From: an uncultured Archangium sp.
Lineage (GTDB): Bacteria; Myxococcota; Myxococcia; Myxococcales; Myxococcaceae
Assembly (NCBI GenBank): GCA_903905455.1
Contig: CAIVGN010000202.1
Span: forward strand, 1 to 43,557
Length of the DNA: 43,557 nt
Direction of reading: 5' to 3'
Under the pieces are notes generated by a model. The model worked only from the letters and a program-made list of their open reading frames with translations, made no database searches and had not been told where the DNA came from. Both the position numbers and the translations under genes were made by a program. Positions 1-43,557 of this stretch are shown here, piece after piece; position 1 is the first letter of the stretch, and every line of letters starts with the position of its first letter.

Positions 1-1494
1 GCCGACGCCACCTGGGCCCGCCTCGCCGAGCGCATCGAGGCCTCGCGCGCCCTCGACCCGAAGAAGCCGAAGGGGCTCAAGGCGACGCTGCGGCCCTACC
101 AGCTCGAGGGGTTCCGCTGGCTCACGCGGCTGGCGGCCTGGGGCGCGGGCGGCGTGCTGGCTGACGACATGGGCCTGGGGAAGACGGTGCAGGCGCTGGC
201 GGTGCTGCTCGAGCGCGCGAAGGAGGGACCGGCGTTGGTCGTCGCCCCCACCTCGGTGGCCTTCAATTGGCGCGAAGAGGCCGCCCGCTTCGCCCCGTCG
301 CTGAAGCTGCTGGTCTACTCAGAAGCGAAGGATCGAGAACATTCGCTAGACCAGTTGAAGCCCGGCGACGTGGTGGTCATCAGCTACGGCCTGCTGGTGC
401 GCGACGCGAAGCTGCTCGCGGCCCGGCGCTTCTCGACGGTGATCTTCGACGAGGCGCAGAACCTCAAGAACGCGCAGACCCAGCGCTTCCTCGCGGCGAA
501 GACCCTGCAGGCCGACTTCCGCGTGGCGCTCTCGGGCACCCCCATCGAGAACCACCTCGGCGAGCTGTGGAGCCTCTTCGCCCTGGTGTTCCCCCCGCTG
601 CTGGGCCCCTGGGACTCGTTCCGCACCCGCTTCGCGCTGCCCATCGAGAAGCACATCGACCCCTTCGCCGCGCCGGCCCTGGCCCGGGTCATCGAGCCCT
701 TCCTCCTGCGGCGCACCAAGTCGGAGGTCGAGGCCGAGCTGCCTTCCCGCACCGAGGTGCGCGTGCCGGTGGTGCTCTCGTCGGGCGAGTGGCAGCTCTA
801 CGAAGACACCCGGCTCGCGGCGCTCTCCGACCTCGAGACCCCGAAGCGGTTGCTCAAGGAACAGCAGCGCCGCGTGCAGGTGCTGGCCCTGCTCACCCGC
901 CTGCGCCTGGTCGCCTCGCACCCGCGCTTGAGCGACCCCACCTCGGAGCTGGGTTCGTCGAAGCTGGCGCGGCTGCTGGATCTGGTGGACGAGCTGCGCG
1001 CCGAGGGTCAGCGCATGTTGATCTTCAGCCAGTTCACCTCGCACCTGGACCTGGTGGCCGAGGCCCTCACCGCGCGGGGCATCACCTTCCTCACGCTCGA
1101 CGGCAGCACCCCGCCCAAGGCCCGGCAGCAGCGCATCGCCGAGTTCCAGGGCGGCAGCGCGCCGGTGTTCCTGCTCTCGCTCAAGGCCGGCGGCGTGGGC
1201 CTCAACCTCACCGCGGCGACCAACGTCATCCACCTCGACCCGTGGTGGAACCCGGCGGTGGAAGACCAGGCCTCGGACCGCGCGCACCGCCTGGGTCAGA
1301 AGCGCCCGGTCACCATCTACCGGCTCATCGCCTTGAACACCGTCGAGGAGCTGATGCTCTCGCTGCACGAGCGCAAGCGCGCGCTCATCGCCCAGGTGCT
1401 CAGCGGCACCGACCAGGCAGGCAAGCTGGGCACCGACGAGCTGATCGCCCTTCTCTCTTCGCGAATGACCGGGCCCGACGTGTCAGAGTCGTGA
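1..1494 (+). CDS. SNF2/SWI2-family DEAD-like helicase, C-terminal part (5' end outside window)
   Basis: The reading frame is open from base 1, so the start lies upstream; about 497 residues are visible. Superfamily 2 motifs appear in order: a Q-motif-like RPYQLEGFRWL, motif I DDMGLGKT near residue 57, motif II FDEAQ (a DEAQ variant of DEAH), motif III SGTPIENHLGELWSL, and in the second RecA-like lobe LIFSQFTSHLDL, the GGVGLNLTAA motif V and the DRAHRLGQ motif VI. This is the bacterial Snf2/HepA-like architecture, an ATP-driven DNA or protein-DNA translocase; the substrate cannot be read from the sequence. The missing N-terminus may carry a SWIM zinc finger, as in many bacterial relatives (inference). 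The stop lies 4 bases before the RNase J start, so the two are probably cotranscribed. Confidence 0.93.
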   Translation, partial: ADATWARLAERIEASRALDPKKPKGLKATLRPYQLEGFRWLTRLAAWGAGGVLADDMGLGKTVQALAVLLERAKEGPALVVAPTSVAFNWREEAARFAPSLKLLVYSEAKDREHSLDQLKPGDVVVISYGLLVRDAKLLAARRFSTVIFDEAQNLKNAQTQRFLAAKTLQADFRVALSGTPIENHLGELWSLFALVFPPLLGPWDSFRTRFALPIEKHIDPFAAPALARVIEPFLLRRTKSEVEAELPSRTEVRVPVVLSSGEWQLYEDTRLAALSDLETPKRLLKEQQRRVQVLALLTRLRLVASHPRLSDPTSELGSSKLARLLDLVDELRAEGQRMLIFSQFTSHLDLVAEALTARGITFLTLDGSTPPKARQQRIAEFQGGSAPVFLLSLKAGGVGLNLTAATNVIHLDPWWNPAVEDQASDRAHRLGQKRPVTIYRLIALNTVEELMLSLHERKRALIAQVLSGTDQAGKLGTDELIALLSSRMTGPDVSES

Positions 1495-1498
1495 GCTG

Positions 1499-3145
1499 AT
1501 GCTCAAAGTGATTCCCCTCGGGGGCCTGGGTGAAGTCGGCATGAACACCATGGTCGTCGAGCACGCCGGTGAACGGCTCCTGATCGACTGTGGCCTGATG
1601 TTCCCCCGCGGCGACCAGTTCGGCGTCGACGTGGTGCTCCCCGACTTCACCTGGCTCAAGGAGTCGGCCGAGGCGCTCAAGGGCATCGTGCTCACCCACG
1701 CCCACGAGGACCACCTCGGCGCGCTCCCCTGGCTGCTGCGAGAGGTCAACGTGCCCGTCTACGGCACGGCCTTCACCCTGGCGCTCGCCAAGCACCGGCT
1801 GGTCGAAGCGGGCATCAACGCCGACCTGCGCGAGATGTCCCCGCGCCACGAATTCACCATCGGCGACTCGTTCCGCGTCGAGCCGCTGCGCGTCACCCAC
1901 TCGGTGCCCGACGCGGTGGGCCTGTCGATCAAGACCCCGGTGGCGAGCCTCATTCACACCGGCGACTTCAAGCTCGACGGCATGCCCATCGACGGTCAAA
2001 TCACCGACCTGGAGCGCATGGGGGAGCTGGGCGAAGAGGGCGTCTCGGTGCTGCTCTCGGACTCGACCAACTCCGAGGTCGCGGGGTGGACGGGCAGCGA
2101 GACGCTGGTGAAGGAGACCTTCGAGCGCATCTTCGGCGCGACCAAGGGCCGCCTCGTGGTGGCGATGTTCGGCTCGCAATTGCACCGCGTGCGGCACGCC
2201 ATCGAGCTGGCCCGGCAGTTCAACCGCCGCGTGTTGCTCATGGGCCGCAGCCTGCAGCGCAACGTGGAGCTGGCGCAGGCCGTGGGCATCCTCGAGCCGT
2301 ACAAGGACGTGCTGGTGCCCTTCGAGGCGGCGGCGATGATCCCCGGATCGCAGCTGCTCATCTTGTGCACCGGCGCCCAGGCCGAGCCGCGCTCCGCGCT
2401 CAACACCCTGCTCAACCCCGAGCCCGGCCCCATTCGCCTCGAGCCCACGGACACCGTCATCTTGAGCTCCCGCGTCATCCCCGGGAACGAGGTCGGGGTC
2501 AGCGCGCTGCTCAACCGGTTGCTGGCGCGGGGGGTCAAGGTCATCACCCCCAGCCAGGAGCCGGGCATTCACGTCTCGGGGCACGCCTCGCGCGACGAGC
2601 AGCGACGGGTGCTCGAGGTGGTCAAGCCGCGGCACTTCATGCCCATTCACGGCGAGCTGCGGCACCTCCACCGGCACCTCGCGCTGGCGAAGGAAGTGGG
2701 CCTGCGCGACGAGCAGCTCTTCCTCACCACCGACGGCGACGTGCTGGGCCTGGACGCCGACGGGGCGCGCACCCTGGGCCGCGTGCCGGTGGGTCAGCAC
2801 CTCATGCGCCGCGACGGCATGGCCCCGGTCACCCCGGCCGCCCTGCAGGAGCGCCGCTGGCTGGCCGAGTCGGGCGTGGTCATCGCGGTGGTGGTGCTCC
2901 AGCTCGGCTCGGGGCGCATCCTCAACGGGCCGGTGTTGCAGGGCCAGGCGCTCCAGGGCGACGAGGTGGCCGCGCTGCCCCTGGCCACCGAGGGGGCGCG
3001 GAAGAACCTGATGGAGCTTTCCGAGGCCATGCGCAGCGACGACGCCCGGGTCCGCGAGGAGATCACCCGGGGGGTGCGCCGGGTCTTCAAGCAGCTGCTG
3101 GGCTCCAAGCCCACGGTCATCCCCATGGTCATCCGCCTGCCCTGA
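1499..3145 (+). CDS. rnj: Ribonuclease J (metallo-beta-lactamase/beta-CASP RNase)
   Basis: The 548-residue protein has the family's usual length. The metallo-beta-lactamase signature HAHEDH is at residues 67-72, followed by the later metal ligands (IHTGDFKLD, LLSDSTNSE) and the beta-CASP region (GSQLHRVRHAIELA, SSRVIPGNE, HVSGHASRDE, MPIHGELRHL). RNase J is a zinc-dependent 5'-3' exonuclease and endonuclease that matures and degrades RNA in the cytoplasm. The C-terminal domain is present. The ATG chosen lies 4 bases after the helicase stop; the best upstream Shine-Dalgarno-like sequence (GTGAG) is weak, so translational coupling is likely. Confidence 0.95.
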   Translation: MLKVIPLGGLGEVGMNTMVVEHAGERLLIDCGLMFPRGDQFGVDVVLPDFTWLKESAEALKGIVLTHAHEDHLGALPWLLREVNVPVYGTAFTLALAKHRLVEAGINADLREMSPRHEFTIGDSFRVEPLRVTHSVPDAVGLSIKTPVASLIHTGDFKLDGMPIDGQITDLERMGELGEEGVSVLLSDSTNSEVAGWTGSETLVKETFERIFGATKGRLVVAMFGSQLHRVRHAIELARQFNRRVLLMGRSLQRNVELAQAVGILEPYKDVLVPFEAAAMIPGSQLLILCTGAQAEPRSALNTLLNPEPGPIRLEPTDTVILSSRVIPGNEVGVSALLNRLLARGVKVITPSQEPGIHVSGHASRDEQRRVLEVVKPRHFMPIHGELRHLHRHLALAKEVGLRDEQLFLTTDGDVLGLDADGARTLGRVPVGQHLMRRDGMAPVTPAALQERRWLAESGVVIAVVVLQLGSGRILNGPVLQGQALQGDEVAALPLATEGARKNLMELSEAMRSDDARVREEITRGVRRVFKQLLGSKPTVIPMVIRLP

Positions 3146-3202
3146 AAACCGGGCGGGCCCGATTCGCCCCCTGCCGCGAGCCTGTGCTAGGGCCGCCGCA
3201 CG

Positions 3203-4303
3203 ATGTTCCTGACCGCCTGCCTGACTGCCCTCCTCGCGGCGCCCCCTGCGGCGAACGCGGAAAAGCCCATCAAGCCGCTCCCCTCGCTGAGCAAGGAGCC
3301 CAAGCTCGACGGCGAGCTCAAGGACTTGGCGCCCGCGCAGGACTTCAAGCTTCCGGAGTCGGCCACCGGCTCGTCGGCGAAGCTGGGCCTCAAGGCCGCC
3401 TTCCGCAAGGACACGCTCTACCTGGGCGTCACCGTGGACGACGACAAGCTGCTGGGCGCCGACCAGCTCGACGTGACCCTGTTCTTCCCTGACTCGGGTA
3501 CCACCTCCCGCGGCGTGGTGTACCGCTTCGGCCCCGACGGCCTGCGCGAGGCCCCGGCGGACATCGGCGCGCCCCCCTTTGCCCAGGCGCTGGTGAAGTC
3601 GGCCGTGAAGCCCACCAAGGGCGGCTACACCCTGGAGATCGCCGTGCCCGCGCGCGCCCTGCCGCGGTTCCAGGCCTTCAAGCAGCTCGCCGTGTCGATC
3701 TGCGTCGACTACGCCGATTCGGACATGGAGGGCGCCGAGGTCTCGAAGCTCACGACCTGCCCCACGGGCGAGATGGCTGGAGGCCCGACGCGCATTCCCG
3801 ACGAGCTGCGCAAGACGCTCAAGCTCACGCCGACCCCCGACGTCGAGGGCATCGAGGCGCGCGAGAAGGGCTGGCTGGGGTACTCGAAGCTGCACTACCC
3901 GACGTGGGCGCTGGGCGACGAGGCCTTCAACGCCGACTCCCTGGCCGCGTTGATCGCCGGGGAGGCATCGCTGCCGCCCGCGAGCGTGGCGCTGCCGGCG
4001 GTGAAGCTGATCCTCAACGACAACCGGCCGATCTTCACCATCATCACCGGCAAGAACCCGTACGTGAAAGACACCTGCGTCTCGGGCCACGAGCTGCGCA
4101 TGGCGATGTACGTGACGAAGGACCGCACCGCGAGCCGCGTGCTGGAGTGGCCCGCCGCCACCTGCAAGCTGGGCAAGGCGATGCGCATCGAGCTGACGCC
4201 CGAGGGCTCGCTCGAGATTGGTTACACCAGCGGCACCACCCACCACTTCTCGTGGACCGTCGATCACTTCGAGCGCAGTGAGCTCGGTCTCGTTTCGCCT
4301 TGA
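3203..4303 (+). CDS. Exported protein with CBM9-like carbohydrate-binding domain
   Basis: The 366-residue protein starts with a short signal peptide (hydrophobic [18 protein letters not shown], probable cleavage after ANA). Residues about 30-190 resemble the CBM9/DOMON-like beta-sandwich of exported sugar-binding proteins: a PKLDGEL opening, a [14 protein letters not shown] strand pair, then DQLDVTLFF and [14 protein letters not shown]. The rest (about 200-366) is not recognised. A periplasmic or surface binding role is inferred from the fold; the ligand is unknown. A TGTGCTAGGG sequence 11 bases before the start could be a -10 element, but no good -35 is visible. The stop overlaps the extreme upstream TTG of rimO. 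Confidence 0.8.
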
Positions 4304-4320
4304 ACAAGAGAGAGAACACC

Positions 4321-5766
4321 TTGGCCACCAAGTCTTCGAAGAAGAAGAACCTGTACATGATGACGCTGGGTTGCCCGAAGAACCGGGTGGACAGCGAAGT
4401 GATGCTCGGCTCGTTGCAGCACAAGGGCTACCAGCTGGTGCAGGAGCCCGAAGCGGCCGACGTCATCGTGGTCAACACCTGCGCCTTCCTGAAGGCCGCC
4501 GAGAAGGAGTCGGTCGACTCGATCCTCGAGATGGCCGAGTACAAGAAGGCGGGCTCGTGCAGCACGCTGGTGGTGACCGGGTGCCTGGTGCAGCGCCACG
4601 GCGAAGCGCTGGTCAAGGACCTGCCCGAGGTCGATCACTTCCTGGGTACCAGCGCCTACGTGCAGATCGGCGACCTGCTGGCGGCCGAAGCGAGCCCGCG
4701 CCAGGTGATCCCCGACCCCGAGTACATCCACACCGCGTCGGTGGCGAAGGTGAACTCGATGCCCGGGTACACCGCGTACCTGAAGATCTCCGAGGGCTGC
4801 GACAACAAGTGCGCGTTCTGCATCATCCCCCAGCTCCGCGGGCTGCAGCGCTCACGCACCATCGAAGACATCGTGAAGGAAGCGCACCAGCTCGCCGACC
4901 AGGGCGTGATGGAGCTCAACCTCGTGGCGCAGGATCTCACGGCCTACGGCCACGATCTCCCCGGCAAGCCCAAGCTGCACGAGCTGCTCAAGGAGCTGGT
5001 GAAGGTGGACGTGCACTGGATCCGCCTGCACTACGCCTACCCGCGCGTGTTCCCCGACGAGCTCATCGAGGTGATGGCCACCGAGAAGAAGATCGCCAAG
5101 TACCTCGACATGCCGCTGCAGCACGCCAGCGATCGCCTGCTGCGCACCATGAAGCGCGGCCGCGAGTCGGCGTTCCTGAAGCAGCTGGTCCACAAGATCC
5201 GCACCCGCGTGGACGGCCTCTCGTTCCGCACCTCGATGATCGTCGGCCTGCCCGGCGAGACCGAGGAGGACTTCGAGATCTTGAAGGACTTCGTCAAGGA
5301 GCAGCGCTTCGAGCGCCTGGGCGTCTTCCAGTACTCCGACGAAGAGGGCACCACGGCCTTCGAGATGGAAGGCAAGGTGCCCAAGCGCACCATCGAGCGC
5401 CGCTGGCGCGAGATCATGGCCATCCAGAAGCGCATCAGCCGCGAGCAGAACAAGAAGCTCGTGGGCACCACGCTGGAGGTGCTGGTCGAAGGCCGCAGCC
5501 CCGAGACCGACCTGCTGCTCGTCGGCCGCCACCAGGGCCAGGCGCCGGAGATCGACGGCAACGTCTACATCAACGACGGCATGGCGTACCCGGGCGACCT
5601 GGTGACCATCGAGGTCACCGAGGCCCACGACTACGATCTCGTGGGCAAGATCATCTCGCGCCAGGACCCGAAGAAGCGCGGCCACAAGGCCCGCAGTGAA
5701 GTGCCGGCGCACGTGCGCGGGGGCGAGAAGATCGTCACCCCGCCGACGTGGTTGGCGCCCCGCTAA
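4321..5766 (+). CDS. rimO: Ribosomal protein S12 methylthiotransferase RimO
   Basis: A radical-SAM methylthiotransferase that adds a methylthio group to the conserved Asp of ribosomal protein S12. The N-terminal UPF0004 domain supplies three cluster cysteines (TLGCPKN, Cys18; NTCAF; TGCLV). The radical SAM motif GCDNKCAFC places Cys160, Cys164 and Cys167. A TRAM domain follows near residues 385-455, then a basic tail. I chose TTG at 4321 because a purine-rich AAGAGAGAG sits just upstream; a TTG at 4300, overlapping the previous stop, would add 7 residues and has no visible ribosome site. The stop overlaps the convergent XRE-cupin stop by a few bases. Confidence 0.94.
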
Positions 5767-6386
5767 CCGACCTGCTCGGCGTAGGTCATCACCAGGTAGA
5801 GCACCGCTTCGCCCACCCCGGCGTTGCGGTACTCGTGAGGTTGATCGGCCTCGAAGAGGATCGCGTCGCCGGTGTGCAGCTGGTGCTTCTGGGTGCCCAC
5901 GAGGATCTCCACCGAGCCCCTGGCGACCACCAGGTTCTCGGTGGTGCCCGGGGCGTGCGCGTCGGCCTTCTCGATGCCCTTCGCGTTGAGCTTCAGCTCG
6001 TAGAACTCGACCCGGCGCGGCTCGTCGAAGGGGAACAGCGCGCGCGACTGGAACGAGCCGTCGCTGGACATCAGCCGCTTCGCCGCGTCGCTGCGCAGCA
6101 CCTTCACCCCGCTGGTGGCGCTGGTGGTGATCAACGCCGAGAAGGGCACGTCGAGGGCCCGGGCCATCTTCCACAGCACGTTGATGGTGGGCGCGCTCTG
6201 GCCCAGCTCGACCTGGCCGAGCATCGCGCGCGACACGCCGGAAGACTGCGCCAGGCGCTCGAGGGACAGGCCGCGCTCGGTGCGCAGGCGCTTCAAGTTC
6301 TTGCCCACCACGGGCGCGAGGTCCGCGCTCTCGGGCACCACTTCAGGGGCCGTCGTCGGCTTCTTCGGTTTCGCTGCGCGCGCCAT
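5763..6386 (-). CDS. XRE-family transcriptional regulator with C-terminal cupin
   Basis: The 207-residue protein has a basic, low-complexity N-terminus, a Cro/CI-type helix-turn-helix at about residues 30-85 ([19 protein letters not shown], then [14 protein letters not shown]), and a cupin_2 domain at about 130-200 ([36 protein letters not shown]). This is the common small-molecule-responsive XRE-cupin architecture; the cupin ligand is unknown. The ATG at 6386 was chosen because the reading frame upstream of it has no similarity to the family. It lies 44 bases downstream of the Trp-rich protein gene and may be cotranscribed with it. It converges on rimO with overlapping stop codons. Confidence 0.9.
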
Positions 6387-6430
6387 TGGGCGGCACTCTA
6401 TGCGTTTCAGCGCGAGGCCCACGCGCGACG

Positions 6431-6676
6431 TCACGGCTTTCCGGCGTGCAGCGCCCGCAGCGTCGTCCACCCGGCGCTCCAGTCGGGGCCCTTCGTGAGC
6501 GCCCGGGCCGCCACCGTCACCCTTCGTCGCGCATCGCAGCTGGCGGCCAGCTCCACCTCCCAGCCCGCCTCGCCGCGCCGCAGCCCCACCACCTCGAAAT
6601 GACGCCAGCCCTCGAGCACCGCCGCGCTGGTCCACTTGCTGCCCTGCAGCAGGGCCAACTGTCGGGGGAGCGCCAT
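6431..6676 (-). CDS. Small tryptophan-rich conserved protein (TIGR02450-like)
   Basis: The 81-residue protein begins MALPRQLALLQGSKWTS. It shows the spaced pattern of the TIGR02450 Trp-rich family: GSKWT near the start, an HFEVVGL strand, a GWEVELAAS strand, RVTVAARAL, and a terminal DWSAGW. The biochemical role of the family is unknown to me. A second in-frame start 14 codons upstream (6718) is possible, but the added residues do not fit the family and lie in the AT-richer intergenic stretch. It heads the minus-strand pair with the XRE-cupin gene. Confidence 0.75.
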   Translation of the reverse strand: MALPRQLALLQGSKWTSAAVLEGWRHFEVVGLRRGEAGWEVELAASCDARRRVTVAARALTKGPDWSAGWTTLRALHAGKP

Positions 6677-6796
6677 GGGAGCACTGCGGACTAATCGCCC
6701 TCGGGGCTGCCTCGCCAATGGTTCTGTTTTTTCTAACTTATAGAGTCAAATCTTCCAGTTTTAAGATCACCCAAGGGTGTTACTTCAAGGCTCTCC
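6677..6796. promoter_or_regulatory. AT-rich divergent intergenic region
   Basis: This 120-bp gap separates the divergent Trp-rich gene and the secretion operon. It contains an unusually AT-rich block for this window (about 6721-6785, with a run of six T and TTATAG), as expected for divergent promoters. No convincing -35/-10 pair can be assigned on either strand by eye. Confidence 0.4.
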
Positions 6797-8869
6797 ATGA
6801 ATGCCGCCGCCCCCGAACGACTGACCGCCGAAGAAGCCGCCAACCGCGTGGTGTGGGCGATGGAGACCCTGGCCCCGGTGGTCGGGGTGGAACTCGATCC
6901 CGTCAAGGACCGCCGCGTCGCGCGCACCGCGCTCGAGGGGCGTACCTCCATCGAGCTGCCGGCGCTGATCGACGTGCTGCGCGCGGCGCTCGAGCGTTCG
7001 CGGCTCCTCCCGGCCGACGCCGGCGATCCCTCGCTCGCGTTGGAGACCACCGAGTTGCCGCTGGTGACCCTCTCGGGTGGCGGCCTCGCCATCACCTCGC
7101 GCCGGGGCGCCTTGCTCGAGGTCTGCCGACCCGGCCAGCCTCCGGCGTGGCTGTCGCTCACGCAGGTGCGCGCGCTCGTCGCCGAGGTGGGAGGCCCGTG
7201 GCTCACCGCCGCCCCCGCGACCCCCCTCGAGGCGCTGGCCGCGCACCCCTCGCCCTGGTCCCGGCTGCGCGCGCTCATGCACCTCGAGCGCGACGACCTG
7301 TGGATCGTCTTCATCTATGCCTCGGCCGCCGGGCTGTTCACGCTGGCCACGCCCATCGCCGTGCAGTCGCTGGTGGGCTCGGTGGCCTTCGGCACGCTGC
7401 TCCAGCCGATCGTGGTGCTCGCGCTGCTGTTGCTCGCGGCGCTCGGGTTCCAGGGCACGCTCAAGGCGCTGCAGACCCGGGTGGTGGAGTCGCTGCAGCA
7501 GCGCCTCTTCGTGCGCACCGCGCTCGACCTCGCGTGGCGGCTCCCGCGGGTCAAGCCCGAGGAGGCCGAGCAGGGCTTCGGCCCCGAGACCGTCAACCGC
7601 TTCTTCGAGGTGGTCACCGCGCAGAAGACCGTGAGCGTGCTGCTGACCGACGGCGTGGCGACGGTGCTGCAGATCGTCATCGGCCTCGTGGTGCTCGGCT
7701 TCTACCACCCCGCCCTGCTGGGCTTCGACCTGGTGCTCATCGTCTTGCTGGCCCTCGTGTTGTGGGCGCCGGCGAAGCGCGGACTGTCGACCAGCATCGA
7801 CGAGAGCTACGCCAAGTACGAGGTCGCCGCCTGGCTCGAGCAGCTCGCGCGCCCCGGCGCCGCCTTCCGCGGCAAGGGCGGCGCGGCCTTCGCCACCGAG
7901 CGCGCCGACGCGCTCACCCGCCGCTACCTCCAGGCCCGGGACGGCCACTTCCGCGTGCTCTTCGGCCAGACCGTGGGCACCCTGGCGCTGCAGGTCTTCG
8001 CCAGCGCCGCGTTGCTGGGCCTGGGCGGCTGGCTGGTGGTGCAGCGCGAGCTGACCCTGGGCCAGCTCGTCGCCGCCGAGCTGATCGTCGCCGCCGTCGC
8101 GGGCTCGATGGCCAAGCTCGGCAAGCTGCTGGACAGCGCCTACGATCTCTTGACCGCCGTCGACAAGCTGGGCCACCTGCTCGACCTGGAACTCGAAGAC
8201 CCTGAGCGCGGCGAGCCGGTGCCCGGCCACGGCGGCATTCGGGTCGAGGTTCACGGGGCACACGACGGCGTGAGCGCCCCCCTCACCCTGGACGTGCGCG
8301 CGGGCGATCGCGTGGCCATCACCGGGGCCCGGGGCCACCGCCTGGGCGAGTGGCTCACCGCGCTGCGCCTGCCCGCGGCGGGTACCGTCAGCTTCAACGG
8401 CGTCGAGACCAGCCGGGCGCGCACCCCGGCGCTGCGCGAGCACGTGGCCTTCGTGCGCCGCGGCGAAATCTTCGAGGGCACGGTGCTCGAGAACGTGACC
8501 GTGGGCCGCGAGGCGGTGACCGCCCTCGACGCCCGCGCGGCGCTGGAGCGCGTCGGCCTGCTGGACGAACTGCGCGCCCTGCCCGAGGGCATCGACACCC
8601 ACCTCTTCCACTCGGGCGCCCCGCTCAACCCCAGCCAGATGACGCGGCTGCTGGTGGCGCGCGCGCTGGTGGGCAGCCCCCGGTTGATCGTCGTCGACGA
8701 GTCGCTCGAGGGCCTGGAGACGGACGCGCGCGCGCGCTGTGTCGCCGCGCTGACCCGCGACGCCGCCCCGTGGACCCTCATCGCGCTGGTCAACGAGCCG
8801 CAGGCCGCGCTCGCCCGGGCCTGCAGCACCCACCACACCCTCGCCTCGCTGTCCCAGGAGCGCTCATGA
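6797..8869 (+). CDS. Type-I-secretion-like ABC exporter protein with degenerate nucleotide-binding domain
   Basis: The 690-residue protein has an N-terminal region (about 1-165) resembling the peptidase-like domain of HlyB/LapB-type exporters, a transmembrane domain with several hydrophobic spans (about 170-430), and an ABC-like domain (about 460-690). The ABC motifs are badly eroded. The Walker A site reads GARGHRLG from residue 510, with Leu516 where the invariant Lys belongs. The Q-loop Gln is replaced in FVRRGEIFEG, the LSGGQ signature reads NPSQM, and the H-loop reads LVNEP with Asn for His. Only Walker B (LIVVDES) is preserved. The gene overlaps hlyD by ATGA. Membership in an export system follows from the neighbours; whether it hydrolyses ATP is doubtful. 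Confidence 0.85.
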   Translation: MNAAAPERLTAEEAANRVVWAMETLAPVVGVELDPVKDRRVARTALEGRTSIELPALIDVLRAALERSRLLPADAGDPSLALETTELPLVTLSGGGLAITSRRGALLEVCRPGQPPAWLSLTQVRALVAEVGGPWLTAAPATPLEALAAHPSPWSRLRALMHLERDDLWIVFIYASAAGLFTLATPIAVQSLVGSVAFGTLLQPIVVLALLLLAALGFQGTLKALQTRVVESLQQRLFVRTALDLAWRLPRVKPEEAEQGFGPETVNRFFEVVTAQKTVSVLLTDGVATVLQIVIGLVVLGFYHPALLGFDLVLIVLLALVLWAPAKRGLSTSIDESYAKYEVAAWLEQLARPGAAFRGKGGAAFATERADALTRRYLQARDGHFRVLFGQTVGTLALQVFASAALLGLGGWLVVQRELTLGQLVAAELIVAAVAGSMAKLGKLLDSAYDLLTAVDKLGHLLDLELEDPERGEPVPGHGGIRVEVHGAHDGVSAPLTLDVRAGDRVAITGARGHRLGEWLTALRLPAAGTVSFNGVETSRARTPALREHVAFVRRGEIFEGTVLENVTVGREAVTALDARAALERVGLLDELRALPEGIDTHLFHSGAPLNPSQMTRLLVARALVGSPRLIVVDESLEGLETDARARCVAALTRDAAPWTLIALVNEPQAALARACSTHHTLASLSQERS

Positions 8870-10179
8870 CCGCCCAGTCCCAGGCCCTCATCTCCTCCGG
8901 CCAGCGCGCCGCGGCCCTCGTGGTGCGCACCCCGCGGCTGCTGCGCGTGCTGGCCCGGCTGCTCGCCGTGCTCGGCCTGCTCTTCTTCGGCACGCTGCTC
9001 TTCGTGCCCTGGCAGCAGAGCATCGACGGGACCGGCCGCGTCGTCGCCTTCGCCCCCGTGGAGCGCCAGCAGGAGCTCGACGCCCCCATCGAGGGCCGCG
9101 TCACGCGCTGGTACGTGCGCGAAGGCAGCCGCGTGGCCCAGGGCGAGCTGCTGCTCGAGCTGACCGACAACGACCCCGACATCCTGCAGCGCCTCGAGCA
9201 GGAGCGCTCCGCGGTCATCGCGCGCAAGGACGCGGCCGTGAGCCGGGCGACCTCCATCCAGTCGCGGCAGAAGGCCCTGGGCTCGTCGCGCGGCGCCGGC
9301 ATCCGCGCCGCCGAGAGCCGCGTGGCCATGTCCCGGGAGCGCAGCCGCGCGGCGCAGCAGACCGTGGAGGCCACCCGCGCCGCCCAGGGCACCGCGAAGC
9401 AGAACCTCGAGCGCCAGGACAAGCTGGTGGCCCAGGGCCTCACCAGCCAGCGCAACGTGGAGCTCGCGCAGCTGGACCTGGTGCGCACCGCCACCGAGGT
9501 CGAGCGCGCGCTGGCCACGCTGCAGGCCGCGCTGGGCGAGGAGCTGGCGCTGGAGGCGGACCGCGCGCGGGTGGAGCACGATCTCAACGCGGCCATCGAC
9601 GACGCGCGCGCGGCCGAGGCCTCGGCGCTCGCCGAAGAGGCCACCACCGCCGCCGAGCTGGCGCGCCTCGAGGTGCGCCTGGCGCGCCAGAGCACCATGG
9701 AGGTGCGCGCCCCGAAGGAGGGCACGGTGCTGCGCCTGTTGTCGGGCCAGGGGAACTCGTTCGTGAAGGCCGGCGACCCGCTGGTGGTGCTCGTGCCCGA
9801 CACCACGGAGCGCGCCGTCGAGCTGTGGGTCGGGGGCAACGATCTGCCCCTGCTCTCCGATGGGCGGCCGGTGCGCCTGCAGTTCGAGGGCTGGCCCGCG
9901 GTGCAGTTCACCGGGTGGCCGTCGGTGGCCGTGGGTACCTTCGGGGGCACGGTGGCGCTCATCGACTCCACCGACGACGGCGCGGGCAAGTTCCGCATCC
10001 TGGTGCGACCCGACGCGGGCGACCCGTGGCCTTCTGCGCTGTACCTGCGCCAGGGCGTGCGGGTGAACGGCTGGGTGCTGCTCGACCAGGTGAAGCTCGG
10101 CTACGAGCTGTGGCGTCGCTTCAACGGCTTTCCCCCCACGGTGAAGCCGCCGTCGACCCCGAAGGGCGGTGCGAAGTGA
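8866..10179 (+). CDS. HlyD-family periplasmic adaptor (membrane fusion protein)
   Basis: The 437-residue protein has one N-terminal transmembrane helix (about 27-48), a biotinyl-lipoyl-like half-motif (IEGRVTRWYVREGSRVAQGE), a long Ala/Arg/Glu-rich coiled-coil hairpin (about 100-270), then the second half-motif (VRAPKEGTVLRLL) and a beta-barrel. This is the HlyD/EmrA architecture linking an inner-membrane transporter to a TolC-like channel. The ATG overlaps the ABC gene stop (ATGA) and the stop overlaps the next GTG start (GTGA), so the three genes are translationally coupled. Confidence 0.92.
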   Translation: MTAQSQALISSGQRAAALVVRTPRLLRVLARLLAVLGLLFFGTLLFVPWQQSIDGTGRVVAFAPVERQQELDAPIEGRVTRWYVREGSRVAQGELLLELTDNDPDILQRLEQERSAVIARKDAAVSRATSIQSRQKALGSSRGAGIRAAESRVAMSRERSRAAQQTVEATRAAQGTAKQNLERQDKLVAQGLTSQRNVELAQLDLVRTATEVERALATLQAALGEELALEADRARVEHDLNAAIDDARAAEASALAEEATTAAELARLEVRLARQSTMEVRAPKEGTVLRLLSGQGNSFVKAGDPLVVLVPDTTERAVELWVGGNDLPLLSDGRPVRLQFEGWPAVQFTGWPSVAVGTFGGTVALIDSTDDGAGKFRILVRPDAGDPWPSALYLRQGVRVNGWVLLDQVKLGYELWRRFNGFPPTVKPPSTPKGGAK

Positions 10180-11561
10180 TCGCCGCGCTCGTCGTGGCGC
10201 TCGCGCTGGGCGCCGGCGATGCCCCGCGAGCCGAGGCCGGGTCCCTCTCGCTGGCCGAGGTGCTCGAGGCGACCCGTGCCTCGTTCCCTGCGCTCGTGGG
10301 AGCGCGCGCCGACGTCGACGCGGCCGAAGGGGAGCGCCTCGCTGCGGCCGGGGCCTTCGACCCGGTGTGGCGCACCCGCGCGACGGTCACCCCGCTGGGC
10401 GGCTACCCCCAGGCCCGGGTGGACTCGGTCGTCGAGGTGCCCACCGCGCTGTGGGGCGCGAGCTTCTTCGGCGGCTACCGGCTCGGCACGGGGAAGATCC
10501 AGAGCTACTACGGCGAGCGCGAGACGTGGTCGGCGGGCGAACTGCGCGCGGGCGCGGTGGTTCCGCTGGTGCGCAACGGGCCCATCGATCGCCGCCGCGC
10601 CACCGAGGCCCGCGCGGCCCTCGGCCAGTCGCTCGCTGGGCTCGGCGTGGCCCAGCAGCAGCTCGAGCTCACGCGACAGGCCACGTTCCGCTACTGGGAA
10701 TGGGTCGCCGCGGGGCGCCGCCGCGAGGTCGCGCGCGGACTGCTGGAGCTCGCCCGCCAGCGAGACGTACAGCTGGGCGCGCGCGCCGGCGCCGGCGACG
10801 TGGCGCAGTTCGATCGCCTCGACAACGCGCGGGCCCTCGTGCAGCGCGAGGCCTTCGTGGTGCAGGCACAGCGCGGCGTCGAGCAGGCCGCCCTCGAGCT
10901 CTCGCTCTTCCTGCGCGACGCCACGGGCGCGCCGGTGGTGCCGGCCGACGAGCGGCTCCCCTCGATGGCCGAGCCGGTTGAAGGGCCCGCACCGGTCGAC
11001 GCCGCCACCGTGCTCGCGCGCCGTCCCGACGTGAAGCGGCTGCAAGACCAGAAGCAGCAGGCCGAGCTCGAGCTGCGCTTCGCCCAGAACCAGCTGCTGC
11101 CCGCGCTCGACCTCGGCGTCGCCGTCAGCAAGGACCTCGGCGCGCCGCAGCGCCCGGAGGCCGCCGCGCTGGGCCCCCCGGAGCTGGAGTTCAACGCCGT
11201 GCTCGACGTGCCGCTCCTCTACCGGGCTCCCCTGGGGCGCATGCAGAGCGCCCGGGCGGCCCTGGCGAAGCTCGACGCCCAGCTGCGCCTCGCGCGCGAC
11301 CGCGTGGCCATGGAACTCGAGGACGCCCGCTCGGCCCACGAGACGGCGCGCGCCCGCATCACGCTGGCCCGCAAGGAAGTGCAGGTCGCCTTGCGCCTCG
11401 AGACCGGGGAGCGCACGCGCTTCGAGCTGGGCGACGGCAGCCTGCTCTTCGTCAACCTCCGCGAGCAGGCGAGCGGAGAAGCGCAGCTGCGCGAGATCGA
11501 CGCGCTGCTCGATGCCCACCGCGCCCTCGCGTCACTTCGACTCGCGCTCGCGATCGAGTGA
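10176..11561 (+). CDS. TolC-like outer membrane efflux protein
   Basis: The 461-residue protein has a signal peptide-like start (IAALVVALALGAGDAPRAEA) and the duplicated OEP/TolC pattern: long amphipathic helices (about 20-45, 145-215, 290-330, 370-450) separated by beta-strand segments. The GTG at 10176 overlaps the hlyD stop. It should form the trimeric outer-membrane channel for the exporter encoded just upstream. An inverted repeat begins at its stop codon. Confidence 0.88.
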   Translation: MIAALVVALALGAGDAPRAEAGSLSLAEVLEATRASFPALVGARADVDAAEGERLAAAGAFDPVWRTRATVTPLGGYPQARVDSVVEVPTALWGASFFGGYRLGTGKIQSYYGERETWSAGELRAGAVVPLVRNGPIDRRRATEARAALGQSLAGLGVAQQQLELTRQATFRYWEWVAAGRRREVARGLLELARQRDVQLGARAGAGDVAQFDRLDNARALVQREAFVVQAQRGVEQAALELSLFLRDATGAPVVPADERLPSMAEPVEGPAPVDAATVLARRPDVKRLQDQKQQAELELRFAQNQLLPALDLGVAVSKDLGAPQRPEAAALGPPELEFNAVLDVPLLYRAPLGRMQSARAALAKLDAQLRLARDRVAMELEDARSAHETARARITLARKEVQVALRLETGERTRFELGDGSLLFVNLREQASGEAQLREIDALLDAHRALASLRLALAIE

Positions 11562-11574
11562 GTCAAAATGACTC
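11560..11574. promoter_or_regulatory. Perfect dyad GAGTCA-N3-TGACTC between exporter and two-component genes
   Basis: A 6-bp perfect inverted repeat with a 3-bp AAA spacer sits on the tolC stop codon, 32 bases before the histidine kinase start. It is too short and lacks a T-run for a terminator, so an operator is the more likely reading. Which protein binds it is unknown; the neighbouring response regulator is one candidate. Confidence 0.35.
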
Positions 11575-11605
11575 GCGGGGAAGAATCCCTGTTTGAGGCA
11601 GAGTG

Positions 11606-13048
11606 GTGGGCATGCAGTTGGCCCGCAAGATCACGCTCCCGCTCGCGCTGTCGGCGATCCTCGCGCTCGGGGTCTCGGCCTGGCTCTCGGTGCGGGAAGC
11701 GGTGACGCTGCACCACGCGGACATCGAGCGAGACCAGGGCGCGGCCGGCCGGGTGCTCCTCGTTGCCCTCGAGCGTGAACGGGCGCACGGAACGTATGCC
11801 GAGGCCGCGGTCGCGCTCCTCGCCGCGGCCAACCACGACCCGCAACGCATGGTGATGCGCCTGGTCGCGGCTCCGGACCTGACGCTTCATTCGTCCCAAC
11901 GCGACGCGCTCGCGCGAGGTGAGGCGGTCTTCACCGTCGACGTGTGGCGCACGGCCGAGACGTGGTTGCCCACCACGCTCGCCGACGGGAGCCCCGGTGC
12001 GCTGTGGGTGCAGGAGTCGCTGACCGCCGAGAGCGAGTTCCTGCGGGCGACCATCGCCAGCCATGCGGTCAACGTCGCCACCCTGGGCGTGTTGTGGGCG
12101 GTGTTGGCCGGCGCGTTCGGCGCGGTGGTGGTGGGGCGGCCCATGCGCTCGCTGGCCGAGAAGGCGCGGCGGGTCAGCCGCGGCGACTACCTCGGGCCGC
12201 TGACCATCAGCCAGCACGACGAGATCGGCGAGCTGGCCGCCGAGATGAACAAGATGTGCGACGAGCTGCTCGCTTCGCACAACCGGCTCAAGCGCGAGAT
12301 CGCCGAGAAGGAGACGGTGCAGGCCGCGCTGCGCCACGCCGATCGCCTCACCACGGTCGGACTGCTCGCCGCGGGCATCGCCCACGAACTGGGTACCCCG
12401 CTCAACGTCGCCTCGATGCGCGCGCGCATGATCGCCACCGGGGAGGTCGAAGGCGAGGCGGTGCGCGCCAACGCCGAGATCATTCACCAGCAGGCCGCGC
12501 AGATGACGCGCATCATCCGCCAGTTGCTGGACTTCGCGCGGCGCTCGACGCCCTCGCTGACCCGGGTGCAGCTCCCGCAGCTCGTCGCGCAGTCGGCCTC
12601 GATGCTCTCGCCGCTGGTCGAGAAGTCCCGGTGTACCGTCACCATCGCGGCTCCCACTTCGGTGGAGGTCGACGGCGACGCGAACCAGTTGCAGCAGGTG
12701 ATCACCAACCTGGTGGTCAACGCCGTCCAGGCCATGCCCCAGGGGGGCCCGGTGCGACTCACCGTCAGCCGCGGGCTGGCGACCCCGCCTCCCGACGTGG
12801 GTGGCCCGGCGGCCGAGTACGCGCGGCTCGACGTGTCCGACGAGGGTGGGGGCATCACCGCCGACGTGCTCCCCCACATCTTCGAGCCCTTCTTCACCAC
12901 CAAGGCCGTGGGCGATGGCAACGGCCTGGGGCTCTCGGTCGCGTGGGGCATCTTGAGCGACCACGGCGGTTGGATCTCCGCTGAATCGAAGCCCGGTGCG
13001 GGCACCACTTTCTCGCTGTTTCTACCGTTGGAGCGCCGACCCGTATGA
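11606..13048 (+). CDS. Membrane sensor histidine kinase with HAMP domain
   Basis: About 480 residues: a first transmembrane helix (about 8-27), an extracytoplasmic region of about 120 residues, a second helix (VNVATLGVLWAVLAGAFGA), a HAMP domain, a short coiled coil, then HisKA with phospho-acceptor His260 in GIAHELGTP and an HATPase domain (N box NLVVNAVQAM, G1 SDEGGG, F box FEPFFTTK, G2 NGLGLS). The start is ambiguous: GTG at 11603, GTG at 11606 (7 bases from GAGG, chosen) or ATG at 11612. The stop overlaps the response-regulator start by ATGA, so the two form a pair. The signal is unknown. Confidence 0.92.
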   Translation: MGMQLARKITLPLALSAILALGVSAWLSVREAVTLHHADIERDQGAAGRVLLVALERERAHGTYAEAAVALLAAANHDPQRMVMRLVAAPDLTLHSSQRDALARGEAVFTVDVWRTAETWLPTTLADGSPGALWVQESLTAESEFLRATIASHAVNVATLGVLWAVLAGAFGAVVVGRPMRSLAEKARRVSRGDYLGPLTISQHDEIGELAAEMNKMCDELLASHNRLKREIAEKETVQAALRHADRLTTVGLLAAGIAHELGTPLNVASMRARMIATGEVEGEAVRANAEIIHQQAAQMTRIIRQLLDFARRSTPSLTRVQLPQLVAQSASMLSPLVEKSRCTVTIAAPTSVEVDGDANQLQQVITNLVVNAVQAMPQGGPVRLTVSRGLATPPPDVGGPAAEYARLDVSDEGGGITADVLPHIFEPFFTTKAVGDGNGLGLSVAWGILSDHGGWISAESKPGAGTTFSLFLPLERRPV

Positions 13049-14448
13049 CCCACCACATCCTGATCGTTGAAGACGACACCGCCATGGCGCAGTTGCTGGT
13101 CGAAGGACTCAGCCGCCGGGGCTACCAGGCGAAGACCGCCCCCCACGGCGAGGCCGCCCTCGCGCTGCTCCAACAGCACGACTTCGAGGCGGTCATCACC
13201 GACGTCAACATGAAGGGCCTCGACGGGCTCTCGTTGTGCGAGCGCATCGTGGCTGGCCACCCGGGCCTGCCGGTGCTGGTGATCACCGGCTTCGGGAGCA
13301 TGGACACGGCGATCAAGGCCATTCGCGCCGGGGCCTACGACTTCCTCACCAAGCCCTTCGAGATCGAAGCCCTGGTGCTGGCCCTCGCCCGCGCGGTGCA
13401 GCACAAGCAACTGCGCGAAGAGGTGAAGCGGCTGCGCGACGAGGCCGGCGTGCGCAAGGGCACCTCGACCTTGCTGGGCGAGAGCAACGGCATGCAGGAG
13501 ATCCTGAACCTCATCAACCGCGTGGCCGACAGCGAGTCGGCGGTGCTGGTGACCGGCGAGCGCGGCACGGGCAAGGAGGTCGTGGCCCGGGCGATTCACG
13601 AGGCCAGCCGCCGGCGCGCGGGCCCCTTCGTGACCATCAACTGCGGCGCGGTGCCCGAGGCGCTGCTCGAGGGCGAGCTGTTCGGCTTCGCGAAGATCGA
13701 CGCCCGCCCCGCCCGGCCTGGCGCCTTCGTGCGCGCGCAGGGCGGCACGCTGTGCATCGACGAGATCGGCGAGCTGCCGCCCAGCCTCCAGGCACGGGTG
13801 CTGCGCGCCCTGCAGGAGCGCAAGGTCAAGCCGCTGGGCACCGAGATCGAGGTGCCGTGGGACGCGCGCGTGGTGACCGCCAGCAACCGCGATCTCGAGA
13901 CCGCGGTGGAAGAGAAGCGCTTCCGCGAAGACCTCTACTTCCGCATCAACGTCATCAACCTCCACCTGCCCCCCCTGCGCATGCGCGGCAACGACGTGCT
14001 GCTGCTGGCGCAGCACTTCGTGCGCACCTTCGCCGAGCGCAGCCGCAAGGAGGTCACTGGGCTGGCGTCGGCGGCCGCCGAGAAGCTGCTGGCGTATGGG
14101 TGGCCGGGCAACGTGCGCGAGCTGCAGAACGTCATCGAGCGCGCGGTGGCGCTGACGCGCTACGCCCAGCTGACGACCGAAGACCTGCCTGAGAAGGTGC
14201 TGCACCCCACGGCGGCGACCAGCGCCTCGGAGGCCGACGAGTCGGTGCTGGTGCCCATGGAGGACGTCGAGCGGCAGCACATCTTGCGCGTGCTGCGGGC
14301 CGTCGGCGGGCACCGCACCCAGGCCGCGAAGATCCTCGGGCTCGATCGCAAGACGCTGTACCGCAAGCTCGAAGGCTACGGGCCCGAGGAGGTCGAGTCG
14401 GCGCTGCGCGACGCCCCCCCGCGGCAGATCGGCGCTGCCGAAAGTTGA
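13045..14448 (+). CDS. NtrC-type response regulator lacking the GAFTGA loop
   Basis: The 467-residue protein has a receiver domain with phospho-acceptor Asp53 (VITDVNMKG) and KPF lysine, an AAA+ domain (Walker A TGERGTGKE, Walker B TLCIDEIGEL, arginine-finger region FREDLYFRINV) and a C-terminal Fis-type helix-turn-helix (RTQAAKILGLDRKTLYRKLE). Where sigma-54 activators carry GAFTGA after ELFGHE, residues 215-228 read FAKIDARPARPGAF, and the segment is about 3 residues shorter. It therefore probably does not remodel sigma-54 holoenzyme and may act with another sigma factor or as a repressor. It is coupled to the preceding histidine kinase. Confidence 0.93.
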   Translation: MTHHILIVEDDTAMAQLLVEGLSRRGYQAKTAPHGEAALALLQQHDFEAVITDVNMKGLDGLSLCERIVAGHPGLPVLVITGFGSMDTAIKAIRAGAYDFLTKPFEIEALVLALARAVQHKQLREEVKRLRDEAGVRKGTSTLLGESNGMQEILNLINRVADSESAVLVTGERGTGKEVVARAIHEASRRRAGPFVTINCGAVPEALLEGELFGFAKIDARPARPGAFVRAQGGTLCIDEIGELPPSLQARVLRALQERKVKPLGTEIEVPWDARVVTASNRDLETAVEEKRFREDLYFRINVINLHLPPLRMRGNDVLLLAQHFVRTFAERSRKEVTGLASAAAEKLLAYGWPGNVRELQNVIERAVALTRYAQLTTEDLPEKVLHPTAATSASEADESVLVPMEDVERQHILRVLRAVGGHRTQAAKILGLDRKTLYRKLEGYGPEEVESALRDAPPRQIGAAES

Positions 14449-14518
14449 TCGCCACGATTCTTTGACAGTCGAAGCGCCCCGCCCGACGCTGCCGGCCTTC
14501 TTTCAACGGAGGTCACAC

Positions 14519-15061
14519 ATGCGGAACGCATTGATGTTCTTGGCGCTGGCGCTCACGGGCTGCAACGGCACCTCGCCCGAGGTCTATTCCCTGGTGGTCA
14601 GCCACTTCTCGTTGCCCGACAGCTGCTACACGAGCGGCATGCAGCCCTCGACGGTGGTCACCACGACGCCGCCCGGGTTGATCCAGGTCAGCGTGTACGA
14701 CGGGCCGGACAACACGGCGTTCCTCGACGTCGAGAAGGGCGGCGGCTCGATCGACATGGGCGCGGCCCCCAACGTGAACGTCAACGGCGTGTTCACGGGC
14801 AAGAAGGTCGACAAGGGCTGGCAGTTCGCGAGCGACAGCGTCACCAAGCAGACGCTGCCCGGCAACAACGTGGTCACCGCGACCACCCACGCGGAGATCG
14901 TCTTCGAGCGCTTCGCCAACACCTTCAAGGGCACGGTGGCGCTGAGCTCGTCGAGCAACTGTGTCGGCAACCAGTGCCCGGGCGCGAACCCCAGCTGCTC
15001 GGTGAGCGCGATCGACGTGCAGGGGACGCGCATCGCCGTGCAGTACGAGCGCGCGCCGTAA
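14519..15061 (+). CDS. Small lipoprotein of unknown function
   Basis: The 180-residue protein has a lipoprotein signal peptide (RNALMFLALALTGC, lipid-modified Cys15). A good ribosome site, GGAGG, lies 6 bases before the ATG and decides the start. Several cysteines (SCYTSG, SNCVGNQCPG, PSCSV) suggest disulfides in the envelope. No family is recognised. A TTGACA at 14462-14467 lacks a matching -10. The stop codon directly abuts the stop of the convergent addA-like gene. Confidence 0.8.
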   Translation: MRNALMFLALALTGCNGTSPEVYSLVVSHFSLPDSCYTSGMQPSTVVTTTPPGLIQVSVYDGPDNTAFLDVEKGGGSIDMGAAPNVNVNGVFTGKKVDKGWQFASDSVTKQTLPGNNVVTATTHAEIVFERFANTFKGTVALSSSSNCVGNQCPGANPSCSVSAIDVQGTRIAVQYERAP

Positions 15062-18000
15062 TCACACCCGCAGGATGACGCCGCGGGCGGGTTTCCCGGT
15101 CGCGGCGCCGATGGCGCGGACGTAGGCCTGCGTCTGCGCCTCGTAGTGGGCTCGCCGTTCGTCGATGGTCTCGTCGGTCTTGAACTCGACCACCTGCCAT
15201 TCGCCGTCGAGCTCGTAGGCGAGGTCGATCGCCCCCTCCACGATGGTCCCGTCGGCCAGGTGGTCGACGATGGTCACCTCGCGCCGCACGTCGGTCGAGC
15301 GCTGGGCGTTGCGCACCATGGGGTGAGCCAGGGCCGCGAGCACGGCCCCGACCGCGGCGTCTGCCTCGAGCGGTGACGCCTCGAGGGTGCGGGCCATCAC
15401 CGCCGCGATGCCGGCCACCACCTCGCGCGTCGCCACCAGCGGCGTCACCGCGAGGCAGGCGTGCACCAGCTCTCCGAAACGAACGCCGTGAGGCCGCCCT
15501 TCGCGCCGGGCGTCGGTCTGTTCGAGGGGAATGGTGCCGGGGGTGGTCAGGGGCTCCAGCTCGCGGGCGACGACCACCCGGGCGCTGGGGGTGCTGCCGG
15601 AGCGCACGGCCTCGCCCTTCTCGAGTTGCCAGGCCGCGTAGGCCGCGATGCTCTTCGGCGCCTCGACCTCGTCGTCGAGCAGGGCGTCGGCGGCCTCGAG
15701 CCCGGTGCGTTCTTCCCGGGCGAGCTCGAGGGTGCGCGGGTCCCACCACACCACGCGGTTCTTCTTCGTCTTCGCCAGGTGGAGCCCCGGCTGGGGCACG
15801 TTGGCCGGCACCCCGCCCTCGCGATCGAGCACCGGGTCGAAGCCGAAGGGCGGGCAGCCGGGGGCCTTGGTCACCTCGTGCTCGAAGCCCTCGGACGGGT
15901 ACAGCGCCGGGTAGAGCACCTCGGTCCAGGTGTCCTTCCACTGGCGCTCGCTGCACACCGGCACCACCAGCAGGTCGCGGGCGCGCGTGGCGGCGACGTA
16001 GGTCAGGCGCAGCGCCTCTTCGGCGTCGCGGGCGAGCACCTCGTGCTCGTGCTCGCGCAGCTCGGTGGGCACGCAGTTGGCGAGCGCGTGGACCCACAGG
16101 CCACGCTCCGGGTCGACCCAGTGCGAGGGCTCCTGGCGGCTGGCGTTGGCGGTGGGCTCGGCGAGGATCACCACCGGGAACTCGAGGCCCTTGGCGGCAT
16201 GCACGGTCATCATGCGCACGCCCTCGGTACCCTCTTCGACCAGCGGCGCGTCCGGAGCCTCGCCCCCGTCGGCCTCGTCTTGCAGCGCCTCCACCACGTC
16301 TCGAAACGAGGTCGCGCGGCGCTCGTGGCGACGGCTCACCTCGGCGAGTTGGAGCACGTTGGCCAGGGCCTGGGCGCCAGCCGTCCACACCGCGACGCCG
16401 GCGTGGGCGCGGGTCACCTCGAGCAGCGCGTGCACGGTGGCCGACACGGGGCGGCGGTTGCGCTCGAGGTGCAGGGCGCGCAGCAGGCCCAGCGCCTGGA
16501 CCACCGGCGCGTCGTCGTCGCTGACGGGGTCCTTCTCGAAGGGCCGCAGCGGGTGCAGCTTCCCCAGCGTGTGCTTGAAGGAGAACAACTGCTCGTCGGT
16601 GATGGCGAAGAAGGGCCCCCGCAGGGCGGCGTAGACCGAGAACTCGTCATCCGGGCGATCGACGGCGAAGAGCGCGGTGCGCAGGGCCATCACCTCTTCG
16701 CGCTGGTGAAACGAGCGACCGCCCACCAGCACGTGCGGCACCCGGCGGGCCTCGAGGGCCTGGGCGTAGGGCCGCGGCACGTCGACCCCGCCCCAGCGCC
16801 GCAGCCGCTTGAAGAGGATGCACACGTGCCGCGCCTCGACAGGCACGCGCTTGCCGTCTTCTTCGACGAGCCAGCCGCTCTTCTTCGTGAGCCACTCGAT
16901 GAACGCGCCGACGGCCTCGGGCAGGCCGTTCTCGATGGCGTCCTTGGTCACCTTGAGGCGCTCGTTGAAGGGCCGTGGCGCGGGCAGCGCGATGACCGAG
17001 GGCTGGTCCTTCTGGGCCTCCCGCCACTCCCCCAGCGGCACCCAGGTGGCCTGGTGCTCGCCGGTCATGCGCGGGGCGAAGGCGCCGTTCACCGCGGCCT
17101 GGATGCCGGGCGTGCCGCGGAACGAGGTCGAGAGGTAGACGACCTGCGCGCCGTGCCCCAGGAGGTGCTGCTTCACCCGCTCGTAGAGGAGGATGTCGGC
17201 GCGGCGGAAGCGGTAGATGCTCTGCTTGGGATCCCCGACGAGGAACAGCTTGCCGGGCACGGGCCGCGAGGCAAACGGGTCGCCCTGGGTGGGATCATCG
17301 GCGCCCAGCAGCAGCACGATCTCGCTCTGCAGCGGGTCGGTGTCCTGGAACTCGTCGACGAAGAGGCGCTTGAAGCGCTCTTGCAGCGAGCGGCGCACCG
17401 CCTGGTGGTCGCGCAGCAGGTTGCGGGTGAGCAGCAGCAGGTCGACGAAGTCGAGCACGCCCGCGCGGGCCTTCTCGAGCTCGTAGGCGGCGACGATGGG
17501 CCGCAGCTCCTCGTGCAGCCGCGAGGCGAGATCGGCGTCGGCGCGGCGCACGAAGTCCTGCAAGGCCGCGGCGAGCTGGTCGCGCTCGGCGATCGCCTGG
17601 GCCTCGGGCCAGTCGGCGCCGAACTGCAGGCCCCAGGTCTTCGAGGTCCACCGGAACTTGTTGCCGGCGAGTTCGCGGAGCTGGGCTTCGAGCCCGTCGT
17701 AGTCGCGGGTCGAGACGCTCTCGCGGTGCCGCAGGTCGTCGATGAAGCGCCGGCAGAGTTCGACGGTCTCGAGGAACTCGCTGGACCTCCCGCCCTTGAG
17801 CCGCAGCGAGGGGCCCCGGGAAGCGAAGCCCTCGAGCGGCGCGAGCAGCGCGTCGATGCTGGCCTCGCGGGCGAAGGGGTCTCGGCGCCACGGCGCCGCG
17901 AAGTCACGGTGATCGACCAGCGTCTGCACCGCCGAGAACAAGGTGAGGCGGGGCGGCTCGGCGTCGAGGCCCCGCTGCCGGCGCCGCAACGCGCGACGAA

Positions 18001-18472
18001 TCCCCTCGGGTTGGGTCTGCAGCAGGCCCTGGAAGGTGCGCTCGAAGGCCGCGGTCAGCAGCGCCTCGGCGTCTCCGTCGGCGCCGACCTCGAAGAGCGG
18101 GTCCACCCCGGCCTCCACGGGGTACTCGCGCAGGAGATCCGCGCACAGCCCATGGATGGTGCCGATGCGCGCGACCTCGAGCTCTTCGAGGGCCAGCGTG
18201 AGCAACGCGCGCTCGGACTCGGGGGTGGCCTGGTCTTCACGGGCCCGCTCCAACCGGGTGCGCAGCCGCAGCTTCATCTCGCCAGCCGCCTTCTCGGTGA
18301 AGGTGACGGAGATGATCTCCTGGAGCCGCGCCTTGCCCTTGCGCACCATCATCACGATGCGCTCGACGAGCACCGTGGTCTTGCCCGTGCCCGCGGCGGC
18401 CTCGACCACGAAGGTGCTGTCGAGATCCTCGAGCAGCTGGGTTCGGGTGGGCTGATCTCCGGGCCGCTTCAT
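15062..18472 (-). CDS. addA: UvrD-like helicase-nuclease, AddA/RecB-type
   Basis: The 1136-residue protein carries superfamily 1 helicase motifs: Walker A AAAGTGKTT near residue 25, motif Ia SVTFTEKAAGEMKLRL, motif II FVDEFQDTDPLQ, motif III LFLVGDPKQSIYRFR, motif V MMTVHAAKGLEFPVV and motif VI TYVAATRARDLLVV. The C-terminus holds a PD-(D/E)XK nuclease core (EGAIDLAYE, then WQVVEFKTD). This is the AddA/RecB arrangement for double-strand-break resection. The ATG at 18472 overlaps the addB stop (ATGA), supporting a two-subunit complex. Naming follows domain order and gene pairing rather than a database match. Confidence 0.88.
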   Translation of the reverse strand: MKRPGDQPTRTQLLEDLDSTFVVEAAAGTGKTTVLVERIVMMVRKGKARLQEIISVTFTEKAAGEMKLRLRTRLERAREDQATPESERALLTLALEELEVARIGTIHGLCADLLREYPVEAGVDPLFEVGADGDAEALLTAAFERTFQGLLQTQPEGIRRALRRRQRGLDAEPPRLTLFSAVQTLVDHRDFAAPWRRDPFAREASIDALLAPLEGFASRGPSLRLKGGRSSEFLETVELCRRFIDDLRHRESVSTRDYDGLEAQLRELAGNKFRWTSKTWGLQFGADWPEAQAIAERDQLAAALQDFVRRADADLASRLHEELRPIVAAYELEKARAGVLDFVDLLLLTRNLLRDHQAVRRSLQERFKRLFVDEFQDTDPLQSEIVLLLGADDPTQGDPFASRPVPGKLFLVGDPKQSIYRFRRADILLYERVKQHLLGHGAQVVYLSTSFRGTPGIQAAVNGAFAPRMTGEHQATWVPLGEWREAQKDQPSVIALPAPRPFNERLKVTKDAIENGLPEAVGAFIEWLTKKSGWLVEEDGKRVPVEARHVCILFKRLRRWGGVDVPRPYAQALEARRVPHVLVGGRSFHQREEVMALRTALFAVDRPDDEFSVYAALRGPFFAITDEQLFSFKHTLGKLHPLRPFEKDPVSDDDAPVVQALGLLRALHLERNRRPVSATVHALLEVTRAHAGVAVWTAGAQALANVLQLAEVSRRHERRATSFRDVVEALQDEADGGEAPDAPLVEEGTEGVRMMTVHAAKGLEFPVVILAEPTANASRQEPSHWVDPERGLWVHALANCVPTELREHEHEVLARDAEEALRLTYVAATRARDLLVVPVCSERQWKDTWTEVLYPALYPSEGFEHEVTKAPGCPPFGFDPVLDREGGVPANVPQPGLHLAKTKKNRVVWWDPRTLELAREERTGLEAADALLDDEVEAPKSIAAYAAWQLEKGEAVRSGSTPSARVVVARELEPLTTPGTIPLEQTDARREGRPHGVRFGELVHACLAVTPLVATREVVAGIAAVMARTLEASPLEADAAVGAVLAALAHPMVRNAQRSTDVRREVTIVDHLADGTIVEGAIDLAYELDGEWQVVEFKTDETIDERRAHYEAQTQAYVRAIGAATGKPARGVILRV

Positions 18473-21400
18473 GGCTTCGACCTCAGGGTGCGCAGTTCGT
18501 TGAGCTCGGCCCGCACGCCCTTGCGCGTCTTCACCATCCGGCGCGCCTCGTCGGGGCCGCAGACCGGGCGGAAGTTGCAGTAGCGACACTCGTCGTCATC
18601 GGGCGCCGCGGGGAAGAACCCGGTCTCGAGCGCGCCGCGCAGGGTCCGCACCACCGACGCGAAGGCCTCGCGGCTGGCGGCGTCGAGCCGGGTCTCGACC
18701 GAGAGAAACCCGCCCACCTGGGTGTTGTAGAGCAGCCGCCCCGAGCGCACCTCGGCCTCGGGGAAGAGCTTCTCGAGCACCAGCGCATAGAGCAGCGGCT
18801 GGAGGTGCTTGCCGCCACCGATGACGTTGCCTGGCTCAGCGCGTGAGCGGCCCGTCTTGTAGTCCGTGGCGCGCAAGGCCCCGCTGGCGCTCTTCTCCAC
18901 GAGATCGATGGAGCCGCGGACCTGCAGCCCTTCGATCAGGGTCACCGGCTTCGGCGAGCTGGCGGGGTCCTGCGAATCGACGTCGCGCCCCGGGAGCCCG
19001 AAGGACAACTCGAAGTACGCCGGCTTCCAGTCGGGCTCGTCCGTGGCGAGGCGCAGCGATTGGCGGAGATCGGCCTCGAGGGTCTGCACGCCGTCTTGCC
19101 AGACGCGCTCGATGGCGGGCTTGTAGCGGTCGAACACGTCACGGGCGACCTGTCCGATGGTTTCTCGCAGGCGCCCGAGGATCACCTCGAGGTTCTGGGG
19201 CGTGACCGCGACCCCGTCCTCTCGCAGCGCGCTGAGCAACGAGTACTGGACCTCGTGGGCCATGGAGCCCTTCTCCATGGGTCCCAGCTCTTCGACCTCG
19301 CCGGGGATCTCCAGGGGGTGAAGCCTGACGATGGCCGACAAGAAGAACCGGTAGGGGCACGCCGCGTAGTGCTCGAGCGCCGTGGGAGAGAACGGCCGCT
19401 TCGTGGGGTGGTGCGCCTCGAGGGCCGCGCGGCCGAGCGCACCGGGACGTACCAGGCCGTCCCACGGCGTCCACGTGCTCTGCTGCCAGCGCGCGTAGCG
19501 GGCCCGCAGGGCACGGGCGAGGTGCGGGTTGGTGGTGACGAGGTAGCGGCCCTGGCCCTTGACCGAGTCCTTCGCACGCAAGATGCGATCGAGCACCGAG
19601 AGGTCGAACTCCGTGTCGTCGATGGCGCGGGAAGGCACCTCCGGCGCGGGCCACGCGAGGCGGATGCGGGAGCTCGACTCGGCCTGGCGCTGGAGCGCCT
19701 CGAAGCCCGGCAACGTGCCCTGCACCGCGCGCGCGGCCTCGAGCGCGTAGAAAGACGGAACCCGGGGGCGGGCGTGCTCGGGGTCGACGCGCGGGTACGA
19801 GAGCACCACCTTCCGTCGCCCGGCCCCCACGGCGAGCAACAGCGCGAGGCGTTCGGCGGCGATGCGTTCCTTCGCGGTCTCGAGGAGCGGTGAGACGAGC
19901 GCGCGGGCTGCGTCAGGCAACAGCGGGTCTTCGCGGATCTTCTGCGGAAAGATGCGCTCGGCGAGGCCGGGCACGAAGACCACCTCGAACGAGAGCCCGC
20001 GCAGGTTCTCCACGGGCGCCACGAAGACCTGGCCGTGGCGACGGCCTTCGGGGGCCTCGGTGATCTCCGAGAGGCGCCGGCTCAACACCGCGCGGACCTC
20101 GGGCAGCTCGAGGGGACCGACCGGCCCCAGGGGCGCCAGCTCGGCGAGCACCGAGAGCACCCGCGTGGGGTGCTTGAGCGAGCCCGCCGCCAGCGTGTTC
20201 AGGGCCTCGAGCCAGGTCTCCCACTTCGCCGACCTGGGGAGCGCGGCGAGACCATCGAGCAGCGGCAGCGCGAAGTGTTCGAGGGCCTCGAGATCGGCGA
20301 GCTCGCGATCGACCCGGGCGAGCTGCGCTTCACTCGCGGTGGGGTTGAGGCGTTCCTTCTTCATCTTCTCGCGCAGGCCCGAGAGGCGGCGGCGCCAGCG
20401 GTCGGTGCCTCCGATGACGGCGGCGTCGATGATCAACCGCTCCCAACGACGCGGGGCGCGGAGCTGGCCGAGCACGGCGGGGGCGTCGAGATCGCCGATG
20501 GTCTCGGGCGCTTCGGGGGCGGGCTCCTCCGCCGGCTCCAGCGGCAAGAGCGAGTCACTCGACTCGGGACGCACGTAGCGCTCCTCGCGGACCCCGGCCG
20601 GAGGCACCTGGGAGAGCGAGAGGTACTCGCTGAAGCGACGCGCCGACAGGCCCTCTTCCGCGCACAGCAACAACGCGAGCAGCGCGCGGCCGGAAGGGTC
20701 GGGGCGAGGCAACCCGGCGCTGAACCACGCGGGGATCTTGGCGCGACGAAACGCCTCCTCCAGGGGCGCGCGGTACGAAGCGGGGCTGCGCAGGGCGACG
20801 GCCATCTCGTCGAAGGGCACGCCGGTGGCGGCCAGCTCGAGCACCATGCGGGCGATCTCCACGCACTCGCGGGCCTCACCGGGAGCCGAGAAGATCTCCA
20901 ACCGCCCCCTCGCCCTGCGCGAGCGGGGAGAGGGCTGGGGTGAGGGGCCGACCTCGGCACCATCGCCGGAGTTCTCAACCCGCGTTTCCACGACAGGCTC
21001 AGCCGAAAACAGATTCCGCTGCAAAGCCCCAACAACGGACTCCCCCTCACAAGGCAACTCCACCCCACCCCCATCACCCTCCCCCACGGGCCCCACCACC
21101 AACGAGCTCGGCGCATGCGCGACCAACGCCTCCACGAACGCCCGCTCGAGGCCCGCCTCGGCCTTCACGTCGACCATCACCAACGGAGCCAGCGCCGCCG
21201 CCCCCACGCGCGAGATCGCGAGCGAGTACACCATCGCCCGATCCGCCATCCGCCCCTCGCGCAGCGCGGTCTCGAAGGCCACCATCGCGGCGCCGAGCGC
21301 CGGCTCCACCCGCTCCGCACCAATCCCCAGCATGCGCAGCTCACCCACGGTCCGGGACAGCGCGCGGGACAACCCGGGCCGTCCCGCGAGCGGCGCGAGC

Positions 21401-21708
21401 CGATGCAGCGCCCCGGCCTCGCCCAGTTCGTGCGTGACCCGCGCCCACAGGGCCTCGAGTGACAGTGAGGTGACCACGTTGAGTCCCTGCTCCAGCAGCG
21501 CCGGGCGGGCGAGCTCGATGGCCCAGCGGTACAGCGTGGTGCGCTTCCACCCGAAGATGGCGCGCTTGATCGACCGGGTGAGCTCGGCGGCGGCCTCGAA
21601 GGACGGGCCGATGATCAGCGCATCTCCGGACGGGGGCACCTCGCGAAGAAACGCGCGGGCCCGCTCGAGTCGAAGCTCACTTCGTCGACTCGTGACCTGG
21701 GTCCGCAC
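18469..21708 (-). CDS. addB: AddB-like helicase-nuclease subunit with iron-sulfur nuclease domain
   Basis: The 1079-residue protein starts with GTG. The N-terminal helicase-like region has no usable Walker A (GPSFEAAAEL instead of a GKT motif). The C-terminus has the AddB nuclease pattern: first cluster cysteine in SPTALEHYAACPYRFF, PD-(D/E)XK core GSIDLVEKS then ATDYKTGR, and the last three cysteines in CRYCNFRPVCG, giving the four-Cys iron-sulfur staple. It pairs with the downstream addA-like gene. A REP-like repeat at 20906-20947 is translated in frame, giving PSPQPSPRSRRARG, and the flank at about 20950-21110 is less GC-rich than the rest of the gene. Confidence 0.85.
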   Translation of the reverse strand: MRTQVTSRRSELRLERARAFLREVPPSGDALIIGPSFEAAAELTRSIKRAIFGWKRTTLYRWAIELARPALLEQGLNVVTSLSLEALWARVTHELGEAGALHRLAPLAGRPGLSRALSRTVGELRMLGIGAERVEPALGAAMVAFETALREGRMADRAMVYSLAISRVGAAALAPLVMVDVKAEAGLERAFVEALVAHAPSSLVVGPVGEGDGGGVELPCEGESVVGALQRNLFSAEPVVETRVENSGDGAEVGPSPQPSPRSRRARGRLEIFSAPGEARECVEIARMVLELAATGVPFDEMAVALRSPASYRAPLEEAFRRAKIPAWFSAGLPRPDPSGRALLALLLCAEEGLSARRFSEYLSLSQVPPAGVREERYVRPESSDSLLPLEPAEEPAPEAPETIGDLDAPAVLGQLRAPRRWERLIIDAAVIGGTDRWRRRLSGLREKMKKERLNPTASEAQLARVDRELADLEALEHFALPLLDGLAALPRSAKWETWLEALNTLAAGSLKHPTRVLSVLAELAPLGPVGPLELPEVRAVLSRRLSEITEAPEGRRHGQVFVAPVENLRGLSFEVVFVPGLAERIFPQKIREDPLLPDAARALVSPLLETAKERIAAERLALLLAVGAGRRKVVLSYPRVDPEHARPRVPSFYALEAARAVQGTLPGFEALQRQAESSSRIRLAWPAPEVPSRAIDDTEFDLSVLDRILRAKDSVKGQGRYLVTTNPHLARALRARYARWQQSTWTPWDGLVRPGALGRAALEAHHPTKRPFSPTALEHYAACPYRFFLSAIVRLHPLEIPGEVEELGPMEKGSMAHEVQYSLLSALREDGVAVTPQNLEVILGRLRETIGQVARDVFDRYKPAIERVWQDGVQTLEADLRQSLRLATDEPDWKPAYFELSFGLPGRDVDSQDPASSPKPVTLIEGLQVRGSIDLVEKSASGALRATDYKTGRSRAEPGNVIGGGKHLQPLLYALVLEKLFPEAEVRSGRLLYNTQVGGFLSVETRLDAASREAFASVVRTLRGALETGFFPAAPDDDECRYCNFRPVCGPDEARRMVKTRKGVRAELNELRTLRSKP
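20906..20947. repeat. REP-like GC-rich repeat inserted in frame in addB
   Basis: On the minus strand the segment starts CCCCTCACCCCAGCCCTCTC and continues through CCCCGCTCGCGC. This is the widely scattered proteobacterial repeat whose translation gives PSPQPSPR-type tags. It preserves the addB frame and is flanked by a locally less GC-rich stretch, suggesting insertion between domains. Confidence 0.65.
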
Positions 21709-21774
21709 GCGGGGGACTCTGCCGAAGATCGCCCACCCCGACGAGGACGAAGGCGCGTCGTCTGACCCCAGTCG

Positions 21775-22977
21775 TCACAACCCGAGCAGGGCACGGGCGT
21801 TGCCGCCAACGACGCGCTCGTACGCGTCACCGGGCAACACCTCGGAGCACATCTTCACCTTCGGGGTCTCCAGCGCGAGCCCCTTGATGACCACGTCCCC
21901 GGCGCAGGTGCCGGTGAACTTCCGCTCATCCTCCATCCCTCCACGGAGCAGGTGATGCCACGAGGCCATGGTCGGCTTCAGACACGCGCCTCCGACCTCG
22001 GCGTCGGTGCCCCAGAGAATCTGCCCGGGGAACTCGGCGATGAGCGCGCGGGCCTCGCAGTGGCGCAGGTCGTTGATCATCGCGGCGGTGTCCATGCTCA
22101 ACCCAGCCGCGAGCAGCGCACGCACCGACGCCGAGTCGTGCTCGAGGAACGCGAGGTGCGCGATGACGATGCGCCGCGCCGCCGGGACACTCAGGTTCGC
22201 CTGCGCCCAGGCCGCGAAGGCCAGCACCTGGTCCCTGGTGACGTCGGTGCAGCGACGGACCGACTGCAGCTCGGCGTCGAAGCACTGCTCGGGAGCGTCC
22301 CCCCAGTCCCGGATGTGGGTGACCAGGACGGCGCCACGATCCTCGACGATGTGCTTCACCAGCGCGCGGTAGTCGGCCTCCATCGCGGGGAACCGGGCGC
22401 TGGGCATCGTCAAGCACGCAGCGTTCGGGGCCTCGGTACCCGCGGGCACGTCACAGGTCCCCACGGAGCGGTTCCACGCGCCGAGCCAGTGCAACCCATC
22501 GCCCAGCTTCGCGCTGTGCATGAAGGTCTTTCCGGTGTGATCCTTGAACCCCCTTGCGCCGAGCGCGAGCAGCGCATCGACATCCGCGGAGCAGCGCTCG
22601 AGCCACTCCGGCCCCCACGCCTGTTCGTGCCAGCACGGGAGGCTCGCGAACCACAACAGGTTCGGCGACTGCTCGTGGTGCAGGCGCACGGTGCGGTTCT
22701 GAAAAGGGAGCGCCGCGGGCAGGCCTGCGTCGGCACCGATGACCGTGAAGTGCTCGAGCGAAAGCAGCACGCCCGCGGGGGCCGACTCGCCGGTGGTGAG
22801 CGCGTCCCACGCGGAGAGATCGCAGCACGGAATGCCGCCGTCACAGGTCAGCGTGGGCACCTGGCAGTGGAGATGAATGTCGAGGCCCCCCGGAGGCATG
22901 CCCGCCGAGAGGTCGCCGGCCCGAGGCGCACAGCCCGCGAGCACCACCAGCATCACCAGCCCTGTTCGGAACACCAC
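21775..22977 (-). CDS. Amidohydrolase-like (TIM-barrel metal-dependent hydrolase) lipoprotein
   Basis: About 400 residues, starting from one of two adjacent GTG codons (22977 or 22974). A lipoprotein signal peptide ends in VVLAGC (Cys16). Metal-ligand motifs of the amidohydrolase-2 type are present: DIHLHC near the N-terminus, VTHIRDWGD, IVIAHLAFLEHD and LWGTDAEVGG. The substrate is unknown. It follows the PTS permease gene by 35 bases on the same strand, so it could be the last gene of the sugar operon, but a hairpin lies between them. Confidence 0.78.
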   Translation of the reverse strand: MVFRTGLVMLVVLAGCAPRAGDLSAGMPPGGLDIHLHCQVPTLTCDGGIPCCDLSAWDALTTGESAPAGVLLSLEHFTVIGADAGLPAALPFQNRTVRLHHEQSPNLLWFASLPCWHEQAWGPEWLERCSADVDALLALGARGFKDHTGKTFMHSAKLGDGLHWLGAWNRSVGTCDVPAGTEAPNAACLTMPSARFPAMEADYRALVKHIVEDRGAVLVTHIRDWGDAPEQCFDAELQSVRRCTDVTRDQVLAFAAWAQANLSVPAARRIVIAHLAFLEHDSASVRALLAAGLSMDTAAMINDLRHCEARALIAEFPGQILWGTDAEVGGACLKPTMASWHHLLRGGMEDERKFTGTCAGDVVIKGLALETPKVKMCSEVLPGDAYERVVGGNARALLGL

Positions 22978-22985
22978 GAGACGGA

Positions 22986-23002
22986 CCGTACCCGACGTAC
23001 GG
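22986..23002 (-). other. Intercistronic hairpin CCGTAC-N5-GTACGG
   Basis: A perfect 6-bp stem with a 5-base loop sits between the PTS permease stop and the amidohydrolase start. There is no T-run, so it is not a standard rho-independent terminator; it could be a processing or stability element. Confidence 0.35.
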
Positions 23003-23012
23003 GCGAGGCCGT

Positions 23013-24788
23013 TCAGCGATTGAGCGCCTTCGCCAGCTGACGCGCCCGCGGCCCGACGATCAGGTGGAGCACGTGCGGGCTGACGCGCATCACTCCCAAC
23101 ACCCCGGCGCGCAGCGCGGCGCTCTCGTCGAAGCGGGTGGCGTCGGTGAGCTCCACCCGCAACCGGCTGAGCGCCACGTCTTCCAGCGACTTCACGTTGG
23201 CCTTGCCCCCGAGCGTCAGGAGCAGCTCGGCGGCCGCGAAGCCATCCGAGGGCGCGAGCACCGCCACGGGGGTCAGCACCGGCGTCGCCACCGCCTTCTG
23301 AATGGGCACGGTCGGCAGCGGTTCTACGTCCCCTGACGCGAGGTACTCCTGCATCTCGGTCTTCAAGTTCTCGGAGAGCGGCCCGAACACCGCCTGCACG
23401 CCGTTGCCCACGGTCATCACCCCGGACGCGCCGAGCTGCTTGAGCCTCACGTCGTCGACCAACGCCGGGTCCTTCACGGTGATGCGCAAGCGGGTGACGC
23501 ACGCGTCGAGGCTCTCGAGGTTGGCGCGCCCACCGAACGCGAGCACCATCTGCTGGGCCTTCTGCCTGGCGGAGCTCGGCGGACCGACGACGGTGAGCGT
23601 GCCCTCGGCCTCCGCCCCCTCGCGCCCCATCGTCTTGAGGTTGAACCAGCGGATCGCGTAGCGGAAGGTGACGAAGTACACCAACCCGTAGAGCGGCCCC
23701 AGCACCAGCACCAGCCACCAGCGCTGCGCGTTGGGGTTGAGCACGTTGAAGAGCACGAAGTCGATGGCGCCCTGCGAGAACGTGAAGCCCATGTGCGCGC
23801 CGAAGGTGGCCATGAGGAACTGACCGAGCGCCGCGAGCACCGCGTGCAGCAGGTACAGCGGGGGCGCGACGAAGAGGAAGGCGAACTCGATGGGCTCGGT
23901 GATGCCCGTGAGGAACGAGGTCAACGCCGCGGAGATCATGATGCTGCCGACCTGGGCGCGCCGGTCCGGCTTCGCCTCTCGCCACATCGCCAGGGCCGCC
24001 GCGGGCAGGCCGAACATCTTGAAGAGGAACGCTCCCGAGAGGATGCCAGCGGTGGGATCGCCCGCGAAGAAGCGCTGGATGTCGCCAGTCACCACCTTGC
24101 CGGTGGAGTCGGTGAACGAGCCCACCTCGTAGAAGAACGGCGCGTTCCAGATGTGGTGCAGGCCGAAGGGCACCAGCATGCGCTCCACGAAGCCGTAGAG
24201 CGTGGCCGCCAACCGGGGATCGCTGACCGCCGCCCAGTGAGAGAACACGTTGATGGCACCCTGCACCGGAGGCCACACCACCGACAACACCAGGCCCAGG
24301 CCGATGGCGCCGAGCGCGGTGATGATCGGCACGAAGCGCTTGCCGGCGAAGAACCCCAGCCAGGGCGGGAGCGAGATTTTATAGAAGCGGTTGAACATCA
24401 CCGCGGCGATTCCGCCCGCGAGAATCCCGCCGAAGACCCCGGTCTGCATCGAGGGGATGCCCATCACCATCACCGGCGCCACGCCGAAGACCCTGGCCAT
24501 CACCCCCATGGTCCCCAGCAGCACCACGTAGCTCACCGTGGCCGCGACCGCCGAGACGCCGTCGTTGTTGGTGAAGCCCAGTGCCACCGCGATGGCGAAG
24601 AGCAGCGCCATGTTCCCGAAGATGACGTCGCCCGACTGGCGCATCAGCAACGAGAGGCTCTCCGGCATCCACGAGAACTGCGCGGCACCGATGCCCAGCA
24701 GCAACCCGGCGATGGGTAGCACCGCCACCGGCAACATCAGGGCCTTGCCCATCTTCTGCAGAGACGCGAACGCGTTCAATTTTGCCAC
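23013..24788 (-). CDS. PTS glucose/N-acetylglucosamine-type permease EIIC-EIIB with second Cys-less EIIB
   Basis: The 591-residue protein has an EIIC membrane domain (about 1-380; [29 protein letters not shown], the substrate-site motif GITEPIEF, and [10 protein letters not shown]). It is followed by an EIIB domain whose phospho-acceptor is Cys430 ([10 protein letters not shown]). A second EIIB-like domain (about 515-591) reads [12 protein letters not shown], with Ala539 where the Cys should be. EIIC transports the sugar and EIIB phosphorylates it with phosphate from EIIA. The GTG start has GGAGG 7 bases upstream, and the gap to the fused EI gene is 3 bases, so the two are coupled. Sugar specificity cannot be fixed; the operon context suggests glucose or a glucoside. 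Confidence 0.92.
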
Positions 24789-24791
24789 GGA

Positions 24792-27329
24792 TCACCCTCC
24801 TACGGCGCGCAGCCGGCCCGGTTGCCAGCTCTTGAGCAGCGCGTGCACTTCGGCGGTGGTGGTCAGCTTGAGCACGTCACCGGCCAGCGCCTGGCACTCG
24901 GCGAAGGACCAGCGCGCCAGCACGGCCTTCACCGGCCCGACCGAGGGTGCACTGACCGAGAGATCGTCGATGCCCAGGCCCACCAACAGGGGCGCGGCGA
25001 GGGAGTCCGAGGCGATGCCGCCGCACAGGTGCACGGGCCGCTGGTGAACCCGCGCGCCCTCCACCGTGGCCGCGATGAGCCGGAGCACCGCGGGATGCAG
25101 CGAGTCGGCCCGCTTGGCGAGCTGCGAGTGGCCCCGGTCCATCGCCAGCGTGTACTGGGTGAGATCGTTGGTTCCGATGGAGAAGAAGTCGACCTCGCGG
25201 GCGAAGGCCTCGGCGAGCACCACGGCTGCCGGCACCTCGATCATCACGCCCACCTTCACCGGCGCCTCGATGCCCAGGTTGCGCTGCTCTTCGGCGAGGT
25301 AGGCGCGCGCCTCGCGGAGCTCCTCGAGGGCCGACACCATGGGGAACATGAGGTGCAACTGCGTGAGGTTCGCGGCGCGGAGGATGGCGCGGAGCTGCGC
25401 GCGAAAGAGCTGTGGTCGATCGAGGCTGACACGGATGCCGCGCAGGCCGAGGAACGGGTTCGCCTCGCGAGGCAGCGGCAAGTACGTCAACGGCTTGTCA
25501 CCGCCCACGTCCAGCGTGCGCACCACCAGCGGCCGGTCGGGCCCCACCACCTGGGCGATGGCGCAGTAGGTCTGGGCCTGCTCGTCCTCATCGGGCGCGG
25601 CGTCGCGATCGAAGAAGAGGAACTCCGAGCGCAGCAACCCGATGCCTTCGGCGCCACCGGCCATCGCGTCGCGCGCGTCGGCGAGGTTCTTGATGTTGGC
25701 CACCACCGCGATGCGATGGCCGTCGTTGGTCTGCCCCAGGTGCAGGGCGGCGGCCTGCTCGTGCTTGCGGTCGGCGGCCAGCTTCGACATCTGCTCGCCG
25801 AGGCGCGCGCGGCCGGCCAGGTCGCCCTGGGCCGGAGCGGGCTCGAGGCGGCCCTCGGTGCCGTCCAGCAGCACCTCCGTGCCCTCGGCCAACGTGAGCA
25901 CGTCTTCGTCGGCGCCCATCACCGCCGGCACGCCCATGCCGCGCGCGAGAATGGCCACGTGGCTGGTGGCGCTGCCCGAGGTGGTAACCAGGCCCTTGAA
26001 GTTCGCCGGCGAGAACGAGGCCAGCTGCGTGGGGGTCAGCTCGTCGGTGACGACGATGGCGTTCTCCGGCAAGGCCGCGGTGCGATCCTCCTGCCCCGTC
26101 AGCACCCGCAGCACCCGCAGCCCCACGTCGCGCACGTCGGCGGCGCGTTCCTGGAGCAGCGGCTGGTCGAGCTTCTCGAAGGCCGACGCCTGGGCGCGAC
26201 ACGCGCGGTCCCACGCGAAGGCGGCGCTCTTGCCCGACTTCACGACGTTGGACGTGGCGCCCAGCAACTCCGGGTCTTCGAGCAGCTCGCGCTGCGCGTT
26301 CAAGATGCCCGCACGCGCGCCGGGGCCAGCGGCCTGGGCCATCGCAGCCAACTGCGTCGAGGCGACGGAGAAGGCCGCGTTCAACTTCTTCAGCTCGTCA
26401 CCGGGCGAACCGCCCTCCTCGGCGAACGTGGGCACGGCGTTGCGCAACATCACCACCCGGCCCAGGGCGAGGCCCGGCGAGGCAGACACGCCTTCGAAGA
26501 CGCCGCCCTTCGACACGCGCAGCCGCGGCGCGCGGTCGGGGACCACCACCACGGGCCGCGGCGCCGACACCACTTCCCCGGACCCTTCGCGCAGCGTCTT
26601 GCTCAGGGCGGCGACAGCCTCGGCGGCGTCGGGCCCGATCGCCTCGAGCACCAGCGGGTCGTCGTGCCGCGTGGACAGGCCCATCACGCTGACGACGGAC
26701 TTGAGGTTCGCAAAGGCCGTGCCCCGGAGCAGCCGCACCGACGAGGTGAAGTGCTTGGCCTGCTGCGCCAGCACCGCGGCCGGTCGCGCGTGGAGCCCGC
26801 TCAAGTTGGGCAGCGAGATGGGCTCCGAGCGCACCACCGGGCCCACGGCGGCTTCGGCCGCGACGCTCGCCACGGGGGTCGACGTGAGCGACAGCACCAC
26901 CGTGGTGCCGGCCACCACGCGGCGTTCCCCGGTGGCCACGAGCCGCTGGCCGTCCTGGAGGTTGGTCACCAGCACCACCGTCACCAGGCTGCGCGCCTGG
27001 CGCGCGATGGCGTCGACGTCGAAGCGCAGCAGCGGCTGACCGGCGATGACCAGGTCACCGAGCTTCGCCAACGCGGTGAAGCCCTCGCCCTTGAGCGAGA
27101 CGGTGTCGATGCCCACGTGAATCAGCACCTCCACGCCGTCGGCCGAGGTGATGGCCACCGCGTGGTGCGCCTGGTGGAGCTGCGTGATGGTGCCCGCGAA
27201 GGGCGCCAACACCTCGCTGGAAGTGGGGTCGATGGCCGCGCCGTCGCCGACCATCTTCTGGGCGAACACCGGGTCGGGCACCTCCGCGAGCGGCACCGTG
27301 ATTCCCGAGAGGGGAGCGTGAATCTTCAT
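24792..27329 (-). CDS. Fused PTS phosphotransferase EIIA(Glc)-HPr-Enzyme I
   Basis: The 845-residue multidomain protein contains the whole soluble phosphorelay. EIIA(Glc)-like domain at about 1-150 with His56 and phospho-acceptor His71 (EVLIHVGIDTVSLKGEGF). HPr at about 168-255 with His180 (LSGLHARPA) and a Ser at 211 in the position of regulatory Ser46. Enzyme I at about 278-845 with His457 (SGSATSHVAILARGMG), the PEP-binding barrel (EGIGLLRSEFLF, SIGTNDLTQYTLAMDR) and the catalytic-Cys motif LCGGIASD. PEP phosphate passes EI to HPr to EIIA and then to EIIB of the adjacent permease. Genes on both sides are very close, so this is one operon. Confidence 0.95.
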   Translation of the reverse strand: MKIHAPLSGITVPLAEVPDPVFAQKMVGDGAAIDPTSSEVLAPFAGTITQLHQAHHAVAITSADGVEVLIHVGIDTVSLKGEGFTALAKLGDLVIAGQPLLRFDVDAIARQARSLVTVVLVTNLQDGQRLVATGERRVVAGTTVVLSLTSTPVASVAAEAAVGPVVRSEPISLPNLSGLHARPAAVLAQQAKHFTSSVRLLRGTAFANLKSVVSVMGLSTRHDDPLVLEAIGPDAAEAVAALSKTLREGSGEVVSAPRPVVVVPDRAPRLRVSKGGVFEGVSASPGLALGRVVMLRNAVPTFAEEGGSPGDELKKLNAAFSVASTQLAAMAQAAGPGARAGILNAQRELLEDPELLGATSNVVKSGKSAAFAWDRACRAQASAFEKLDQPLLQERAADVRDVGLRVLRVLTGQEDRTAALPENAIVVTDELTPTQLASFSPANFKGLVTTSGSATSHVAILARGMGVPAVMGADEDVLTLAEGTEVLLDGTEGRLEPAPAQGDLAGRARLGEQMSKLAADRKHEQAAALHLGQTNDGHRIAVVANIKNLADARDAMAGGAEGIGLLRSEFLFFDRDAAPDEDEQAQTYCAIAQVVGPDRPLVVRTLDVGGDKPLTYLPLPREANPFLGLRGIRVSLDRPQLFRAQLRAILRAANLTQLHLMFPMVSALEELREARAYLAEEQRNLGIEAPVKVGVMIEVPAAVVLAEAFAREVDFFSIGTNDLTQYTLAMDRGHSQLAKRADSLHPAVLRLIAATVEGARVHQRPVHLCGGIASDSLAAPLLVGLGIDDLSVSAPSVGPVKAVLARWSFAECQALAGDVLKLTTTAEVHALLKSWQPGRLRAVGG

Positions 27330-27340
27330 GACCCTGGACC

Positions 27341-28561
27341 TCAGTTGAATTCGTACGAGATGCGCAGGCGGAAAGAGTGCACGTAGTTTTCCCAGGTCGA
27401 GCGGGTGTCGAGATCCTCGATGTGGGCCAGCGCGAAGCCGTACACCGCCTTGAGGCTCAGGCCCTGGATGGGGAGCCGGTACATGTACGAGACGAAGGCC
27501 TGGTGGTGGCGGTTGTTCTCGCCCTGTTTGTTGAGCTGGTTGGTGTGGTGGTAGCCGAGGCCCACCGAGCCATTCCAGAAGTCGATGTCGGCGAAGGCAC
27601 CCACCGTGTACTTGTCGAGCGAGCGGTCGGAGTCGACGAGGCCCTGGATGTCGATGGAGTTGACGAAGGCCTGGGCGAAGTTCACGCCGACCGTCGCGTG
27701 CTTGAAGAAGGTGTACTGCAGGCGCGCCGCGTAGCCGTGGGTCGTCGACTGCACCTTGTCGGCCGAGGTCTGCGGGCGCAGCGCGAGCAGCTCGTAGCCG
27801 GCGAGGAACTGCAGGTCCTTCCAGGTGAAGTGCAGCGCGGGGCGCACGCCGTAGTTGTTCTGGGTGTTCTCCTGGCCGTAGACGGCGGCGATCTCGAACT
27901 TGAGGAAGTCGGTGGGGTAGAAGTGGATCGCCCCCTGCCCCGACTCGTTGCGGTAGCCCCGCGTCAGGTCGAGCCAGTACAGCGAGGGACCGCCGAGGGC
28001 GCCGGCCTCTTCCGCCGTCCAGAACTCGATGCCCTGGCCTCGGTGGTAGATCTCCCACGCGAGGAAGCGGCCCACCTGCACGTCGAACCAGCGCTGGTGG
28101 CCCACGCGCACGTACGAGTCGAGGGTGTGCGGCTCGTACTGCGAGCGGGCGAACTCGTTGACCAGGCCCAGGAACTCGACCTTCGCCGAGGCGTAGTAGT
28201 CGCCGAAGGTGCGGCTGAGCGCGGCCCCGAGCACGAAGCGGCCCTGCAGGTAGCTGACGTTCTGATCGTACTGGCCCTGCTGCGCGTTGGTGCGCGCCAT
28301 GTACCCGGTGTCCGCCCAGAAATAGCCCGACAGCGCGATGTTCACCCCCAGCACCTGGGGGATGGGGATCTTCTGCGCGTCGTCGGCCGCGTTGGTGCTC
28401 TTGGTGCTGGTGGCCACCTGGGTCGATGCCGGCGACTCGAAGGCCGGGCCCGCGTCAGGGCTCGCCAGGCCAGCGTCGGGAACAGGGGCACTCGCCTCCT
28501 GCGCGGCCGCCGGAGCCGAGAGCCACACCATCAGGGAGAACAGGGGAAGGAACGCGCGCAT
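27341..28561 (-). CDS. Outer-membrane beta-barrel porin
   Basis: The 406-residue protein has a signal peptide (RAFLPLFSLMVWLSAPAAAQ), a Pro/Ala/Asp/Ser-rich linker to about residue 65, then alternating amphipathic strands rich in Tyr, Trp and Gly typical of a barrel (VNIALSGYFWADTGYMAR, WFDVQVGRFLAWEIYHRG, KAVYGFALAHI, FRLRISYEFN). No known porin family is assigned with certainty. It lies between GH3 lipoprotein genes and the PTS genes, so it likely admits the oligosaccharide or released sugar to the periplasm. The gap to the EIIA-HPr-EI gene is 11 bases. Confidence 0.82.
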   Translation of the reverse strand: MRAFLPLFSLMVWLSAPAAAQEASAPVPDAGLASPDAGPAFESPASTQVATSTKSTNAADDAQKIPIPQVLGVNIALSGYFWADTGYMARTNAQQGQYDQNVSYLQGRFVLGAALSRTFGDYYASAKVEFLGLVNEFARSQYEPHTLDSYVRVGHQRWFDVQVGRFLAWEIYHRGQGIEFWTAEEAGALGGPSLYWLDLTRGYRNESGQGAIHFYPTDFLKFEIAAVYGQENTQNNYGVRPALHFTWKDLQFLAGYELLALRPQTSADKVQSTTHGYAARLQYTFFKHATVGVNFAQAFVNSIDIQGLVDSDRSLDKYTVGAFADIDFWNGSVGLGYHHTNQLNKQGENNRHHQAFVSYMYRLPIQGLSLKAVYGFALAHIEDLDTRSTWENYVHSFRLRISYEFN

Positions 28562-28589
28562 GGGAGGTGGGTCCGAGGGGGGAGTGCGA

Positions 28590-30875
28590 CTACTGAATGG
28601 TGAAGGTGCCGGTCTGCATCTGGGGGTCGGCTGAATCCGACGAGGGCCCTACGAACAGCGGGTAGGCCATCTTCTCCACCGTCATCGCCTGGCTCTCGAC
28701 GTTCCAGTAGGCGAGGTCCTGCGCCTTGACGGTGATGGTCGCCGTCGCGGTCGCCCCGGGGGCGAGGTCCGCGAGCCGCGCGAAGCCCTTGAGTTCCTTC
28801 TTGGGGCGGCCCCACTTGTCGGCCACCGCGGTGCCGGTGAAGCCCACGTAGAGCTGCACCACTTCGCTGCCCGCGCGCGGCCCGGTGTTCTGCACGTCGA
28901 CCTTCACCTCGAGGGTGCCGGTGTCGCCGAGCGTGGCGTTGGTCACCCGCAGGTTCGAGTACTTGAAGGTGGTGAAGCTCAGGCCGTACCCGAAGGGGTA
29001 CTGGGGCGCGATGTTCTGCTTCTCGAGCCAGCGGTAGCCGTGGAAGTAGTCGTAGGCCACGTCGCCGGTGGCGGTGTTGTTGAACGCCGGCAGGTCCGCT
29101 TCCCGCATCGGCACGCTCTGCACCATCTTCGCGCTGGGGTTGGTGTCGCCGAAGAGGATCTCCGCCAGGGCCGTGCCTTCCTTCATGCCGGCGAACCACG
29201 CCATCAACACCGCGTCGGCCCCCTGCACCCAGTCGGACACCAGCACCGCGCCGCCGCTCTTCATCACCACCACCACCTTCAGGTTGGGGTTGCCCGCCTT
29301 GAGCGCCACGGCGTTGGCGATGTTGGTGAGATCGCGCTGCGGCAACTGCATGCCGGCCCGGTCCTTCCACTCACCTTCTTCGCCGGAGCTCGAGCGCGCA
29401 AGGTCGGCGTAGAAGTACGCGCCGATCACCACCACCACGTCGGAGGCGCCGATGGCCGCCTCGTTGCCGGCCACGTTCTCGTACGAGCGCACCTGCGCCG
29501 CGGTCCCCGACAACGCCGCCTTCACGCCCTCGAAGGGGGTGACCACCAGCGAGCCGTCGACCGCCTTGGCGTCGGAGCTGCCCTTGTCACCCATGTTCTC
29601 GGAGTTGGCGAACTTGCCCACCACCGACACCTTGCTCACCGTGGCCTTGTCGAGCGGCAGCACGTCGTCGCCCAGGGCGCGGGTCGGACCGTTCTTGAGC
29701 AGCACGATGCCTTCGCGCGCCGCCTGCAGCGACAGGGCCTGGGCCGCGTCGCTCTTGGTGAGGTACGGGCGCCAGCTGAAGTCGTGCTTCACGTCGCCGT
29801 AGTGGATCTTCGAGTAGAGGATGCGCAGCACCGCCTCGTCGATGAGTTCCACCGGCACCGCGCCGGTATTGACCGCGGTCACCAGGGCTGCACCGTAGAA
29901 GTAGGCGCTGTCGAACTGGCTGGGGAACGCGCCCGACGAGAAGGGCATCTCGATGTCGAGGCCGGCCGTGGCCGAGGGCACCGTCTGCCCCTTGGCGAAC
30001 CAGTCGGAGATGACGAAGCCCGAGTACCCCCACTGCTTCTTGAGGATGTTGCGGACCAGGTCGAGGGAGAAGCCGTTGTAGCTGCCGTTGACCCGGTTGT
30101 AGGAGGTCATGATGCAGGCCACGTCGGTCTCCACGGCCTTCTTGAAGTGCGGGAGGTAGACCTCGCGCAGCGTGCGCTCGTCGAGCACCGCGTTGACGTA
30201 GATGCGGGTGTCTTCGATGTTGTTGGCCGCGAAGTGCTTCACGCAGGCCTGCACGCGGTAGGTGTCCTCGGCCGCCTCGTCGGGCTCCGCCGGGTCGACG
30301 ACGTTGGGGTCGAACTCGATGCCCTTGATCAACGAGACCCCCATCTCCCCGAGGAGGAACGAGTCTTCGCCGTAGGATTCCTGGGCGCGGCCCCAGCGCG
30401 GGTGCGTCACCTGGTTGATGGTGGGCGCGAGCAGGACGTGGCGGCCGAGGTAGCGCATCTCCCGCGCCATGGCCTTGCCGATGCGGCGCTCGAGTTCCGG
30501 GTCCCACGAGCAGCCCCGCGAGGCGGCGACGGGGAACACGGTGGTACCGTAGTCGGAGTTGTACCAACGCACCCCGCGCGGCCCGTCCATGTACTTGAAG
30601 CCGGGAATGCTCAACCGGGCGTTGTCTTCCTGGTCGAAGAAGTTGTTCGGGTTGTACGGCGGCCCGCTCATCTGCTGCACCTTCTCCTCGGTGGACATCG
30701 AGCGGAGCAACTGCAGCGCGGAGACCACGTCGGGCTGGGTGCAGTCGAGGTGCGCGCGCGTGGAGAGCGTGTCGCACAGGGTGCCGCCGTCATCGGTGCC
30801 GGCGTCGGTGTTGATGCCGCCGCGCGGGCACCCCGCGAAGACGAGGGCAGCAGCAATCAGGACAAAGCGATTCAT
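28590..30875 (-). CDS. GH3 beta-glucosidase lipoprotein (catalytically intact)
   Basis: The 761-residue protein has a lipoprotein signal (RFVLIAAALVFAGC, Cys16). The GH3 N-domain has Lys213-His214 (CVKHFAANN) and nucleophile Asp291 (VISDWFAKG). Then come the GH3 C-domain (LQAAREGIVLLKNG, SSGEEGEW) and a C-terminal fibronectin-III-like domain (YPFGYGLSFTTFKYS, GSEVVQLYVG). This is the classical three-domain beta-glucosidase layout. It probably releases glucose from a beta-glucan or beta-glucoside at the cell envelope; linkage specificity is not readable. Its start overlaps the stop of the preceding GH3-like gene (ATGA). Confidence 0.93.
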   Translation of the reverse strand: MNRFVLIAAALVFAGCPRGGINTDAGTDDGGTLCDTLSTRAHLDCTQPDVVSALQLLRSMSTEEKVQQMSGPPYNPNNFFDQEDNARLSIPGFKYMDGPRGVRWYNSDYGTTVFPVAASRGCSWDPELERRIGKAMAREMRYLGRHVLLAPTINQVTHPRWGRAQESYGEDSFLLGEMGVSLIKGIEFDPNVVDPAEPDEAAEDTYRVQACVKHFAANNIEDTRIYVNAVLDERTLREVYLPHFKKAVETDVACIMTSYNRVNGSYNGFSLDLVRNILKKQWGYSGFVISDWFAKGQTVPSATAGLDIEMPFSSGAFPSQFDSAYFYGAALVTAVNTGAVPVELIDEAVLRILYSKIHYGDVKHDFSWRPYLTKSDAAQALSLQAAREGIVLLKNGPTRALGDDVLPLDKATVSKVSVVGKFANSENMGDKGSSDAKAVDGSLVVTPFEGVKAALSGTAAQVRSYENVAGNEAAIGASDVVVVIGAYFYADLARSSSGEEGEWKDRAGMQLPQRDLTNIANAVALKAGNPNLKVVVVMKSGGAVLVSDWVQGADAVLMAWFAGMKEGTALAEILFGDTNPSAKMVQSVPMREADLPAFNNTATGDVAYDYFHGYRWLEKQNIAPQYPFGYGLSFTTFKYSNLRVTNATLGDTGTLEVKVDVQNTGPRAGSEVVQLYVGFTGTAVADKWGRPKKELKGFARLADLAPGATATATITVKAQDLAYWNVESQAMTVEKMAYPLFVGPSSDSADPQMQTGTFTIQ

Positions 30876-33205
30876 TCGAACCTCGGGGTCGTGAGGCCGA
30901 AGCCCTTCACGAAGGTGGGGTGGGCGCCGTCGCCGGCAACGTCTTCCTGCTGGGCCGCCGCGGCCGCGTCGGACGCGGGCACGGCGGTGGGCAGCTTGCC
31001 GACGCCAGCGGCGATGCCGAAAGCGACGTCCAGGAAGGTCTTGTCGGCCGAGAGGTTGTTGGCGTTGGTCCCGTTCCACACCACGTAGAGCGCCGCGGGG
31101 TTGAGGGCGACCACCGCGTCGACCACGGGCAACCGGCCCACGTCGACGCCCACCACGATCTGCGTCTGCGAGGCGGGGGTCCCAGTCCAGGCGGCGATGG
31201 CGGCGCGCGCGGTCTGGATGGGCGCCAGGGCATCGGCGTTGGCCGCGCCCACCCACGAGACCAGCGGCGTGGGCAGCCCGAGGCCGGCCGCGTCGACGTC
31301 AGCGGTGAAGGGGGCGGCGATGCGCACCAGCACGTAGTCCGACAGGGCGATCTTCTGCGCGTCGGTGGTGACCGGCACGCCGCCGATGGAGGTGGCGTCG
31401 TTGGTGAGCTCGCCGTAGCCCGCGCTGACCGAGCGCACGTAGTCGAGGTCGAAGTCACCCATGATGAAGAAGCGGCAGCCGGCCGAGACGTAGGGCTCGC
31501 CCGGGGGCGCGGGGAGCACCTTGCGGGTGCCGTTACCGGCGTTGCCCTTGTCGCTGGACTGCGTGCCGTCGCCGGTGCCGTTGAGCCACCCGGCCGGCTT
31601 GTCCTTGTTGATCAGCAACACCATGCCGCGGTTCATCGCGTCGAGGCCGGCGCGGTACGAGAGGTCGACGTTGGTCAACCGCGGCGCCGCGGCCGCGTCG
31701 ACGTAGGGGTCCTCGAAGAGCCCCAGGGTGAACATCAGCGCCAGCGCGCGGCCCGCCGAGGCGTCCACCTGGGCGTCGCTGATCGAGCCCGCCGTCTTCG
31801 CGGCCTGCAGGGCGACGATGTCCCCCAGCCCGCCGAACTGGTCCACGCCGGCGTTGACCGCCTTGGCGATGCGCGCGGCCCTGGCCAGGCCTTCCACGCC
31901 CCAGGGCGCGCCCAGCGGAGAGAGCGCCGCGTCGTTGACCGCCCCGGGAGGCGCGATCACCAGGCCCTTGAAGGCCATGCGGGTGCGCAGCACGTCGGTC
32001 ACCAGCTTCGCGTTGAACGAGGCGCCCACCTGCTCGAGCGTCGCCCCGGTGAGCGTGCCGCCCTGGCCCGACCACGCGCCCGCTTCAGGAATGGCGTAGC
32101 CCGTCATCACGCCCGCCACGCCCTGGGTGATGGCCTGCTGGAAGGGCGCGAGGTGCGCGTCGATGGTGTTGCCCGGGTAGGCGGTGAACTTGCCCTTCGC
32201 CAGGCGCGCGTCGAAACCACCCTTGGCCGCGCCCGCACCGGGGAACGCGCCGACCACCGCCGCCACCGAGGTGGGGCCCAGCGTCGTGCCCTGCAGGCCC
32301 TTGATGTACGAGGCCACGAAGGCCCCCACCTGGGTGCTGTCTTCGCCGAAGGTGAACTGCGCGCGGTACCAGCGCGGGTCCGTGGCGAGGTCCGCCGAGG
32401 GCGAGAGCGCCAGGCGGATGCCGATGGCCCGGTACTCGGTGGCCACGATGGCCGCGAACTTCTCCGCGAGGGTCACGTCGCCCGACGCGGCGATGGCCGA
32501 CTCCGAGGGCCACTGCGAGAACCCGGTCGCCTTCACCCGGCCGTTGCCCGACGAGTGCACCGGGGTGGTCGAGAGCACGAAGGGAATGCCCAGCGCCGCT
32601 TCTTCGGCCTTCTCCTGCAGCGCGTTCGCCCAGGTCGCCCGGGTGAGCACCGCGGTGGTGTTGGCGCTCGTCGAGGCGAAGCGCAGGTTCCCGGTGATCA
32701 ACGCCAGGCTGGCCGCCGAGGGCACGGCCGTGGTGTCCGCGGTCGCGCCGTGGGCCATCAGCCCCAGCTTCTGATCGAGGTTCATCTTCGCCAGCAGGTC
32801 GGTCGCGCGCGCCGCCGGCGTCAGCCGCCAGTCTTCGTAGGGGTCGAGCGTGGCGTTGCCGTTGCTGTCCTTGAACTGCAGCGTCACCTCGCACTGCACC
32901 GAGGGGTCGCCCCCTTCGCTGGCGAAGGTGACGGTCTTGCTCATCAACGTCTTCTTCTTCGTCTCCATCGACGGCTGGGCCGCGAGCAACTGCTGGCGCC
33001 GGGTCTCGTTGGCCGCAAGGCCACACTCACCCGTCACCCCGCCGCCGCCACCCGCGCCGCCGCCTCCACCACTGCCACCGCCAGCGCCGCCATCATCGGC
33101 GACGCCGCCGGTGCCACCACCCACCCCGCCGTCCACACCTGGAGAACCACCGCACGCCGAAGCCAACAGCGCCATCGCCAACAACCGCGTCATTCGCTTC
33201 GTCAT
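30872..33205 (-). CDS. GH3-like lipoprotein lacking catalytic residues (probable pseudoenzyme)
   Basis: The 777-residue protein has a lipoprotein signal ending SAC (Cys18), then a Gly-rich linker (about 19-58) and a calcium-loop-like DSNGNATLDPYEDW. The fold resembles the upstream GH3 protein throughout, including the C-terminal EDV-D-PT motif. However, the catalytic nucleophile region reads LVIAPPGAV, with Pro419 where SDWG has Asp. The substrate-binding Lys-His pair before FPGAG is Gly319-Ala320 (VVGAFPGAG). It is probably a paralogue that has lost hydrolysis and may bind sugar. It sits between two GH3 genes with canonical residues and has no frameshift or internal stop. Confidence 0.88.
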   Translation of the reverse strand: MTKRMTRLLAMALLASACGGSPGVDGGVGGGTGGVADDGGAGGGSGGGGGAGGGGGVTGECGLAANETRRQQLLAAQPSMETKKKTLMSKTVTFASEGGDPSVQCEVTLQFKDSNGNATLDPYEDWRLTPAARATDLLAKMNLDQKLGLMAHGATADTTAVPSAASLALITGNLRFASTSANTTAVLTRATWANALQEKAEEAALGIPFVLSTTPVHSSGNGRVKATGFSQWPSESAIAASGDVTLAEKFAAIVATEYRAIGIRLALSPSADLATDPRWYRAQFTFGEDSTQVGAFVASYIKGLQGTTLGPTSVAAVVGAFPGAGAAKGGFDARLAKGKFTAYPGNTIDAHLAPFQQAITQGVAGVMTGYAIPEAGAWSGQGGTLTGATLEQVGASFNAKLVTDVLRTRMAFKGLVIAPPGAVNDAALSPLGAPWGVEGLARAARIAKAVNAGVDQFGGLGDIVALQAAKTAGSISDAQVDASAGRALALMFTLGLFEDPYVDAAAAPRLTNVDLSYRAGLDAMNRGMVLLINKDKPAGWLNGTGDGTQSSDKGNAGNGTRKVLPAPPGEPYVSAGCRFFIMGDFDLDYVRSVSAGYGELTNDATSIGGVPVTTDAQKIALSDYVLVRIAAPFTADVDAAGLGLPTPLVSWVGAANADALAPIQTARAAIAAWTGTPASQTQIVVGVDVGRLPVVDAVVALNPAALYVVWNGTNANNLSADKTFLDVAFGIAAGVGKLPTAVPASDAAAAAQQEDVAGDGAHPTFVKGFGLTTPRFE

Positions 33206-33244
33206 GGAGTTGCTCTCTTGAGGTGTGGTGCGGCAGTCAGTCGG

Positions 33245-35884
33245 TCAGTACGTCGAACCAGCGCCCAGCACGTAGGTCGGGTTCGCCGTGTCTGCCGGGA
33301 CGTCTTCGAACTGCGCATCGACTTCGGCGTCCGAGCTGGGCGTCTCGATGGGCATACGGGCGGTGCCGTACACGTAGTTGGCCGGCGTGGTGGGCACGTG
33401 CTTGTTGAAGAGCACGTCGAGCACCGCGCGGTCGTAGGCCCCGAACTCGGCCATCACCACGTCGACGCCGCCCAGGCCGTCAGCGCGGATGTTGGCGTTG
33501 TTGGACACCAGCGGGTAGCTGCCCGCCGTGCCCAGGGTCTCGTTGAGCGACACCAGGCCGTTGACGAAGGGCTTCACGATGCCCGGCCGGTCGTAGTGCA
33601 CCACGAGGACGATCTTCAGGTTGGGGTTGGCCGCGGGGATCACCGCGCCCGTGCTGTCGGTGTAGCCGTCGCGCACGCGCAGCAGGTCGATGACCTTGTG
33701 GGCTTCCTTCACCGCGGCCGCCTGGTTCGAGTCCGTGAGGGCGCCGGCAAACGGCGCGTCCCACGAGAGCGGCACGCCACGGTCGAGACCACCGTAGGTG
33801 CCCTTGCGGGCGCTGATGCGTACCACCGCGATGTCCGCCGCCGCCGGGGAGGCCGCTTCGGCGATGGGCAGCACCGTGCCCCCATCGGCCGTCACGCCCG
33901 CCGCCGCCTTGTAGTCGTAGGTCTGCAGCGCGTCGTCGTAGATGTCGCTGCCCGCCAGCGAGTCGGTCACCCCGTCGTAGAAGACCTCGACCGTGCCGTC
34001 GTGGTCCGCGTCACACAGCGTGCCGCCGTCGGTCGCCTTGCGCGTGCCGTCGATGGGAAGGTACTTCGCGCCCGAGTTGGCCAGCGTGCCGTGGTCGCGG
34101 TTCTTGAGGAGGACGATCGCCTTCTTCTGCGCCGTCAGCCCGTCGGTGCGGTTGGCCACGGAGCGGATCTCGGCCGCCGAGGCATCAGGGTCGATGTAGG
34201 GGTTCTCGAAGAGGCCGAGCTTGAACGTCATCTCGAGGATCTTCTCGGCCGCGACGTTGATCTGCGCCTCGGTGATCAGGCCCTGGTCGAAGGCCGCCTG
34301 CATGATGGTCACCGAGTCGTTGCCCAGCTGGTGCGAGCCCGCCTGGAGGAACAGCGCTGCGCGCTGCGGCTGGGTGAGCGCTTCGACGCCCCAGGCGGTG
34401 TTGCTCATGGTGCCCCAGTCGCTGGTCACCATGCCCGAGAAGCCCAGCGCTTCCTTCATGTACCTGGTGATGAGGCCGTAGCTGAACGCCGAGCCCGTCT
34501 GCTCCGGGCTGTAGTCGAGCTGCTCGCGGAAGATCGAGTAGCAGGGCATCACCGCCGCCGGCTTGGCCGTGAAAGCCGCGCGGAACGAGAGCTGGTGGTA
34601 CTCGAAGTAGTGGCCCGGGTAGATGCTGTAGCGCCCCGGCCGCGAGTGGCTGTCCATGCCGCCCTGGTTCGCGCCGGCGCCAGGGAAGTGCTTCACGGTG
34701 GCCGCGATGCCGTTCTTCAGGTCGCCGTTCGACTGGAAGGCGTCGATGCAGGCGCGCGAGTGGTTGCCCACGGCCGGCCCATTCTCACCGAAGGTGTTCT
34801 GCACGCGCGCCCAGCGGGGCTCGGTGCCGACGTCCGCCATCGGGCCCAGCTGCCAGCGGAAGCCCATGGCCTTGAACTCGCGGCGCACCATGTCGCCGTA
34901 GAGCGTGGTCAGGGTCAGGTCGTTGGCCGCGCCCAGGCCCATCGGGTACGGCCAGGGCGAGACCACGGGGCTCGCGCTCAAGGTCTGCACGCCGGTGGTG
35001 GCATTGGTCGACAAGCCAAAGCCATGCACCGGGTCGGCGGTCACCACGAAGGGGATGCCGTGGGGCTCGGACTCGGCCAGCTTCTGCACGTTGTTGATGT
35101 ACACGGCCAGCTCGCGGCCACTGCGCGCGCCGAGGCGTACGAGGCCCTGGCGAAGGTGCAGGCCCTGGATGTTGGTCTTCGCGCTGTCGGGCAACACGCC
35201 GTCGGCCGTGCCACCGCCGATGCTCGCCGATTCGCCCATCAGGCCAATCTTCTCGGGCACGCTCATGCGGCCGACGAGGTCCCACGCGCGGCAGGCCTCG
35301 ACCAGGCGCCAGTCCTCGTAGGGGTCGAGGGTGCCGTTGCCGTTGTTGTCCTTGAACTCCTTGCCGTCGACGGTGAGCTTGGCGCGGGTGTCCACGCCGA
35401 TGACCGGCTGCGCCGTGTAGAGCTTCGTGAGGCAGGCGTCCTGCGGCACCGAGCCACAGATGCCGGCCTGGCAGACCTGGCCCTGGGTGCAGGTGCCGGT
35501 GAGGTTGGCGCTGCTGCACAGGCTCGCCATCGCGACGCACGCGCCGCCGAGGCACGACTTGCCCATGTCGCAGGGGCCGGTGAGGCTCGTGGGGCTACAC
35601 AACTTCGCGCTCACCACGCAGCCACCGGCAAAGCAGGTGGTGCCCGTGGCACAGGTACCGACCTCATTGGTGGGGCTGCACAGCGTGGAGGTCACGACGC
35701 AGGCGCCATCGACGCAACTGTTGCCGGCCTCACACTTTCCGTTCGGCGCGCCCGGAGCACAGTCTTGAATGACGGTGACGGTGACGGTGTTGGTGTTGGT
35801 GTTGGTGATGGGGTCTGGTGAACAGCCGACGATCACCAGTGCGGCAACAGCGAGGGTACGCAACGGCGAGAAGGTCTGATGCAT
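33245..35884 (-). CDS. GH3 exo-glucosidase lipoprotein with N-terminal Cys repeats
   Basis: The 879-residue protein starts with a lipoprotein signal (RTLAVAALVIVGC, Cys21), a Thr-Asn/Thr-Val dipeptide spacer (27-38), and four 27-residue Cys-rich repeats (42-144, C-x8-C-x5-C-x4-C). A Ca-binding-like loop follows (DNNGNGTLDPYED, from Asp179), then GH3 N- and C-domains. Lys398-His399 (VKHFPGAGANQGG) and nucleophile Asp489 (VTSDWGTM) are intact. It resembles exo-1,4/1,3-beta-glucosidase-type GH3 enzymes without a fibronectin-III domain. It is the first gene of the operon; a GGGAG ribosome site lies 5 bases before the ATG, about 20 bases after the predicted sigma-54 start point. Confidence 0.92.
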   Translation of the reverse strand: MHQTFSPLRTLAVAALVIVGCSPDPITNTNTNTVTVTVIQDCAPGAPNGKCEAGNSCVDGACVVTSTLCSPTNEVGTCATGTTCFAGGCVVSAKLCSPTSLTGPCDMGKSCLGGACVAMASLCSSANLTGTCTQGQVCQAGICGSVPQDACLTKLYTAQPVIGVDTRAKLTVDGKEFKDNNGNGTLDPYEDWRLVEACRAWDLVGRMSVPEKIGLMGESASIGGGTADGVLPDSAKTNIQGLHLRQGLVRLGARSGRELAVYINNVQKLAESEPHGIPFVVTADPVHGFGLSTNATTGVQTLSASPVVSPWPYPMGLGAANDLTLTTLYGDMVRREFKAMGFRWQLGPMADVGTEPRWARVQNTFGENGPAVGNHSRACIDAFQSNGDLKNGIAATVKHFPGAGANQGGMDSHSRPGRYSIYPGHYFEYHQLSFRAAFTAKPAAVMPCYSIFREQLDYSPEQTGSAFSYGLITRYMKEALGFSGMVTSDWGTMSNTAWGVEALTQPQRAALFLQAGSHQLGNDSVTIMQAAFDQGLITEAQINVAAEKILEMTFKLGLFENPYIDPDASAAEIRSVANRTDGLTAQKKAIVLLKNRDHGTLANSGAKYLPIDGTRKATDGGTLCDADHDGTVEVFYDGVTDSLAGSDIYDDALQTYDYKAAAGVTADGGTVLPIAEAASPAAADIAVVRISARKGTYGGLDRGVPLSWDAPFAGALTDSNQAAAVKEAHKVIDLLRVRDGYTDSTGAVIPAANPNLKIVLVVHYDRPGIVKPFVNGLVSLNETLGTAGSYPLVSNNANIRADGLGGVDVVMAEFGAYDRAVLDVLFNKHVPTTPANYVYGTARMPIETPSSDAEVDAQFEDVPADTANPTYVLGAGSTY
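35453..35761 (-). repeat. Four 81-bp tandem coding repeats (27-residue Cys-rich units)
   Basis: Units start at residues 42, 69, 96 and 123 of the GH3 lipoprotein; the last is truncated. Each keeps four cysteines spaced 8, 5 and 4 residues apart, with GxxC and GGxC turns. They probably form small disulfide modules between the lipid anchor and the enzyme, a stalk or a binding module. Confidence 0.75.
35771..35806. repeat. Hexanucleotide tandem repeats in GH3 spacer
   Basis: On the plus strand there are three copies of GACGGT followed by three of GTTGGT, encoding the Thr-Val and Thr-Asn dipeptide spacer. Being multiples of 6 bp, slippage here would change spacer length without shifting frame. 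Confidence 0.7.
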
Positions 35885-35914
35885 AGGGTCTCCCGGTAAG
35901 TTGGGAACGCCCTG

Positions 35915-35930
35915 AGCAACGACCGCGCCA
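35915..35930 (-). promoter_or_regulatory. Sigma-54 (-24/-12) promoter of the GH3-porin-PTS operon
   Basis: The minus strand reads TGGCGCG-GTCG-TTGCT, against the sigma-54 consensus TGGCACG-N4-TTGCW. The invariant GG and GC dinucleotides are 10 bases apart, with one mismatch in the conserved blocks. The -12 GC at 35917-35916 predicts a start near 35904, 20 bases before the first GH3 start codon. The adjacent regulator gene encodes an intact GAFTGA activator. Confidence 0.75.
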
Positions 35931-36107
35931 CCAATCTGGCACACGCGCCGGTCGGCCCCCGCAATCCGCACCCTTGGCTTGATCCGCGCTCGTCGGCGCT
36001 TACCCAGCAACGCTCAGTGACCCAGTCGCCTTCGGCAGCGTCCCGCCTCCCGAACTGGAAAAACGACCGATTCGAAGGGCGAGCTGACGGGTCGAACGCG
36101 CGGCGGC

Positions 36108-36144
36108 GAAGGGTGCACGATCAACGAACACAAGTGCACGCTTC
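36108..36144. promoter_or_regulatory. Candidate enhancer (UAS): long dyad with two GTGCAC cores
   Basis: GAAGGGTGCAC at 36108-36118 and GTGCACGCTTC at 36134-36144 form an 11-bp inverted repeat with one mismatch and a 15-bp spacer. Each arm holds a palindromic GTGCAC; the two cores are 21 bp apart, two helical turns. It lies about 180-215 bp upstream of the sigma-54 promoter, in the usual range for NtrC-type enhancer sites. There is no T-run, so it is not a standard terminator. Confidence 0.55.
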
Positions 36145-36163
36145 CCGTACAGCTTCGCGCGGC

Positions 36164-37466
<1,303 letters not shown>

Positions 37467-37489
<23 letters not shown>

Positions 37490-39746
37490 GGGCGGCCTCG
37501 GAAGCGCGGGTGGGAAGACCGACGATGAAGACGGTGCGGTCGGCGTCGCGTCGGTATGACAGCCGCCCTCCCTGTACCACGAGCAACGCGTGGGAGAGGA
37601 AGAGGCCCAGCCCGGTGCCATGGGCCTTCAAGGTGAAGAAGGGCTCGAAGATCTCGTGCTCGTGGGCCGCGGGGACGCCGGGGCCCGCGTCCGCCACCAG
37701 CACCCTCACCTCCTCGGCGTCAGCGTCGATGACCAACTGCACCGCCCCGCCCTCGGGGCTCGCGTCGATGGCGTTGGTGACCAGATTGTCGATGACCCGG
37801 GTGACGGCGTCGGGGTTGAGCGACACGGTGGCCGCGCCCTCGCGGTGCAGGGTGACGTTCTTCAGCCGGGCCTGGGCTCGGAGCCGCTCGAGGCGGTCGT
37901 CGACCAGGGTCTCGAGGGCCAGGGCCTGGCGCGCGGTGCCGTCGCTGCGGGCGACCACCATCAACTGGCTCACGAGGTGATCGAGGCGGCTCAGCTCGTC
38001 GAGACAGACCGCCACGTCGGCGCTGGAGGTCTCGTCGAGGCGGCGCCGGGCCAGCCCGTCGAGGGTCAGCTTGATGCCGGTGATGGGGGTGCGCAGGTCG
38101 TGGGCCACGCCGGACACCACGCCGCCGAGGCCCGCCAGCCGCTTGCCGTGCTCGAGGTCGCGCTCGAGCACCCGCTCGCGAAAGCGCGACTGGGCGAGGT
38201 CTTCGGTGAGCGTGGCGTGGCTGGTGGCGATGCGCGCCAGGGTGGCCGCCGCGGTGAGGTGCGTGCCCGAGTTCAAGGCGGGGGGTCCGAAGATGCTCGA
38301 ACGCAGGTACTGCTCGAGGTCGGTGCGGATCGCCTCGGACACCGGCCCGAAAATCGCCTGGATGCCGGTGCCCACCATCACCACCGCGGTGGCGCCCAGG
38401 GCCTTGAGCCGCTCGGGGTCGACCTGGTCGGGGTCCTTCACCGAGATGCGCAGGCGGGTGACGCAGGCGTCGAGGCCGGTGATGTTCTCCTGGCCACCGA
38501 AGGCGGCCACCAGCGCCTCGGAGCGGCTCTCGTCGCTCTCTTCGTCGGTGGAGATGGTGATGAGCGCCACGGGGGCGCCTTCGCGGCCGGGGGTGCGCAG
38601 GTCGAAGCGGCGGATCGCGAACGAAAACACGCCGTAATAGACGAGCCAGTAGAGCGGGCCGAGCACCAGCACCCACCACGCGCCGCGGCTGGTGGGGCTC
38701 CAGAAGTTGAAGGCCACGAGGTCGATCGCGCCCTGCGAGAAGGTGAAGCCCAGGTGCATGCCCAGGGTGTTGGCGAGGAACTGGCTGCTGGCCGCGAGCA
38801 ACGCGTGCACCAGGTAGAGCGGAGGCGCCGCGAAGAGGAAGGCGAACTCGATGGGCTCGGTGATGCCGGTGAGGAACGAGGTGAGCGCGGCCGAGAGCAT
38901 CACCCCGCCGACCTTGATGCGGTTCTCCGGCTTGGCCGCGCGCCACATGGCGATGGCCGCTCCGGGCAGGCCGAACATCTTGAAGAGGAAGGCGCCGCCC
39001 AGGGTGCCCGCGGAGGTGTCCCCGGCGAAGAAGCGGTTGATGTCGCCGTGCACCACCTTGCCCCCGGCGTCGGTGAAGGACCCGAACTCGAAGAAGAAGG
39101 GCACGTTCCAGATGTGGTGGAGCCCGAAGGGAATGAGCAGGCGCTCCACGAAGCCGTAGACCGTGGCCGCGGTGCGCGGGTTGCTCACGGCGGCCCAGTG
39201 CGAGAGCACCTGGATGCCCGCCTGCAACCCGGGCCAGAGGAACGAGAGGAAGAACCCCATCACCATGGCCGCCAGCGCGCTGAGGATGGGCACGAGGCGC
39301 TTGCCCGCGAAGAAGCCGAGCGCCGTGGGCAGGGTCACCCGGTGGTAGCGGTTGAAGAGGAAGGCGCTGGTGGCGCCCGCGAGGATGCCGCCGAAGACGC
39401 CGGTGTCGAGCGTGGCGATGCCCAGCACCGGCTGCGTGGCGACGCCCAGCACCTCGGCCATGCCGCTGAGCGTGGCGAGCATCACCGTGTAGGCGATGAC
39501 CGCGCTGATGGCGTTGGTGGCGTCGCGCTCGGCGAAGGCCAGGGCCACGGCGATGGCGAAGACCAACGGCAGGATGCTGAAGATGACGCCGCCCGAGAGC
39601 CGCATCACCGTGCTCACCATGACGGGGAGGAAGCTGAAGTGCGCCTGGCCGATGCCCAGCAGGAGCCCCGCGACCGGGAGCACCGCGACCGGCACCATCA
39701 GCGCGCTGCCGGTGGTCTGCAGGAACGCGAAGAGCCGCTTGAGCAT
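37467..39746 (-). CDS. PTS permease-histidine kinase fusion (EIIC-EIIB-HisKA-HATPase)
   Basis: The 759-residue protein fuses a full glucose-family PTS permease to a histidine kinase in one uninterrupted frame. EIIC at about 1-390 ([47 protein letters not shown]). EIIB at about 405-490 with its phospho-Cys kept (Cys428, [10 protein letters not shown]). A predicted coiled-coil linker (about 515-540), then HisKA with His549 (GVAHDLRTP) and HATPase (NLVTNAIDAS, ADAGPGVP, FEPFFTLK, GTGLGLFLS). EIIC and EIIB resemble the permease at 23013-24788, suggesting duplication followed by fusion. It has no periplasmic sensor domain, so the permease is probably the sensor. The ATG lacks a clear ribosome site; the frame stays open upstream. 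Confidence 0.93.
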
Positions 39747-39926
39747 GGGGGGATAGTCGCCGTGTGGCCGTGCTGAAGCCACCTTCGTCAGCGGGCACAG
39801 GGCGGGAACCACCCGGAGTCCTGGCAGCCGCGCTCCGCAGGTGGTCCCGCTCACGTTTACCGCTCCACTTCAGCCCAGCTGCCCACGCCGAGGCCCCCCG
39901 CCGCGGGCGACGGCGCCCGTGGCCCG

Positions 39927-41306
39927 TCAGCGCCGACGAGGCAGCGGGTCGGCCTCGTCGCGCAGCGGAATCTGCTGGTAGCGCCCCGGATCTCCCCGGT
40001 TCAGCTCGTCGACCACGCCGTCGACATTTCCGAGATCGACGCTGCGGCGTTCGCCGGTGTTGGTGTCTTCGACGGTGCGGTACCCCCGGAGCACCTCGTC
40101 GAAGTCATCGTGGCCACGCGATCGGGCATTGGAGTCACGCTCCCACTGGCGGTGCTGCGCGTCGTTCGACTCGACCTGCCGCCGATGATCGGCCTGCTGG
40201 TTGGCGAACCACTGGTTCTGCGCCGCGAGCGCCTCGCCGCTCTTCGCGGTCACGCGATCGTCGTTCGTCTTCAGCGAGCGTGCGATCTGCAGCATCACCG
40301 GCTCGTCGCGGGCCCAACTCGCGTCGGGCGCCCGCAGCTGAGTCAGGAACACCATGAACGAGGTCTGGTTGGTGGGGACCAGCTCGATCTGGGTGAGCCC
40401 GAAGTAGTGCCTCGAGCCGGCTCGCGAGGTCTCGGTGAGGCCATAGGTGAGCACCGCCGCGCGCCCGTTGGGCATGGTGGCCGGCACTTCCATCAACGTC
40501 TGCAGCGAATCGACGCTGCGGGAAGGGCCGCCCTCGCGAACGCTCTGCTGGCTCCACTGGGGCACCAGCGCAGCGAAGGTCTGCTGCGGGGTCGCGAAGG
40601 GGGCCACCAGCGAGCCTGGAAGCCCGCGCAGCGAAGAGAAGGGGGTCTGCACGCCGAAGCTGAGCGCGAGGCCCACCAGCTGGTCTCCCGGGCCCTCCAC
40701 GAACAAGCCCTGCATCACGGACTGCGCGGAGGTCCTCCACCCGTTCGGGAGTCCGACGGTGCCGGTTCCGTCGGCGAAGGCGTAGGTGCGCAGCGGCACC
40801 GTCGCGGCGGCCGGCAACGCAGACGGAGCGGCGGCCGTCGTGCGCGGGCCCTGTTCCCCGGCCTCGGGCCGCAAGAGCTGGTCCCAGGCCTCCTTGGGGG
40901 CGTCCGCGCGGATGGTGACCACCGCCACCAACGCGCCGCGCTGCGTGAGCCGACAGGTGATGAGGCCCTTGAGCGGTACGCGGCGCGAACTCGCGACGAA
41001 GGTGGCGCCACCGTGCGAGTGAGCGCGCGCGTCCTGCCAGGCCTGCCGGACTGTCGGGGGCGCGTCGAAGGCATCGGCGATCTCGGCCAAGGTCAGCTTC
41101 AGCGCCGACGCCACGGAGCGGGCATCGGTGCGCTGGGTCACCTCGGCCCGGCCCCAGCGGGTCTGGGCCACGGTCTGCCACGTGCCCTGCGCGGAGACCG
41201 CGGTGGCGAAGAGCACCACCGCGAGCGGGATGAGCGTGGTGATGAAGGTGACGAGACGCGGGGACCCCGCATGCGGGGCCGAAACCCAGAGCGTTCGTTT
41301 CGACAT
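39927..41306 (-). CDS. Exported protein of unknown function
   Basis: The 459-residue protein has a long N-region and signal peptide or anchor (about 18-42, LVTFITTLIPLAVVLFATAV, then SAQG). A GGAGG 6 bases before the ATG decides the start. The middle looks like two beta-rich domains (GTVGLPNGWRTS, VLTYGLTETSRAGSRHYFG). The C-terminus is highly charged and Gln/Asp/Arg-rich (about 375-459: NQWFANQQADHRRQ, HRQWERDSNARSRG). No family is recognised. It precedes the PTS-kinase gene on the same strand with a 180-bp gap, so cotranscription is uncertain. Confidence 0.72.
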   Translation of the reverse strand: MSKRTLWVSAPHAGSPRLVTFITTLIPLAVVLFATAVSAQGTWQTVAQTRWGRAEVTQRTDARSVASALKLTLAEIADAFDAPPTVRQAWQDARAHSHGGATFVASSRRVPLKGLITCRLTQRGALVAVVTIRADAPKEAWDQLLRPEAGEQGPRTTAAAPSALPAAATVPLRTYAFADGTGTVGLPNGWRTSAQSVMQGLFVEGPGDQLVGLALSFGVQTPFSSLRGLPGSLVAPFATPQQTFAALVPQWSQQSVREGGPSRSVDSLQTLMEVPATMPNGRAAVLTYGLTETSRAGSRHYFGLTQIELVPTNQTSFMVFLTQLRAPDASWARDEPVMLQIARSLKTNDDRVTAKSGEALAAQNQWFANQQADHRRQVESNDAQHRQWERDSNARSRGHDDFDEVLRGYRTVEDTNTGERRSVDLGNVDGVVDELNRGDPGRYQQIPLRDEADPLPRRR

Positions 41307-41542
41307 ACGTGCCTCCGTGCGACGACCCCAACGGGAGTCACCCCGCAACGGAAGCAATTAGACCGCCACGAGCGCTCGCTCGGAGAGCGCGGGGCGGGAC
41401 ACGCCCACGAGCGCAACTCCTGCTTGCACGGAGAAAACGCATGCGCTGCCGCGGCGCCTCCAGGGTCCCGCCGTCACCCACGAGCAGCACCCAGCCGAGG
41501 TAGCGCGCGACGCGGTGAAGGCGATCGCCTCGCACCGCGCAC
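41307..41542. other. Non-coding stretch upstream of the exported-protein gene
   Basis: No credible gene is seen on either strand. It should hold the promoter of the minus-strand exported-protein gene, but no clear -35/-10 pair is recognisable. Its right end meets the terminator. Confidence 0.4.
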
Positions 41543-41571
41543 AAAAAAAGACCGCCCATCATCGGGCGGTC
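41543..41571 (-). terminator. Rho-independent terminator (minus strand), probably of ssrA
   Basis: GACCGCCC and GGGCGGTC form a perfect 8-bp stem with a 6-base loop. On the minus strand seven T follow directly, so it terminates leftward transcription only. It begins 2 bases after the tmRNA-like 3' end, as expected for the original ssrA terminator. Confidence 0.85.
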
Positions 41572-41573
41572 TG

Positions 41574-41593
41574 TGGAGGCGCCGGGAATCGAA
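41574..41593 (-). other. ssrA: tmRNA (or tRNA) 3'-end fragment: displaced attachment site
   Basis: The minus strand reads TTCGATTCCCGGCGCCTCCA, the T-loop, 3' half of the T-stem (CCCGG), acceptor strand (CGCCTCC) and discriminator A. An intact gene would continue upstream with CCGGG, but the sequence breaks at the T-loop. The acceptor strand would pair with GGGGGCG or GGAGGCG, which suits tmRNA. This is the pattern left when an element integrates at the T-loop and rebuilds the gene at its other end. Confidence 0.7.
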
Positions 41594-41766
41594 AAAAGGT
41601 CAGGGCGATAGAAACCCCAAGCAGGACGCGCCGTTACCCTCTATCGCTCTGATTTCGTTTGAGACCCGTTCCGCCTCGTCCCACCGCGTTCCGCGCGGAT
41701 GACCCTGATTCCGCGCCGGAGGGGCACACTGGGGGCACATGGCAATCGCCATTGGGGTGGGCCGCA

Positions 41767-42261
41767 TCAGGGATCGAAGCCCGGCAGCTTCACGTTGAAC
41801 TCGCCGTCCTCGCTGACCTCGTCGATGTTGAACCAGTCCGCTGAGAGATCGAGGAGCTTCTGGACGATTGCGTTCTCGTCGTCGGTGTCGGGGTCGATGA
41901 AGGCCGCGATGGCTTTGACGTCGGGGATGTCCTTCTGCTCGTCGGTGTCCCCCCAGTCGGCCATTGAGAGCACCCAGGCTCGCCGGTCCCCGGTCACTCC
42001 AACTTGGTAGGTGGTACTCCAGCTGCTGCCCATGTTCCCGCCGTTGCCGCTGACGACCAGCCGCCACCCATTGGGGATCTGTGACTTCCAGCGGTTGAGT
42101 TCGCGTTTCGTGGCGTCCTTCCCGTCGCCGCGGAACAGCAGACGCGGAATCGCGACGTCAGAGGCTTTCTCTTCCGCGAGACGGGGGGTGTTGGGCTTCG
42201 CCTTTCGCTTCGTCACGGCAGGGGCCTTCTTGACCGTGGGCTTCTTTTTCGTCGCTGCCAT
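41767..42261 (-). CDS. Hypothetical protein with Lys-rich N-terminus (island)
   Basis: The 164-residue protein begins with a Lys/Ala-rich tract (MAATKKKPTVKKAPAV, then KRKAK), like histone-tail or nucleic-acid-binding tails. A globular region (NRWKSQIPNGWRLVVSG, SWSTTYQVGVTGDRRAW) and an acidic C-terminus (DPDTDDENAIVQKL) follow. The ATG at 42261 has AGAGG upstream. No family is recognised and no function is assigned. Confidence 0.65.
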   Translation of the reverse strand: MAATKKKPTVKKAPAVTKRKAKPNTPRLAEEKASDVAIPRLLFRGDGKDATKRELNRWKSQIPNGWRLVVSGNGGNMGSSWSTTYQVGVTGDRRAWVLSMADWGDTDEQKDIPDVKAIAAFIDPDTDDENAIVQKLLDLSADWFNIDEVSEDGEFNVKLPGFDP

Positions 42262-42485
42262 TGGTGATGCCTCTCGGTGATATTTCTCCCGCAACACAGC
42301 CAGAATATCGACAGGGGTGCCTCGCAGGATCGCGACTTCAGCGTCGATGACCTCTCACGTCACACCCCGCCGCCCGAATTCCCCCAGTCGTGGAGACGAA
42401 GCACGTCAACGCGCACGCTGCCGCCGAACTCGCGGCGTCCACGATCTCGACGAACTCTACGGCCGGGAGTGACGCAGGTCCTCTT

Positions 42486-43505
42486 TCAATAGCGCACCCT
42501 GACTTCCGCCTCGATGTAGACGGGCTCTGGATTCGTGAAGCGGAACGCCACTTGGTCGGGGTCAAGATCGGCCAAGAAATCCGCACGAACATCAGCCTTG
42601 AGCTTGGCGATTTCGGGCTTGGTCAGCTGAGGACCGTCGATCCTGAAGATCGTCAGGTCGATGCTCCCCTGTTCGGCGAGTTCGAACAGGTTCAGGCTTG
42701 CTAACTCGTCGACGAAGATGCGGCCGCCCGCGAACTCGCCGCTCCGGATGCAGACCAGGTACTTCGCCTCGGCCTTCTGCTCATCGTAGATCTGGTACGG
42801 GAGCCAGATCACCGACGTCTCCAGCGCAAACTCGACTGCGCGAATTGTCGCCTGCAGCGAATCGCGCGCAGCTACTTCAGGGCGGTCATCGTCCCACTCA
42901 GGCACGAGGCAGTCGCCAGCTATGTTCAGTGGGTTCAAGAAGTTCGCGAGGGAATCAAATTTGTCGGCCTTGGCCTCCTTCAATAGGCGCCGAGCCATCT
43001 GTTTGACGTCACGGGCCGAAGGATGCGGAAGCGAACGAAGCAGTTTCGTCGTGTAGCGAACGGCGCTTCTTGCTTCAGCGCGACCCTTCAGTGCCTCCTT
43101 CTTTTCAGCGTTGCCGGACTTCTTCTGTTTCGGTGCGCCCCTTGCCGCCTTCTGACCGACCTTCGTCTTCTCCCCTCGAGCGCCTGAGTTCTTCGGCTTC
43201 GACTGACCGAACAGGGCACCCGGATCCACTCCGTAGATCTTGCGACTGACAGCTGGCGTGGCGGCGCAACCCGCCCTGAACGGGCACCCCTTGCACGTGG
43301 AGTCCTTGGGGTCGTGGTCCTCCGGGTCACCGAAACAGATCGGCTGGCGATCAGCGGCGGGCTCAACTGGAGATGCGGATCCAGCAGACCCAAACCTCCG
43401 CTCGAACGTTCGCAATTGCTCATCGGTCATGACCTGCAGGTCGGTTACGACGAACGCCGCGTGGGGCTTCCCGTCTTCGCGGAGGAGTTGCAGTGAGCTG
43501 CCCAA
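42486..43505 (-). CDS. Hypothetical protein with four-Cys motif (island; start uncertain)
   Basis: About 339 residues. The N-terminus resembles small phage/plasmid-type proteins (LLREDGKPHAAFVV, MTDEQLRTFERRFG). Next is a putative zinc motif, CFGDPEDHDPKDSTCKGC then PFRAGC (C-x13-C-x2-C-x5-C), then a Lys/Ala-rich linker (NSGARGEKTKVGQKAARG) and a globular C-terminal half ending in RVRY. TTG at 43505 is chosen for a GAGG 6 bases upstream. The frame stays open to the window edge, with ATG at 43547 and an internal ATG at 43430 as alternatives, so it could be 5'-incomplete. The function is unknown. Confidence 0.6.
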   Translation of the reverse strand: MGSSLQLLREDGKPHAAFVVTDLQVMTDEQLRTFERRFGSAGSASPVEPAADRQPICFGDPEDHDPKDSTCKGCPFRAGCAATPAVSRKIYGVDPGALFGQSKPKNSGARGEKTKVGQKAARGAPKQKKSGNAEKKEALKGRAEARSAVRYTTKLLRSLPHPSARDVKQMARRLLKEAKADKFDSLANFLNPLNIAGDCLVPEWDDDRPEVAARDSLQATIRAVEFALETSVIWLPYQIYDEQKAEAKYLVCIRSGEFAGGRIFVDELASLNLFELAEQGSIDLTIFRIDGPQLTKPEIAKLKADVRADFLADLDPDQVAFRFTNPEPVYIEAEVRVRY

Positions 43506-43557
43506 TGACGGCCTCAAAGGGCGTCGGAGTTCCTGGCGCACCGGCATTCCGGTGTAC

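Follow-up and report, generated by a model that had tools for sequence, protein, structure and literature searches.

A glucose-type PTS permease fused to a histidine kinase and a conserved predicted sigma-54 promoter at a sugar-harvesting operon of Myxococcota

CbrB of Pseudomonas is an NtrC-type regulator that works with sigma-54, activators of the LevR/ManR type that serve PTS operons of Bacillota carry PTS-phosphorylated domains themselves, and the PTS permease BglF phosphorylates the antiterminator BglG directly. Transporter-kinases are rare, and the examples in the literature that we searched use SLC5 or Amt transporters: CbrA both transports and signals (PMC7096432), and in KsAmt5 an ammonium transporter is joined to a histidine kinase (PMC8534201). 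Sigma-54 regulons are enriched in PTS genes, and sigma-54-controlled PTS operons occur mainly in Bacillota and also in beta- and gammaproteobacteria (PMC12316311). The transporter-kinase principle is thus known, and no description of its PTS permease form, an EIIC/PTS-kinase fusion, was found in a limited literature search, which is weak evidence of absence.

The window analysed here, the whole stretch of 43,557 nucleotides (43.6 kb) from an uncultured Archangium sp., contains a locus for which CbrA/CbrB is the closest described system in working principle, since that SLC5-STAC pair of Pseudomonas likewise controls the use of carbon sources through a transporter-histidine kinase, an NtrC-type regulator and sigma-54. 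The features of the locus are as follows.

37467..39746, minus strand: PTS glucose EIICB permease fused to a HisKA-HATPase histidine kinase (ORF open from 39854)
36164..37621, minus strand: NtrC-type response regulator with receiver, AAA+ domain with GAFTGA, and Fis-type HTH
36125..36140, minus strand: candidate regulator-binding palindrome CGTGCACTTGTGTTCG (CGnnCACnnGTGnnCG), a conserved gap block about 200 bp upstream of the promoter
35915..35930, minus strand: predicted sigma-54 -24/-12 promoter TGGCGCGGTCGTTGCT, from motif match and conservation in five loci
33245..35884, minus strand: first operon gene, a GH3 protein with a lipobox-like signal and a Cys-rich N-terminal part
30872..33205, minus strand: second GH3 gene
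28590..31256, minus strand: third GH3 gene, with C-terminal and Fn3-like domains
27341..28561, minus strand: porin-like outer-membrane protein, called by position and sequence character and conserved in orthologous operons
24792..27329, minus strand: EIIA-HPr-EI multiphosphoryl transfer protein, three active-site His motifs present
23013..24788, minus strand: EIICB glucose-type PTS permease (transport copy)

The sensor differs from CbrA in being a PTS EIICB: Pfam searches of it found no SLC5 symporter or STAC domain and EIIC and EIIB instead, and because this permease is unrelated to SLC5, the protein falls outside the SLC5/STAC group (CbrA/CrbS type). Unlike CbrA, it has a phosphorylation site of its own, so that PTS phosphorylation could be a second input. 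Control of the LevR/ManR type likewise concerns a sigma-54-dependent PTS operon with an activator tied to the PTS, whereas here the PTS permease is part of a membrane kinase and a response regulator serves as activator. The trigger permease of BglF/BglG also serves as a sugar sensor for gene control, whereas the likely output here is the covalently attached histidine kinase. An EIIC input domain is shared with a signalling enzyme of c-di-GMP output, in place of which stand a kinase and sigma-54, and E. coli PtsG (IICB-Glc) has identical glucose-contacting residues but no kinase. KsAmt5 shares the fusion of a transporter-derived sensor to a kinase, but it belongs to the Amt family and handles ammonium, whereas the present system is a sugar PTS (PMC8534201).

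The fusion was absent from the sequence-only reading of this DNA and is more surprising than the promoter on which that reading had centred. The kinase frame (37467-39854) contains PTS_EIIC, PTS_EIIB, HisKA and HATPase_c (Pfam), and its start codon is likely the ATG at 39746, which gives a protein of 759 aa. Counted from this likely methionine, residues 1-484 align with E. coli PtsG from one end to the other, and in PtsG glucose is contacted by E202, R203, H211, H212, N215, K257, T297, E298, F337 and S338 (PMC11393339). All ten residues and the phospho-cysteine are identical in the five sensors of this type that were found, and the kinase H, N and G boxes are present in each, so that the sensor has the domains, ligand residues and phospho-cysteine of an EIICB permease together with the boxes of a histidine kinase. 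Its scores in the NCBIfam glucose equivalogs lie just below the cut-offs (610.6 versus 647, and 580.1 versus 591.8), and the operon's EIICB passes both. A GlcNAc reading, prompted by a GlcNAc-type EIICB beside an EIIA-HPr-EI gene in other Myxococcaceae (L022), was set aside since both the sensor and the operon permease group with glucose-type permeases. No solved structure spanning both the permease and the kinase half was found; the AlphaFold model has the expected order of elements, with a long helix before the DHp, and is given little weight, with a mean pLDDT of 68 and low confidence in the EIIB-kinase linker.

The fusion was found in 5 of the 195 Myxococcota genomes searched, always at this operon: in the window, in one genome of the same genus (G003), in one of the same family (G144), and in two of another family of the same order (G055 and G065). 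EIIC, EIIB, HisKA and HATPase lie in one frame in all five separate genomes, on which ground an assembly artefact was rejected. Among the best 80 matches in a collection of 84,980 species, where rarer or more distant fusions may be missed, two were full-length fusions (L025 and L026, which probably represent the G065 and G055 contigs), and the frames listed as L027-L072 were plain permeases, mostly adjoining an EIIA-HPr-EI gene; no plasmid record reaches 80% coverage of the fusion. In the tree, the sensor EIICBs form one clade (support 100/99) apart from the operon permeases, which likewise form one clade, and this topology suggests that the fusion probably arose once.

The kinase and regulator genes lie directly upstream of the operon on the same strand and overlap, the regulator beginning within the end of the kinase gene, probably at a start codon further downstream than the listed ATG. 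The receiver, the AAA+ domain and the Fis-type HTH expected of an NtrC-type regulator are all present, and GAFTGA or GSFTGA was found in the regulators of all five loci. Reading along the minus strand, the operon consists of three GH3 genes, the gene for the porin-like protein (for which Pfam gave no match), EIIA-HPr-EI and EIICB, with small gaps. The listed third GH3 frame overlaps the second GH3 gene, so its true start lies downstream of the listed one. The order kinase, regulator, gap, three GH3 genes, porin, EIIA/HPr/EI and EIICB is kept wherever contigs reach. The operon EIICB (23013-24788, minus strand) has an extra C-terminal EIIB-like stretch without the cysteine, in the position that the kinase occupies in the sensor copy. 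Elsewhere in the window, a second and conventional two-component pair (11603-14448, plus strand) of a HAMP kinase and an NtrC-type sigma-54 activator is preceded by an outer-membrane efflux gene (9825-11561), and adjoining genes for a UvrD-type helicase and a PD-(D/E)XK nuclease (15062-21708, minus strand) resemble a repair pair of the AddAB/AdnAB type.

The sequence-only reading had proposed a near-consensus sigma-54 promoter directly before the GH3 operon, next to a GAFTGA regulator, and this was borne out: both operon and regulator are present, and TGGCGCG-N4-TTGCT at 35930-35915 (minus strand) has one mismatch to TGGCACG-N4-TTGCW, keeps the GG-N10-GC spacing with its -24 GG and -12 GC, and lies 30 bp upstream of the first GH3 ATG (35884). 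No other site in the 43.6-kb window comes within one mismatch of the consensus, and chance alone would give about 0.5 such sites; for the 279-bp gap, given its composition and counting the correct strand only, P is about 0.002. The extrapolated transcription start (about 35904) would leave a leader of about 20 nt, short as is normal, with GGGAG 5 nt upstream of the ATG. A search of 35700-36300 turned up no sigma-70-like site, and the gap between regulator and operon contains no clear terminator, with one weak stem where about 0.5 would be expected by chance. The window's genome (8.6 Mb, 251 contigs) has a single rpoN, and an enhancer-binding activator is encoded near the site.

In the four loci orthologous to that of the window, a sigma-54 site with one or two mismatches lies in the same gap. 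The five sites and their P values per gap, which are not fully independent since the loci are related, are TGGCGCGGTCGTTGCT (0.002), TGGCCCGTCCGTTGCT (0.0005), TGGCTCGCTCGTTGCT (0.004), CGGCACGGCGCTTGCT (0.002) and GGGCACAGCGCTTGCT (0.04); in the two more distant loci the distance between the promoter and the end of the tested gap is 117-149 bp, and one of these two promoters has two mismatches. The gap is poorly conserved, with just 34% identical columns among the three closest loci, and in these its two best conserved 20-mers are the promoter and the palindrome CGnnCACnnGTGnnCG. The window and G003 match this form exactly, G144 departs from it at one position, and G055 and G065 carry a version shorter by two bases (CGnnCACGTGnnC); sites of this form number 21 in the window's whole genome. 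Picked out post hoc, and with a spacing that differs by 2 bp between families, the palindrome is a candidate regulator-binding site. Two operons of the same type (G003 C25 and G081) have neither a kinase-regulator pair within the stretch read nor a good sigma-54 site, and sigma-54 control is therefore not universal for such operons. The former (L019 and L020) is a second, paralogous GH3-GH3-GH3-EIIA/HPr/EI-EIICB operon, with only a three-mismatch GG-N10-GC site ahead of its first gene. G144 also has a one-mismatch sigma-54-like site, CGGCACGTGCGTTGCT (L111, 5880-5895, minus strand), directly before a divergent gene of 296 aa with the kinase downstream; this gene has no homologue in the window, and the site, being outside the conserved operon, was left out of the promoter evidence.

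Comparative evidence of this kind, from the five orthologous loci, rpoN and the co-conserved NtrC-type regulator, supports the promoter proposed earlier, and the site is well supported as a genuine conserved promoter of a sugar-digesting and uptake operon. The suggested tie between regulator and operon also gains support, as the pair is co-conserved with the operon and the conserved upstream palindrome strengthens the link. RNA polymerase with sigma-54 could instead have nothing to do with the operon, the site being a chance match and the genes being transcribed by read-through that begins at the kinase and regulator genes, or from a promoter that another sigma factor serves; the chance expectation for the window and the lack of a clear terminator would allow this, but we consider it quite improbable, given that the site recurs in all five orthologous gaps (P at most 0.004 in four), that site and palindrome stand out from an otherwise divergent gap, and that the search found no sigma-70-like site. 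Still less probable is a sigma-54-dependent promoter activated by another enhancer-binding protein, for example by the NtrC-type pair at 11603-14448: such activators are many in Myxococcota (PMC12316311) and a second pair does lie within the window, but it is the adjacent pair that accompanies the operon in all five genomes.

A third explanation accepts promoter and regulator and sees in the fused EIICB chiefly a glucose transporter, or else a vestigial anchor in the membrane, with the kinase answering some other signal. Transporter-kinases such as CbrA transport as well as signal, so that transport could be the main role (PMC7096432), and the operon already has a second EIICB; nevertheless, the glucose-contacting residues, phospho-cysteine and kinase motifs are all kept in the five sensors and the fusion is found solely at this sugar operon, which makes this explanation unlikely. 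We find it reasonably likely that the fused protein is a 'transceptor' kinase, in which a PTS permease registers glucose or PTS flux and the signal reaches the operon by way of the NtrC-type regulator and sigma-54.

According to this transceptor model, sigma-54 RNA polymerase would transcribe the operon from the site at 35930-35915, and the sensor of the kinase would be its EIICB, a PTS permease of the glucose type. Kinase activity would change as this permease binds and transports glucose, or with how far its EIIB cysteine is phosphorylated by way of the EIIA-HPr-EI protein that the operon encodes. The kinase would phosphorylate the adjacent regulator, which would bind the palindrome about 200 bp upstream and open the promoter through its GAFTGA loop, and the operon would then supply a complete glucose PTS along with a porin-like protein and three GH3 glycosidases that are exported and set sugar free. 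The sequences themselves show the site and its conservation, the domains, the intact catalytic and ligand residues and the order of the genes; promoter activity, the sensed sugar, the direction of the response and binding of the palindrome are what we infer here, as is a fusion that senses rather than transports alone. We lean, if slightly, towards EIIB phosphorylation state and EIIC glucose occupancy jointly setting the kinase output to the regulator and promoter, and by the same narrow preference the sugar PTS phosphorelay and a two-component system would be united in one polypeptide.

Probably, then, the cell reads glucose through a transporter to decide on more sugar-harvesting machinery. 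If true, the two main phosphotransfer systems of bacteria, sugar phosphotransfer of the His-Cys type and His-Asp signalling, would meet in one protein, the PTS permease-kinase, and whether sugar occupancy or PTS phosphorylation state drives the kinase would become directly testable. The locus would also offer a natural sigma-54 switch, possibly one that responds to glucose, at a sugar-harvesting operon of Myxococcota.
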